Shown: positions 1 through 48,186 of the stretch, in pieces | Numbering within the stretch: the stretch's first letter is position 1 | How the letters are laid out: each line of letters begins with the position of its first letter | DNA from: a virus | IMG/VR virus record: IMGVR_UViG_3300029826_000006 | Coordinates: 1-48,186 of that record | DNA: 48,186 nucleotides | Reading direction: 5' to 3' (one strand) | Notes under the pieces: model-generated | The model's database searches: none | What the model saw: only the letters and a program-made list of their open reading frames with translations | Told to the model about the DNA's origin: nothing | Position numbers and translations under genes: made by a program

Positions 1-100
1 TATGATCGAACTTAAACACAAAACCTTTCCAATGGATGAAGTTAAACTCGCTGACAAATTAAAGGAGGTTTACGATGCGCTTCAAGCAAATAGAAAAACT
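1..100. repeat. Terminal overlap: same sequence as the last 100 bases
   Basis: Bases 1-98 are identical to 48087-48184. Position 99 is C here and T at 48185, and base 100 matches. This is the overlap expected from a closed circular or circularly permuted contig. The polymerase frame continues across the join, so it is more likely an assembly overlap than a biological terminal repeat. Confidence 0.9.
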
Positions 101-109
101 GGTAATTGA
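2..109 (+). CDS. 3' end of family A DNA polymerase (continues from the right end)
   Basis: This is the C-terminal tail of the polymerase that starts at 45676. Reading from base 2 in the frame carried over the circular join gives about 35 residues and a TGA at 107-109. The joined protein would be about 839 residues. Its end overlaps the start of the MazG-like gene at 75 by 35 bases. That overlap also carries the GGAGG ribosome site (64-68) for MazG, which suggests translational coupling. On its own the fragment has no function; the call rests on the terminal overlap being a true circular join. Confidence 0.85.
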   Translation: MIELKHKTFPMDEVKLADKLKEVYDALQANRKTGN

Positions 110-374
110 GTGGGGAATTGACAGAGGTCTTTACACTGGCTCGACTCCTAACAATCAGATAGTTAAACTAATCGAGGAGTTTACTGAACTCTTAGCCGCA
201 ACTAACAACTACCGTCTCGATGACATGAAAGATGCTATCGGAGACATGATGGTAGTCATGACCCACATCGCTGCTATGATCGATACTAACCTAACCGAAT
301 GCTATAGGCTCGCTTATAATGAAATCAAAGATCGTAAGGGAAAGTTAGAAAATGGAATCTTTGTAAAGGAATGA
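75..374 (+). CDS. MazG-like nucleotide pyrophosphohydrolase
   Basis: This 99-residue all-alpha protein resembles the MazG/dUTPase-like NTP pyrophosphohydrolases, which cleave (d)NTPs to monophosphates using Mg ions bound by acidic residues. A metal-binding EExxE pattern (EEFTE, about residues 34-38) is followed by a D-x3-D segment (DAIGD, about 53-57), the usual order in the family. Phage members are thought to clean the nucleotide pool or lower ppGpp during infection. A strong AAAGGAGG site lies 5-6 bases before the ATG. It sits between the polymerase tail and the DUF3987 ATPase in the replication module. Substrate preference cannot be read from the sequence. Confidence 0.8.
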   Translation: MRFKQIEKLVIEWGIDRGLYTGSTPNNQIVKLIEEFTELLAATNNYRLDDMKDAIGDMMVVMTHIAAMIDTNLTECYRLAYNEIKDRKGKLENGIFVKE

Positions 375-381
375 GGAAACT

Positions 382-1578
382 ATGTCTGACTCAGAACGAA
401 TTCTTCCTGACTGGATTGATGGCTTTATGGAGCTCACGGAAGAGTCAGAACCTCCTCGAATGTTTCGAAAGTGGTCGGCCATTTCAGCAGTGGCCTCCGC
501 TCTTCAACGCAAGGTCAGACTCGAACTAGGAATCTCACTGACTTTCTACCCAAATCTTTTCATCGTCTTAGTAGGCCCATCTGCAACTGGCAAAGGCACT
601 GTGATGAAATACGTCTCAGACATAATCGAGAACATTCCAACTATTCGTGTCAGTGCTCAAGCCACTTCACTCCAAGCTCTCATCCGTCGTATGAAGGAAA
701 CAAACTTAACTGACATTGACCTAAAAGACGGTCGTCAACAGTATCATTCCTCAATGACAATCTTCTCCACCGAGTTCACTGTCTTCCTCGGTTATCACAA
801 CAGAGAACTAATGGCCGCACTCTGCGACTGGTACGACTGTTCCAACAGATGGACTTATGAAACTATCGCTAGGAAGAAAGAGGAAATCATCGGTGTCTGG
901 GTTAACCTATTAGCTGGTACAACTCCTGACTCAATTCAATCCTCGCTACCGATGGAAAGCATCGGCGGCGGACTAACTTCTCGCATCATCTTTGTATTCG
1001 AAGAGAAGCGTGAGAAACTAGTAATCTTCCCTGAGGTCACCGAACGTGAAACACAGCTTCAAGAAGCTCTAATCCACGACATAGATCAGATATCAATGCT
1101 GTCTGGACCTATGAGTTTTACAACTGAGTTCATGAAACTATACAGTGCTTGGCGAGAACATGATGCTCTTAATCCACCTTTCTATGATAAGAAATTTGAT
1201 GGCTACTGTGGCCGTCGGAAGAAGCATTTACTAACACTCTCAATGGTCTGTTGTGCTAGCCGTTCCAACGATATGATTATAGAAGGCGAAGACCTTCTTC
1301 GTGCAACTATGTTACTTGAAGAAGTAGAAGCCAAAATGGCTTTGACATTCAAAGGTCTCGGCCGAAGTGATCTCGCCGGACTTATCAACGACGCTATTGT
1401 TTACGTGGAGAATTCAGAAACTCCAGACATTCCTATGTTTCAGTTCGCTAGGCACTTCGAAGGGAATATGGATAAGTTTGAGATGGATAGAGTTCTGTTT
1501 ACTCTCGAATCTATGGAATATGTTAGAGTTGTTAAAAAGCCTGGAACTGATTCCATAATCCATAGACTCGAGAGATGA
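382..1578 (+). CDS. DUF3987-type P-loop ATPase, candidate replicative helicase
   Basis: This 398-residue protein has a Walker A motif, GPSATGKGT, at residues 65-73 after a conserved N-terminal stretch (LPDWIDGFMELTEESEPP). A hydrophobic Walker-B-like strand ending in acidic residues (MTIFSTEF) lies near residue 130, and a GGGLTSR segment near 197 may be an arginine finger or sensor. This layout matches DUF3987 proteins, which occur beside phage primases and polymerases and are usually read as hexameric helicase-like ATPases. No primase domain is visible here or elsewhere in the genome. It is the last gene of the plus arm and ends 5 bases from the convergent 1584-6689 gene. ATPase is well supported; helicase activity is inferred. 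Confidence 0.75.
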   Translation: MSDSERILPDWIDGFMELTEESEPPRMFRKWSAISAVASALQRKVRLELGISLTFYPNLFIVLVGPSATGKGTVMKYVSDIIENIPTIRVSAQATSLQALIRRMKETNLTDIDLKDGRQQYHSSMTIFSTEFTVFLGYHNRELMAALCDWYDCSNRWTYETIARKKEEIIGVWVNLLAGTTPDSIQSSLPMESIGGGLTSRIIFVFEEKREKLVIFPEVTERETQLQEALIHDIDQISMLSGPMSFTTEFMKLYSAWREHDALNPPFYDKKFDGYCGRRKKHLLTLSMVCCASRSNDMIIEGEDLLRATMLLEEVEAKMALTFKGLGRSDLAGLINDAIVYVENSETPDIPMFQFARHFEGNMDKFEMDRVLFTLESMEYVRVVKKPGTDSIIHRLER

Positions 1579-1598
1579 TTAATTTATTTAACGGACTT
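1579..1598. repeat. Dyad repeat, copy 1
   Basis: On the minus strand this reads AAGTCCGTTAAATAAATTAA. It fills the junction of the two convergent arms and encodes the last codons (KSVK, stop) of the minus-strand gene. It matches the copy at 25952 over at least 19 bases. Confidence 0.8.
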
Positions 1599-4500
1599 TT
1601 GATCATACAACTTCATAACATTACGCTTGAACTCGTCACTGATAACTCCTCCAGCATTGCTAACAATTTTAACTTGCTTCATAAACTCTTCTCTTTCCTC
1701 ACCAGTTTTACTATTCAATTCCTTAACATACAACCTGGCTCTGGCTTCAGGACTCAAATCCTGGAGCCTCAGCCAGAAACTTCTATCCTTCAAGTTCTTT
1801 GTCTTCTCTGAAAATATAAACCTTTCCTTAAGTTTGTCAACTGTAGCTCTGTCTTTAAACCCTTTAATATAGTCAACGACTTCCTTCCTACTATGAGTAC
1901 CATAGAATAGATAACCATCAACTCTTTCATCTAATCCTATAGTTTCAACTGCATTCTTCAGCGCATCATCTTCTGCCGCTACTTCAAAATCCTTAGCATG
2001 TTTTGAATAAGGATTAGTAACACCTATGAATCTTCTAAACACAGGAGTCCTAGCAAGTGTAAGAAGGAAATGTCTACGCTTTGTTTCTTTAGGCAGGTCA
2101 GCAAATGCTTTATTATATCCTTCGTTTAAGATAGCTGACCATACTGTCCCATTCGTAACCAGTTCACTAGCAACATAATTCATTCTTTCAGGAGATAACC
2201 CTGTTACCTGTCCAAGGTCTGTGAAAACTTGAGGAGTCTTACCAGGGATAAATTCTTTCTTACTCTTTGGCCAGCTAAACGGTTTATCTGAACCCTTCCA
2301 AATATCTTCATTTAGCCAGAAATCTTTATTAGTTACATACCCAAGCACACCACTTATCGTCGGCGGCAGTATAGACTGTGTCGTTACAGGGCTATATTCA
2401 GACAGCATCTTCACCACATTATCTACATCTATTTCCTTACCCATATGCTTGTCTGTCGCAGCTTCAAATAGTACCTTGAAGAACTTCTGTCCATTGTCAA
2501 GAGGTAATTTCCAGAACGGATACCTAATCTGTCCCTTCTCATCTTCAAATCCAAAGTCATCTCCAAACGGAATGCAGACATTATTCTGCATATTAACATC
2601 ACCTTTAAGATCACCCATAGTTTTAGGTGCCATATTCTGCGCTGACATGTATAGTCCAGTAACAACAGATCCGAACTGGGCTAGCTTGTATGCAGACTTA
2701 ACTGGGTTATCTTTAAATGACCTAAATAGTCCTCTTGTTCCCTGTATTCCAGCGCCGAGGTAAGGAATAGCATTGTCAAGTGACTTCGTTATATCTCCGC
2801 CTTGACCGAAGTCCATATAGTCACGAGCTGCAAACGTGGATTCACGTACATCCTTACCTTGCTTCATAGCTCTCTCACGAATCGCTAGCCTCGTCATGAT
2901 CTCGCCAGTCTCACCAAAGTATCCAGCGAAGTTAAAGAACTTTGCTAACGGCCCTTCAATATGTCTACCACGCTGAAGCAACCTTCCCTGCAGAGTCAAA
3001 AACTCCATACCACCACCTTCGTTAATATAATCTATGTATCTACCTTTCCTCATAAAAGCGTCATGAGCAACTGTTGCCATATCTGCACCAATCTGCAATG
3101 CATAGATAGGAAGGTGTGAACTATACAAAGGTCTCCACTTTCCATTCTCAAACACTCTAGCTGCAAACCAAGCATGCATTACATCTTTAGGTACGTTAGC
3201 AAGAGCGAATCCCCAGTTGATACCTGTAGCCATTGTCTTTAGCAGCGGTGTCCCACTCATGTACCGTAGAAACTGTGACATCTTATAAGACATCTCAGGA
3301 TTACTTGTAATCCACTCCTTTGTCATCTCAGGTGATATGTACAGAGGTTTGCGCTCACCACCTTCATATACATAGATACGAGACCACCCTGATGGAATCC
3401 TATGTTCTTTATCTCTGATCATTGCAAAGCCATTGTCAGGATCTCTCTTTGCCAATTCAGATAGTTCCATATTAGCTTTGTTCTTCATAATCCTGCTATA
3501 TGCTCTGTTAAACACCTCAAGTGCCATAACCTCACTCGATGGTTCAAATATATCAGTCTCCCTACCATGTGCCAGAGGTTCAACACCTGACTCATACACA
3601 CTCATTTTAGTCTTCTTAATGCTAGGCTGTCTCCGATCGAAGATGTCAGCTATCTTCAACCTCCGATAGTTATGCGAACTCAAATCTTTAAACTCTTGCT
3701 CAGTAATCAAGTTAGCATCTAACATATCTTGAAGTGGTTTCTTCATCCACTCGAAATACTTCTGTGCTCGGTCCTTAATTATAGCTTCACGCTCTGGAGA
3801 TATCTTCTCAATATGTCCGAATAGTTCATTATAAGCCGCACACTTCTCTGGTTCAAGTCCTTCAGGAAACTTAAACTTTCCCTTCGACTTATATTTAGCA
3901 ATGTCAAGCATACGATCAGATAGTATCAACGTATCTAATATTCTCTTCTCAATCCTATTAAGCCCTCTATAAACATCCTTACGCATCTGATTAAGCATCA
4001 TTGCTGCACGAGTCGATGCGCCTTTTGCTAAGTACATCTGCTGAAGAATTTCATAACCACCTTTTACACTCTTCAGCATTTCCCTTCGAATGTTGCCAGA
4101 TTTGTCAATGAAGCTTCGGACTCCTCCTTCTCTTAATCTATGCAGTGCTTCGCGTGGTTTAAAAGATTTCATCGAACGAGCTTTTTTAACATAATCAGCT
4201 ACGGCCTTCGCACCTTTGACGACAGCTTCTTCAACAGGAATGCCTGAGTAAAGCTGTATTCCCCCTACAATTCCCTTTGGTCCTTTCATAGGTTCCATGA
4301 TCTCATGAACCTTACGAGCGTCATGGAAGTTTGACATTTCACCTTTTTCTTTTAGCAGATAGACAGGCTTATCAGACTTAGGCTGCCAGTATACGGACTC
4401 AACGTCATATACCCTTCCAGTCTTCTTCGACCTAATGACATCTCCAGGTTTAAACTTCCACTCTTTCCATTCACTAGCTTTTCTCTTACCTTCTTTAACA

Positions 4501-6689
4501 TCCTTATCTATGTTCATGTTCATCTTATCACGAAATTTCTTCATATCCTTCTGAAACATTTTTTCGAGAAGGTCTATCGGAACACCTGCATTCAACTGCA
4601 CTCCACCAGATTGTTTATTTAATTTACGATCTAATGTCTTCGCCCATCTGGCAGCTTCACTAACAAAGTCCATCCACTGCAAATGATCAACTCCATTTTG
4701 AAACTCTGATCTCAGCTCATCACCTCTTGTTGCTAACTTATCTAACGCTGCTTTTGTCTTTTCAATGTCAACAGTCTTATCTCCATGATAGTATCTATTA
4801 ACATCATTAATTAGTTTCTGCGTAAACAAGTCTACATCTTCATAAACAGCTTCTCCTTTTCTCTCAAACAATCCTTTGAATACTTCAGCTTCTTCAGCCT
4901 TCTGAAACAGTGGTGAGTTCTCACCATTAAGGTCTTCACTATCTCTAATGTTTGTGTCTAACTCAATCTCAGTAGCTGGTTTCTGATCCTCTGGTTCGAT
5001 TGTTTCTACTTTCTTTTTTCTAAGCTTAGTTTTAGGCTTAGGTTCAGATTCAGTATCTTTAGTTTCTTCTACCTTAGGTGCTTCAGATTTAGATGGTTCA
5101 TTTATTTTACGATCTGGCATTGACACCTGCGATTCATCTACTAATCCTTTCTCAGCAGCTTTAATAACAAAGTGGTTCGTCACAGCCACTCCATTGCTAT
5201 CATACCAACTACCATTGACCTTATAATACAAGTTACCTTTCTTCGAAGTAAACTTAGATTCAGCTGCCGCAAGTTGTTCATCGTTCAACTTAAACACTTC
5301 ATTAATCTCTGTCTTCGTCGCTTCCTTCAATCCAGTATCTTGTATAGGCCGAGCTTTGATCTTATAAAGATCCTCTTGCTTCCTTCCTAATTCCTCTATC
5401 GTTAGTTCATCAAGCCCTTTCTCAAACCTCTTCCTAGCATCTTCTTGTGCAAGCTCTGTTTGCTTCTTAATCACCTCTTGCATTTTAGCCTGAGCAGCTG
5501 CAATTGCATCTGGAGTTGCTGTAGAAATGTCTTCTCCTGTAGCAACTTTATATGCATTAGCGATTGCATCTTGAGGTTTTGTTCCATCTATCTCATATCT
5601 GTCAACTAACTTCTCATACATCTCAGTAGCCTTCAATCCACCTACTAACACAGCAGCATCTAAGAATCCTTCAGGTGTAGGCAGCTGACTTTCGAGTGCT
5701 TTACTAACTGTCTCAAGTGTACCTATTTCAGCAGCAAGCCCAAACTTAGCTGCACCCTTAGTAGCAATTCCAGTAGCCTCACCCTTAAGTGTTTCTTTAA
5801 CTGCATCTAACAATCTATCCATAAAGTCTTCAGGTCCTTTAACTTCTCCTTTCTTAAGTCTGTTCATATATACAGATCTTAACCCAGCTGGTAATGCAAA
5901 AGCTCCACCAGCAGCAGTCAATGGAGACGCTGGACCACCGCCTAGCCCAGCTCCAACTATCATCATAGGAAGGTCAGCCCCAAGTGCAGCTGCTTTATAA
6001 ATCAGTCTATCAAATGCATCAAGTTCTCCAACGCTGATTCCAAGGTCAGGAAGTTTCTGCCTATATATCATTCCAGTTACTGACTCCTGCATACCACCTT
6101 TAATCAGTTCAGGAACAGTTGCTTCAAAAGCATGAGGAGGAGCACCTGTATGCATTGCTTTGTCCATAGCTACTTGAGACTTAGCTACTCTATCTTTCCA
6201 ACTAGGCTCAAACACTTTTCCAATCTTTGTCCACATGCTCTCCTTCTCATCTCTCTGATACAGCCCTGCAGGAGGCTTAACATCTTCTGGCTTACCATAC
6301 AAGTCATTCATTGTCATCTTGCTAGGATCATTAATGACAGGTCTGCCAAGTTCATCTACTCCATACTTAGGCTGCTTGACCATGCCCTTCATCGCCAGGT
6401 CACCCATCACTTCAGGGTTGATAACTGCCGAAGATGCAAGTGGCATAGTAGAACCACCAAACATTAACTTCTGCGCCTCATCTTCACTAGGACCTTCAAG
6501 CATAAACTTACTTATCCTAGCTAACAATCCATCTTTCTTAGGCGGTGGTGTAACTACTTTCTCTTCAACCGCTAACTCACTATCTGCATTAACCAAGCTG
6601 TCAGCCCAGCTTGTATCACCTACATCAATTGAGTCAGCGGACTTTAAACTATCCTTAGCAAGAATATCAGCCCAGTCATCAGAAGGCAT
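1584..6689 (-). CDS. Giant internal virion/ejection protein with LPD38-like region
   Basis: This 1,701-residue protein is the largest in the genome and the last gene of the virion arm. Residues about 1150-1340 contain the pattern I associate with the large polyvalent protein-associated domain LPD38: an NWGFALANVPKD segment, then ARDYMDFGQGG, then AIPYLGAGIQGTRG. The N-terminal 100 residues are acidic and repetitive (SADSIDVGDTSWADSLVNADS). Residues about 540-620 are low-complexity and charged, and a hydrophobic glycine-rich stretch near 240-265 could insert into membranes. In podoviruses such proteins sit inside the capsid and are injected, forming a trans-envelope channel or entering with DNA. 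No transglycosylase or RNA polymerase motif was seen. Its start overlaps the upstream gene by 11 bases. Confidence 0.7.
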   Translation of the reverse strand: MPSDDWADILAKDSLKSADSIDVGDTSWADSLVNADSELAVEEKVVTPPPKKDGLLARISKFMLEGPSEDEAQKLMFGGSTMPLASSAVINPEVMGDLAMKGMVKQPKYGVDELGRPVINDPSKMTMNDLYGKPEDVKPPAGLYQRDEKESMWTKIGKVFEPSWKDRVAKSQVAMDKAMHTGAPPHAFEATVPELIKGGMQESVTGMIYRQKLPDLGISVGELDAFDRLIYKAAALGADLPMMIVGAGLGGGPASPLTAAGGAFALPAGLRSVYMNRLKKGEVKGPEDFMDRLLDAVKETLKGEATGIATKGAAKFGLAAEIGTLETVSKALESQLPTPEGFLDAAVLVGGLKATEMYEKLVDRYEIDGTKPQDAIANAYKVATGEDISTATPDAIAAAQAKMQEVIKKQTELAQEDARKRFEKGLDELTIEELGRKQEDLYKIKARPIQDTGLKEATKTEINEVFKLNDEQLAAAESKFTSKKGNLYYKVNGSWYDSNGVAVTNHFVIKAAEKGLVDESQVSMPDRKINEPSKSEAPKVEETKDTESEPKPKTKLRKKKVETIEPEDQKPATEIELDTNIRDSEDLNGENSPLFQKAEEAEVFKGLFERKGEAVYEDVDLFTQKLINDVNRYYHGDKTVDIEKTKAALDKLATRGDELRSEFQNGVDHLQWMDFVSEAARWAKTLDRKLNKQSGGVQLNAGVPIDLLEKMFQKDMKKFRDKMNMNIDKDVKEGKRKASEWKEWKFKPGDVIRSKKTGRVYDVESVYWQPKSDKPVYLLKEKGEMSNFHDARKVHEIMEPMKGPKGIVGGIQLYSGIPVEEAVVKGAKAVADYVKKARSMKSFKPREALHRLREGGVRSFIDKSGNIRREMLKSVKGGYEILQQMYLAKGASTRAAMMLNQMRKDVYRGLNRIEKRILDTLILSDRMLDIAKYKSKGKFKFPEGLEPEKCAAYNELFGHIEKISPEREAIIKDRAQKYFEWMKKPLQDMLDANLITEQEFKDLSSHNYRRLKIADIFDRRQPSIKKTKMSVYESGVEPLAHGRETDIFEPSSEVMALEVFNRAYSRIMKNKANMELSELAKRDPDNGFAMIRDKEHRIPSGWSRIYVYEGGERKPLYISPEMTKEWITSNPEMSYKMSQFLRYMSGTPLLKTMATGINWGFALANVPKDVMHAWFAARVFENGKWRPLYSSHLPIYALQIGADMATVAHDAFMRKGRYIDYINEGGGMEFLTLQGRLLQRGRHIEGPLAKFFNFAGYFGETGEIMTRLAIRERAMKQGKDVRESTFAARDYMDFGQGGDITKSLDNAIPYLGAGIQGTRGLFRSFKDNPVKSAYKLAQFGSVVTGLYMSAQNMAPKTMGDLKGDVNMQNNVCIPFGDDFGFEDEKGQIRYPFWKLPLDNGQKFFKVLFEAATDKHMGKEIDVDNVVKMLSEYSPVTTQSILPPTISGVLGYVTNKDFWLNEDIWKGSDKPFSWPKSKKEFIPGKTPQVFTDLGQVTGLSPERMNYVASELVTNGTVWSAILNEGYNKAFADLPKETKRRHFLLTLARTPVFRRFIGVTNPYSKHAKDFEVAAEDDALKNAVETIGLDERVDGYLFYGTHSRKEVVDYIKGFKDRATVDKLKERFIFSEKTKNLKDRSFWLRLQDLSPEARARLYVKELNSKTGEEREEFMKQVKIVSNAGGVISDEFKRNVMKLYDQKSVK

Positions 6690-7854
6690 ATCTCACCTCT
6701 TTCTTCTCTCCATCAGGATACTCAACCTGGTATACTCTAGTCCTACCTTCCATAGTAGGTTTGCCAACTATCTTACCACCTGTAGACGTAATGTATTCAA
6801 CTACTAACTTCTCCTTCCCAATTATCTCAGCTTTCTTGCGCTCCTTAGGATCACTAACTGTCCACAGATTCTTAGCTTCCTCAGACGATGACCACTTTGA
6901 ATTAACATCGTTAGCTAACTTTGTACTATTCAAGTCAGCCCTGTTTTTAATATCTTCAACTGTTTTAGCATACTGTAACTTCTCACCAAGTGAGATACTG
7001 GTTCTACTTTCTCTTGCCAACTCAAGTGCTGCATTTTTCAGTGCAGGATCTTTCATATACGCTCTCAGAAATTTCTCCCTGTCAGTCGGTGCCTGATTCA
7101 AGTATTCATTTCTAGACATAATGTCTGAATCGCCAAGCTTAGTAGCCATACTATAATACAGTGCATACTCTCTATCATCACTTGGCATAGACTTCCAAAA
7201 TTCAAGGCTAACAGGTCCAAGTCCTGGAACTGTAACAGGAGCCTGCTGATTAATCTTGGACATCTGAGTATTGTAGTCTAACAAGTTGTTAAGGTTCTTA
7301 GCATTAATCTCTTGCTGGTTCTGTCCAAGCTGCTCCTGCATCATCTTCATCTTCATCACCTGCGCCAAATGATCAGGCGTCAAGCCAACCAGACCGGTGA
7401 GGGGAATTTCTGGAAGGCTGTTAGAAGGGCCCAGGCCAGATCCTCCTAGCATAGACTTAAACAAGAATGGAAGAGCAGACTGCATCCCTCCATTGCCTGT
7501 CTGAACAGATTCAGACGATCCAGTATTAGGGCTAGCAGCCATAACTGCCTTCTGCAGATCAGGAGAGCTAATCCCACTAGGTGTGTTTGTAAGTGTGTTA
7601 GAAATAGCACCACCTAAACCTTGACTAAAAGCAGTAGTAGGCATATCAAGCTTGAATGTGTCTTTGTCAAGCTTAATAGACGCACCACCGCCTAGCCACT
7701 TCTGCATCATGTTCTGGAACTGACTAGCCTGGTAAAGTGGCGTATAAGCGTCTCTAGCCCCAGCCGCAAAAGTTTTATTACCAGACTTATCATACTCACC
7801 AGCGATGTTACTACCAAGCTGAGTGGCAAGATAAGCTATCAACATAGGATCCAT
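6679..7854 (-). CDS. Internal virion protein candidate, unknown family
   Basis: This 391-residue protein is not recognised from sequence. It is largely helical and Gln/Asn-rich around residues 165-200 (MKMMQEQLGQNQQEINAKN), with a Gly/Ser/Pro-rich stretch near 100-150. The start is supported by a GGAGGTG site 6-7 bases upstream, which partly overlaps dyad copy 2. It lies between the Gly-zipper protein and the giant LPD38 protein, where podoviruses encode ejection proteins, so a capsid-internal role is inferred from position only. Confidence 0.55.
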   Translation of the reverse strand: MDPMLIAYLATQLGSNIAGEYDKSGNKTFAAGARDAYTPLYQASQFQNMMQKWLGGGASIKLDKDTFKLDMPTTAFSQGLGGAISNTLTNTPSGISSPDLQKAVMAASPNTGSSESVQTGNGGMQSALPFLFKSMLGGSGLGPSNSLPEIPLTGLVGLTPDHLAQVMKMKMMQEQLGQNQQEINAKNLNNLLDYNTQMSKINQQAPVTVPGLGPVSLEFWKSMPSDDREYALYYSMATKLGDSDIMSRNEYLNQAPTDREKFLRAYMKDPALKNAALELARESRTSISLGEKLQYAKTVEDIKNRADLNSTKLANDVNSKWSSSEEAKNLWTVSDPKERKKAEIIGKEKLVVEYITSTGGKIVGKPTMEGRTRVYQVEYPDGEKKEVRYAF

Positions 7855-7863
7855 TTTAACACC

Positions 7864-7887
7864 TCCGTTAAATTAATTAACGATCTT
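7864..7887. repeat. Dyad repeat, copy 2
   Basis: Core CCGTTAAATTAATTAACG. It lies between the stop of the 7886-8785 gene and the start of the 6679-7854 gene. On the minus strand the outer arm AACGGAGG doubles as that gene's ribosome site. Confidence 0.85.
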
Positions 7888-8785
7888 AAAACAATGACAT
7901 AGCAAGTCCAACAGCCCCACCAATCACAGCTCCCCAAGGACCTCCTACAGAGGCTCCCATCAATCCAGCATTACCTGCCATATATCCAAGTCCGGCGCCA
8001 GCTACTGTATTACCAAGTGCTTGTGCAGTTCCTGATTTACTAGCTCCACCACTTGTAGTTGTTGAAGAAGTGCCAGCACCAGGTGTTGTCGCACTAACTA
8101 TATTAGCATGATTACTCAGCACAGTAAACGGCCACAAGATTTTCTTAACATCTATCTCCATCTCTCTATCGTCTAGTTCAGTCTTATGCAATATGTAGAA
8201 TTTCAGAAACTCAGCATGAGCCATTACAACTGACTTGTTCCACTCTAAATGCTTCGCATGACGTTCAGTAGCAAGTGGCATTGCACCGACTCTAAGATTA
8301 GCACCATACGCTGTAATATCTTTCAACCTCTTAGCTTCAATCAACGACCTGCCAACGACAAAGGTACTTGCAACTACCGAATTAATATCCCTCATCCCAG
8401 CTTCAAACCTAGGCAATACATCCTCTTCAATGTCATCACTGAGCATTTCAGCTTGGGCACTAACAGCATCTGAAATAACTGTACTGTTCACAGTGTCATT
8501 AAAGATCTGTGTAAACAGCACATCTATATCCAGCCCAGCCATGAACTTTCCAAACATATCATAGATGGCAGGAAAGCTTGTCAGCGCATATCCTGCACCA
8601 AAGAAAGCATCATCAAAATCTAGATCATCAACTTCATATGGATTATCAGCAGCCAGCGCTGTTACTAACTGACCAGAAGAATTGTTAATAATAGCTTGAT
8701 GAGCTTCTTCAATGTAAGGTGCTAAATGAGATGTAGTGACACTAGTCGTATTGGCCGGAGTACTTCCACCACCTCCACCCATCAT
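7886..8785 (-). CDS. Internal virion protein with C-terminal glycine-zipper membrane segment
   Basis: This 299-residue protein begins with an MMGGGGGS leader typical of phage virion proteins attached through a glycine tail. The middle (residues about 60-215) is predicted helical with conserved-looking charged heptads. After a Ser/Thr/Gly linker (about 235-255), residues 260-299 form a glycine-rich hydrophobic hairpin (GLGYMAGNAGLMGASVGGPW, then GAVIGGAVGLAMSL). Such glycine-zipper ends occur in ejection proteins that cross the cell envelope. It sits between the GNAT-like protein and the ejection proteins. Role is inferred from architecture and position. Confidence 0.6.
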   Translation of the reverse strand: MMGGGGGSTPANTTSVTTSHLAPYIEEAHQAIINNSSGQLVTALAADNPYEVDDLDFDDAFFGAGYALTSFPAIYDMFGKFMAGLDIDVLFTQIFNDTVNSTVISDAVSAQAEMLSDDIEEDVLPRFEAGMRDINSVVASTFVVGRSLIEAKRLKDITAYGANLRVGAMPLATERHAKHLEWNKSVVMAHAEFLKFYILHKTELDDREMEIDVKKILWPFTVLSNHANIVSATTPGAGTSSTTTSGGASKSGTAQALGNTVAGAGLGYMAGNAGLMGASVGGPWGAVIGGAVGLAMSLF

Positions 8786-8794
8786 ACACCTCCA

Positions 8795-9229
8795 TCAATC
8801 AAGTTTAATTACATATTGAGTAGCTTGCCTCTTACCACCAGCAAGCTCACATATCTTTGCCATCTGTTCATTAGATGCCCAGCCTGACCAATACTTACAT
8901 CCAAGACTTATAGCAAACTTCTTAAACTCTTTTATTGTATCTTTCCAATCATCCAGCGATGAACTTTCATAAGCATAAACTACACGCTGGAACATAGTCA
9001 GACCATTCCTAGCTTCATCATTAACTACTTGCACTATTGTAAGTCCAATGAACTTTCTTTCATTGTTGAGTTTAACAAGACAAGTAGCCTTGTTACTCAA
9101 AAGCATGTATAATAAGTTATTAACATAATAAGGAATATTCTCTTCCTCAACTCCTTCAGCTTTCACTGCTGCATACTTAATAGCTTCCCAAAACTGTGGT
9201 ATCTGATCAGGTAAAAGTTTAATCAGCAT
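8795..9229 (-). CDS. GNAT-like fold virion-associated protein
   Basis: This 144-residue protein looks like the acetyltransferase-fold proteins found in podovirus tail/internal modules. It has an N-terminal helix-rich part (LLPDQIPQFWEAIKYAA), a strand with VKLNNERKFIGLTIVQVV, and a late helix-strand unit (FKKFAISLGCKYWSGWASNE) like the end of a GNAT domain. I see no clear Q/RxxGxG/A acetyl-CoA loop, so catalysis is doubtful. Members in this position are generally structural or adaptor proteins. It lies 8 bases after the 422-residue Thr-Ala-Pro protein. Confidence 0.5.
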   Translation of the reverse strand: MLIKLLPDQIPQFWEAIKYAAVKAEGVEEENIPYYVNNLLYMLLSNKATCLVKLNNERKFIGLTIVQVVNDEARNGLTMFQRVVYAYESSSLDDWKDTIKEFKKFAISLGCKYWSGWASNEQMAKICELAGGKRQATQYVIKLD

Positions 9230-9237
9230 CTTCCCTC

Positions 9238-10506
9238 CTAACCTACAGCCGTATCAAGAAACGAGTATCCATGAATGTGTCCCTTGATCTTGATATAGTC
9301 AATTTCAAAGTATTCGTAAATCTCTGACTTCAGCCGGAACCTAAACTCAACACCGTAGCATCTTGGAAATGCCTTTCCATTTGGATTAACTAAAAACCAT
9401 CCTATCTGCTTAAAGTCATCTCTGTAACTTGTTCTATATTCAACTGACACGTAAAGACGCTGTGCTAAATTAGATCCTACTTCAATAGCATAAATGGTCT
9501 TAGGCTTCCTTGTTCCAAAATCATAGATGTCTGTGCACACTTCAAACACAGGTTCTGCAATAGCTATGTCACTTACGACTAACGTTCCACTTTCATCACT
9601 ATCAATTCCAGTTACATTAACTGGACCTTCGCCGAAGCTGCCAGACTCAAACTCATATATAAATCCATAGGTCCCATCACAGATATAAACAAGACTATTC
9701 TTCTTATCATATGACAATGTTATAGTTGTCATCAAGCTAAGATATTCTTCATATCCGAGCTTCTTCAATCCCTCACTCAGCAATACATATAAGTTGTCAG
9801 AGCTATCAACAAAGAAATGTTTTTTTGAGTCTCCAGCTATTGCTCCCTTGTTTTTGATTCCTAGTGGATGAACATTATCTAATCCGTATGAAATTCCACT
9901 TGGTATCATAGCACTAATACCACCAAACCCATATACGATAGCTAACTTACCTAACTTCTTAATCTCATACACAGCTCCAGGCCAATCCATAGGTCTGTAG
10001 CCAGCTACGTTTGTATTGTCTAATTCAAAATCTAACGAGCCGATCTTACTCCACCTAACAAATGCAGCTACTAACTGTGGAATCAACACAGAGTCAAATG
10101 ACGGAGTTATATAAATATATATTGGACTAGTTTCAATTACCTCTCCACTACACAGACTACCTTCTTGCGATAGAGTAATCTCAATAGGATCTAACACAAT
10201 TCCAAGATTGCTGTTACTTCCTTCTACACTAATTGTAATAACTAATGGACTAAGTTCCTTATACGTACTAAGTGCTGGATCAAATGAGATAGGTGTTGAA
10301 GTACTCCCGGTAAAGTAAAATGAAAACTCAATTTCAATAGGATCAAGTGTAATATCCGTATCAGGGCCAGCTGTAGTTGGTGCAAGAGTAGTTAGCGTAG
10401 TAGTAGGAGCTAATGTCGTTAACATAGTGGTAGGCGCTAACGTAGTTGAAGCAATTGTAGAAGGAGCTAGTGTTGTCGCTAAAGTCGTAGGCGCTAATGT
10501 AGTCAT
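9238..10506 (-). CDS. Tail-associated protein with N-terminal Thr-Ala-Pro repeats
   Basis: The first ~48 of 422 residues are pure mucin-like TTLAPTT/TTLATTLAPS repeats. Two related beta-rich segments follow (DPIEIEFSFYFTGS near 55 and DPIEITLSQEGS near 105), suggesting a duplicated small domain. The rest resembles beta-propeller-like virion proteins, with repeated strands such as LAIVYGFGGISAM and NLYVLLSEGLKKLG and a conserved-looking YGVEFRFRLKS near the end. No enzyme motif was recognised. It lies in the tail module between a small conserved virion protein and the GNAT-like protein. The N-terminal tract matches the one inside the 604-residue protein. Confidence 0.6.
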   Translation of the reverse strand: MTTLAPTTLATTLAPSTIASTTLAPTTMLTTLAPTTTLTTLAPTTAGPDTDITLDPIEIEFSFYFTGSTSTPISFDPALSTYKELSPLVITISVEGSNSNLGIVLDPIEITLSQEGSLCSGEVIETSPIYIYITPSFDSVLIPQLVAAFVRWSKIGSLDFELDNTNVAGYRPMDWPGAVYEIKKLGKLAIVYGFGGISAMIPSGISYGLDNVHPLGIKNKGAIAGDSKKHFFVDSSDNLYVLLSEGLKKLGYEEYLSLMTTITLSYDKKNSLVYICDGTYGFIYEFESGSFGEGPVNVTGIDSDESGTLVVSDIAIAEPVFEVCTDIYDFGTRKPKTIYAIEVGSNLAQRLYVSVEYRTSYRDDFKQIGWFLVNPNGKAFPRCYGVEFRFRLKSEIYEYFEIDYIKIKGHIHGYSFLDTAVG

Positions 10507-10514
10507 AGCTCCTC

Positions 10515-10940
10515 CTAGGAAAGTCTGACCTCAATACTATTCAACGTCATAGTACCACCAGCTGCTTGTGTATAGTCAGTAGTAAAATCAAGCCAACCAA
10601 CAATAGGATCATTAGCAACTGTGTCATCATAGATAATAGCTCCACAAGCAGGTCCAATAGGACCAGTTGTAGCTGTCCAAGTCACATTATTCCATGTGAC
10701 TTCACAGCGGTCATCTACATCGTCTTCAGTGACAGCTACACCAGCTAATGTAGCACCACCTGCCGTATAACCATTGGCTGTAGCCAGTTCATTACCACTA
10801 ACATCAGCATACTCTTCATGATCATCTTTGTCGAACGTAAAGCCAGATTGCATCAAGATGACTTTGAAAGTGTCAGCGCTGAAACTAATAGCCTTAGTTG
10901 CAAGCAAGTACTTAATATGGTTAGAAGCCTGATTAGCCAT
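10515..10940 (-). CDS. Conserved phage virion protein, beta-rich
   Basis: This 141-residue protein belongs to a type I recognise from many phage tail modules. It starts MANQASNHIKYLLATKAI, continues with an ADTFKVILMQSGF strand, and has a central TAGGATLAGVAVTEDDVDDR segment with CEVTWNNVTWTAT. These proteins are usually annotated only as hypothetical structural proteins. A small decoration or fibre-attachment role fits the place between the BNR-repeat fibre and the Thr-Ala-Pro protein. A GGAGG-like site (GGAGGAATTACT) precedes the ATG. Confidence 0.6.
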   Translation of the reverse strand: MANQASNHIKYLLATKAISFSADTFKVILMQSGFTFDKDDHEEYADVSGNELATANGYTAGGATLAGVAVTEDDVDDRCEVTWNNVTWTATTGPIGPACGAIIYDDTVANDPIVGWLDFTTDYTQAAGGTMTLNSIEVRLS

Positions 10941-11011
10941 TAGTAATTCCTCCTATTCAAGTTCACTATTAAATCCTAAGTTAAACGCAGCTCCAGCAAC
11001 ATACCTAAACA

Positions 11012-12430
11012 CTAACCTGACTGTATCATTAATGCTTCATATAATGCATCATTAGCTATAGGTAATCCTTTAACTGTCCATGTAGCTCCAGCATCCAAAG
11101 ACAACAACACAGCCAACTGAGAAGACCCAGCTATAGATGCACCACAAGTGGTAAATGCAAACATAGGTCCATCTGCAGCCAATGTAACATGTTTATACAA
11201 TGGATTAGGTTCGTAAAAAGTTGGATAATTACTATCTACATATGGATATAATACTCCTATTTTAACCCAACTCGCCCCAGCATTTGTAGTCCTCCAAATC
11301 TCTTTTTTTCTCACATGTGTAGTTTTATCATAGAAACAAGGAATATATACAACTGTACTTCCGTACGCAGCAATGACTGAGTACATAGTATAATCCCATG
11401 TCTCAAATATTGGATTAGATGTCCAAGTTGATCCACCATCATCTGAATAATGAAGATATGCCATATAGTTAGAAGACCCAGTAAATGTCTTCTCACTTGT
11501 TGCTACATATAGTCTATTACCTGATACACATGATGTCAAGTGACCTGTACTTATCTGAGATGGGTTAGTCACTACATGTGTAGACCAAGTTAATCCACCA
11601 TCAATAGACTTCTCAAATTTAAGCTTTACAATTCCAGCGCCTGACTTATAGAGATTATGAAATATGTATAGGTTATTTGATAAGTCATGCTCTATGTTTA
11701 TAGGATAATCTCCAATAAAGGAGTATCCAAAAGCAACATATATCTGTGTCCATGTACTTCCACCATTCAAAGACCTACTACACCATATATAATATGCTCC
11801 ATCATCAATAGTTCCATAAGCACAAAAAAGATTTCCGCTATTGTCTATAGTTAGTCTCCTCTCAAAATAAGGATAGTATATTCTACTATAAGGACCTCCA
11901 GGAGTATCTTGTCTAATTATATTTTTAGAAAGTGTAAGTCCTACAAGTTTAAATGCAGATGCATCTCTCAACCAATAAACCCCATCAAAAACTACATCAT
12001 TAGTACCTATGCAATAAGCTACTCCATTATTACATAATACTGACATAGCATAAATATTAGATGCTGCTCCTATTTCTGTATTCTGACCATAAGACAGTAC
12101 ATACATATCTAAATTAGCTGCTATAATTATACGACCACTAGATGATACAGCTGATATATAAATTACTCCATTTGCATAGTCTACAGCTACAGAATGAAAT
12201 AAATAAGCTCTTCCATATGTTATAGGTACTAATACCGTTGTTGAAGGTGAGTCAAACCAGTATCCACACGGATTATGTTTGTTAAGTGATGCTGGATCAT
12301 TAGTCCAATAAGGATTATTGATATACCCTCGCTTAGCAATCTGTTTAGAAAAATTCCACTGTTCAGGCCCTTGTGACCCAGTATATTTCCATGGAGCAGG
12401 TCCGAGACCTTTATCATCAATCCAGCTCAT
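11012..12430 (-). CDS. BNR/Asp-box beta-propeller fibre or receptor-binding protein
   Basis: This 472-residue protein has at least five Asp-box motifs (S-x-D/N-x-G-x-S/T-W): SLNGGSTW near residue 220, SIDGGLTW near 278, SDDGGSTW near 332, TTNAGASW near 383 and SLDAGATW near 446. Their ~50-residue spacing fits the blades of a sialidase-like beta-propeller. The N-terminus (MSWIDDKGLGPAPWKYTG) looks like a virion-attachment segment. No sialidase arginine triad or FRIP motif was seen, so binding is likelier than cleavage. By position it may contact the host surface. The DNA is distinctly more A+T-rich than its neighbours, suggesting acquisition or fast exchange, as is common for receptor-binding genes. 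It overlaps the next upstream gene by 4 bases. Confidence 0.7.
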   Translation of the reverse strand: MSWIDDKGLGPAPWKYTGSQGPEQWNFSKQIAKRGYINNPYWTNDPASLNKHNPCGYWFDSPSTTVLVPITYGRAYLFHSVAVDYANGVIYISAVSSSGRIIIAANLDMYVLSYGQNTEIGAASNIYAMSVLCNNGVAYCIGTNDVVFDGVYWLRDASAFKLVGLTLSKNIIRQDTPGGPYSRIYYPYFERRLTIDNSGNLFCAYGTIDDGAYYIWCSRSLNGGSTWTQIYVAFGYSFIGDYPINIEHDLSNNLYIFHNLYKSGAGIVKLKFEKSIDGGLTWSTHVVTNPSQISTGHLTSCVSGNRLYVATSEKTFTGSSNYMAYLHYSDDGGSTWTSNPIFETWDYTMYSVIAAYGSTVVYIPCFYDKTTHVRKKEIWRTTNAGASWVKIGVLYPYVDSNYPTFYEPNPLYKHVTLAADGPMFAFTTCGASIAGSSQLAVLLSLDAGATWTVKGLPIANDALYEALMIQSG

Positions 12431-12915
12431 ATAGCACCTAAAGGAACACCAATTATAGCTTGTCCATTATAGTTGCAAGCAGCAGTTGCTAGCGGATGAT
12501 CTGTGTCAAGAGCATATGTTCCAGACGAGTCTCTAATTACATTAACTACTCCATTACTCAAGAATATATATTCGTAGAAGTCAAGAACTGTCCATTTCTG
12601 CCCAGCTGCAACAGGACCTATCATGTGAGTAAGTGTTCCATTATACTCATAAATGTCAGTCTCTCCACATATGATAGTTACATTAGTTAACATGAATAAC
12701 TGAGGGTATGGAAAGCCGTCTGTGATGGTAGCAGTGTTTACTCGATCATCGTTTAAGTTATCAATTACTTGTAGCACTCCATCTTTGCCTACAGCGCCAG
12801 AGCATTCGATTAGGTATTCAGAGTTCCTTGGTACCCGCTTACTCGGCCGCAGTCCTCTGACAAGTGACTCTGACTGGATCGTATGAGTAAATGTTCCATC
12901 TCTTAATACAGTCAT
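12427..12915 (-). CDS. Tail module protein, beta-rich, unknown family
   Basis: This 162-residue protein has a conserved-looking start (FTHTIQSESLVRGLRPSKRV, then PRNSEYLIECSGAVGKDGVL) that I recognise from podovirus-type tail modules without a named function. The remainder alternates short strands with aromatic residues. It overlaps both neighbours by 4 bases (ATGA type), so it is co-translated with the 111-residue protein and the BNR fibre. It may be a tail stopper or fibre-anchoring subunit, but that is position-based inference. Confidence 0.5.
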   Translation of the reverse strand: MTVLRDGTFTHTIQSESLVRGLRPSKRVPRNSEYLIECSGAVGKDGVLQVIDNLNDDRVNTATITDGFPYPQLFMLTNVTIICGETDIYEYNGTLTHMIGPVAAGQKWTVLDFYEYIFLSNGVVNVIRDSSGTYALDTDHPLATAACNYNGQAIIGVPLGAI

Positions 12916-13247
12916 AACAATGCTCCATTAGCATCATTAAGGTTCGGCTTCTTAACTTCAGTCATGTTAAGTGAGTTAACCATCTTGATACGTCTTCTAA
13001 TCTCAGGTACAGCTTTTCTCATAATGCTTTCAAGACTCTGCGAAACATCAGATCCGTCTACTTCTTCAACCACAGACATAACCACCTGTTTGTGGTCTTT
13101 AAACTCAGGATAGTCACTGTAAAACTTCTTATTAATCTTAATCATCGCAGCATGATTGGCCATAAGGTTTCCCACAATCTCAGGCATCTTTAACATTATC
13201 CGTTCAATGACTTCGTTAATCAAGAGTTCTTTTTCTTCAGGTGTCAT
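12912..13247 (-). CDS. Small helical protein of the tail module
   Basis: This 111-residue protein is highly charged and helical. It begins with TPEEKELLINEVIERIMLKM and has a conserved-looking core, NKKFYSDYPEFKDHKQVVMS, and a basic helix, AVPEIRRRIKMVNSL. I recognise it as a type often found next to head-tail adaptors, without known function. The ATG is preceded by GGAGGCAAGA. It lies between the adaptor and the 162-residue tail protein. Confidence 0.5.
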   Translation of the reverse strand: MTPEEKELLINEVIERIMLKMPEIVGNLMANHAAMIKINKKFYSDYPEFKDHKQVVMSVVEEVDGSDVSQSLESIMRKAVPEIRRRIKMVNSLNMTEVKKPNLNDANGALL

Positions 13248-13303
13248 TCTTGCCTCCTGGCAAGCTGATCCATATCAGCGTGATGTTGATCTGTTAATAG
13301 TTA

Positions 13304-14020
13304 TCATCCGTCCATCTGATCGATCTCTGAGATTTCTTCCTCAACAAGATCCATTCCAAGTTGAACAATGCGCTCTTTGATAGCGTCGTACCAAGCATCT
13401 GATTTGGATTTGTTCTGGTTAAATATTTCAAGTTCATACAACGTAGCCATTACAAGCAAGGTTGGATAGTTGACAGTCCAATAGTTTTCATCGTCCTCAG
13501 CTGATAGAGTGGCTGAGTAGAACAGACCTCTGATCTCAACCATCAAGTTTTCATCAGTCGGAGGAGCAACCACTATAGCATTATTATCATGCTCAGGATC
13601 AATAGTTACATCAATGTAAGTCATGTAAGATGAGAAGCTTGATAAGTTAGCATTCTCAGGAATTTTCCTAGTAATGACAGGTGAATAATATGTAACATCG
13701 CCGCTCTCTACATCGTCGTTAGAGCTAAGATATTCAACTAAGATGTCCTGCACAGGTTTCTTCTTCAACTGCCATCTGTTAGTTGTGCTAGCTACCCATA
13801 CTTCTTTAACAGCTCTACAAATTGGAAAAGTGACTCTGAACCCATTAGCTAGCAATGAAGCAAAGTGAATCCCATAAGACTTTTGAATCTCAGTTCTACG
13901 ATCAAGGAACTTTGAAGCTGAGTTTATAAGTGTATCTATGACTTCAGCAGGATCATCGTCTGCTAGGTCATATCGACCAGACATTTGTCTGAATAGTGCT
14001 TTTACCTGAGCAAAGTTCAT
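13304..14020 (-). CDS. Head-tail adaptor (connector) protein
   Basis: This 238-residue protein starts with a helix (MNFAQVKALFRQMSGRYDL) followed by a Leu-rich helix ending FLDRRTEIQKSYGIHF, typical of the helical adaptor proteins that bind below the portal. A beta-sandwich-like middle (YMTYIDVTIDPEHDNNAIVV) precedes a C-terminal helix (YPTLLVMATLYELEIFNQNK, then DAWYDAIKERIVQLGMDL). It is the first gene after the capsid gene and its terminator-like hairpin. GGAG, contributed by dyad copy 3, lies 6 bases before the ATG. Confidence 0.6.
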   Translation of the reverse strand: MNFAQVKALFRQMSGRYDLADDDPAEVIDTLINSASKFLDRRTEIQKSYGIHFASLLANGFRVTFPICRAVKEVWVASTTNRWQLKKKPVQDILVEYLSSNDDVESGDVTYYSPVITRKIPENANLSSFSSYMTYIDVTIDPEHDNNAIVVAPPTDENLMVEIRGLFYSATLSAEDDENYWTVNYPTLLVMATLYELEIFNQNKSKSDAWYDAIKERIVQLGMDLVEEEISEIDQMDG

Positions 14021-14026
14021 AATACA

Positions 14027-14050
14027 CTCCGTTAATTAATTTAACGGTCT
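14027..14050. repeat. Dyad repeat, copy 3
   Basis: CTCCGTTAATTAATTTAACG followed by GTCT. It sits between the capsid and adaptor genes, just beyond the capsid hairpin. Its outer arm supplies the adaptor's GGAG. Confidence 0.85.
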
Positions 14051-14080
14051 GTGGAGGACCACCGAGGTAGCCCTCCACAG
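14049..14080 (-). terminator. Hairpin after the capsid gene, terminator-like
   Basis: CTGTGGAGG (14049-14057) pairs perfectly with CCTCCACAG (14072-14080), with a 14-base loop. It starts 8 bases past the capsid stop on the minus strand. Only an A+T-rich dyad follows rather than a clean U-run, so it could be a partial terminator or an mRNA-stabilising hairpin behind a highly expressed gene. Confidence 0.55.
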
Positions 14081-14088
14081 AGCATTGT

Positions 14089-15387
14089 TTAAGTCAAGTC
14101 ATTGTCAAGACCGACACCGTTGAGGATAGCGCACTTCTGAGCCAGACCGAATTCAAGTCCGCACTCAGTCAAGTACTCCTCATTAGTTCCGTCAATCCGA
14201 CGCTGACCATAACCTTCAGGGTGAGACTTAGAAGAGTTCTCGCCGAAGAAGCTAGTGTCATCAATGTACTTGTATGTCAACTCCTTCGGTTCCAAGATCA
14301 CAGCCATGTTGCGAGTGGTGGCATCATAGCTGAACAGTGGATGAGTCTTCATGTAAATAGACCCAAACGGAGTCAGCCACTCACGGATCTGCATACCGTA
14401 AGTTTTCTGCCCAGGCTGAATGTTGATCTGGCCAGAGGTCTGAGCAAGCCGATCAATGCCGAGCAGGAAGCCTGAACCGCAGAGGCAGAGCTTCTCTTCA
14501 GCACCATAGCGGAAAATCTGCTCCAGCATGGCCTTAAGCCAGTTCTCACCACCAACTGTCCAATCCTGGCCAGTGTAGTCAGTGTTCAAAGTGTAATCGT
14601 CACAGTTGGCTGCAGCATACTGGCGGATAAAGTTAATCACACCCATAGTGGTGCGCTCAGGCTTACCATTGTCGCCAGTGTTCTCAGTGCGAATGCCCCA
14701 CAGGAATGCCAATTCCATCTCCCACGAATGCATCTCCAACGCCTCGGCCTTGGCCTTCTGATAATCATTCGGAGTGCGGAGACGAGTCTTACGCGCAGTC
14801 CGAGTGATGCTCAGCGGCGTACGAAAGATCTGCGTATAATTGTAGACCTTCGTAGGATTGAGAGCGATGGCGTCAGGCATCTCGCCACCCTCAGGGTTGA
14901 TGTTACCAATGATCTTGAACGTGTCGCAGTCGCTCAAATCATGGTCAGGAGAATTATTGTCAGCCTCGAGCAAGCGAATAGCAAGCACCGAGTTAGTCGT
15001 TCCACGAGTGACACCAGTGACTTTACCAACTACGTCAACCCGATAGTCACTAGCATCACGCAGAAGAATCTGATGACCCTCACGAATACGATTGGCCAGA
15101 GTGGTAGTGATCTGAGCATACAGAGTATCTCCAGCTACACCACCAGTAGTGTAGGCAGTCAGAAGATCTGGAGTCGTATAGATCCCAGCTACTGCACCAC
15201 CAACTGCGGTCATCTCCTGAGTCCACCAGTTAAACTCAGGGTCATCCACCTTCTGCGAACCCATCATAGACAGGATAGCAGTCAGTGGAGCTTGACCGTT
15301 AGGATAAAGTTTCAAGATCTGCTGACGCCAGTTCTTAGGCCGCTGATCAGTTACCCAATCTCCTGTTCCACGCATTCCTAAAAACAT
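14089..15387 (-). CDS. Major capsid protein, SU10/DUF5309-like
   Basis: This 432-residue protein fits the SU10-type HK97-fold major capsid family (DUF5309). The N-terminal segment LKLYPNGQAPLTAILSMMGS is followed by DPEFNWWTQEM, and later come YNYTQIFRTPLSITRTARKT, FLWGIRTENTG and a C-terminal VILEPKELTYKYID. The order portal, scaffold, decoration, capsid confirms the call. Codon use is richer in G/C-ending codons than in neighbouring genes, consistent with high expression. A GGAGG site lies 6 bases upstream of the start. Confidence 0.85.
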   Translation of the reverse strand: MFLGMRGTGDWVTDQRPKNWRQQILKLYPNGQAPLTAILSMMGSQKVDDPEFNWWTQEMTAVGGAVAGIYTTPDLLTAYTTGGVAGDTLYAQITTTLANRIREGHQILLRDASDYRVDVVGKVTGVTRGTTNSVLAIRLLEADNNSPDHDLSDCDTFKIIGNINPEGGEMPDAIALNPTKVYNYTQIFRTPLSITRTARKTRLRTPNDYQKAKAEALEMHSWEMELAFLWGIRTENTGDNGKPERTTMGVINFIRQYAAANCDDYTLNTDYTGQDWTVGGENWLKAMLEQIFRYGAEEKLCLCGSGFLLGIDRLAQTSGQINIQPGQKTYGMQIREWLTPFGSIYMKTHPLFSYDATTRNMAVILEPKELTYKYIDDTSFFGENSSKSHPEGYGQRRIDGTNEEYLTECGLEFGLAQKCAILNGVGLDNDLT

Positions 15388-15436
15388 AGTTCAACCTCCT
15401 CAGAGATTTAGTTTAAGTTTAAGTTAGCCCACCTAA

Positions 15437-15835
15437 TCACTGCGGAGCTGCAGTAGTCGGAGCAGCTGTAGTAGCAGCCACAGTAGTCCCAAGGAAGGTC
15501 AGTGTTGAAGCTACAAACCAACACAGACCATCAGAATAGGCAAGGAGCTTATCACACTTGCCATTGAGTGTGATGTCTCCAGGCCAGCATTCTGAATCAT
15601 CTTTATCAGCAACAGTAATAGTGTTAACAGCATCAGCGTTTCGGCAGACGATAGAATAGAATCTGCCTTTAGCTTCAGCTACCGGAGGGAGATACACTGT
15701 GAACGGACCAGTGTCTCCATCAGCACTCGGACGGACTACATAATCACGAGTAGTCATTTGATAGTTAGCTACAGGGTTGACATACTTATCAACCACAACC
15801 TTGTCATGCTGCGCACCACGATCCTCAAGAGCCAT
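15437..15835 (-). CDS. Capsid decoration protein candidate with Thr-Ala-Pro tail
   Basis: This 132-residue protein is beta-rich. It has a DTGPFTVYLPPVAEAKGRFY segment and an ITVADKDDSECWPGD loop, a pattern I know from small phage virion proteins beside the capsid gene. The last 17 residues (TVAATTAAPTTAAPQ) are mucin-like. A position between scaffold and capsid is usual for decoration (head-stabilising) proteins. If so, the Thr-rich tail would project from the capsid surface. Confidence 0.6.
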   Translation of the reverse strand: MALEDRGAQHDKVVVDKYVNPVANYQMTTRDYVVRPSADGDTGPFTVYLPPVAEAKGRFYSIVCRNADAVNTITVADKDDSECWPGDITLNGKCDKLLAYSDGLCWFVASTLTFLGTTVAATTAAPTTAAPQ

Positions 15836-15845
15836 TTGCTACCTC

Positions 15846-16661
15846 CTAGGAGTTAAGAGCCGTTTCCATGGCGTCTAATTCGCCCTGAAAATGGTCAGTT
15901 TTAGTTTGTTGTGGCCTCTGTTGTCGCCCCTTCTGCTGCAGTCGTGGAGGTTTATCAGTGTCTTTAGGCTGAGTTTTCTGAGGCGCTTGAATGTTTAGTC
16001 GTTTCCTAGTTTCAGTTGCTACCTCCTTCAGTAATTCCTCATGGTCCTTGCCAGGCTTCGCAAGTTCTTCATAGACAGTTTGGACAACTTTCTTAAACGG
16101 CTCAAGGTCTTTGTTGTCTGTGTAGAACTGCTCAGTACGTTTTTTAACGGCTGTAATGACTTCGATATTGTCTTGGATTAACTTAGGCATAGACTCATAA
16201 CGAGAAGAGATTTCTGCCCTGGCCCTGTCAACAGCTTTTTTATATATTGAATTTAATACTTTGTTAAACTCGTCTGGGTCTCTAGTAACTTCATCAATAT
16301 CAAGACCACCGACAAAGTCTTCGTCAGCTACTTCTTCAGGTACCTTAGGTTTAACTTCCGGCTCAGTGTCTTTTTTAGTGAGGAGAGCCCGCAACTCATC
16401 GAGCTCAGCCTTCATGGCGGCGAATGAAGACTCTGGGGATTGCTCATTGGAGGAAGTTGCAGGCTCTCCAACACCGTCCTCAGGAGCTGCAGTGACCGGG
16501 GCTGCAGTCCCTGGTGCTGAGGAGGAGGGTGCCTCAGTGGACGGTGCTTCAGACGAAGGCGCACTAGTTGCCACTACACCATCTTCAAGTGTTTCAGCAT
16601 CACCACTAATCAAGTTTTCCATCTCCTCAATTTCTTTACTCAGGTCTTCATTCATGCTCAT
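15846..16661 (-). CDS. Capsid scaffold protein with internal Ser/Thr-Ala-Pro tract
   Basis: This 271-residue, highly charged, helical protein lies between portal and capsid genes, where tailed phages encode the assembly scaffold. Residues about 33-62 are a Ser/Thr-Ala-Pro tract (SAPSSEAPSTEAPSSSAPGT). A coiled-coil-like helix (AAMKAELDELRALLTKKD) and long helices through residue 220 follow, then a basic Gln/Lys/Arg-rich tail (QQKGRQQRPQQTKTDHF) suited to binding capsid subunits. It has no protease domain. Its start overlaps the 97-residue gene by 14 bases. Confidence 0.7.
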   Translation of the reverse strand: MSMNEDLSKEIEEMENLISGDAETLEDGVVATSAPSSEAPSTEAPSSSAPGTAAPVTAAPEDGVGEPATSSNEQSPESSFAAMKAELDELRALLTKKDTEPEVKPKVPEEVADEDFVGGLDIDEVTRDPDEFNKVLNSIYKKAVDRARAEISSRYESMPKLIQDNIEVITAVKKRTEQFYTDNKDLEPFKKVVQTVYEELAKPGKDHEELLKEVATETRKRLNIQAPQKTQPKDTDKPPRLQQKGRQQRPQQTKTDHFQGELDAMETALNS

Positions 16662-16941
16662 CCTCCTTTTTGTCCTTTAGAATCTGAAGAAGTACATTGG
16701 GCAGAGCTAACATAAAGTCAACTGCTTTACTCCTGCCGCTAAGATCACCTAAGTGCATAAGCACTGCTGCAGTTGACAAGTTATTGTCAGATGCAATATC
16801 TGTCATATCGATAGCTTCATTAGCGAAATTCTTCTTCCACTTCAGAAGCTCTCTTTGCATATCTGCCCATAGTACAGATGAGATGAAATCCTCTACCTGA
16901 GCTATAGTAGAATAAACTTCAACTTCAAAATTCTCACTCAC
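16648..16941 (-). CDS. Small helical protein between portal and scaffold
   Basis: This 97-residue acidic helical protein is not assigned to a family. It has DFISSVLWADMQRELLKWKK near residue 20 and ends in a charged ILKDKKEDEHE tail. It overlaps the portal stop by 4 bases and the scaffold start by 14, so it is part of a tightly coupled head-gene block. A role as portal or head assembly cofactor is possible from position. Confidence 0.5.
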   Translation of the reverse strand: MSENFEVEVYSTIAQVEDFISSVLWADMQRELLKWKKNFANEAIDMTDIASDNNLSTAAVLMHLGDLSGRSKAVDFMLALPNVLLQILKDKKEDEHE

Positions 16942-18881
16942 ATTTCACCTCCCATAGGCACCAGATTGCCTTGACCTACCTGATTTAGAACTTGCTCATC
17001 AGGCATAGACGTTGTTTGCACACGCTTGAAGTCCTCCACATTTTTAGCCCCAAGCTGCTGTGCAATGTAAGTAAATATCCTAACAACATCAAACTGTTGC
17101 ATAAGTTCTGGTGTGGTGCCTATAGTTTTAAACAACTGCATCCAGGCGTCAGAGAAGTTACCTCCAGGAATCGAACCGTCTCTGACCATTATATCGTAAG
17201 AGATTGCAAGGTTAGCTGGTGACACTTTAACTCTGTCCTTTCCACCAAATGCTTGTTTTAGCTGCTGCTCGTACCTACCTAGTACTTTTACATAAGTGCT
17301 ATTCTCCATGTATTGCTGAGTGTGAACAGCAAACATAGTTCCAATGTCCTGCATGAACTGCATACCTACCATCATTGCAAGACGTTGTAAGCGTGAGACA
17401 GCAGAACCACGAGTGCCTTGAAACTCGGATTTTGTGAGTCGTTCAGGGCCTCCTTGACGAAGGGCTCCCTGCATAGATTGGTCAGCGCCAGAGATGCGAT
17501 CCATCCACTGTGTGATGTACGAACTATCGGCGATGTTAGCCCGTGTAATATCTTGAACAGCGAGCTGCTGAACAACTTTATCAACTCCACGTCCCCACGC
17601 AGGACGACGCAAGCGGATGAGTTTGCCAGGCTTAGGATCCTTAAGATCATTGATGTTGACTAAGAATGGATCAACAACTAACATATCATTGATAGATTTT
17701 CTAACGTTCTCAACATGGCTGTTGAATAGGAAGTCAAGAGTATGCTGAAGACCGTAGAGCACTTCCATCCTTCCAATAGGAGTAGCTGAGTAACCATCAA
17801 ACTCAGGACTCGCAACTGCTATCGGATACATTCCGTGGTTGTGATTAGCTGGTTCACATGACACTATTACATCGTCAGCAGAGAGTGCAAAGAACCACTT
17901 CTCAGGATACTCAGATGTTCCTAGCTTCCAGTCCTTAGGAATCAAGTGGATGTACATCTTAATGGTGTCAACTCTGTTAGTTGACTGTGTCATGCTTCGG
18001 CTTTTGTCAGTAGATCCACCATGCTTTATTTCACGATCAGATTGGCCGAGCGCCAGAGATGAAGTCTTATTTGCTTTATGTTTTAAATACTTAACATTGA
18101 ACAAGCCAGAGTCAGGTCTAGATTCCTCTGACAATAGATCCATTAAGCTTTCATTCTCAATCCAACCAACAAACTCACCTTTTTGAACATCGATACTAGA
18201 GACAGTTGGATCAGGGAGGTATAGGTAAGGGTCAATGCTAGACATCCCATTACCTTCAAATATCTTTGAATCAATGAAGTTAACAAATGTCTGCTTGCTA
18301 GTTCCTGTAACACCTTCTGTAAATACCTCAGTTTTTGTAGGGACCTTTCCCCACATAGTCTTCCACTCAGGAACACCAATTCCTATTCCATAGTTGAAAG
18401 AATCCCTAAGCACAGTATGAATGTAGAGAGGGACCTTAGTCTTTGCACAGTGAAGCTTAACAATTAGTTCAAGCAGCATAGCTCCGATAGTGTCATCTGC
18501 TTCAACTCCCTCATATTGAAACATAGGGTCTTGAAAGAAAGCCATTGACATGTAAGTTAGCAAAGCTTCCAACATTGAATATGAGTAAGGAAATACTATT
18601 GAGACAGGTTTCTTAGGTTCCTTTTGCTGTGTGACTATGTCTTTGTCTTCAGGAGTTACATAGATAGTCATTATCCTATCTATCTCACGCCACGAGTCGA
18701 AGCGCTTAGACATAACCGTTCTTGATTCGTTAGCCCTTGTTAGGATTTTAGAAACAAGAGACTTATGAAAGTCAGAGTCTGGCCTTAGGTCAAGTCCGTC
18801 TGGATAGTCGTAGTCATAATTGTATTTACCGTAGTCTACGTCTTTTCCAGTTGTCTGATCACCAGTTACAATGTAAGGCAT
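16938..18881 (-). CDS. Portal protein
   Basis: This 647-residue protein has the length and order expected of podovirus portal proteins. The N-terminal region SRTVMSKRFDSWREIDRIMT is followed by a PVSIVFPYSYSMLEALLTYM helix and a long core with YGIGIGVPEWKTMWG. The C-terminal half includes FNSHVENVRKSINDMLVVDP and QGTRGSAVSRLQRLAMMVG, typical of the portal stem and clip helices. It lies directly downstream of the terminase and holin candidate and upstream of the scaffold. The protein forms the dodecameric ring at the DNA-packaging vertex. Confidence 0.85.
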   Translation of the reverse strand: MPYIVTGDQTTGKDVDYGKYNYDYDYPDGLDLRPDSDFHKSLVSKILTRANESRTVMSKRFDSWREIDRIMTIYVTPEDKDIVTQQKEPKKPVSIVFPYSYSMLEALLTYMSMAFFQDPMFQYEGVEADDTIGAMLLELIVKLHCAKTKVPLYIHTVLRDSFNYGIGIGVPEWKTMWGKVPTKTEVFTEGVTGTSKQTFVNFIDSKIFEGNGMSSIDPYLYLPDPTVSSIDVQKGEFVGWIENESLMDLLSEESRPDSGLFNVKYLKHKANKTSSLALGQSDREIKHGGSTDKSRSMTQSTNRVDTIKMYIHLIPKDWKLGTSEYPEKWFFALSADDVIVSCEPANHNHGMYPIAVASPEFDGYSATPIGRMEVLYGLQHTLDFLFNSHVENVRKSINDMLVVDPFLVNINDLKDPKPGKLIRLRRPAWGRGVDKVVQQLAVQDITRANIADSSYITQWMDRISGADQSMQGALRQGGPERLTKSEFQGTRGSAVSRLQRLAMMVGMQFMQDIGTMFAVHTQQYMENSTYVKVLGRYEQQLKQAFGGKDRVKVSPANLAISYDIMVRDGSIPGGNFSDAWMQLFKTIGTTPELMQQFDVVRIFTYIAQQLGAKNVEDFKRVQTTSMPDEQVLNQVGQGNLVPMGGEM

Positions 18882-18897
18882 AGTGCCCTCGCTTCAT

Positions 18898-19116
18898 TTA
18901 GTTTTTCAATATACCAGGAATACGAATAACTATATCAACTAGAATAAGAATAACTGAAACAAGGATTCCACCAAGTATAGTGTTTAACTTTCCCATTATA
19001 CCATTCATACGTATGTCCAGTTCTTTAAGTTTATCCCATTGGACTTTATTTTCACTCTTTAAATTATCTATGTCTTTTGTGCATCCACTATGTTCATGGC
19101 ACAATTCTGTGCTCAT
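18898..19116 (-). CDS. Small coiled-coil membrane protein, XhlA-like holin candidate
   Basis: This 72-residue protein has a short Cys/His-containing start (CHEHSGC), a charged coiled coil (DIDNLKSENKVQWDKLKELD, through residue 48), and one C-terminal transmembrane helix (TILGGILVSVILILVDIVI). The coiled-coil-then-membrane layout is that of XhlA-type proteins that help phage holins. It overlaps the terminase stop by 4 bases. The M15 endolysin is at 26385, so a split lysis set is possible; a purely structural membrane role cannot be excluded. Confidence 0.5.
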   Translation of the reverse strand: MSTELCHEHSGCTKDIDNLKSENKVQWDKLKELDIRMNGIMGKLNTILGGILVSVILILVDIVIRIPGILKN

Positions 19117-20654
19117 ACTATTCTCCAGTCCTCTACAGGCTGATCGTAGTTAAGTTCCTTAAACTCAGCTTCAATATCTTTTGGATCTTCAGCTGGGCTA
19201 AAATATCGCTCACCAAGTTCAAGCATCTCAATGATGTATGCAAGAGCATCCATTAAGTCCCATAGAGCAGAACGAGGAAACATTAGTAATTGTGCTTCGA
19301 GCTTTCTAACAGTGGCATTTGCTTTGTTGTGATAAATGTATCCACCACGGTAGTAAGGGACAAGTTCCTTGATTCGATCTTCTTTCTTCATCCCTCCGCG
19401 AGCCTTGAGCCATATGAGTTCGAAGAACTGTCCACGGCGGAACATCTCATTTTTAATAGGCTGCTTGATGAATTCGTTGAGTGAAGTTTCTTCGATACCT
19501 ATTACTTTTGCGTCTAGTCTTGTAGCCATTCCAAACATGGCGTTGTAGATTTCGTCTGGATAGAGTTTCTCACTAATAGCATCGCGGATGTAGAGGCGAG
19601 CACTTGATAAGTCGATACCAACACCTACGATGGCAGTCTCGGCAGAATGAATTTTGACTGTTTTCGCAGGATCCATAATAACAACTGTTTCAATACTATT
19701 GTTATGCTGAACTTCAACATCAAGAACATTTAAGTCATTTTCGTCTTTGCCAACGTCGTTAGGAACATTGTAATAGTGGAAGTATTCCTTCTGAAATGCA
19801 GCGTCTTTAGTTGAAATTGGTAGGTTTCGGAACTCACGAAAGAACACATCGGTTTGGCCAGCTTTAACATGCTCTTCCCATTCCCTTTCTATTTGTTCCT
19901 TAGATTTGAACTCAGGCGCAGTTGGATTAAAGTCATCGTCGCAGGCTTCGAGACGGATGCTTTCCCAGTCAGGTGAGTCTAAAAGCATTTGAAGAACAGA
20001 ATCTTCATGCTTTAAAGTGTCAATGTAGACAATTTTGTACTTGTCAGACATCTCACCTATTTGAGGAACGGCCTTGATAACATCTGCGTAGAGCCACTGT
20101 TTCCATCCCTTTCTAATCTCATCATTGTTGACTTTTTCAGGGTCTTCAAGATCATCTATAACAAACAATCCAGGCCGATCATTTTTAAAAAGAACTCCTC
20201 GTACTTGCTGGCCAGCACCGCGAGGCCATACAAGAGTATCATAAGCTACCCAAGCTTTCTTAGAGAAAACTTCATCGAATTCTACCTTTCCTACATCTCG
20301 ATATTTGAAGTCACCAAAGAAGTGCTTAATGGTTCTGTTTGTTACAAGCTCACGACGAAGGTTTTCAGTTTGCAGAGATGCTGCATCGTGAGATTTGTTG
20401 ATGTAGCAGACGAAGCCAGTATAGCGGAAGAGGATCCACCTGGCGATTAATGCAAGAGCGACAATGGAAGTCTTTCCCCACCCACGAGGTGCAGCGATGG
20501 CTACTTTGTTCGCAGGACCATCAATGAGCTTGAATATCTTCTCATGGACGCTTTCTGAAAATGGCAGAGTGAAGCGCTCAGGGAAGAAGGTCTTAGCCAT
20601 CATCCTTGTCGATGTAGCACATTGAGATAGTATTTCTCGGTCTATAGCATCCAT
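19113..20654 (-). CDS. terL: Terminase large subunit
   Basis: This 513-residue packaging ATPase-nuclease has Walker A APRGWGKTS at residues 55-63, a Walker B ending LFVIDDLED near 166, and the nuclease-domain aspartate in VVIMDPAKT near 325. The second nuclease carboxylates are likely in KVIGIEETS and the C-terminal LMDALAYIIEM helix. It cuts concatemeric DNA and drives it through the portal. The small subunit is far upstream at 26662, with glycan and mucin genes between them, an unusual separation. No Shine-Dalgarno site precedes the ATG; dyad copy 4 lies there instead. Confidence 0.9.
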   Translation of the reverse strand: MDAIDREILSQCATSTRMMAKTFFPERFTLPFSESVHEKIFKLIDGPANKVAIAAPRGWGKTSIVALALIARWILFRYTGFVCYINKSHDAASLQTENLRRELVTNRTIKHFFGDFKYRDVGKVEFDEVFSKKAWVAYDTLVWPRGAGQQVRGVLFKNDRPGLFVIDDLEDPEKVNNDEIRKGWKQWLYADVIKAVPQIGEMSDKYKIVYIDTLKHEDSVLQMLLDSPDWESIRLEACDDDFNPTAPEFKSKEQIEREWEEHVKAGQTDVFFREFRNLPISTKDAAFQKEYFHYYNVPNDVGKDENDLNVLDVEVQHNNSIETVVIMDPAKTVKIHSAETAIVGVGIDLSSARLYIRDAISEKLYPDEIYNAMFGMATRLDAKVIGIEETSLNEFIKQPIKNEMFRRGQFFELIWLKARGGMKKEDRIKELVPYYRGGYIYHNKANATVRKLEAQLLMFPRSALWDLMDALAYIIEMLELGERYFSPAEDPKDIEAEFKELNYDQPVEDWRIV

Positions 20655-20658
20655 GTTT

Positions 20659-20678
20659 GTTAATTAATTTAACGATCT
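20659..20678. repeat. Dyad repeat, copy 4
   Basis: GTTAATTAATTTAACGATCT lies immediately upstream of terL, starting just after the stop codon of the 107-residue gene. Confidence 0.8.
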
Positions 20679-21001
20679 CACGGAGGAGTCGTTGTTGGTG
20701 CTAAGGTTGTTAAGTAAAGTCTAAGTGGGCCAATAACTGATAGATCTACAACCTTTCCATGTGACCTAGTGACAGCACCAGTCATGGAAAATGCCTGAAG
20801 TTTCCACACTCCAGTTTGGTCTAAATCTACGTATGGATTAGTTGAGTACTCAACAACTTTGTTATTGGTTCCACAGATAGACGCAGGCCAAACTCCATTA
20901 GTTCCGTCTGGCTTTTTATACTTAATGTATACAGTTAGCCCTGTTAGCGTCTGACCTGTGTTAAGGAGCAGTTTAACTATGTCACTCGCAAAGACTGGCA
21001 T
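20678..21001 (-). CDS. Small virion-associated protein with Thr-Ala-Pro end
   Basis: This 107-residue protein is beta-rich (LTGLTVYIKYKKPDGTNGVW, then TGVWKLQAFSMTG) and ends in LTTLAPTTTPP. Short proteins of this form occur in tail or head modules as small immunoglobulin- or collar-like subunits. Its start overlaps the end of the 604-residue mucin-like gene by 20 bases and terL follows it. The shared terminal repeat suggests that it and its neighbour carry the same surface decoration. Confidence 0.5.
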   Translation of the reverse strand: MPVFASDIVKLLLNTGQTLTGLTVYIKYKKPDGTNGVWPASICGTNNKVVEYSTNPYVDLDQTGVWKLQAFSMTGAVTRSHGKVVDLSVIGPLRLYLTTLAPTTTPP

Positions 21002-22796
21002 CGATCTCTAGCTCCATAGTCATAGTTGAATAAAGTGTTACTTCGATAGTTATGATAGAGTCTTTTTCTATTTCTAGCTCAATTAGCGAATATCCAATGA
21101 TGCTACACACAGGATCCATTGGAGGAGCTGTGGTAGGAGCCAGAGTTGTTGGAGGTAAAGTAGTAGGTGAAGGAGTTGTTGGAGTAACCGTTGTTGGTAG
21201 AACTGTAGTCGGAGCAGCTGTAGTCGGTGGTAAGGTAGTAGGAGCAAGTGTAGTTGGAGACAGTGTTGTAGGTGATAAAGTTGTCGGTGCTAACGACGTT
21301 GGAGATAATGTTGTAGGAGCCTCAGTTGTAGGAGCGCTTGTGGTTGGGAGTGTAGTAGGTGCAAGAGTCGTCGGCTCTAGTGTTGTCGGAGCAATGGTAG
21401 TAGGTGGTAAGGTAGTGGGCGCTAGAGTCGTAGGAGCCAACGTGGTAGGTGCTAGTGTTGTTGGTGCACTTGTCGTTGGCAGAGTTGTTGGCGCTAGAGT
21501 GGTAGGTGGTAGAGTGGTCGGAGCTAAAGTTGTTGGCGGCAGAGTAGTTGGGGCCAATGTAGTAGGTGCGAGAGTCGTAGGTGCTAACGTAGTAGGAGCA
21601 GCGGTAGTTGGTTCAGGTTCTTCATCTCCCCAAGCGCCGAACTCAGGCTCATTCGCTACCAGTTTGCGGACTGCAACCCAATCAACATAAATGTATTGGT
21701 TCCCTATCGCGTAGGAGCCGTTCGAGTAATAATGAATGCCGAAATATCCGACAGACATCGATGATTCGTGAGAGTCAGAAAGTTCGAGCGCACCGTTTCG
21801 ATACTGTTTGTTTGCCCCACTCAAAAACTGATAGCTGCCCCGTATCCAGGTATCGTCTTCGAGGTCCGTATCATAAGTACTACCAGCTTTCGTTCCTATT
21901 TGGTTTCGCCAGTTTGTAGCTTCTGCCCCATACCAGAAATGAGCCGCCAAAAAATAATTAGAATCAGATTCATAGTATGCCTGACTCGTTTCATGTGCAG
22001 CGAGAGCCAGCACACACGAAACACCAGCGGAAGTGCTTCCGTTTGCATTGAGCTTTAAGCTGGCTTCAACGGCGCATGGGACATTTATCTGAGTTTTAGA
22101 ATCGAGTGCCGGACTCGTTCTCGCCGTAACATCAACTATAGTGAACTGCGCCTGACTGTCTGCAATAGCGAGCGTATCCTGATAGTTTGTATTGTTGTAC
22201 CATTTATCTGTGTCGAGAGAGCTACCCAAGAAATCGTCGAAAATAATGAATGCAGCGTCTCCGTCACTGACAGCGGATGCCCCTGCGTTCCCGTAGTACA
22301 TATAGAACGTTGTTGCATTGGTTCCTATAGAATCAAACTCAACCCAAATTGTGGCGGATGAACTATCAGCACCTTTTTCGATCCAATAATCGAGAAGCGT
22401 TTCACCATCAGAAGTCGTAAAGCGGATGTCGTCATAATCGGCTTCGCAGTTCGTGCCGACATAGACATCTGAGCCACTGTCTGATCCGGCACTGCGATGA
22501 ACAGTGATCTTAACCTGATAATTTATCAGACGAAGACTGTAACTTTCCCCTGAAGCATTCGCGCCAGGATAGTTCTCGGAAATCGTCAGCGATGTGTCGC
22601 TTGCAATGGCGCTAATCGTGTACCAATTACTGTCTGGGAGTTGAATCTGGTCTCCAGCCCCCCACTCGGTAAATACTGTACTTGTACCAGTGACAGTAGC
22701 AGATCCGTTCGTAACGGCAACAGTCCCAGCATCTGACCCCTGAGCAGTTAGAGGAAATGACTTTCTATAATCCCATCCAGTGAGCCAACCAGTCAT
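20982..22796 (-). CDS. DUF2341/LamG-like surface protein with long mucin-like Thr-Ala-Pro tract
   Basis: This 604-residue protein starts with the WDYRKSFPL entry strand of DUF2341, which resumes at residue ~92 (INYQVKITVHR) and continues through YVGTNCEADYDDIRFTTSDG to FYMYYGNAGAS. Residues ~17-90 are an inserted phage tail-type module (AVTNGSATVTGTSTVFTEWG). A concanavalin/LamG-like beta-sandwich follows (DDFLGSSLDTDKW, ~186-385). Residues ~397-557 are about thirty TTxAP/TTxPP repeats, then a 45-residue beta-rich end. The folded part is richer in G+C and CpG than neighbouring genes, a sign of transfer. The layout suggests a long stalk carrying a sugar-binding or structural head. It is encoded right after the glycosyltransferase genes. 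Confidence 0.7.
   Translation of the reverse strand: MTGWLTGWDYRKSFPLTAQGSDAGTVAVTNGSATVTGTSTVFTEWGAGDQIQLPDSNWYTISAIASDTSLTISENYPGANASGESYSLRLINYQVKITVHRSAGSDSGSDVYVGTNCEADYDDIRFTTSDGETLLDYWIEKGADSSSATIWVEFDSIGTNATTFYMYYGNAGASAVSDGDAAFIIFDDFLGSSLDTDKWYNNTNYQDTLAIADSQAQFTIVDVTARTSPALDSKTQINVPCAVEASLKLNANGSTSAGVSCVLALAAHETSQAYYESDSNYFLAAHFWYGAEATNWRNQIGTKAGSTYDTDLEDDTWIRGSYQFLSGANKQYRNGALELSDSHESSMSVGYFGIHYYSNGSYAIGNQYIYVDWVAVRKLVANEPEFGAWGDEEPEPTTAAPTTLAPTTLAPTTLAPTTLPPTTLAPTTLPPTTLAPTTLPTTSAPTTLAPTTLAPTTLAPTTLPPTTIAPTTLEPTTLAPTTLPTTSAPTTEAPTTLSPTSLAPTTLSPTTLSPTTLAPTTLPPTTAAPTTVLPTTVTPTTPSPTTLPPTTLAPTTAPPMDPVCSIIGYSLIELEIEKDSIITIEVTLYSTMTMELEIDASLCE
21121..21610 (-). repeat. Degenerate 15-bp repeats coding for TTLAP units
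   Basis: About thirty tandem 15-bp units encode the pentapeptide TTLAP and variants (TTLPP, TTSAP, TTEAP, TTVTP). Synonymous codons vary strongly between units while Thr-Thr and Pro stay fixed, which points to selection on the protein rather than recent DNA slippage. Confidence 0.9.
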
Positions 22797-22820
22797 ACAA
22801 TTACCTAGTGTAGATGAATA

Positions 22821-22841
22821 AGTCCGTTAAATTTTTAAACA
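22821..22841. repeat. Dyad repeat, copy 5 (degenerate)
   Basis: AGTCCGTTAAATTTTTAAAC. The left arm is intact and the right arm is weaker. It lies between the two-domain glycosyltransferase and the mucin-like gene. Confidence 0.65.
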
Positions 22842-22845
22842 TTCT

Positions 22846-24477
22846 TTACATTAACCTAAGATGAGCAAATCTTTTTTGCTTCTGCTCTGAGAGCTGATTC
22901 TGCTTTACATGTTGATGGTAAGATTTAATGTCTTCAGATTTAAATTCTTGTGTATTTTGTTCTATGTACTCATTTCCATTGATGAAGTGATCACCGATGT
23001 AGAGTCGATTGCTTCTATTATTTCCATGAACTACCATGTAAGCGTAGGAAGGAGGAACTGTGTAAATAGTGTTAAAGAACCTTCCCATTTTTAAATGGAG
23101 GTCTTCGTAAGGTGAGACTATAGGAGGTTCACGCTGGATTATTGATAAGAAGGGACTAACACGCTTTGGATTGTGTGGAGCGAAGAATCTGTAGAGTCGG
23201 CCATCAGGTGCCTGACCAGTGACTTGGTAGTTTATGAGAAAGCGTTTAGCAGGAACATTTTCGGCCATGTACTTCATGTGAGCGATCCAGCCTGGCGCTA
23301 CCCAGTCATCGTTGTCAAGCCTGGCCATGATAGTAGCTGTTGGGTGACCAGAGGAACGTGCAAGGTCTTCTGGGCACCCTGGATCGATTTCGTTTCCGTA
23401 GTTGTGAGATGTGTCTACTGACTCAGCCCATTTGGAAAGGTTATCTTCGATATAGATGAAGCGAGCATCAAGACCAGTCCAATCAAGAGATTGGATTAGT
23501 TTAGTAGTTTCATTATCTTTGTATGATACGAAGGTGTAGACAGTGAAATCTTTATCAGTTTGACGTTTTAAACTGTTGATAAAGTTATCCTGCATCATGT
23601 TTATTCGAGACTGGCTGAGAATGCCAAGAGCATCTTCGTCACCTAGTTGTTTGTAAATGGCACGAGTGAATACAAGAGTGTCACTTTGATGCTTTGGATC
23701 TTCGACATTTACAGATGGGCCAGGATAGGTCTCGCTACAGAATCCCCACTTTTCACGGAATCTTCTAACACCATCTAGGCGTATTGGGTTGCGGACTTTT
23801 TCACGCAGATAAGTGATATTTCGATGAGTCTTATCATTTATTGCTATGTAGCGCTTATCGCAAAGTGTACCTATTTTCCACCCAGCTTTGCGAATGTTCA
23901 TACACATGTCGAAGTCCCAGACACCAAGGTGGTAATTAGTGTCTATTACGTCAGGGATTATAGCAACTTCTTTTCGCATAAGAAGAGATGCAGCACCGAT
24001 GAGGTCTACGTCCATTATTCCTGTGTAGCTATGTCTTACAGGTATGCTTATTACCTTTGTGCCGTCGACTCTCCGATGCCATTTTAGGTAGTTATGTACA
24101 AGATCGATCATTCCATAAGATGCACCCTGCATCGAGTCCATGAACTTCAACATAGCATCGAGGCTACCAGGTTGAAAAGTCATATCGTTGTCTGTGAAGA
24201 AAATGTAAGGTGTGATAGCACTACGTTTTAGTAACTCGGCACGAGGCTTAGCTGCCCCATTGTTACCTTGAGTGAAAAATATGTCTCTGATCATGTAGCC
24301 AGACGTTGCATCTAAGATTGCCTGACGCTTTGCATTTGAAATATTTTCACATCCTTGGACCTGGAGACAGAGGTTGAGAGGCATCTTAGTTGTTCTAGGC
24401 AGACGTATGAGAGTTTCTATTAACTTATCTTCGAGCATCCAAGAGAGGATGCTTACAGTTATTCTAGCCTCTGCCAT
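22846..24477 (-). CDS. Bifunctional glycosyltransferase: two GT-A domains in tandem
   Basis: This 543-residue protein has two GT-A domains. The N-terminal GT2-like domain has a nucleotide/metal DND in FFTDNDMTFQPG at residues 96-98 and a likely acceptor region GVWDFDMCMNIRKAGW near 200. The second begins near residue 265 and has the ARLDNDDWVAPGW motif near 385, with the Asp-Asn-Asp-Asp form of rhamnosyltransferase-like GT-A proteins. Two domains suggest two successive sugar transfers. There is no membrane segment, so it acts in the cytoplasm. It overlaps the methyltransferase-like gene by 14 bases and precedes the mucin-like protein. Donor sugars are unknown. Confidence 0.75.
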   Translation of the reverse strand: MAEARITVSILSWMLEDKLIETLIRLPRTTKMPLNLCLQVQGCENISNAKRQAILDATSGYMIRDIFFTQGNNGAAKPRAELLKRSAITPYIFFTDNDMTFQPGSLDAMLKFMDSMQGASYGMIDLVHNYLKWHRRVDGTKVISIPVRHSYTGIMDVDLIGAASLLMRKEVAIIPDVIDTNYHLGVWDFDMCMNIRKAGWKIGTLCDKRYIAINDKTHRNITYLREKVRNPIRLDGVRRFREKWGFCSETYPGPSVNVEDPKHQSDTLVFTRAIYKQLGDEDALGILSQSRINMMQDNFINSLKRQTDKDFTVYTFVSYKDNETTKLIQSLDWTGLDARFIYIEDNLSKWAESVDTSHNYGNEIDPGCPEDLARSSGHPTATIMARLDNDDWVAPGWIAHMKYMAENVPAKRFLINYQVTGQAPDGRLYRFFAPHNPKRVSPFLSIIQREPPIVSPYEDLHLKMGRFFNTIYTVPPSYAYMVVHGNNRSNRLYIGDHFINGNEYIEQNTQEFKSEDIKSYHQHVKQNQLSEQKQKRFAHLRLM

Positions 24478-24964
24478 GATGAGTGTCCTCGAAGATAGCT
24501 AGAGTCGTAGATTGATTGTCTATACGAGACATGCCGTTGATGAGTGGTGAAAGGTTTGCCTTGATGCTTCGTTCGAAGTCATCGAGAAAGTAAAATCTTG
24601 CATGGTTGATGGCTGATTTCAATTGAGGAGCACGAGGAAGGATGCCGTCTATTAAAGCTATATCGAAGTTAGAAGAGATGTCTACTTTTTTGTTTGGAGA
24701 GTGGATGAAAGTAACTTTTGGTGAGCAGAGCTGCCTCACGAATTCAATGTACTCAGCGTTGGTTTCGTAAGAAACCACTGAAATACCGAGACTGTCGAAT
24801 AAGATAGTTGAAACACCTGAGCCAAATTCGAGGACTGATTTTAAAGAATGCTGATCAATGACTTGTTGGATCTGGTCCCAGCGCCTAGGACGAAGATAGC
24901 GTAGGTCGGGAGTCTTTGATCTCCATAAAGTGTAGATTTCTCTGCTATTCATTGCTCGTCCCAA
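24464..24964 (-). CDS. Class I SAM-dependent methyltransferase-like protein
   Basis: This 166-residue protein has a motif-I glycine loop, VLEFGSGVSTILF, at residues ~40-52, an acidic strand end (VVSYETNAEYIEF) for the SAM ribose, and FDIALIDGILPRAP as the motif-IV-like strand, followed by ARFYFLDDFER. It is short but complete for the Rossmann core. It is wedged between two glycosyltransferase genes with overlaps of 14 and 16 bases, so O-methylation of a transferred sugar is the simplest reading. The substrate is inferred from context only. Confidence 0.65.
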   Translation of the reverse strand: MGRAMNSREIYTLWRSKTPDLRYLRPRRWDQIQQVIDQHSLKSVLEFGSGVSTILFDSLGISVVSYETNAEYIEFVRQLCSPKVTFIHSPNKKVDISSNFDIALIDGILPRAPQLKSAINHARFYFLDDFERSIKANLSPLINGMSRIDNQSTTLAIFEDTHHGRG

Positions 24965-25947
24965 GGTTTATTTGATAGAAGTTGTTCAAATGTCATGACC
25001 TTGTGTGCATCAAGCCAGGCTTTTTCATCTTTTCCAAATTGCTTAGCGCGCTCCCACCACTCAGGGATATTGATGTAGCGACCGAAGCGCTCTTTAATTG
25101 TTGCTTCATTACGCTTCATCATGTCTTCGCCACCCAAAACATAGCAAGAGACTAGAAAACCAACTGCGTGTGGGCCGACTCCGCTGTCTGACCAGAGGCG
25201 GTATTTGTAACCGTCTCCGACTTTCCCGACTTGTGCTGAGTCTTTTTCTCCAGTTATAGTGTCTATCTTTGGAAACGGCCCGATGTGGATTCCTGGCGAA
25301 GTCGGAACTGCCCAATTCTCGTATCCGAGTAGCCATGGCTTGATCCCTATGTGCATGTCTCCGCCGCCCCAGGAAAGGTGGTGCTGGGAGAGAGCACCAT
25401 AACCGTTGAGGTTGTCGAGGAACCAAGAGCGACGACAGATCCAGGGCATTCCTTTCCAGGTGATTTTCTTTTCATAGTTGTAAGCGCTGCCCCAGGGACC
25501 TAGTTCATTTCTTGTCATGTCCCGGTCGTGACGAGCTCGTGATTCGTGCTGATGGCACCAAGAGATAGGAGCGTGTGCGAAGCCAAGCTTTGGATCATCC
25601 TTGTGGCGGTCCATGAAGTTTACAAGATCAAGGATCATATCTCGGCCGCAGAGCATGTGGGAGTCGAGACAGAGGATGTAGTCTCCGGAGGAATTCTTAG
25701 CGGCAGTTTCACGTGCAGTGAAGAGGCATGGGAAAGACTGGCGAAAAATTTTTACTTTTCCGTCACGGCAGTAGCCAGATGGAATAGCACCTTTGATGAG
25801 TTTGTAAGTCTCATTGTCAGAGTTGTCACAGATGATTACTTCGCCAGAGTCAGGGCCGAGTGGTTTGAGTTCCTCGAGAGCTGATCGGACTGTGACAGAG
25901 AGCATTGCTACATCGTTGCGATTGGAGATGATTACTGATATTTTCAT
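24949..25947 (-). CDS. GT-A glycosyltransferase with polypeptide GalNAc-transferase-like motifs
   Basis: This 332-residue protein starts with the GT-A nucleotide-binding strand (MKISVIISNRND). It has the metal-binding D-x-H motif in ILCLDSHMLCGRD (D95, H97), a WGGGD segment at residues 193-197 in LSWGGGDMHIGIKPW, and a late histidine in SPGIHIGPFP (H221). The order DSH, MP...RRSWF, WGGxD/E, W-x2-G, His is that of the polypeptide GalNAc-transferase (GT27) catalytic domain, with related bacterial GT2 enzymes. No lectin domain or signal anchor is present. It leads a three-gene island upstream of a Thr/Pro-rich protein. Transfer of HexNAc to Thr or Ser is a hypothesis; activity on another acceptor is possible. 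Confidence 0.7.
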   Translation of the reverse strand: MKISVIISNRNDVAMLSVTVRSALEELKPLGPDSGEVIICDNSDNETYKLIKGAIPSGYCRDGKVKIFRQSFPCLFTARETAAKNSSGDYILCLDSHMLCGRDMILDLVNFMDRHKDDPKLGFAHAPISWCHQHESRARHDRDMTRNELGPWGSAYNYEKKITWKGMPWICRRSWFLDNLNGYGALSQHHLSWGGGDMHIGIKPWLLGYENWAVPTSPGIHIGPFPKIDTITGEKDSAQVGKVGDGYKYRLWSDSGVGPHAVGFLVSCYVLGGEDMMKRNEATIKERFGRYINIPEWWERAKQFGKDEKAWLDAHKVMTFEQLLSNKPWDEQ

Positions 25948-25951
25948 TGTT

Positions 25952-25977
25952 AGTCCGTTAAATAAATTAATTATCTT
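25952..25977. repeat. Dyad repeat, copy 6
   Basis: AGTCCGTTAAATAAATTAAT then TATCTT. It lies between the DUF1353 and GalNAc-transferase-like genes, at the edge of the glycan island, and overlaps the DUF1353 stop codon. Confidence 0.8.
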
Positions 25978-26381
25978 ATTTCTTCAAGTGTAGATAGCAC
26001 CCTGTGTTTGTGAAAATATCCAGGTGCACAGACGACTACGGAAGTTTTGAAGTGTGAGAGAAAGTTTCTCCAGGATTTCTGGAAAATATTTTTACATACG
26101 AGACTGTCACGAAGTTTTTGTGCTTCAAAGTAAACCATCGCAGCTTGCCATTTTGTAACTAATGGAACGCTGTCAGTGCGACAGAGATAATCATGTAAGC
26201 CACCTGCGCGCTTAGAAGGTGATTTAAAAAGAGGGACTGATTCGAAGTCGCAGATGAACATAGGTGGAATCTCTATTTCACATTTCAGGTAATCTGAATA
26301 ATAACGAAACGCCTCGATGTAGCGGACATAGCGACCATCGAGGAGTTCTTCAACTATTAATGGAGTTAGGAAGTTAGACAT
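25971..26381 (-). CDS. DUF1353 family phage protein
   Basis: This 136-residue protein shows the DUF1353 signature: a strand followed by IEIPPMFICDFESVPLF, then RAGGLHDYLCR, where the His-Asp pair is conserved. Members are common next to phage lysis genes and look like small zinc-peptidase-like or cell-wall-associated proteins, but no activity is established. It starts 3 bases after the endolysin stop on the minus strand, consistent with a lysis-linked role. Confidence 0.65.
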   Translation of the reverse strand: MSNFLTPLIVEELLDGRYVRYIEAFRYYSDYLKCEIEIPPMFICDFESVPLFKSPSKRAGGLHDYLCRTDSVPLVTKWQAAMVYFEAQKLRDSLVCKNIFQKSWRNFLSHFKTSVVVCAPGYFHKHRVLSTLEEIR

Positions 26382-26384
26382 TGT

Positions 26385-26675
26385 TTACTCGCCCCAAGAG
26401 TAATGGTTGCCGTCTCTGAAACGTCCGCCCCAAGTTCCGCCTATCGATTCCCAGTATTCTCCAAGTGTTTGATGATCTTTTGTTGACGGCAGGTATTTGC
26501 CATCTTTGAACAAGTTAAGATCAATGGCTAGGCGCTTGTAGTGGAAGGAACCTTCTTTGTGTCCATCATGAGCCCATGCGTCGCCGAAGGTTAGTTCGTA
26601 ACCTAAGCTGTATGCGTAAGTGATTAGGTCAGCTACTTTACGAACGAAGACAGATTGTTGATTACGAAGGCTCAT
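26385..26675 (-). CDS. M15-family peptidase endolysin (L-Ala-D-Glu/D-Ala peptidase type)
   Basis: This 96-residue enzyme has the zinc-site pattern of M15C peptidases: S43-x-H45 with A50-x-D52 (GSFHYKRLAIDLNLF) and the distal H91 in DGNHYSWGE. Such endolysins cut peptidoglycan peptide bridges to lyse the host. I chose the ATG at 26675 because GGAG lies 7 bases upstream; a TTG at 26693 would add six residues but lacks a ribosome site. The start overlaps the small-terminase gene by 14 bases. There is no signal peptide, so a holin is needed; the coiled-coil membrane protein at 18898 is a candidate. Confidence 0.8.
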   Translation of the reverse strand: MSLRNQQSVFVRKVADLITYAYSLGYELTFGDAWAHDGHKEGSFHYKRLAIDLNLFKDGKYLPSTKDHQTLGEYWESIGGTWGGRFRDGNHYSWGE

Positions 26676-27237
26676 TGGAGTTCTCCACGTCAATAGTGAT
26701 GCCAGTTGCTTTGGCTTCTCGAAGACCTCGATTGCGGAATGAAGCGAGCTCGTCCGCGGTCATGACTGTGGAGATTGATTGGGATTGGATACGGGTCGGA
26801 GCACGAAGTCCACTGATGTTGTTGAGGAAGTCAGAGGCGAAGTTACCTTTGTCCTTTAGGCCGAGTTCACCTGATTCGTCGTCGAAGATTTCGTGGTAAG
26901 TGCTAAGTGCTTTGTCAGTGAGAACGCGAATTTTTTCTGAAATTTTTTTCGTCTCGTCGTCACGACACTTGCGGATTTCGGCAAGTTTACGCATGCCGAG
27001 TTCGGAATTAAGCGTGTTTGAGACTGTCTGAGGATGGATATGAAGAATGTCAGCGATTTCAGTTTGCTTAAATCCACGAGCGGCGAGGTTAACTATTTCA
27101 TGATTCCGCTGCCAAAGATTCTTGATGTTAGGCGAGTTCTCACGATCATTACGACGATTGTCGACTTCGCGACTGTCAAAGCCGTAAAGGTTTTGCCTGA
27201 GTACTGAGACTGGTAAGGTGTTCTCGTTTTCGTCCAT
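26662..27237 (-). CDS. Terminase small subunit-like DNA-binding protein
   Basis: This 191-residue protein has a helix-turn-helix at residues ~50-80 (NLAARGFKQTEIADILHIHP, then QTVSNTL) followed by a long helical region (RKCRDDETKKISEKIRVLTD) for oligomerisation and a low-complexity C-terminus. Phage small terminases have this layout. It is the first gene of the packaging/virion arm. The only in-frame start is the ATG at 27237, where there is no Shine-Dalgarno site and a promoter would begin transcription almost at the ATG, so a leaderless mRNA is likely. A transcription regulator is the alternative reading. Confidence 0.65.
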   Translation of the reverse strand: MDENENTLPVSVLRQNLYGFDSREVDNRRNDRENSPNIKNLWQRNHEIVNLAARGFKQTEIADILHIHPQTVSNTLNSELGMRKLAEIRKCRDDETKKISEKIRVLTDKALSTYHEIFDDESGELGLKDKGNFASDFLNNISGLRAPTRIQSQSISTVMTADELASFRNRGLREAKATGITIDVENSNEPS

Positions 27238-27243
27238 GTTATC

Positions 27244-27272
27244 ACGTTAACATAACTATGTAGTAATGTCAA
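27244..27272 (-). promoter_or_regulatory. Sigma70-like promoter for the virion arm
   Basis: On the minus strand TTGACA (27272-27267) is followed after 17 bases by TAACGT (27249-27244), a weak -10. Predicted initiation is at about 27237, the first base of the small-terminase start codon. The spacer contains the palindromic ACATAGTTATGT, also found at 28311, which could be a repressor site. Confidence 0.5.
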
Positions 27273-27312
27273 CGGATATTTGAACATATTTTGAATGACC
27301 TATGTTGAAACC

Positions 27313-27338
27313 AGTTCGTTAATAAATTTAACCGACTT
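27313..27338. repeat. Dyad repeat, copy 7
   Basis: AGTTCGTTAATAAATTTAAC then CGACTT, followed by CGGCCGCCGCCG. Copy 9 at 29417 is followed by the related ACTCGGCCGCCG, so these two copies share a longer unit. Confidence 0.75.
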
Positions 27339-27366
27339 CGGCCGCCGCCGAATGCAATGTATCAGT

Positions 27367-27413
27367 GTTAACTGTCATCGGTTAACTGTCACCGATGTGA
27401 AGGTGTTAACTGT
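27367..27413 (+). repeat. Three GTTAACTGT iterons with an embedded hairpin
   Basis: GTTAACTGT occurs at 27367-27375, 27381-27389 and 27405-27413. CATCGG (27376-27381) and CCGATG (27392-27397) form an inverted repeat around the middle copy. Short iterons in a divergent intergenic region suggest an initiator- or regulator-binding site. Confidence 0.6.
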
Positions 27414-27524
27414 TAGCGAATCGTACATATTTGGACATTTATTAATCTCTCACACAACATTAGAGAGAGCTAACCCGCGCGCTATGAGGCGTAAATTCCC
27501 CCTACGGCCTAGCGATGAAATGTG

Positions 27525-27553
27525 TTGACAAAATTAGATAAGTGTGCGATATT
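27525..27553 (+). promoter_or_regulatory. Sigma70 promoter for the 27699 gene
   Basis: A perfect -35 TTGACA (27525-27530) is followed by a 17-base spacer and GATATT (27548-27553). The resulting leader is about 140 bases and contains the start-codon hairpin described at 27642. Confidence 0.65.
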
Positions 27554-27641
27554 GAATCATAACATAGTTCATTGACAATTTGATTCTCGTCGCTCGAGTG
27601 TGGTCGGCTCCGGTTAACGGTCCGGGCATGGTACGAATAGG

Positions 27642-27700
27642 TTGGATTGTCTAGGACGACATTGAATGTAGTTCAAACTATGAATGGAGACCTAGACAAT
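27642..27700 (+). promoter_or_regulatory. Leader hairpin covering the start codon of the 27699 gene
   Basis: ATTGTCTAG (27646-27654) pairs perfectly with CTAGACAAT (27692-27700), which includes the first two bases of the ATG; the GGAG ribosome site (27686-27689) would lie in the loop side. The same upstream strand, TTGGATTGTCTAG, also pairs over 13 bases with CTAGACAATCCAA at 28108-28120 beyond the stop codon. Two exclusive pairings suggest control of translation. Confidence 0.5.
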
Positions 27701-28094
27701 GAACTCGATTAAGATAGATGATGCAAAAGGTTACACGGTTCACGGGACGATGGACATTGCAGCGTCATTCAAACCGTATGCGGATAGCACAGATCAAAAG
27801 ACGGTTACGTTGCGCGTTCGGTTCAGCGATGTGTCGTTGCAATCCATTGTTCAGAAATCACTAGCGCCGGTCAGGATTGCATGGCAAAACAACGTCGGGC
27901 GGAAAAAGTTCGACACGTTCAAAATGGGACAGGTTATTGAGATAGATTTTGTCGCGCCTGCGAAGCAGCCTATGGTCGATCCCGAGGTTGCCATGGTTGA
28001 ACGGTTGAAGGGGTTGACAGCGGAACAGGCCGAAGCGAAATTGCGGCAGATGATGGTTGACGCGGGTTATGCAAACGATGAGGAAAACGAATAA
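27699..28094 (+). CDS. Small unknown protein in its own transcription unit
   Basis: This 131-residue protein is not recognised. It has a beta-rich first half (KTVTLRVRFSDVSLQSIVQK) and a C-terminal helical half (DPEVAMVERLKGLTAEQAEA). The C-terminal arrangement, DP-x-A then a Leu/Thr break and an acidic helix, resembles the end of the 32740 protein, so the two may be distant relatives. It has a clear promoter, a structured leader and a strong terminator, which is how phages often express an abundant early protein. Its codons are richer in CG dinucleotides than the genes on its right. The ATG follows GGAG by 9 bases. Confidence 0.65.
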   Translation: MNSIKIDDAKGYTVHGTMDIAASFKPYADSTDQKTVTLRVRFSDVSLQSIVQKSLAPVRIAWQNNVGRKKFDTFKMGQVIEIDFVAPAKQPMVDPEVAMVERLKGLTAEQAEAKLRQMMVDAGYANDEENE

Positions 28095-28107
28095 CTAGGC
28101 GAAAACA

Positions 28108-28120
28108 CTAGACAATCCAA
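28108..28120 (+). promoter_or_regulatory. 3' element complementary to the 27699 leader
   Basis: CTAGACAATCCAA is the exact reverse complement of 27642-27654. It lies between the stop codon and the terminator. Confidence 0.5.
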
Positions 28121-28128
28121 TCAACGAG

Positions 28129-28161
28129 AATAGGGCGCTCGAACGAGTGGCCCTATTTTTT
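28129..28161 (+). terminator. Rho-independent terminator after the 27699 gene
   Basis: AATAGGGC (28129-28136) pairs with GCCCTATT (28150-28157), with an inner CTCG/CGAG stem, and the right arm runs into six Ts. It closes the single-gene unit. Confidence 0.85.
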
Positions 28162-28176
28162 GTTGCTATTGATGTG

Positions 28177-28244
28177 GACTATGTACTCCGGAGATTACAC
28201 TATTGTGTGAATAGTTAGACTATCAACTCCGGAGATTACACTAT
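28177..28244 (+). repeat. 27-bp direct repeat, two copies with 41-bp period
   Basis: GACTATNNACTCCGGAG followed by ATTACACTAT occurs at 28177-28203 and 28218-28244, identical except for two bases (GT/CA). Each copy contains the palindrome CTCCGGAG. The 41-bp period is close to four helical turns, so bound proteins could face the same side of the DNA. Confidence 0.8.
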
Positions 28245-28250
28245 GTTAAT

Positions 28251-28275
28251 GTTCGTTAAATTATTTAACGGTCTT
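28251..28275. repeat. Dyad repeat, copy 8
   Basis: GTTCGTTAAATTATTTAACG then GTCTT. It sits directly after the second 27-bp repeat in the control region. Confidence 0.8.
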
Positions 28276-28303
28276 CGTCAAATTGTACCATGTTATCCCT
28301 TTA

Positions 28304-28327
28304 CAATGTTACATAGTTATGTTATTG
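28304..28327. promoter_or_regulatory. Imperfect palindrome containing ACATAGTTATGT
   Basis: ACAAT-GT-TACATA-GT-TATGT-T-ATTGT forms an interrupted dyad. The core ACATAGTTATGT (28311-28322) recurs in reverse at 27250-27261 inside the virion-arm promoter spacer. The same operator near both promoters is the simplest reading. Confidence 0.5.
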
Positions 28328-28335
28328 TACATTTT

Positions 28336-28396
28336 ATTAATGTCGTTAATGTCGTTAATGTCGTTCGTGCTATAATGCTATTTCATATATGCCCAT
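28336..28396 (+). repeat. Left arm of ~60-bp imperfect inverted repeat
   Basis: The first 45 bases (28336-28380) match the reverse complement of 28603-28647 with 7 mismatches, and similarity continues about 15 bases with one indel. The arm starts with three 9-bp TGTCGTTAA/TGTCGTTCG units and ends with an extended -10. Confidence 0.75.
28368..28376 (+). promoter_or_regulatory. Extended -10 promoter (TGC-TATAAT), rightward
   Basis: A perfect TATAAT at 28371-28376 with the upstream TGn of extended -10 promoters. No good -35 lies 17 bases upstream; tandem TGTCGTTAA units lie there instead, so an activator or repressor may bind. It would drive the RHH-like gene at 28687. Confidence 0.6.
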
Positions 28397-28587
28397 TACA
28401 AAACCCATTTAACGATCTTAGAGCTTATCAGGAGAAAAAGAAGAAGAAGGCATTAGGTATTTAAAAAATATTTAAGTATATACATACTATATATACAATA
28501 TATATAGAGAATAAGAAGAAGAGAAAAGAGAGAGAAAGAAGATGGAAGAAGGAGTGTTAGAGAGAAGATCGTTAACCGGATGCGTGA

Positions 28588-28647
28588 ATGGTATATGTGG
28601 AATAGCATTATAGCAATAACGACATGAATGGCATGAATGACATTAAT
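28588..28647 (-). repeat. Right arm of ~60-bp imperfect inverted repeat, with leftward extended -10
   Basis: This is the reverse-complement partner of 28336-28396. On the minus strand it also contains TGCTATAAT (about 28615-28607), giving a promoter that faces the one in the left arm across ~230 bases. The arm overlaps the codons of a longer N-terminus for the next gene, which argues for the downstream start at 28687. Confidence 0.7.
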
Positions 28648-28686
28648 AGCAGGAATGAAATGAACATTTGGAGAAAGGACCCGGCC

Positions 28687-29325
28687 ATGACCACTGAATA
28701 CAAAAAAGACTGTACGAAAGGAATGAGTATGATTAATCCTATGAAGTATAAAGGAGACGTGTTAGTACAAGTGTGGATAGATAGTAGAGTGTTAGCTACA
28801 CTTAGTTGTTGGTTGGATGAGAGCGGAGAGAGAACGAGATTTATGAGTGAGGTTATGAAAGAATCGTTGAAGATTCTGTGTGAGCATTTAGTTAACAATG
28901 GACTAGTTAAGATGATGGAACACACTGCGCATGCTAGAGCTATGTTGGAGAGAAAGTATGGGACTAATCTGAATCCTGGGAGAAAGGGATTGAAGAATGC
29001 ACTACATAATACAGTGTTGAGTGATAGGAGAGGAGGAGAAATGAATAGGACAGTTGTTAAGACTAGGAATAGAGAGTTTAGTGCAGGAGAGATAGAGAGA
29101 GCTGTGAGAATAGCAGATGAGAGGATGAAGAGAGAAGAAAGCATGTTTGATAATGGAGAGAGGAAGGATTTTTCTAGTACTTTAGTTGTTAAGAACAAGA
29201 TGACTGATGAGGAATTGGAGATGAAAGCTAGGGAGATAGAAGAGAGGGATAGGGCTGCGCGTGAAGCTGAAGAAGAGTTTATGAAACAGTTCGGCGGTGG
29301 CAATCTGCCAACGCAGGGTCAATGA
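28687..29325 (+). CDS. Ribbon-helix-helix-like DNA-binding protein, candidate regulator
   Basis: The 212-residue form starts at ATG 28687, seven bases after AAGGA; an upstream in-frame ATG (28624) lies inside the inverted repeat and has no ribosome site. The early part reads strand-helix-helix (VLVQVWIDSRVLATLSCWLD, then ESGERTRFMSEVMKESLKIL), the layout of ribbon-helix-helix repressors. The rest is a highly charged helix (TDEELEMKAREIEERDRAAR). It follows the repeat-rich control region, so it is the best candidate to bind the palindromes, tandem repeats or genome-wide dyads. A replication initiator is the main alternative. Confidence 0.5.
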   Translation: MTTEYKKDCTKGMSMINPMKYKGDVLVQVWIDSRVLATLSCWLDESGERTRFMSEVMKESLKILCEHLVNNGLVKMMEHTAHARAMLERKYGTNLNPGRKGLKNALHNTVLSDRRGGEMNRTVVKTRNREFSAGEIERAVRIADERMKREESMFDNGERKDFSSTLVVKNKMTDEELEMKAREIEERDRAAREAEEEFMKQFGGGNLPTQGQ

Positions 29326-29402
29326 GTACATTGAGAATAGATGAGACAAAGTCGACACAAGGTCAAGCGAAAACATCGTTGATAGCAACAGCTAAATTGT
29401 GA
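29322..29402 (+). CDS. Possible 26-residue peptide overlapping the RHH-like gene end
   Basis: ATGA overlap with the preceding stop, then a polar peptide (MSTLRIDETKSTQGQAKTSL). A weak AGGG lies upstream. Overlap and position are the only support. Confidence 0.25.
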   Translation: MSTLRIDETKSTQGQAKTSLIATAKL

Positions 29403-29416
29403 TAGGTGGAGGTTAA

Positions 29417-29440
29417 ATGGTTAAATTATTTAACGAACTC
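29417..29440. repeat. Dyad repeat, copy 9
   Basis: ATGGTTAAATTATTTAACGA then ACTC, followed by GGCCGCCG. Confidence 0.75.
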
Positions 29441-29459
29441 GGCCGCCGCTGTGAAATGG

Positions 29460-29497
29460 CTGAAAATGCAACCTGTCGCGGAAATACGCATTTTCAG
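29460..29497. promoter_or_regulatory. 10-bp inverted repeat upstream of the 29511 promoter
   Basis: CTGAAAATGC (29460-29469) and GCATTTTCAG (29488-29497) are perfect arms 18 bases apart. No U-run follows, so an operator or upstream insulator hairpin is likelier than a terminator. The right arm ends 13 bases before the -35. Confidence 0.5.
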
Positions 29498-29510
29498 TCA
29501 TCCATAGGTA

Positions 29511-29539
29511 TTGACAACTCCAGCCAAATATGATATGGT
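29511..29539 (+). promoter_or_regulatory. Sigma70 promoter for the small-gene cluster
   Basis: TTGACA (29511-29516), 17-base spacer, TATGGT (29534-29539). The 32649 promoter has the same -35 and -10 hexamers. Confidence 0.65.
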
Positions 29540-29625
29540 GGTGGTATGATGAGATTGGATTATATAGACGGTGGTCTGGCGCTGCAGCGCCTATTTGCGT
29601 TGTTAACTATTATGAAAGGAATAGC

Positions 29626-29832
29626 ATGATGAAAATCTACGGAGTGGTAGAAATCAATGACGATGGCGAGTTTGTGACATTAGTGCTAAAATCAGGATCT
29701 AGTGTGCTTCTACCAACTGGCGAACACATGATTGTTGTTCATACTAGTGAGCTAGAAAGTGGCGCCCGGAGAGTCAAAGATGTAACTGTTAACTTTCACG
29801 AGAGTGACTGTACCGAAGTAGTTAACGATTAA
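29626..29832 (+). CDS. Small unknown protein, beta-rich
   Basis: This 68-residue protein starts at ATG 29626, five bases after AAGGA; the frame is open further upstream but across the promoter. It is compact and beta-rich (YGVVEINDDGEFVTLVLKSG, then LLPTGEHMIVVHTS). It is the first gene after the 29511 promoter and has no recognised family. Confidence 0.5.
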   Translation: MMKIYGVVEINDDGEFVTLVLKSGSSVLLPTGEHMIVVHTSELESGARRVKDVTVNFHESDCTEVVND

Positions 29833-29850
29833 CTATGAAAGGAAAAAGCA

Positions 29851-30173
29851 ATGAGATACACTAAAAAGATGCATGTTGAAGCGTTGTTAAGAATGTTAGA
29901 AAGTAGCAATCCTTGTAAATGGTGTCCTGCTGTCTTAGCTGCACAACACACAGGATATTTTAATCATCCAGACAATACCATTAATATCTGCTCATTCAAC
30001 ACAGATCCATGTTCTGTATGTACAAACTATGTCAGAAAAAGAAGTGAAAAGTTGCAGGAGTAGATTGGGGAGATACTTCAGCATCTAGAAAATGTCCTTG
30101 CCACAAGTTTGGAAAAGAAGAAGCTATAAAAAGAACATGGATTAAGTTGGAGAAAGATGGATACCTTGATTAA
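29851..30173 (+). pseudogene. Frameshifted Cys-rich phage protein
   Basis: The first frame gives 70 residues with NPCKWCPA and DPCSVCTNYV, then stops at 30063. In the next frame the expected continuation is present: [20 protein letters not shown], then [16 protein letters not shown] and a stop at 30171-30173. I know this Cys-rich family as a single chain of about 105 residues ending in TWIxLEExGYL. One missing A in the GAAAAG run near 30045 accounts for the break: with one more A the text reads [12 protein letters not shown]. It is either a sequencing or assembly error in a homopolymer, or a recent inactivation. Confidence 0.65.
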
Positions 30174-30186
30174 GTGGAGGTGAGAA

Positions 30187-30363
30187 ATGACTAAAGTGTG
30201 GAAAGAAGAACTTGAAACTATTCGTGAGAAGGTGCGACCGTATAGCTATCCGTTGCCTATGAAGCGGCAGCGAGTAGTTGCACGTGCTGAGCGCAGTGGA
30301 CCTTGCAAAACCTACACTCGTGAAGAAATAGAACGATATGAGGCTCATCATGGATATAGATGA
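30187..30363 (+). CDS. Small basic unknown protein
   Basis: This 58-residue protein is charged and basic (MTKVWKEELETIREKVRPYS, then KRQRVVARAERSG). GGAGGTGAGAA precedes the ATG. No family is recognised. It overlaps the next gene by 14 bases. Confidence 0.5.
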   Translation: MTKVWKEELETIREKVRPYSYPLPMKRQRVVARAERSGPCKTYTREEIERYEAHHGYR

Positions 30364-30634
30364 ACTCCGCCTAAGGTCACAGACGCTACGAGCAAAAGCC
30401 TCGGTTGAGCGAAAGAAACTCGACCATGTTAGAAACTTGTATTATATGATAGAAGGGAAGTATTTAAAACTGAAGCATGAGTATGAAAACGTAGACCGGG
30501 AACTTGCCATGTTAGATGGTAGGTTAAAGGTTCAGAGTGGACGCTCTGGTGAAAAGGCACCTGTTTTGACGCTGGAGCAAATACTTTCAATCGCAAAGAA
30601 ACTTGGTATAGATATTAAGAATGAGAGTAGCTAA
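30350..30634 (+). CDS. Small coiled-coil protein
   Basis: This 94-residue protein is almost entirely a heptad-patterned helix (DELRLRSQTLRAKASVERKK through DRELAMLDGRLKV) with a short C-terminal LTLEQILSIAKKLGI helix. I chose ATG 30350 because GAGG lies 6 bases before it; an ATG at 30338 adds four residues. It may be an oligomerising accessory protein. Confidence 0.5.
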   Translation: MDIDELRLRSQTLRAKASVERKKLDHVRNLYYMIEGKYLKLKHEYENVDRELAMLDGRLKVQSGRSGEKAPVLTLEQILSIAKKLGIDIKNESS

Positions 30635-30645
30635 ATTTGATGACC

Positions 30646-30671
30646 AGTCCGTCAATTTAATTAACAATCTT
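30646..30671. repeat. Dyad repeat, copy 10
   Basis: AGTCCGTCAATTTAATTAAC then AATCTT, followed directly by GGAGACC, the ribosome site of the 35-residue membrane peptide. Confidence 0.8.
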
Positions 30672-30681
30672 GGAGACCAAA

Positions 30682-30789
30682 ATGCTAACTGACATCTTTG
30701 CAATCCTCGTCGTGTGTCTAGCAGTTTTCGTATTCTACTTCGTAGTTGACTGTCTAGCTACGTTCATTGCAAGTTTGTTCAAATTCTAA
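30682..30789 (+). CDS. 35-residue single-span membrane peptide
   Basis: The peptide is almost one hydrophobic helix (DIFAILVVCLAVFVFYFVVD, then CLATFIASLF). GGAG lies 8 bases before the ATG. Its stop is 19 bases before the next gene, whose ribosome site (GGAGAAAGG) begins in the gap. Its function is unknown; such peptides may alter the host membrane. Confidence 0.5.
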   Translation: MLTDIFAILVVCLAVFVFYFVVDCLATFIASLFKF

Positions 30790-30808
30790 ATGGAGAAAGG
30801 AAAGTAAG

Positions 30809-30958
30809 ATGACTAAGAAAGAACGTCAGCGGATGAAAGCTATCGAAAGAAGCAGACGTAACACCAAGGTCAAGATCACTAAGCGTTCTGCTGAGGATCT
30901 TGAGCGTCTGTTTCGTTATAACTTTAGAAAGGCTCCTTATGGAAAGTTCAAGATATGA
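30809..30958 (+). CDS. 49-residue very basic protein
   Basis: The protein (MTKKERQRMKAIERSRRNTK, then VKITKRSAEDLERLF) has more than a third Lys/Arg, suggesting nucleic-acid binding. GGAAAG precedes the ATG. It overlaps the next start by 4 bases (ATGA). Confidence 0.5.
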   Translation: MTKKERQRMKAIERSRRNTKVKITKRSAEDLERLFRYNFRKAPYGKFKI

Positions 30959-31140
30959 CCAAGTCTTACGAACCATGTCTTTGTGGTGCTCTCGACTGTC
31001 CTCACTGCTATCCAACAACTTGGAAGCGCAACTTGTTGTATCAAAAATGGATAGATGAAGCAGAAAGTCTTGGAATGGATCCTAATAATGAGGATGACTT
31101 CGAGCGTTACTATAAGGAAAATATCAAAGATGAGTTCTAG
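30955..31140 (+). CDS. Small Cys-rich protein, possible zinc knuckle
   Basis: This 61-residue protein begins with CLCGALDCPHCYP, giving a C-x-C-x4-C-x2-C cluster that could bind zinc, followed by an acidic helix (WIDEAESLGMDPNNEDDFER). This N-terminal cluster is common in small uncharacterised phage proteins. It overlaps both neighbours. Confidence 0.55.
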   Translation: MTKSYEPCLCGALDCPHCYPTTWKRNLLYQKWIDEAESLGMDPNNEDDFERYYKENIKDEF

Positions 31141-31276
31141 CACCTGCAATGACATCTTAGTAATTTTGACAACTGTTGTTTCACTTTACCTGGCGCTGCT
31201 AATAGCTGAAGATATATTCTGTATAGTAGCGTCAATGATTAGGAAATATATGGAAAAAGAAAGGAAAGTAAGATGA
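31130..31276 (+). CDS. 48-residue membrane peptide
   Basis: MSSSTCNDILVILTTVVSLY and LALLIAEDIFCIVASMIRKY form one hydrophobic span followed by a basic tail (EKERKVR). The ATG lies inside the end of the preceding gene and the end encodes GGAAAG for the next gene. It resembles the 30682 peptide in layout but not in sequence. Confidence 0.5.
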   Translation: MSSSTCNDILVILTTVVSLYLALLIAEDIFCIVASMIRKYMEKERKVR

Positions 31277-31596
31277 AACACAACAGAACTCCCACAACGT
31301 CGATCACCGAGCCCGTAAAGGAAGTCTCACTCGAGGTCTGCGAGCCGCAGATCAAAAAACTCTTTGCAGTAACTGACAGACTCGAAAAGCGCGTTTGTTC
31401 TATCGAAGATGAACTAAGCTGTTCAGTGTCTCTGAACTGTAACAGTGTTCCAGGAGACAACACTGGTGAACGTTGGACAGCTACTGAAGATCGAGCTCTT
31501 TGCAATACATTACAGAGACTTATTAGTAACTGTGCTCATTGGCACAATCGTTCAGAGCATGCAATTCGCTGTCGTTTACTCAAGATGCTTTCTTAA
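31273..31596 (+). CDS. Myb/SANT-like small protein with coiled-coil N-terminus
   Basis: In this 107-residue protein the C-terminal part (RWTATEDRALCNTLQRLISN, then RSEHAIRCRLLKML) follows the WT-x-ED...RS-x2-AI-x2-RL pattern of small Myb/SANT-like DNA-binding modules. The N-terminal half (LFAVTDRLEKRVCSIEDELS) resembles the coiled-coil proteins at 37988 and 41497, suggesting a shared domain. DNA binding is likely; the target is unknown. Confidence 0.55.
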   Translation: MKHNRTPTTSITEPVKEVSLEVCEPQIKKLFAVTDRLEKRVCSIEDELSCSVSLNCNSVPGDNTGERWTATEDRALCNTLQRLISNCAHWHNRSEHAIRCRLLKMLS

Positions 31597-31608
31597 AAAG
31601 GAGGAAAA

Positions 31609-31957
31609 ATGTGCTTAGACAGGCTACTTCCAATAAGCGATTTGCCAAAGGCCTCAGAAGGGTTTAAAGTTTATATATCCAGTAGTGGATCTTTGTATCC
31701 ATGTGTCGTTCACAAAGGTATTACTGAAAGCCTACCAACAAATAAGTGGATAAAAGCTAAAGATCCATATTTCATTGGTAGTCTTTTAACCAGTGATACA
31801 CATATTCCTTACCTTAGAAGGAGCTATAAATTACAGAGACAGACAAAATGAAGTAATTCATAGAGTACTATTCAAAGATGTAACTGGTTATGGATTGCAA
31901 GGAGGTCGTGAAGTTGTAGTAGCAGACAAAGTATGTATTATGGAAAGATCCTTATAA
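31609..31957 (+). pseudogene. Frameshifted CLDRL-type phage protein
   Basis: Frame one begins MCLDRLLPISDLPKASEGFK and ends at 31851. The family I recognise continues with a TLEGAINYRDRQNEVIHRVL segment and a V-VVAD-V-IME end, which here lies in another frame and stops at 31957. Deleting one C of CATATTCC near 31806 restores HILTLEGAINY in a single frame of about 115 residues. GGAGG precedes the start. Function of the family is unknown. Confidence 0.65.
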
Positions 31958-31972
31958 CAAGGAGGAAAAGAA

Positions 31973-32314
31973 ATGAGCACCATGAACGAAAGAGCACATG
32001 AAATTCTGAAGAGGACAGATTTTGATAGGGATGAAATTAGGTACTGTCTTACAAAGATAGCCAAAGTTATTAAAAGTCTCAAAGAAGGAAATTGTTCTGA
32101 CATTTGTCCTCTTCCACACCTGTGTATTGAAGATGAGTCTTTTTCACATTTCTGCTGCTCATGTAGCCTTTTCTATCTCGGAATAGAGAAACCAGGCTGC
32201 GGTTGCTCGTTAATAGAAAAAGGCCTCATCACCCACCACCAAGCAATCTGTGGTCTGTATCGCTTCTCTATTATCATTAAGAATTACTTAAAAAAGAAAG
32301 GTACCAACTCATGA
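31973..32314 (+). CDS. Cys-rich unknown protein
   Basis: This 113-residue protein has many cysteines (NCSDICPLPHLC, FCCSCSLFYLG, GCGC), consistent with a structural zinc site, and a helical start (NERAHEILKRTDFDRDEIRY) and end. GGAGGAAAAGAA precedes the ATG. No family is recognised. It overlaps the next gene by 4 bases. Confidence 0.5.
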   Translation: MSTMNERAHEILKRTDFDRDEIRYCLTKIAKVIKSLKEGNCSDICPLPHLCIEDESFSHFCCSCSLFYLGIEKPGCGCSLIEKGLITHHQAICGLYRFSIIIKNYLKKKGTNS

Positions 32315-32619
32315 ACCGATGCCAGTTCATCTACGCTGACGGCTCCAGATGCAAAGAGCAAACCTTCGCATCTCGCTTATCACCTGAGACTATCACCTTC
32401 AAAGGTGTATGCCCTACTGAAGATCGCGAAGTCATTCGCTCCTGGCATCCGGCCGAAGCTCACTACAGATTCTGCCACTACCATCGGCAGATATTAAAAG
32501 GCGAGGCAACTCCTGCCTTTACACCTCCTTACGACCACATGGCTAACCAACTTCGAAAGGTACGACTTCACTTCGAAGACCAGTTCTTAAAGAAAAAGGA
32601 ACGTGAACTGAATCGTTAA
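32311..32619 (+). CDS. Small Cys/His protein, possible zinc finger
   Basis: The CQFIYADGSRCKE start and the HYRFCHYHRQ segment near residue 54 supply four Cys/His ligands, like small zinc-stabilised phage proteins of 'CxxxxxDGxRC' type. The 102 residues end in a basic helix (FLKKKERELNR). It is the last gene of this cluster; a promoter follows. Confidence 0.5.
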   Translation: MNRCQFIYADGSRCKEQTFASRLSPETITFKGVCPTEDREVIRSWHPAEAHYRFCHYHRQILKGEATPAFTPPYDHMANQLRKVRLHFEDQFLKKKERELNR

Positions 32620-32648
32620 CGCTAATTAAAATTTTTCAATGATACTAC

Positions 32649-32678
32649 TTGACAATCAATTTGTAGATATGTTATGGT
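32649..32678 (+). promoter_or_regulatory. Sigma70 promoter for the 32740 gene
   Basis: TTGACA (32649-32654), 18-base spacer, TATGGT (32673-32678). Both hexamers equal those at 29511. Confidence 0.65.
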
Positions 32679-32739
32679 ATTTCCATGGTTTTGGCGGCCC
32701 ATGTCGAAGACAACTTGTAAACTACATCAGGAGGAAAGC

Positions 32740-33123
32740 ATGAAAAAGATCACTGTGGAAGCAACTGTCCCTGAAAAGAAAGATGCAAGTGGAAAGGTTA
32801 CACAAGCGGCTATGGCTGGAACTCTCACTGTCGACTATGCCGAAACACTCGACGAAGCCAAACAGATGTACGGAGAGGAAGCGGTCCTCTCCAATGCGTT
32901 CGCTAACTGGCGTGTCACGTTGCAGGCTGCGCTTCGTAGTGCTCTGAAGCGTGGTGAGACCGTCGAACAGATTCAAGCTCGACTCGGCGGTGCTAAGATG
33001 GGTGTCGCTGCTACGGCTGTCAAGATCGATCCTGTCCAAGCTTACCTGGCTCGTTTCGCTTCTGCTACTCCTGAGGAGCAGAAGAAGATGCTGGCCGAAC
33101 TTCAGAAGCGAGCAGCGAAGTAA
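32740..33123 (+). CDS. Small abundant-type unknown protein in its own unit
   Basis: This 127-residue protein is not named. It has a beta start (KKITVEATVPEKKDASGKVT), a helical middle (NWRVTLQAALRSALKRGETV) and a charged helical end (TPEEQKKMLAELQKRAAK). It has its own promoter, an AGGAGG ribosome site and a strong terminator, and its codons are biased to common G/C-ending ones, so high expression is likely. Its end recalls the 27699 protein. A DNA-associated or inhibitor role is possible but not shown. Confidence 0.65.
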   Translation: MKKITVEATVPEKKDASGKVTQAAMAGTLTVDYAETLDEAKQMYGEEAVLSNAFANWRVTLQAALRSALKRGETVEQIQARLGGAKMGVAATAVKIDPVQAYLARFASATPEEQKKMLAELQKRAAK

Positions 33124-33129
33124 TTTAGT

Positions 33130-33168
33130 AGCCCCTCTACTTTGGCCGCGGTAGAGGGGCTTCTTTTT
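33130..33168 (+). terminator. Strong rho-independent terminator
   Basis: AGCCCCTCTAC (33130-33140) pairs perfectly with GTAGAGGGGCT (33151-33161), a 10-base loop, then TCTTTTT. Confidence 0.9.
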
Positions 33169-33204
33169 AACCTTAACATTGTACCAAAAAGGATGAAGCA
33201 CGCA

Positions 33205-33230
33205 AGTCAGTAAATTAATTTAACAAACTC
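33205..33230. repeat. Dyad repeat, copy 11
   Basis: AGTCAGTAAATTAATTTAAC then AAACTC. It lies between the terminator and the 33252 gene at the head of the replication module. No promoter is obvious here, so this dyad may be where transcription of that module is controlled. Confidence 0.75.
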
Positions 33231-33251
33231 AAAATGGAAGGAGAAAAAGCT

Positions 33252-33494
33252 ATGAAAATAGATGGAATTACCATCTTTGCTGACGAAGATAAAGGTCCTC
33301 TAGTTTGCTCAACTCATTACATCCTCTGGGACAGTAAAAAGGACATCGTAGTCCGCATAGGGACTAGATATACAGATCTAGGTCCTATCACTATTTTCTT
33401 CAATGAAGCACACTTCATAGAATTTAAGAACTCTGTCGCTGTCGCATATGAAAAGTATCTCCGACTGAAGAAGAAAGGAGATACAGATGCCTGA
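33252..33494 (+). CDS. Small unknown protein before DNA ligase
   Basis: This 80-residue protein starts at ATG 33252, nine bases after GGAG; an ATG at 33234 has no ribosome site. It is an alpha/beta domain (ITIFADEDKGPLVCSTHYIL, then YTDLGPITIFFNEAHFIEFK). No family is recognised. It overlaps the ligase start by 8 bases. Confidence 0.5.
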   Translation: MKIDGITIFADEDKGPLVCSTHYILWDSKKDIVVRIGTRYTDLGPITIFFNEAHFIEFKNSVAVAYEKYLRLKKKGDTDA

Positions 33495-34335
33495 GTGGCA
33501 GCGGTGGAAAGGGATTATGAAGTGCTACCCATTTGAGGAAAAGCGTCTTCTCAAGTGGCAGCCGCCGTTCATAGTTCAACCAAAACTAGACGGCGACCGA
33601 GGACGTAACCTTCCTGGTGACTGTTCCTTTCTCGTAACCTCCGAAGAAAACCCTGTCTTCAGCGTACCTCACATCAATGAGGAGCTTGACCGCACTGGCC
33701 TGTGTCAACTGCCGCTTGATGGTGAGTACTATAGCCACCAGATGTTCCTCGAAGGCGGACACGAACTCATCCACTCCATCGTATCACGCACTGTCAATCT
33801 CCACCCTCGACACAAGGAGATGGAATTCTGGGTATTCGATCTAAAATATCCAACTAAGGACCAACTCACTCGTCAGTGTGAAGTTAGCAAACTACCTGAA
33901 CACCTCAAGCACATCAAGAAGGTCCCATTCTGGATCTGCGACACTTTAGATGACATCAAGCGTGTGTATGACACAGTTGTTAACCAAGGCTTCGAAGGCA
34001 TCATAGTGCGTAATCTCTATGGACTGTACCAAGACAAGCGCTCTACTATGCTAATGAAGTTCAAACCGAAGAAAAAAGATGACTATGTCATCTGTGGGTG
34101 GAAAGAGGAAGTTTCTGCAGATGGCATTCCTAAAGGCCGCATCGGATCTTTGCTCATGTCTTCGCAAACAGGTGATGAATTTAGTGTCAGCGCCGGACTT
34201 GACGTTGAAGAGAAAGAACGTCTCTGGGAAATTCGTGGTTTGCTCAAAGGCATGACTGCTACTGTCCACTATCAACACCTAACTAATCGTGGAGTACCTA
34301 AAGGAACCTTTGACTTGGAGGTGCATTATGTTTGA
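33487..34335 (+). CDS. ATP-dependent DNA ligase
   Basis: This 282-residue ligase has the adenylation motif KLDGDR at residues 33-38 (K33 the nucleotide-linked lysine). LDGEY near 79 and EFWVFDLKYP near 113 form the middle motifs, EGIIVRN near 169 is motif IV, and MLMKFKPKK near 188 is motif V. The last ~80 residues form the OB-fold domain. The size is typical of minimal phage ligases without a DNA-binding domain. It seals nicks during phage replication. A GGAG lies 7 bases upstream. Confidence 0.9.
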   Translation: MPEWQRWKGIMKCYPFEEKRLLKWQPPFIVQPKLDGDRGRNLPGDCSFLVTSEENPVFSVPHINEELDRTGLCQLPLDGEYYSHQMFLEGGHELIHSIVSRTVNLHPRHKEMEFWVFDLKYPTKDQLTRQCEVSKLPEHLKHIKKVPFWICDTLDDIKRVYDTVVNQGFEGIIVRNLYGLYQDKRSTMLMKFKPKKKDDYVICGWKEEVSADGIPKGRIGSLLMSSQTGDEFSVSAGLDVEEKERLWEIRGLLKGMTATVHYQHLTNRGVPKGTFDLEVHYV

Positions 34336-34660
34336 GAAACGTGAGTTCTACATTGCTGGAGTACAGTATCATGAAATGAAGAATGTAATCGGCACGCTTG
34401 AAGAAGGCGACTCACTCGACCTAATTTCTGAACCTAGCAACAGGTATGATCCTAATGCTGTTCGCATCGAGGTCATACACTTGGGAGCTTCTGTCATGCT
34501 CGGATACGTACCGAGGAAGTTCTCTCCAGAAGTACGCGCCGCTCTCGACATTGGAACTGATCTCCACTGTCAAATAACTCGACTCAGTCCTGCTGCCAAA
34601 CCCTGGGAACAGTGTATGGTCTGCATCGAGGAATTAGAGGAGGAGGAAGAAGATGCCTAA
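34328..34660 (+). CDS. HIRAN domain protein
   Basis: The whole 110-residue protein is a HIRAN domain. FYIAGVQYHEM is the first strand, LISEPSNRYDPNAVRIEV the conserved E-P-x-N-x-Y-D-x-N-A core, and LGYVPRKFSPEVRAAL the following helix. HIRAN domains bind 3' DNA ends in fork-remodelling enzymes. A standalone copy beside ligase suggests binding of damaged or stalled replication ends. It starts at ATG 34328 after GGAGG and overlaps the ligase stop by 8 bases. The C-terminus is acidic. Confidence 0.8.
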   Translation: MFEKREFYIAGVQYHEMKNVIGTLEEGDSLDLISEPSNRYDPNAVRIEVIHLGASVMLGYVPRKFSPEVRAALDIGTDLHCQITRLSPAAKPWEQCMVCIEELEEEEEDA

Positions 34661-35006
34661 ATTCGTTTACTGCGCTGTCTGTGGTTTTAGATCTCCTGTG
34701 GTTCGCAAAGCAGTTCCTAGCATCGGCCGAATCATAGATCTCATCGAGCCTCATGAGTGCTCCGTAGATCCTATTCCTCTTGATCTCGAGCCTCTAACTG
34801 TTCCTATCCCTTCCGAGGCTCTTAACAAAGATGACAACAAGTTCGTAAACAAATTGAACGATCTCATTCGTCGACCTTCTGGTATCACTTCAGTTGTTTT
34901 ACAGGACAGAAGAGAAGAAAAAGCTGAAGTCAAATCAACTGTGCCTGACAACATCTTCAAACAGATCATGAACATGAAGGGAGATTCAGAGGATGAAGTG
35001 TCCTGA
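34653..35006 (+). CDS. Small protein with N-terminal CxxC
   Basis: This 117-residue protein has one YCAVCGF zinc-knuckle-like pair at the start and a lone Cys near 36 that could complete a partial site. The rest is proline-rich, then charged and helical. GGAGGAGGAAGAAG precedes the ATG. It overlaps both neighbours. Its family and function are not recognised. Confidence 0.5.
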   Translation: MPKFVYCAVCGFRSPVVRKAVPSIGRIIDLIEPHECSVDPIPLDLEPLTVPIPSEALNKDDNKFVNKLNDLIRRPSGITSVVLQDRREEKAEVKSTVPDNIFKQIMNMKGDSEDEVS

Positions 35007-35172
35007 ATGCGGCTATGATCTCTATTCTGTCCTACGCAAAGTGAAGAACCACATAGTGCGCGAACTCGAGTGTCCAAACTGCGACTATCAAACAACCTGT
35101 GGCAAAAAGCCTGCTGAGACGAAAGATCTAAATGATGCCAAAGGTCTATGTAGTAAACAAAAGCAACCATGA
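34993..35172 (+). CDS. 59-residue zinc-ribbon protein
   Basis: The paired knuckles CPECGYDL (near residue 3) and CPNCDYQT (near 27) form a classic C-x2-C...C-x2-C zinc ribbon. It overlaps the preceding gene by 14 bases and the next by 41. Zinc ribbons of this size often bind DNA or partner enzymes in phage replication modules. Confidence 0.6.
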   Translation: MKCPECGYDLYSVLRKVKNHIVRELECPNCDYQTTCGKKPAETKDLNDAKGLCSKQKQP

Positions 35173-35425
35173 CTTCAGCCCTGCGCTGAAATACGGAGAC
35201 ATTGTGTTCCTCTCCGAAGGCACCATGAACCGTTATGCTACTAACAACATGTTCAGGTCCTTCGGAGAGGCTCTTGAAGGTTCGAGCGCTGAAGACTACA
35301 TCGTTCCGTGCAGTCTCAACGTGATGAACTCAATCGCTTGTGCTATCTTCGCACGAAAGCATGGGACACTTAATCTTCTTCTATTCAAAGACGGAAGGTA
35401 CATAGAAAGGAATCACATACTGTGA
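35132..35425 (+). CDS. Conserved phage protein, unknown function
   Basis: This 97-residue alpha/beta protein (VYVVNKSNHDFSPALKYGDI, then FLSEGTMNRYATNNMFRSF) is a type I recognise from replication regions of other phages, named only hypothetical. ATG at 35132 or 35135 could start it. The stop overlaps the GTG of the nuclease (CTGTGA), indicating coupling with that gene. Confidence 0.55.
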   Translation: MMPKVYVVNKSNHDFSPALKYGDIVFLSEGTMNRYATNNMFRSFGEALEGSSAEDYIVPCSLNVMNSIACAIFARKHGTLNLLLFKDGRYIERNHIL

Positions 35426-36405
35426 ACATTCCTGAGCACTCATCTTGGTCCATAAAGGACTCATCAAAGCTCGAAACATTCCAGCGATGTCCTAGGGCAT
35501 TCTTCTATGAATACATCTTAGGCTGGCGTCTGGATGTCCCTGCACATGACGCATACTTTGGTGAGTCCTTTCACAAAGCCCGTGAGCATCAACTAACCTA
35601 CGGCTACGAAGACATCCAAGGAGCCTACAACGCTTTCGTCGGGCACTATCGTCAAGAGTTTGGCCCTGAAACTGATGACCTTTACAAACCGAAGAATCCT
35701 ATCGGTGCTCTTCTTGCTATTCAGAAGTTCGCTGAGGAGCGTAAGGTAGACTTGTACGAAAATGATGTTGTCGTCCTCGATGGTGTGAAGATGTTGGAAA
35801 TCTCTGGCACTGTACCAGTTGATGAAAAGCGCTCGCTTCACTACCGAATGGACTCTATCATGCAACGAAAAGAAGACGGTCGCATCTTCAGCTGGGACCA
35901 TAAAACTACAAAGCGACTCTCTCGAATGTGGCGGGAGAAGTTCCACCTCTCCCTCCAAAATGGAACTTACACTCACTGCATGTACTGTATGTTTCCTATC
36001 GAACAAGTCCTTGGACTTGAGTTCTGCGGCACTTGCTTCGAATACCTCAGTCGCAACTCCAAAACTCGTTCAGCTGGCTACCACGTTACCTTCGAACGAG
36101 TTCCTGCTTTCAAAACTCCTGAGCAGATGAATACCTGGCTTTGGAATGTGAATGACTTACTCGATAACATCGAGAGGGAAATGGACCGTCTTTATCATTC
36201 AAGCGAAGATGACACTGTAATGATGGCATTTCCCATGAACACTACCAGCTGCACCGACTTCTTCGGCTGTCCTTATCACGACTTCTGCCTAGCTTGGCAA
36301 AACCCTCTTCAACAGTGCTATTGTGTACCACTCGGTTTTCGCACCGAGTACTGGGACCCATCAAAGATGGAAACGACAGTTAAAAAAGACCTTAAGTGGA
36401 GGTAA
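35422..36405 (+). CDS. PD-(D/E)XK nuclease with Cas4/RecB-like iron-sulfur cysteines
   Basis: This 327-residue protein starts at GTG 35422. SKLETFQRCPRAFFYEYIL gives the first cysteine and conserved helix. GESFHKAREHQL contains the early histidine, and HYRMDSIM with FSWDHKTTK supplies the D...D-x-K catalytic core. Late cysteines in TSCTDFFGCPYHDFC complete a four-Cys cluster of the 4Fe-4S type in Cas4, AddB and related exonucleases. It probably processes DNA ends for recombination with the neighbouring ATPase. No helicase domain is attached. Confidence 0.8.
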   Translation: MNIPEHSSWSIKDSSKLETFQRCPRAFFYEYILGWRLDVPAHDAYFGESFHKAREHQLTYGYEDIQGAYNAFVGHYRQEFGPETDDLYKPKNPIGALLAIQKFAEERKVDLYENDVVVLDGVKMLEISGTVPVDEKRSLHYRMDSIMQRKEDGRIFSWDHKTTKRLSRMWREKFHLSLQNGTYTHCMYCMFPIEQVLGLEFCGTCFEYLSRNSKTRSAGYHVTFERVPAFKTPEQMNTWLWNVNDLLDNIEREMDRLYHSSEDDTVMMAFPMNTTSCTDFFGCPYHDFCLAWQNPLQQCYCVPLGFRTEYWDPSKMETTVKKDLKWR

Positions 36406-36408
36406 TCA

Positions 36409-36576
36409 GTGGATAAGGAAAAACATATAGAGAGACACAAAGAACTACATAAAGCACTTGACGAATTAGTTGCGGACTTTATAGCTAATACTGGAAGATA
36501 TATAACTAAAACTACTATTTATGGATTACTGAAGTGGTCATCTGAACAAACTAAAAACCCACAAGGAGATGATTAA
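36409..36576 (+). CDS. Conserved 55-residue phage protein
   Basis: Starts at GTG 36409, six bases after GGAGG, and ends one base into the next ATG (TAATG). The protein (ERHKELHKALDELVADFIAN, then TGRYITKTTIYGLLKWSSEQ) matches a small type common in phages: ERHxxLHxALDELxADxxxxTG...K-T-x2-x-L-x2-W-S. Function is unknown. Confidence 0.65.
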   Translation: MDKEKHIERHKELHKALDELVADFIANTGRYITKTTIYGLLKWSSEQTKNPQGDD

Positions 36577-37409
36577 TGGCTTACGACTACACCAACGAAC
36601 TTGACAAAGTTCGCAATTACTACGCCGGCGACCCTCTCCAAAAGCGCTTCTCTGCTCTCATCACCGGGGAAACTAACGCTGGCAAAACCTTTCTCCTCAG
36701 GACTGCACGAAAGCCTATTCACATAGACTCGTTCGATCCTGGTGGAACCAAGTGTCTCAAGGACCTAATTGAAAGAGGCGAAGTCATCGCTGACACACAG
36801 TGGGAAGCCGACGATCCGTTCTCTCCTGCTACTTTCGCTAAGTGGAAGCGTGCCATTGATCTCCGACTTCAAATCAAATACTTCGATCACTTCGGAACTT
36901 ACTGCATCGACAGTGCTACAACCTTCGGCGATGCAGTAATGAACGATGTGCTCAACAGCCGCTCTCGAGCTGGCGAAACTCCTATGCGTAATCGTGACTA
37001 TATGCCTCAGAAAACGGAGATGTCTAACTACATCAAAAAACTGATGAGGATACCTTGTGACTTCATCTTAACAGGTCATCTCCGAGAGAATCGCAAGGTC
37101 CTCTCCATCGACTCTAGCACTGGCATAGTTCGTGAAGAAGTCAACTACCGTTTCTACACCACTGGCCAAGCAGTCGTAACTATCCCTCTCTTATTTGACG
37201 AGATCTATGTCATAGTCGGCAAAGAAGGCCGTAACGGTCCTGAACGCAAAATGCTCATTGACTCTCTCGGCACTTACATAGCTCGGTCTCGGCTGAAGCA
37301 GGCTGGAAAACTTGATGCAGTTGAAGAGCCAGACATTAAGAAGATCCTCAGAAAAGCTGGCCTTACCTGGGATGACAAACCTGCACTTCCAAATGAGACC
37401 GTTAAATAA
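36576..37409 (+). CDS. Sak4-like RecA-fold ATPase
   Basis: This 277-residue protein has Walker A GETNAGKT at residues 31-38, a Walker-B-like strand (YCIDSATTF near 110) and FILTGHLREN near 163, fitting the AAA_24 / Sak4 single-strand annealing-related ATPases of phages. Together with the adjacent nuclease and ssDNA-binding protein it makes a recombination set. The last codons (NETVK, stop) are formed by dyad copy 12. Confidence 0.8.
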   Translation: MAYDYTNELDKVRNYYAGDPLQKRFSALITGETNAGKTFLLRTARKPIHIDSFDPGGTKCLKDLIERGEVIADTQWEADDPFSPATFAKWKRAIDLRLQIKYFDHFGTYCIDSATTFGDAVMNDVLNSRSRAGETPMRNRDYMPQKTEMSNYIKKLMRIPCDFILTGHLRENRKVLSIDSSTGIVREEVNYRFYTTGQAVVTIPLLFDEIYVIVGKEGRNGPERKMLIDSLGTYIARSRLKQAGKLDAVEEPDIKKILRKAGLTWDDKPALPNETVK

Positions 37410-37420
37410 ATTAACCGACT
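37396..37420. repeat. Dyad repeat, copy 12
   Basis: AGACCGTTAAATAAATTAAC then CGACT. It overlaps the stop of the Sak4-like gene. AAAAAAGGAGGTG follows, a strong ribosome site with no gene behind it (next codons give at most a three-codon frame). Confidence 0.8.
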
Positions 37421-37460
37421 AAAAAAGGAGGTGAATTTGCGCTAACTAATTGTGTTAAAA

Positions 37461-37485
37461 AGTCCGTCAATTAATTTAACAATCT
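37461..37485. repeat. Dyad repeat, copy 13
   Basis: AGTCCGTCAATTAATTTAAC then AATCT. It lies 40 bases from copy 12 and just upstream of the ssDNA-binding gene; the TCCGTCAA...AACAATCT form is shared with copy 10. Confidence 0.8.
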
Positions 37486-37508
37486 ATTTCCAAAAAGGAG
37501 AAACACCA

Positions 37509-37928
37509 ATGTCACTTACCGATTACAGCGATCTCGAAGGCCAGATCAAAGACGCTCCAGAACCCAAAACTCTTCCTCGTGGAGCTGAAGTCAAAGCTCG
37601 TATTATCTCTGTACGTGATGGAGTTAGCGACAAGAACGGAGCGCAGTGGTACTCTGTTGTATTCGACGTACCTTCTGACCCTATGGTTATCGAGTTCAAC
37701 GATTTCTTCTGGGACCTTGCTGACCGAGACAAGTTGACTGAAAAGGAATTCCAGCGGAGCTTGCGGAAGTTCAAGCTGTTTGCCGAAGCCATTGGCCTCG
37801 ACTACAGCCGACCTTTCAGCTGGGCAGACGACCTCGTTGGAATGGAATGCTGGGTCATTCTCGGAGTAAAGAAGTCCGACGAGTACGGTGATCAGAACAC
37901 TGTCTCCAAGTACATCACTGGTAAGTAA
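37509..37928 (+). CDS. Single-stranded DNA-binding protein candidate (DUF669-like)
   Basis: This 139-residue protein has an OB-like pattern: LPRGAEVKARIISVRDGVSD, then WYSVVFDVPSDPMVIEFNDF and a closing GMECWVILGVKKSDEYGDQN. That arrangement is seen in phage DUF669-type proteins beside Sak ATPases and in phage ssDNA-binding proteins. The start ATG 37509 follows AAAGGAG by 9 bases. It probably coats ssDNA for the annealing ATPase and polymerase. The acidic C-terminal tail usual in SSB is missing. Confidence 0.6.
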   Translation: MSLTDYSDLEGQIKDAPEPKTLPRGAEVKARIISVRDGVSDKNGAQWYSVVFDVPSDPMVIEFNDFFWDLADRDKLTEKEFQRSLRKFKLFAEAIGLDYSRPFSWADDLVGMECWVILGVKKSDEYGDQNTVSKYITGK

Positions 37929-37940
37929 TAATAACTTGGA

Positions 37941-37968
37941 CTGGCGGGTGCTAACACAGGCCCGCCAG
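37941..37968 (+). terminator. G+C-rich hairpin after the ssDNA-binding gene
   Basis: CTGGCGGG (37941-37948) pairs with CCCGCCAG (37961-37968) with a 12-base loop. No U-run follows; CAAACAGGAG leads into the next gene. It may attenuate or protect the upstream mRNA, so downstream genes are expressed less. Confidence 0.5.
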
Positions 37969-37987
37969 CAAACAGGAGAATAATAAG

Positions 37988-38275
37988 ATGAGAGCTAATC
38001 AACCAGAAGATGCTCCACAAAGAGAGAAAGAAGTTCATTCTGTAATGTTTAGATTATCATGTAACATAGACGAGTTAGAAGCTACTATTCAGGATCTTAC
38101 CTCATCCCTCACTGCAGTATTATCTGATATGCCTACTGATAATGCAAAAAATCAAAGTCCTACAACTAGTACCCAAACTGGCTGTAGCTTGGCAGAAACT
38201 ATTTTAAAATGTTCAAATAGAATAAATTGTATCAGACTATGTGCAGTTAACATACTCCAAAGACTGGAGGTTTAA
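37988..38275 (+). CDS. Small helical protein, paralogue of 41497
   Basis: This 95-residue protein has two helical parts (LSCNIDELEATIQDLTSSLT and NRINCIRLCAVNILQRLEV) joined by a Ser/Thr-rich loop. The same order and the ending N-L/I-QRLE are in the 41497 protein. Such proteins are common in phages without known function. Their coiled-coil character suggests oligomers. Confidence 0.6.
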   Translation: MRANQPEDAPQREKEVHSVMFRLSCNIDELEATIQDLTSSLTAVLSDMPTDNAKNQSPTTSTQTGCSLAETILKCSNRINCIRLCAVNILQRLEV

Positions 38276-38276
38276 G

Positions 38277-38600
38277 ATGAACCACGAAGAATTCATGCGT
38301 GCTCGTGACGATCTAAACGATCACTGCACTAAGCTCCTTGCCATGAAACAGAACGAATACGCTAGCGGTAACAAGGATCGTCTCAACCAGTTCAAACGTG
38401 CTGCTGCACTATCCAACTGCTGTCCTGAAAAAGCACTCGCAGGTATGATGATTAAGCATGAAACATCTATCCACGACATGATAGATGACATCTCTCGTGA
38501 CCAGCACCACTGTGCAGAATGCTGGAAGGAAAAGCTAGGTGATCTTCGCAACTACTGCGATCTGCTTTGGGCTCTTCTCAATGACACAGGAGAGATCTAA
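38277..38600 (+). CDS. DUF1599-like protein (nucleotide-modification associated)
   Basis: The 107-residue form starts at ATG 38277, after the GGAGG at the end of the preceding gene. The order K-Q-NEYASGNKDRLNQFKRAAAL...KALAGMMIKHETSIHDM...LGDLRNYCDLLWALL resembles DUF1599 / NMAD1-type all-alpha proteins, which have acidic and basic helix residues in this order. Some members are linked to modified bases; nothing else here proves modified DNA. Confidence 0.55.
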   Translation: MNHEEFMRARDDLNDHCTKLLAMKQNEYASGNKDRLNQFKRAAALSNCCPEKALAGMMIKHETSIHDMIDDISRDQHHCAECWKEKLGDLRNYCDLLWALLNDTGEI

Positions 38601-38646
38601 CATCTCTTCCCGGCGAAACTAAAACATCAAACGAAGGGTAGCGAAC

Positions 38647-38952
38647 ATGGACATAGCGGATAGAAATGCTGAATTGATTAGTGACGGAGACGAGAATGAG
38701 ACCAGAAGATTGCTGCCGGGACTGTCTTCTGGTTTCTACTACTTCATTCATGTCTTCTGGATGCTATTTGCCATAGCATCTTTTTGTGCTTTTATGGCTC
38801 AGACTACTGAAATGATTAGGGTTATGAAACTATTCAGATTCACATATACCAGTCACAATAACATAACAGCTGGATGTGTCAACTTTCCTCCAGGCAAAGA
38901 TTGGTGGGATATAGCTGACCAGGGCTATGGAGATGTTACTAAAGATAGATAA
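38647..38952 (+). CDS. Single-span membrane protein
   Basis: This 101-residue protein has an acidic start, one transmembrane helix (FYYFIHVFWMLFAIASFCAF) and a short periplasmic- or cytoplasmic-side tail ending GKDWWDIADQGYGDV. It is not a recognised holin. GAAGGG lies upstream. Confidence 0.5.
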   Translation: MDIADRNAELISDGDENETRRLLPGLSSGFYYFIHVFWMLFAIASFCAFMAQTTEMIRVMKLFRFTYTSHNNITAGCVNFPPGKDWWDIADQGYGDVTKDR

Positions 38953-38967
38953 TTTAAAGGAGGTTAT

Positions 38968-39237
38968 ATGATAAACAATCTTTCTAATAAAATTAGAAAA
39001 CTGCTCTATACTAAAGAGTTCAGGATTATAAAATCAACAAGGACTTCAGATGGAAGATATTATTATTACATAAAAGAAAAGAGTTTAAGTAATCTTTGGT
39101 GTTGGGACTACTCATATTTTAAAAATGGAACAATAGCTACAAGCGATACTGTAGAAGGATGTGAAAAATTAATACAAGATTATGTTACAAGAACAGCTCC
39201 ATGTAATGAAGAATTAGTAAAAGAAATGGCTTATTAA
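38968..39237 (+). CDS. Small unknown protein, A+T-rich gene
   Basis: This 89-residue protein is rich in Tyr, Lys and Asn (KSTRTSDGRYYYYIKEKS) with a basic start. A perfect AAAGGAGG lies 4-5 bases before the ATG. It is the last A+T-rich gene before the compositionally different block at 39238. Confidence 0.5.
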   Translation: MINNLSNKIRKLLYTKEFRIIKSTRTSDGRYYYYIKEKSLSNLWCWDYSYFKNGTIATSDTVEGCEKLIQDYVTRTAPCNEELVKEMAY

Positions 39238-39360
39238 AAGTTGGTTGACCGCCGTGAGGCGCAAGCCAATAGTCTGAGAAGGCCAGCCAGCAAAACAATG
39301 TCGGTTTGAAGTAAACTTAATGCCAAACTTACCGAAAAAAGGAAAGACGCGGAGGTTGTG
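39238..39360. other. Left edge of a compositionally different block
   Basis: These 123 bases have no gene. Base composition changes sharply after the stop at 39237, from A+T-rich codons to C/G-rich text such as GACCGCCGTGAGGCGCAAGC. GTTGG at 39242 could pair with the CCAAC of the attC-like site at 40613, marking a possible cassette edge, but only five bases support that. Confidence 0.4.
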
Positions 39361-39621
39361 ATGGATACAACAAGTAACATATTTGAGTCTGAAATAGTGG
39401 ATGCAGTTCACTCTGTTATATCGAAACGTGTTAAAGAAGAATGCAGAAAAGCTATTGATGAAGCGCACGTGCGTATAGAGGAAAAACTTTCAGAAATAGT
39501 TGCGTCAATATCATTGAACATAATGAAACAGGTTTCATTTGAACATCTACGTAATGAGCTTATAGTGCATGTAAAAATTCAACCAGCTAACCACTCCAGT
39601 ACCGAAAGGACTGAGCCATGA
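39361..39621 (+). CDS. Small helical protein, foreign-looking block
   Basis: This 86-residue protein is charged and helical (DAVHSVISKRVKEECRKAID, then EAHVRIEEKLSEI). GGAGG lies 5 bases before the ATG. Proteins of this type are known in enterobacterial-style phages without function. It overlaps the next gene by 4 bases. Confidence 0.5.
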   Translation: MDTTSNIFESEIVDAVHSVISKRVKEECRKAIDEAHVRIEEKLSEIVASISLNIMKQVSFEHLRNELIVHVKIQPANHSSTERTEP

Positions 39622-40091
39622 TTCTGCAACACTATGCCGATTTCAAAGAACTAAGCCGCAAGCGCATTATAGAAAGCCACCTTGCCGCCAACGCTCGGAT
39701 CAGGGAGCTTGAGGAAGAGAACTTCAATAGATTCAGTGCCGAAAGCTTCCTATGGTATCGTAGATGGGAACTTGAGGCAACCGCTTGCGGAGAAGCTGAA
39801 GACCGTGCCGACCGACTTGCCGTGGTGGCCGATGCACTGGCGGTGGAGTGCAAAAGGTTACGGGCTACCAGAAGACCGATGCGCGTCCTTGAAATGATGG
39901 ATGCTATCGAGCGCAACTATGAGGAAATCCAGAAAGCCAACCAACGCGCCGACCGCGCCGAGGACCGTTTGCGAGAACTTGCCGGGTTTGTAGACGAGGT
40001 TTTAGGCCAATACAACGCCACTCCTGATGAGTGGGACCATTTTAGCTCTATTATGCAAGACGAAACGTGCAAGGCGGCGAAGGGGGAGTGA
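39618..40091 (+). CDS. Coiled-coil protein with G+C-rich codons
   Basis: This 157-residue protein is a long charged helix (AANARIRELEEENFNRFSAE through EAEDRADRLAVVADALAVEC and ANQRADRAEDRLRELAGFVD). Codon use (GCC, CGC, GAG) is unlike the surrounding genes, suggesting a recent origin elsewhere. AAAGGA precedes the ATG. Function is unknown. Confidence 0.5.
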   Translation: MILQHYADFKELSRKRIIESHLAANARIRELEEENFNRFSAESFLWYRRWELEATACGEAEDRADRLAVVADALAVECKRLRATRRPMRVLEMMDAIERNYEEIQKANQRADRAEDRLRELAGFVDEVLGQYNATPDEWDHFSSIMQDETCKAAKGE

Positions 40092-40405
40092 TGGAGTTAA
40101 ATGAAAAAGATTCTCAATTCTTAGCTGGGTTACATTATTATGCTTCGTCAAAGCCAGATATTGTTCCGTTAGCCATTCAGGCTTTAACATCAGGATTTAC
40201 GGATGCGTTAAAGAAAGAACGTGAATACGCATCAGACATGGAAACTCTCGCATCAGTTGCCGTTGGTATGGCTGGTGAAAAGAGGGTCTCGAAGAAAACC
40301 AGAGAATATTTTGAGAGATTGGCAATTTCTAAACTTGAAAAACATGACTTAAAAACATTCTGCCGTTGGGATTGGGCAATTAGAGAAAAAACAGCAAAGG
40401 GGTAG
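40091..40405 (+). CDS. Small unknown helical protein
   Basis: This 104-residue protein (LAGLHYYASSKPDIVPLAIQ, then VGMAGEKRVSKKTREYFERL) starts at ATG 40091 after GGGGGAG and overlaps the previous stop by one base (TGATG). No family is recognised. It is followed by a 66-base gap containing a truncated-looking reading frame broken by TAG. Confidence 0.45.
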   Translation: MELNEKDSQFLAGLHYYASSKPDIVPLAIQALTSGFTDALKKEREYASDMETLASVAVGMAGEKRVSKKTREYFERLAISKLEKHDLKTFCRWDWAIREKTAKG

Positions 40406-40471
40406 TGATGGAGAGAAATTACTTAGCGGATTAGGCGGAAAACGTCTGTCCAAACATAGCTAGGAGGCTTT

Positions 40472-40687
40472 ATGAAAAAAGCTATAAGCATAACAGAGCA
40501 AGAAATTGATTGGCACGAAAGACACAGAAGCGAAGCGCCAACTGCTGCATATGCAGATGCGTTTATCAAAGGGATGTGCCACCTTCTTAATTTATTTAAA
40601 CAGGCAGACGCTTCCCAACAAGGCGTTTCATCGCGGGCACGAAAGTCCCCGGAGCCGGCAAGCCATACCGCTGATGCGGGGCGTTAG
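40472..40687 (+). CDS. Small protein whose end runs through an attC-like site
   Basis: This 71-residue protein has a normal first part (ITEQEIDWHERHRSEAPTAA through FIKGMCHLLNLFKQ) and an unusual basic, Ser/Pro-rich tail (SSRARKSPEPASHTADAGR) encoded by the attC-like element, with the TAG stop inside its GCGTTAG end. That is how many integron-cassette genes terminate. AGGAGG lies 5 bases before the ATG. Confidence 0.5.
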   Translation: MKKAISITEQEIDWHERHRSEAPTAAYADAFIKGMCHLLNLFKQADASQQGVSSRARKSPEPASHTADAGR

Positions 40688-40690
40688 AAT
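40613..40690 (+). other. attC-like element 1 (integron cassette recombination site candidate)
   Basis: Begins TCCCAACAAGGCGTTTCATC and ends GCGGGGCGTTAGAAT. CATCGCGG (40629-40636) pairs with CCGCTGATG (about 40668-40676) leaving one extra A unpaired, as in attC stems. The outer CCAAC/GTTAG pair is imperfect. Confidence 0.45.
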
Positions 40691-40692
40691 CT

Positions 40693-40968
40693 ATGGGAAA
40701 CATAATCAATATATCAGATTTCAAATCTGACCCACATTTAGATGGCGAAGCAATTTGTTTGTCCTGTAAAAATGAATGGATTACCGTTGTCCCTATTGGA
40801 ACGACATGGCTTGAATGCCCATCGTGTCACTTGGTCAGGGGCAGACTAAAATACCAGTGTGAAAGAGAAGAACCTCATTGGAAGTGTAATTGTGGCAACG
40901 ATTTATTTCACGTTACGGAGAAAGGTTTTTACTGCCCAAATTGTGGAGAGTGGCAATATGGATTCTAA
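40693..40968 (+). CDS. Zinc-ribbon phage protein in a cassette-like setting
   Basis: This 91-residue protein has knuckles CLSCKNEW, CPSCHLV, CNCGN and CPNCGEW. It matches a small type I know from tailed phages of enterobacteria (MGNII-start, GTxWLECPxCxLVRG, HWxCNCG, YCPNCGEWQ). There is only a 9-base leader after GTTAGAAT, no ribosome site, and the stop lies inside ATTCTAAC. Short leader, single gene and stop inside the site are all typical of integron cassettes. Confidence 0.65.
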   Translation: MGNIINISDFKSDPHLDGEAICLSCKNEWITVVPIGTTWLECPSCHLVRGRLKYQCEREEPHWKCNCGNDLFHVTEKGFYCPNCGEWQYGF

Positions 40969-41020
40969 CCAAACGCTGGTGCCGACCCTAAAACCGGGCG
41001 GCACAGCTAACACGTTTTAG
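40962..41020 (+). other. attC-like element 2
   Basis: ATTCTAAC (40962-40969) is the exact complement of the GTTAGAAT at 40683-40690 that begins this unit, as in excised integron cassettes. GCTGGTGCCGACCC (40975-40988) pairs with GGGCGGCACAGC (40996-41007) over 12 pairs with an unpaired G and A on one strand. A GTTTTAGAA end follows at 41014. Confidence 0.5.
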
Positions 41021-41052
41021 AAGCAAACTCGAAGCCCTCTCTTTTTGACTTT

Positions 41053-41481
41053 GTGCTTACACTTCCAGAGTCTATTGTAAATCCAGAAGACCTTGCTCCA
41101 AAAGGCCCTAAGTGTGCAGAGTGGAATGCTTACTTCGGAGAATGGATTCGTAAGTGTTACAGTCCTTATATGAAGAGTAATATGGAAACAACGGAATTCG
41201 AAAAAATCACTATGAAATGGGTTCAGTCAAGGAGCCGTGTTAAAAGCTGGATGCTTGATAATGGCTGGATTAAGAAAGTAGCTCCAGAACTACCAAAGAA
41301 CTGGGATAACCTTGAGATGGTTAGAAAAGGTAATGTAGTGAGAATCGAAGACACTTCCTCTGGAAAGGTCTTGCTTATATTTGAGCGTAATGGAGTAGTT
41401 TGGCTTCCACGTAACGCTGTAGGAGGACACGGAAACTTTGATGATTCTGGTCGATTGATTATTTCTAGAAACAGTAAATGA
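41053..41481 (+). CDS. Conserved phage protein, probably truncated at its 5' end
   Basis: The frame (VNPEDLAPKGPKCAEWNAYF, then YSPYMKSNMETTEFEKITMK) resembles phage replication-region proteins, but there is no ATG and no ribosome site near the only early start, GTG 41053. The frame stays open to about 41011, reading ...NSKPSLFDF before LTLPESIV, right at the edge of attC-like element 2. Insertion of the cassette-like DNA seems to have replaced the native start. The C-terminal part (ERNGVVWLPRNAVGGHGNFD) looks intact. Function is unknown. Confidence 0.5.
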   Translation: MLTLPESIVNPEDLAPKGPKCAEWNAYFGEWIRKCYSPYMKSNMETTEFEKITMKWVQSRSRVKSWMLDNGWIKKVAPELPKNWDNLEMVRKGNVVRIEDTSSGKVLLIFERNGVVWLPRNAVGGHGNFDDSGRLIISRNSK

Positions 41482-41496
41482 ATCTAAGGAGGAACC

Positions 41497-41802
41497 ATGA
41501 ACAATCCAAACATTAACAAAGGGCAAGCTGAACTTAAAAAAGAACCAACTAGTGAAAGAGAAGTACCTACTTCAGTAAGTGAGTTATCACGTTACATAGA
41601 TGATCTAGAGCTATCAGTAGAGAGTCTAGCTGAAATGCTATCACCAGTTTTATCACATAGAGTTCAAGAACCTAACAAGGTAAGTCCTGCAAGTGCTTGT
41701 CCTGAGCCTTGTGAGTTATCAAGAATTATAGATGAGAAGGCATCAAAAGTTTATTCAATAAGAATGACTATAATTAACCTAATACAGAGATTGGAGATCT
41801 AA
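41497..41802 (+). CDS. Small helical protein, paralogue of 37988
   Basis: This 101-residue protein has helices SELSRYIDDLELSVESLAEM and DEKASKVYSIRMTIINLIQR separated by a Pro/Ser-rich loop with CPEPC. Its order and QRLE end match the 37988 protein, at low identity. GGAGG lies before the ATG and the stop overlaps the deaminase start by one base. Confidence 0.6.
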   Translation: MNNPNINKGQAELKKEPTSEREVPTSVSELSRYIDDLELSVESLAEMLSPVLSHRVQEPNKVSPASACPEPCELSRIIDEKASKVYSIRMTIINLIQRLEI

Positions 41803-42272
41803 TGGAAAACAATTACTTCGGAGATCGAATGCGTAGATGGGACAGGTACTTCCATGACATCTGTATTGCAGTGTCTGCAAAGTCACCTTGTCTGTCTCGT
41901 AAAATAGGAACGTTACTAGTTAGAGACCACTCTATTGTTTCAACAGGCTACAATGGACCTCCTCGTGGATACCCTCATTGTGGTCCTGTCTGTCCACGAC
42001 ATAAAGCAGGGCTTAAAAGTGGGCAGGGACTGGAACTCTGCCCAGCTGTCCACGCTGAGGTCAATGCCATAGCAAACGCTGCACGAGTTGGCGCTACAAC
42101 TATCGGAACTACACTTTACATGAACTGCTGCATCCCATGTAAGAGCTGTCTCTCAACCTTAATCAATGCAGGCATTGTCGAGATAGTTGTTGATGAAGTA
42201 TCTCCATACGATGAACTGTCTCAGAAAATGCTTAAAGAATGCAACATAAAAGTAAGGAACTTTCGGCTATGA
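41802..42272 (+). CDS. dCMP deaminase
   Basis: This 156-residue zinc deaminase has HAE at residues 84-86 and PCKSC with C113 and C116, the zinc ligands and catalytic glutamate of the deoxycytidylate deaminase family. An early TGYNGPPRG segment (48-56) and a Cys/His insert (CGPVCPRHKAG) are typical of phage and bacterial dCMP deaminases. It makes dUMP, the precursor of dTTP. No thymidylate synthase is encoded here, so it feeds the host enzyme. Confidence 0.9.
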   Translation: MENNYFGDRMRRWDRYFHDICIAVSAKSPCLSRKIGTLLVRDHSIVSTGYNGPPRGYPHCGPVCPRHKAGLKSGQGLELCPAVHAEVNAIANAARVGATTIGTTLYMNCCIPCKSCLSTLINAGIVEIVVDEVSPYDELSQKMLKECNIKVRNFRL

Positions 42273-42352
42273 GCGATTCAGACGTTATATCATTGATTTC
42301 AATAGTGATATGTTTTATTGCTATGGTAATCTCATCAGGAGGTAGTAGATGA
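42269..42352 (+). CDS. 27-residue membrane peptide
   Basis: ATGA overlap with the deaminase stop and with the next start. The peptide is MSDSDVISLISIVICFIAMV followed by ISSGGSR; the 3' end encodes the AGGAGG of the SQD1-like gene. It might act only as a coupling leader. Confidence 0.4.
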   Translation: MSDSDVISLISIVICFIAMVISSGGSR

Positions 42353-43584
42353 AAATTATAATTCTTGGAATAGACGGCTATATTGGATTTCCACTTGCTA
42401 TCAAACTCATGCGTGAAGGACATACAATCTTAGGTGTTGATAACTTAAGTCGGAGGGCTAGAGTAAACAGCGTTGGAGGTAACTCCATCACACCTATTGA
42501 ATCACCTATGATGCGTGATGCTGAGTTATCTAAACAATTCAGTGGACTATTCTTTCGCCGAGCTAGGGTGTCTCTCGGAGAAGACGATCCTAATTACATC
42601 CTAAGGATCCTTGATGACTTCCAGCCTGCTACAATAGTACACCTTGGTGAACAACCATCTGCACCTTGGTCCATGATTAGCCCCTACCAAGCAGCTGAGA
42701 CACAGATAGGTAATGTCATAGGTACGCTTCATGTTCTTTGGGCTATGCACTCTGCATGTCCTGATGCTCATTTGATTAAGCTTGGGACAATGGGTGAGTA
42801 TGGTACACCTGACTGTGATATACCTGAAGGAAAAGTTCCAGAATGGTGCATAAAAGAATATGAGTCTGAAGACTATCCACCAAGTAATACTATGTGGAGT
42901 AGACATGGAGATACAAATAAGGATGATTATAGATACCTATGTCCTATGTTCAGTCTCCTCTTCCCTCGTCAGCCAGGTTCCTTCTACCACATCTCCAAAG
43001 TCCACGATACTTACAACGTTGAGTTTGCCTGTCGCAACTGGGGACTACGTTCCACTGACATTATGCAAGGAGTGCTCTTCGGCTTGAACAATGAAGAAAA
43101 TCCACGCTTACTCACTCGCTTTGATTACGATGAGTATTTCGGAACAGTAATTAACCGCTTCTGTGCCCAGGCTCTCATTGGACATCCTCTTACAGTCTAC
43201 GGCAAAGGCAATCAGACTCGTGGCTATCTCACTCTCAAAGATGCTTTACAATGCCTCACTATTGCAATAGATAACCCACCCAAACCTGGCGAATACCGCA
43301 CCTGGAATCAATTCGAAAGCCTTCATTCAGTAAATGACCTTGCTGGTATGGTTCAAGACATCGCCAGAAAAAATAACTATGACTGCTCTACTAATCACAT
43401 CCCTAATCCACGTAAGGAAGCTGAAGATCATTACTACAACCCAACTGTCAAAACACTCTTTGACCTAGGCTTCGAACCAGATCGTGATATCTATGGTAAT
43501 ATCGAACTGTTGTTTCATCAACTTATCCCATTCAAAAGCCGAATCAGTTCTGCAGCAATAATGCCTAAGACAAATTGGAGGTGA
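42349..43584 (+). CDS. UDP-sulfoquinovose synthase homologue (SQD1-type)
   Basis: This 411-residue short-chain dehydrogenase/epimerase resembles SQD1, which makes UDP-sulfoquinovose from UDP-glucose and sulfite, using NAD. Visible features are GIDGYIG (7-13) for NAD, LGEQPSAPWSMI near 99-110, KLGTMGEYGTP with T147 and E150, YHISK with Y213 and K217, and YGKGNQTRGYLTLKDALQC. The end, NPRKEAEDHYYN and IMPKTNW, also matches SQD1. An insert of about 25 residues (near 165-205) precedes YHISK. It is unusual for phages. Its product could be a donor for the glycosyltransferases or act on host sulfolipid. Confidence 0.8.
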   Translation: MKIIILGIDGYIGFPLAIKLMREGHTILGVDNLSRRARVNSVGGNSITPIESPMMRDAELSKQFSGLFFRRARVSLGEDDPNYILRILDDFQPATIVHLGEQPSAPWSMISPYQAAETQIGNVIGTLHVLWAMHSACPDAHLIKLGTMGEYGTPDCDIPEGKVPEWCIKEYESEDYPPSNTMWSRHGDTNKDDYRYLCPMFSLLFPRQPGSFYHISKVHDTYNVEFACRNWGLRSTDIMQGVLFGLNNEENPRLLTRFDYDEYFGTVINRFCAQALIGHPLTVYGKGNQTRGYLTLKDALQCLTIAIDNPPKPGEYRTWNQFESLHSVNDLAGMVQDIARKNNYDCSTNHIPNPRKEAEDHYYNPTVKTLFDLGFEPDRDIYGNIELLFHQLIPFKSRISSAAIMPKTNWR

Positions 43585-43589
43585 CATAA

Positions 43590-43841
43590 ATGTCAGATGA
43601 ATATAAACCACGCTTCATATTCGAAATAACTGAAGCTCAAAAAGAGCGTGCTGATAGATTGTTAGCAACTTATGGTCTTCGCAAGGCTGTGTTCTCTCAC
43701 ATCCTCGATGACGTTCTCGACATCCTCGAAGAATTTGGCGGAGCGTCTCTCGGACTTCTCATAACTGGAAAATGCAAACCTCGTGACATAATTCCTACAA
43801 TGAAGAATGCTTCGAGAGGAGGTGAACTCTCCAATGGCTGA
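43590..43841 (+). CDS. Small ribbon-helix-helix-like phage protein
   Basis: This 83-residue protein reads strand (PRFIFEIT), helix (EAQKERADRLLATYG), helix (LRKAVFSHILDDVLDILEEF), the RHH pattern. It is a conserved phage type that often precedes ParB-like or methyltransferase genes. GGAGG lies 7 bases upstream. The end overlaps the next gene by 8 bases. Confidence 0.55.
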   Translation: MSDEYKPRFIFEITEAQKERADRLLATYGLRKAVFSHILDDVLDILEEFGGASLGLLITGKCKPRDIIPTMKNASRGGELSNG

Positions 43842-44043
43842 TCTTGAAGACCTTAATTACAAATCAATAGTTGATATGGACACAGATGATGCAATAGAGC
43901 TTTTGCGGCAGATCCGACTCGGCCGCCGTATTCCTTCTAAACCTACAAAGCAAGCAACAGTTCGTCAATCTCGCAAGTCAGTTCCTGCTGTTTCCTCAGA
44001 CCAAGCTGCAGAACTATTAAAAATTCTTAGTGGAGGCAACTAA
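43834..44043 (+). CDS. Small unknown protein before the ParB-methyltransferase
   Basis: The 69-residue form starts at ATG 43834 after GAGAGGAGG. It has an acidic helix (MDTDDAIELLRQIRLGRRIP) and a basic, flexible middle (KPTKQATVRQSRKSVPA). The stop overlaps the next start by one base. It might bind DNA or the methyltransferase. Confidence 0.5.
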   Translation: MADLEDLNYKSIVDMDTDDAIELLRQIRLGRRIPSKPTKQATVRQSRKSVPAVSSDQAAELLKILSGGN

Positions 44044-45350
44044 TGACAATCAAAGTTGGAATCGTAGGTATGGTGCAGACTGAAGCTATTATCGTCTCAG
44101 ACCGCGCACGGAAGATGATGGGAAACCTTGATGACCTTGAAACTAACATGAAGGAAAGTGGTCTCATCGCACCGCTGGCAGTCAAAGACAATCAAGACGG
44201 AACTTACACTCTTCTCGCCGGCGAGCGTCGATATAATGTTCTCAAACGTAACAATGTAGATGTTATCCCGGCTCGTATTTACGATCAGGACTTAACTGAC
44301 CTAGAAATGAAGGTCATTGAGAAGTCCGAGAACTTCTACCGCAAGGACTTCGAATACTGGGAGTTGGACAAACTCACTTCCGAAATCACTGATATGCAAC
44401 AAGCTATTCATGGAAAGAAAGCACCTGGTCCTGGAGGTACTGGATGGGGACTTGAGGACACTGGTGCTATGATAGGTGGTGTAACCAAAGCTGCTGTTTC
44501 CTACGCTATACGCCGAGCCCAAGCTCGTGAGGTAATGCCTGAGCTATTCGACAACTGCAAAACTGCATCTGATGCAAACAAGGTGCTGAAGAAAATTGAC
44601 GAAGCTGTTGTCAAACAAGCCATCGCACAAAAACTTGAATCATCGAAAGCTGAATCATCTATTAAGCAACTATCAAATCGCTTCATCATTTCAGACTTCT
44701 TCACTGGAGTCAAGCAAATCCCTAACAACATGATGCACTTGGTCGAGATCGATCCTCCTTATGCTATTGACTTAACTGAAGTCAAAAAGTCTGGCGTTGA
44801 CACTAACGCTGACTACAACGAGATTCCTGCTGACTCATATCAAGTATTCCTAGCTAATCTGTTTGCCGAGTGTTACCGCATCATGGCTGATCATAGCTGG
44901 CTCATCTGCTGGTTTGCGCCGGAGCCTTGGTTCGAAACCATCTTCCAGGAGCTATCAAATGCAGGCTTTGAAACGACTCGTATGTGTGGTATTTGGACTA
45001 AGCCTTCTGGACAAACTAGAAGTCCTGACACTAAGCTTGCGAATAGCTATGAAATGTTTTTTTATGCTTGGAAGGGTCGGCCTGCACTTGCAAAGCCTGG
45101 ACGAAGTAACATTTTTGACTATGCGCCTGTCTCTCCTACTAAGAAGACTCATCCGACAGAGCGGCCAGTCGAATTGATAAAAGAGATCTACGAAACTTTT
45201 GCATTTCCAGGATCTCGCATCTGCATTCCTTTCCTCGGCTCCGGCAGTGGCATCTTCGCGGCCGAGCAGGCTGGAATGTCTGCTGTTGGATTTGAACTTT
45301 CTCAAGCATACAAAGATAGTTTCTTGGTCAAAGCTAGTACAATGAAATGA
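44043..45350 (+). CDS. ParB-N domain fused to N6-adenine DNA methyltransferase
   Basis: This 435-residue fusion has two halves. Residues ~5-110 are a ParB/Srx-like domain (ESGLIAPLAVKDNQDGTYTL with LAGERRY at 59-64), then a helical DNA-binding-like section to ~215. The C-terminal half is an amino-methyltransferase with catalytic DPPY at 237-240 before the SAM-binding FLGSGSG at 397, the order of the beta class. It probably methylates adenine in phage DNA, perhaps against host restriction. No restriction enzyme is encoded, so it acts alone. Confidence 0.8.
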   Translation: MTIKVGIVGMVQTEAIIVSDRARKMMGNLDDLETNMKESGLIAPLAVKDNQDGTYTLLAGERRYNVLKRNNVDVIPARIYDQDLTDLEMKVIEKSENFYRKDFEYWELDKLTSEITDMQQAIHGKKAPGPGGTGWGLEDTGAMIGGVTKAAVSYAIRRAQAREVMPELFDNCKTASDANKVLKKIDEAVVKQAIAQKLESSKAESSIKQLSNRFIISDFFTGVKQIPNNMMHLVEIDPPYAIDLTEVKKSGVDTNADYNEIPADSYQVFLANLFAECYRIMADHSWLICWFAPEPWFETIFQELSNAGFETTRMCGIWTKPSGQTRSPDTKLANSYEMFFYAWKGRPALAKPGRSNIFDYAPVSPTKKTHPTERPVELIKEIYETFAFPGSRICIPFLGSGSGIFAAEQAGMSAVGFELSQAYKDSFLVKASTMK

Positions 45351-45374
45351 GATCGTAAATTTATTTGACGGACT
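45351..45374. repeat. Dyad repeat, copy 14
   Basis: GATCGTAAATTTATTTGACG then GACT, starting directly after the methyltransferase stop, with GGAG of the next gene just beyond it. Confidence 0.75.
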
Positions 45375-45385
45375 GGAGCATAGCC

Positions 45386-45679
45386 ATGTACGATGTATTC
45401 TGTACAGAACATGAAGGTGAAATGATACTACATGACACTTTAAACATACCTCATGAAGTACAGAAAAAACAGTGCGAGATGCAATCTTTAGACTATATAG
45501 ATCCATATCATAGAGTAACTCTAACAGATGGATTCAAGACCATCTATGCAGCCGCTGTATTCTTCCATGATGGAACTATATGGGATGCTATTTTATCAGG
45601 CTATGATACTTTTAAATTATTCACAAACAAAAGGAGACTTCCAAAGTGTTTTAATCTTCCGTACTGGAGAAACCTATGA
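45386..45679 (+). CDS. Small unknown protein before DNA polymerase
   Basis: This 97-residue alpha/beta protein (YDVFCTEHEGEMILHDTLNI, then VFFHDGTIWDAILSGYDTF) has no recognised family. ATG 45386 follows GGAG by 9 bases. It overlaps the polymerase start by 4 bases and so may be translated with it. Confidence 0.5.
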   Translation: MYDVFCTEHEGEMILHDTLNIPHEVQKKQCEMQSLDYIDPYHRVTLTDGFKTIYAAAVFFHDGTIWDAILSGYDTFKLFTNKRRLPKCFNLPYWRNL

Positions 45680-48186
45680 AACGCACATACGTTCCACCTT
45701 CTGGCAACCTCAATGCAAAACTAGCTATCGTTGGTGAGCAGCCTGGCATCGACGAGATACGTGCCAGGCCTCCTAAACCTTTCATCGGAGCTGCAGGAAA
45801 AGCACTAGATGAATGTCTACGAATGACTCGTGTGATGCGTAGTAATGTCTACCTAACCAACGTCATAAAAGATCTGGATGCCCCTCTCAAACATTACATT
45901 AACATAGACAGCCGCGGCAAGTGGACTATCCATCCTGATGGTTATACTTACATAAACGAGCTAGCAGATGAACTATCTAAATTAAACCTTAACTGTGTTC
46001 TCGCTCTTGGCAACGTAGCTCTCCTTGCTCTAACCAACCGCGTTGGCATAACTAAGTGGAGGGGAAGTGTACTCGAGTCAACAATCGTTAAAGGACTTAA
46101 AGTGGTCCCAACATTTCATCCAGCTACTTTTATCCCACCTAAGTTCAACTTCCTCAACAAACCTCTTATTTGCGAAGACATTATTAGAGCATCAGCCGAA
46201 AGTGGATTCAGAGAAATTCGACGTACTCCACGCAACATAAAGACAAGACCAGACTTTCAAGAATCTATCAGCACCCTTGATTACTGCTACGAAATGGGAC
46301 TTCGAGGTCAAACTCTAGCAATCGACATTGAGGTCATTAACAGAGAACTTGACTGTATCTCAATCGGCTGGGCTCGTGACCAGGCTATCTCAATCCCTTT
46401 TCGAGACCATAATGGAGATTACTTTTCAGTCGAGCAAGAATACAAAATCATGGTTCTAATTGCTCATTTAATACAAGAGCCACGAATAACCAAAGTCGGT
46501 GCAAACTTTATCTTCGACCTCCAGTTCCTGTTCCACAAGTATGGTATCATTCCTAGAGGTGTTGAGCACTGCACTCAAATTGCTCAGAAAATATCTTTTC
46601 CTGACTTCCCTGCCGGTCTGGACGCTGTCACTACTATGTACACAGACATACCATACTACAAACAAGATGGTAAGCAGTGGATGAAGATGGGAGTCGGCTC
46701 GTGGGAAGAGTGGTGGAACTACAACGGCATGGACTCTATAGTCCCTGTCGAAGCACTCCCAAAGCAACTTCAAACTCTTGCTGATCAGCAAAACTCTGAA
46801 ACCTACGAGCGTCAGCGTAAGCTAATCAAACCTCTCATCTACATGGCAGAGCGTGGAATCAAAATTGACGTTGAAGGTATGATCGACTACAAGGAAGAAC
46901 AGCAAGCTGAACTAGAACACCTTGGTGAAAAGCTTAACTCAGTCGCAGGCCATGATATAAACTATAACTCACCTCAGCAATTAATGAAGTACTTCTACGA
47001 CGAGCTCGGACATCGTCCTTATAAGAAACGTAACACTAATGGAAAATACGTAGATTCAATTGACGTAGATGCACTCAAGCGATTAGCGCGTCAGGGTGTT
47101 GAAGCTGCTCGCATCATGCTTGACATTCGTAGCTTAACCAAGCGCATATCAACTTACCTCAACGTAGGAAAGGTGGACGAAGATGGACGTTATAGATCAT
47201 CCTATAAACCTGTCGGGGCTGAAACAGGCCGTCTCTCAAGCGGCACTACAATATTTGGAACTGGAGGGAACCAGCAGAACTGGCCACACGATCTCCTCCG
47301 TTTCTTTCTCTTTGACGAAGGATATTTCGGATACTCATTTGATCTTAGTCAAATCGAAAACAGGATTGTCGCTTACACTGGAGGAGTCCTTACACAAATT
47401 GAAGCATTCGAACAAGGAATCGATCTTCATCGACTAACTGCCTCCATAATCCTAGGCAAACCTTACGATCAGATCTCTGGAGAAGATGGATCTTCCGACC
47501 TCGGCGATGGAAGACAGTCAGAACGATACTGGGGAAAAAAAGGTAATCATGCTATCGACTACGATGTCAGCTATAAAACATTCGCACTTAAGAATGAGAT
47601 GCTTGAAGCAGATGCAAAGCGCATCCTTTTCTCTATCCATCAAGGATATCCACAAATCAAGGGAGGCTATCACCAGATCATTCAAGATATGCTTAAGCAA
47701 CGAAGAATGGTTACAAACCTATTCGGTCGTAACAGACTCTTCCTCGGACCTATCTTTCCATCTCATCCATTCGTTCCACTAAGTGCTTGCGAAACAACCT
47801 TCCGTGAGGCCTATGCTCACTTTGCACAAAGCACCTGTGCTGACAAGATGAATGAACAAGGTCTTGAACATATCTTCTACAACCAAGACATCTTCAGACC
47901 AGTTGAACTCCTCGCTCAGGTCCATGACTCGGTTGTATTCCAGATTCCGCTATCACTTCCTTGGATTGAGCACGCTCGTATCCTTCTCAACATTAAACGC
48001 TCACTTGAGCAACCTCTCGAATGGCACGGACGAGAGATCCAAACACCTGCTGATCTCGCTATAGGCTTTAACATGTGCAAAGAATGTATGATCGAACTTA
48101 AACACAAAACCTTTCCAATGGATGAAGTTAAACTCGCTGACAAATTAAAGGAGGTTTACGATGCGCTTCAAGCAAATAGAAAAATT
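45676..48186 (+). CDS. Family A DNA polymerase with N-terminal UDG-like and 3'-5' exonuclease domains (end continues at base 1)
   Basis: The 837 residues seen here lack only the last few. Residues ~15-155 are a family-4-like uracil-DNA glycosylase fold (GEQPG near 20, PFIGAAGKAL near 35, HPA at 148). The exonuclease has D217 and E219 (AIDIEV), a middle NFIFDLQF, and Y349...D353 (YNGMD). Polymerase motif A is DLSQIENR from D556. Motif B is R617-x3-K621-x2-NH-x3-Y629. Motif C is QVHDS at 748-752. H625 occupies the place of E. coli Pol I F762. This is the phage replicative polymerase; the glycosylase-like part could sense uracil or only be structural. Confidence 0.9.
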   Translation, partial: MKRTYVPPSGNLNAKLAIVGEQPGIDEIRARPPKPFIGAAGKALDECLRMTRVMRSNVYLTNVIKDLDAPLKHYINIDSRGKWTIHPDGYTYINELADELSKLNLNCVLALGNVALLALTNRVGITKWRGSVLESTIVKGLKVVPTFHPATFIPPKFNFLNKPLICEDIIRASAESGFREIRRTPRNIKTRPDFQESISTLDYCYEMGLRGQTLAIDIEVINRELDCISIGWARDQAISIPFRDHNGDYFSVEQEYKIMVLIAHLIQEPRITKVGANFIFDLQFLFHKYGIIPRGVEHCTQIAQKISFPDFPAGLDAVTTMYTDIPYYKQDGKQWMKMGVGSWEEWWNYNGMDSIVPVEALPKQLQTLADQQNSETYERQRKLIKPLIYMAERGIKIDVEGMIDYKEEQQAELEHLGEKLNSVAGHDINYNSPQQLMKYFYDELGHRPYKKRNTNGKYVDSIDVDALKRLARQGVEAARIMLDIRSLTKRISTYLNVGKVDEDGRYRSSYKPVGAETGRLSSGTTIFGTGGNQQNWPHDLLRFFLFDEGYFGYSFDLSQIENRIVAYTGGVLTQIEAFEQGIDLHRLTASIILGKPYDQISGEDGSSDLGDGRQSERYWGKKGNHAIDYDVSYKTFALKNEMLEADAKRILFSIHQGYPQIKGGYHQIIQDMLKQRRMVTNLFGRNRLFLGPIFPSHPFVPLSACETTFREAYAHFAQSTCADKMNEQGLEHIFYNQDIFRPVELLAQVHDSVVFQIPLSLPWIEHARILLNIKRSLEQPLEWHGREIQTPADLAIGFNMCKECMIELKHKTFPMDEVKLADKLKEVYDALQANRKI
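48087..48186. repeat. Terminal overlap, right copy
   Basis: Same sequence as bases 1-100 except C/T at 48185, giving Ile instead of Thr in the polymerase frame. Linear numbering should drop one copy. Confidence 0.9.

Follow-up and report, generated by a model that had tools for sequence, protein, structure and literature searches.

The phage described here probably sugar-coats its own particles. We consider it about 80% probable that it carries a protein O-glycosylation system of its own, composed of the glycosyltransferase GT1, acceptor tracts built on the motif TTx[A/P]P and an SQD1-like enzyme for the sugar donor. GT1 matches the polypeptide GalNAc-transferases of family GT27 in fold and motifs, the repeats are conserved at the level of protein, and GT1, the SQD1-like gene and the tract-bearing tails are present or absent together among related phages.

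Results

The window, which is the whole stretch of DNA that was analysed, is a single record, 48,186 bases long, from an uncultured tailed phage. The minus-strand genes GT1, MT, GT3 and REP follow one another in the order and at the place that an earlier, sequence-only reading of this DNA had given them, and the gene ends overlap among the first three (Table 1). The block of four is situated between a TerS-like gene and the gene for the terminase large subunit, which was our marker both for family choice and for the tree. Of the relatives in which the TerS-TerL interval is present, nearly all have GT1 inside it. Rfam gave no match within the window.

Table 1. Features of the window that bear on the proposed glycosylation system
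Feature	Position	Strand	Remarks
Late protein with N-terminal TTLAPTT array	9238..10506	-	array at 10363-10503
D132, between scaffold-like and major capsid genes	15437..15835	-	TTxAP tail tracks GT1 in orthologues
D132 tail, TTVAATTAAPTTAAPQ	15440-15487	-	
Scaffold-like protein	15846..16661	-	N-terminal TSAPSSEAPSTEAP... tract at 16482-16568
Terminase large subunit, downstream flank of GT1 interval	19113..20654	-	phrog_38, 5.1e-62
S107, small protein adjoining REP, ends LTTLAPTTTPP	20678..21001	-	10/21 GT1+ vs 0/14 GT1-
REP, tail-fibre-like/DUF2341 protein with mucin-like TTx[A/P]P stalk, 604 aa	20982..22796	-	
REP residues 395-560, TTx[A/P]P array	21117..21614	-	29/29 five-residue units distinct in DNA
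GT3, two GT-A-like domains	22846..24477	-	PF00535 in N half, PF11316 (rhamnosyltransferase-like) in C half
MT, small methyltransferase-like protein	24464..24964	-	Methyltransf_31 PF13847, weak, E 0.065
GT1, soluble GT-A glycosyltransferase, GT27-like fold, 332 aa	24949..25947	-	PF00535, 7.7e-14
TerS-like gene, upstream flank of GT1 interval	26662..27237	-	
SQD1-like nucleotide-sugar synthase (SDR)	42349..43584	+	PDB 1qrr, E 7.6e-99

We propose that GT1 is an initiating protein O-glycosyltransferase. Its sequence is 43-100% identical across 35 viral loci, and the GT27-type order of motifs that had been read from the single sequence (DSH, WGGGD, late His) is borne out by 26 homologues, in which these motifs are invariant or near-invariant; residues D95, H97, W193 and H221 do not vary in the alignment. 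An AF2 model of the protein (pLDDT 86.9, pTM 0.88) was compared with the PDB by Foldseek. Ranks 1-42 were all GT27 polypeptide GalNAc-transferases, ahead of every other glycosyltransferase fold as the sequence-only reading would have it; the best of them had an E value of 2.4e-13 and their TMq values were 0.59-0.66, and TarS (rank 43) and TarP (rank 49) came after them at 1e-10 and a TMq of about 0.5. A TM near 0.6 is likeness at the level of the fold. The metal of GalNAc-T2 is coordinated by Asp224, His226 and His359, and its Trp331 has a key part in catalysis (PMC4432651). These four correspond to D95-x-H97, H221 and W193 in GT1, and the spacing from Trp to His is 28 in both proteins (W331-H359 and W193-H221). 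D95, H97 and H221 are thus the predicted metal ligands of GT1, and W193 is the Trp of its W-G-G motif. By sequence GT1 matches GT27 weakly and in the N half alone (E 4e-4), and the C half found no match among PDB sequences, so the pairing of residues rests on motif order, spacing and Foldseek. A ricin-type lectin domain was sought and none was found: the protein has 332 residues, a helical C-terminus and no lectin Pfam match. By fold and motifs GT1 may work like a GT27 enzyme; we do not claim formal membership of the family.

The same comparisons bear on a different role for GT1, in which it makes or edits a polysaccharide of the host surface, masking a receptor in the manner of GtrB or TarP, and the Thr/Pro tracts are plain flexible linkers. 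The Pfam GT2 domain of GT1 is generic, TarS and TarP are next in the fold ranking and there is a weak match to a GtrB PHROG, all of which would suit such a role; however, every polysaccharide enzyme ranks behind GT27 in the fold search, and the tail, the motif density and GT1 change together among the phages, which is not expected of linkers and a cell-wall enzyme. We regard this role as improbable. The idea that the glycosyltransferases modify phage DNA against restriction is weaker still, even though phage glycosyltransferases commonly do modify DNA and the window encodes a dCMP deaminase and a DNA methylase. The window annotation contains no hydroxymethyl-pyrimidine enzyme, the fold of GT1 is that of a protein transferase, and the gene tracks protein tails, not genes of DNA metabolism.

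In REP an N-terminal, tail-fibre-like segment is followed by a DUF2341 domain and a T/P/A/L tract of 166 residues, of which 66 are Thr and 41 Pro. The tract contains 31 TTx-P units, in keeping with the earlier estimate of about thirty Thr-Thr-x-Ala/Pro-Pro units. Among its 29 five-residue units no two are alike in DNA; in the Thr, Thr and Pro codons positions 1 and 2 are invariant or nearly so, and the third positions, at 1.7-1.85 of 2 bits, are almost free. Because the units are distinct in DNA and their third positions free, we attribute the repeat to selection at the protein level and not to slippage or recent DNA duplication.

The motif is found in other proteins of the window (Table 1). 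One of them is a scaffold-like protein, an observation that we count against the proposed glycosylation system. Another is D132, a small conserved protein whose gene directly precedes that of the major capsid protein and whose orthologues are present in both GT1+ and GT1- phages. The GT1+ copies terminate in tails such as TTLAPTTAAPTTAAP, while GT1- copies are shorter or have another C-terminal extension instead. An automated count found the tail in 21/26 GT1+ and 1/14 GT1- copies (p 8e-6). Read by eye, a TTxAP tail was present in 23 of the 24 distinct complete GT1+ orthologues and in 0/14 GT1- ones, a count that omits two copies cut by contig ends; the sole GT1+ copy without it comes from G022, whose GT1 is divergent. 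The D132 tail is therefore, on the comparison of orthologous sequences, the most consistent acceptor candidate. Gene order suggests that D132 is located in the virion, and the same may be said of REP.

The relatives compared, all of them metagenomic, were selected by their terminase as members of one phage family and comprise 21 GT1+ and 14 GT1- records, out of more than 300 terminase relatives in IMG/VR. In an unbiased, all-against-all screen of protein families the one most closely linked to GT1, after GT1 itself, was the SQD1-like family (18/21 vs 0/14, p 2.9e-7). S107 was second (p 0.0022; counts in Table 1), and the families that ranked below it are core genes, with counts reduced by fragmentary records. 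The density of TTx[A/P]P in late-strand proteins had a median of 0.99 per 1000 aa in GT1+ records and 0 in GT1- records (p 1.6e-7). In the GT1- records the motif stands at the shuffled level; each GT1+ record exceeds its own shuffles, some only slightly.

On a tree of TerL, portal and MCP, GT1 changes at least six times and GT1+ and GT1- phages interleave. Independent pairs of phages that differ in GT1 agree in 6/6 cases for the D132 tail, whose states were set by hand from the reading by eye, and in a mean of 5.7/6 for the SQD1-like gene, with none opposite for either; the sign test on six pairs gives p 0.03, a value limited by the number of pairs. The screen, the motif density, the D132 tails and the tree thus agree that GT1 and TTx[A/P]P tracts occur together across phages, as the sequence-only reading had anticipated. 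The pairing of enzyme and substrate that it drew is strengthened by this co-variation in so far as GT1 goes with such tracts; the pairing extends beyond the long REP repeat, the D132 tail being the most consistent candidate.

A link of this kind could also arise through ecology, if the phages of one type of host gained GT1, the SQD1-like gene and Thr/Pro tails independently of each other, and GT1 acted on some other protein or on the glycan alone. The wholly metagenomic sampling, the six independent contrasts and the few motifs in some GT1+ phages, such as G009 and G011, leave some room for this. The interleaving on the tree, and the fact that the tail varies inside one orthologous protein, argue against it and make it an unlikely account of the data.

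The other two genes of the three-gene island behave differently from GT1. Homologues of MT occur in few GT1+ loci, and GT3-like genes occur both with and without GT1 (L053, L054 and L083 are GT3+ and GT1-); the AF2 model of GT3, with a pLDDT of 42, was unusable. By their distribution, GT3 and MT are optional cargo of the island, and the notion of a three-gene island acting as one unit is not upheld.

The SQD1-like gene is on the other strand about 17 kb from GT1, in the early arm. Its product is homologous to Arabidopsis SQD1 over its full length and retains the catalytic T/Y/K triad; it scores 448 bits against NF041015, under the equivalog cut-off of 575. In Agl3 the Arg of the EQRSAP motif (R101) is essential, and Ala in its place kills activity (PMC4388408). 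SQD1 and Agl3 have Arg there, and every GT1-linked copy that we examined has Pro. We rejected the gene as a certain UDP-sulfoquinovose synthase on account of this Arg-to-Pro change; the Pro-type form occurs throughout these phages and is also frequent in bacteria and archaea. The product may be UDP-sulfoquinovose or a relative. The earlier reading implied GalNAc as the sugar, for which we found no support: the nucleotide-sugar gene linked to GT1 is this synthase on the other arm.

The site of the SQD1-like gene is syntenic in relatives, and eight GT1- records hold both of its flanking genes without it. Three GT1+ records (G008, G017, G022) do not have it. In the converse search, GT1 was present in every record of the family that combined the SQD1-like gene with an intact TerS-TerL interval. 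Among SQD1+ records without GT1 in this family, G042, G043 and G062 end before the GT1 interval and G044 and G048 lack the interval; G041 and G045 are fragments without marker genes, and the remainder are other phages. The one earlier phage report of a UDP-sulfoquinovose synthase found in the literature is a putative enzyme in a Cariaco Mu-like virus (PMC7785012).

Judged by terminase, Desulfofustis phage LS06-2018-MD01 is the closest genome that bears a name (46% identity over 99%); tblastn found no GT1, D132 orthologue or SQD1-like homologue in it. Its name hints, and only hints, at a sulfate-reducing host in which sulfite would be available. GT1 was searched for in phage isolates and cellular genomes and found in neither, so no host can be assigned by way of a prophage.

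Discussion

These findings suggest a scheme in which the phage glycosylates its own proteins during late expression. Cytoplasmic GT1 would put the first sugar on Thr/Ser residues of TTx[A/P]P tracts: on the D132 tails, on stalk tracts such as that of REP and perhaps on the N-terminus of the scaffold-like protein, with the long stalks of tail-fibre-like proteins as extra acceptors in some phages. The donor would most likely be the nucleotide-sugar product of the SQD1-like enzyme, and GT3 and the methyltransferase (elsewhere an epimerase) may extend, cap or methylate the glycan. The finished particle would then bear a brush of sugars, which may benefit the phage by shielding it from host factors or proteases, or by adhesion. 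It is a more tentative proposition, and on balance a doubtful one, that this is a complete mucin-type coat system with a GT27-like initiator, acceptors both on the capsid side and on stalks, and a synthase of its own whose donor sugar is unusual and possibly sulfonated. If that were true, the particle would have a charged mucin-like layer laid down by an initiator that resembles the animal mucin enzyme.

Virion glycosylation has been documented in few phages, and little is known of how they choose acceptor sites. In this phage co-variation allows an acceptor, its transferase and a likely enzyme for the donor to be named, which makes enzyme, peptide and sugar directly testable. If the proposed system is real, the logic of mucin-type O-glycosylation extends to bacterial viruses, and GT1 is a new GT27-like enzyme that acts without a lectin domain.

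The glycosylation of phage virions as such is already known from mycobacteriophages. In three of them, Che8 (gp110), Corndog (gp38) and Myrna, glycosyltransferases that the phage itself encodes act on the proteins of the virion (Freeman et al. 2023, cited by PMC12363180 and PMC12619734). According to the same two papers the glycans reportedly lie at the C-termini of subunits of the capsid and the tail tube, and they shield the virion from antibodies. Common to those systems, as these papers present them, and to the one proposed here is a phage glycosyltransferase linked, in our case by co-variation, to candidate acceptor tracts in structural proteins; the GT27-like fold, the TTx[A/P]P tracts, the linked nucleotide-sugar synthase and the phage family set ours apart from them by that description. 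GT1 is like CAZy GT27 in its GT-A fold, its DxH, WGG and late His motifs with equal spacing and its proposed Thr-Pro-rich acceptor, but it is without the lectin domain, weakly similar in sequence and non-eukaryotic. The SQD1-like protein shares full-length homology, the T/Y/K triad and His/Met with SQD1 and Agl3, but has Pro for the EQRSAP Arg and scores under the NCBIfam cut-off. The system proposed here is of the same kind as that of the mycobacteriophages, with, as far as could be tested, a different type of enzyme, an acceptor code that resembles mucin and a donor gene linked to the transferase.

Genes around the glycosyltransferase and the capsid

The family of epimerases found between TerS and the GT27-like glycosyltransferase gene GT1 in one divergent clade was present in 7 of the 21 related phage records that have GT1 and in none of the 14 that lack it. 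At the capsid side, the D132 orthologues (small proteins encoded just before the major capsid gene) of phages without GT1 (G013, G015, G026 and G027) either end abruptly or carry a C-terminal extension of approximately 180-300 residues at the place where the TTxAP tail would be. The 1701-aa late protein listed below for the window probably belongs to the virion, as an internal component or an ejected one.

Features of the window and of two related phage records
Record	Positions	Feature	Remark
Window	1584-6689	Late protein, 1701 aa	Weak PHROG matches only
Window	44043-45350	N6/N4 DNA methylase joined to a ParB N-terminal domain	Conserved across the phage family
G010 (L197)	11916-13383	SDR sugar epimerase (PF01370) and methyltransferase	Both between TerS and GT1
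G022 (L082)	7702-11339	827-aa protein, long poly-Thr mucin-like tract	Adjoins divergent GT1 paralogue

Relatives of the proposed donor-sugar enzyme

The GT1 paralogue of G022 is located downstream of TerL, and this phage has no gene for the SQD1-like nucleotide-sugar synthase. Replacement of the essential Arg by Pro defines a broad cellular SQD1-like subfamily (L360-L439; 54 of 81 matches), with examples from Anaerolineae and Desulfobacterota.
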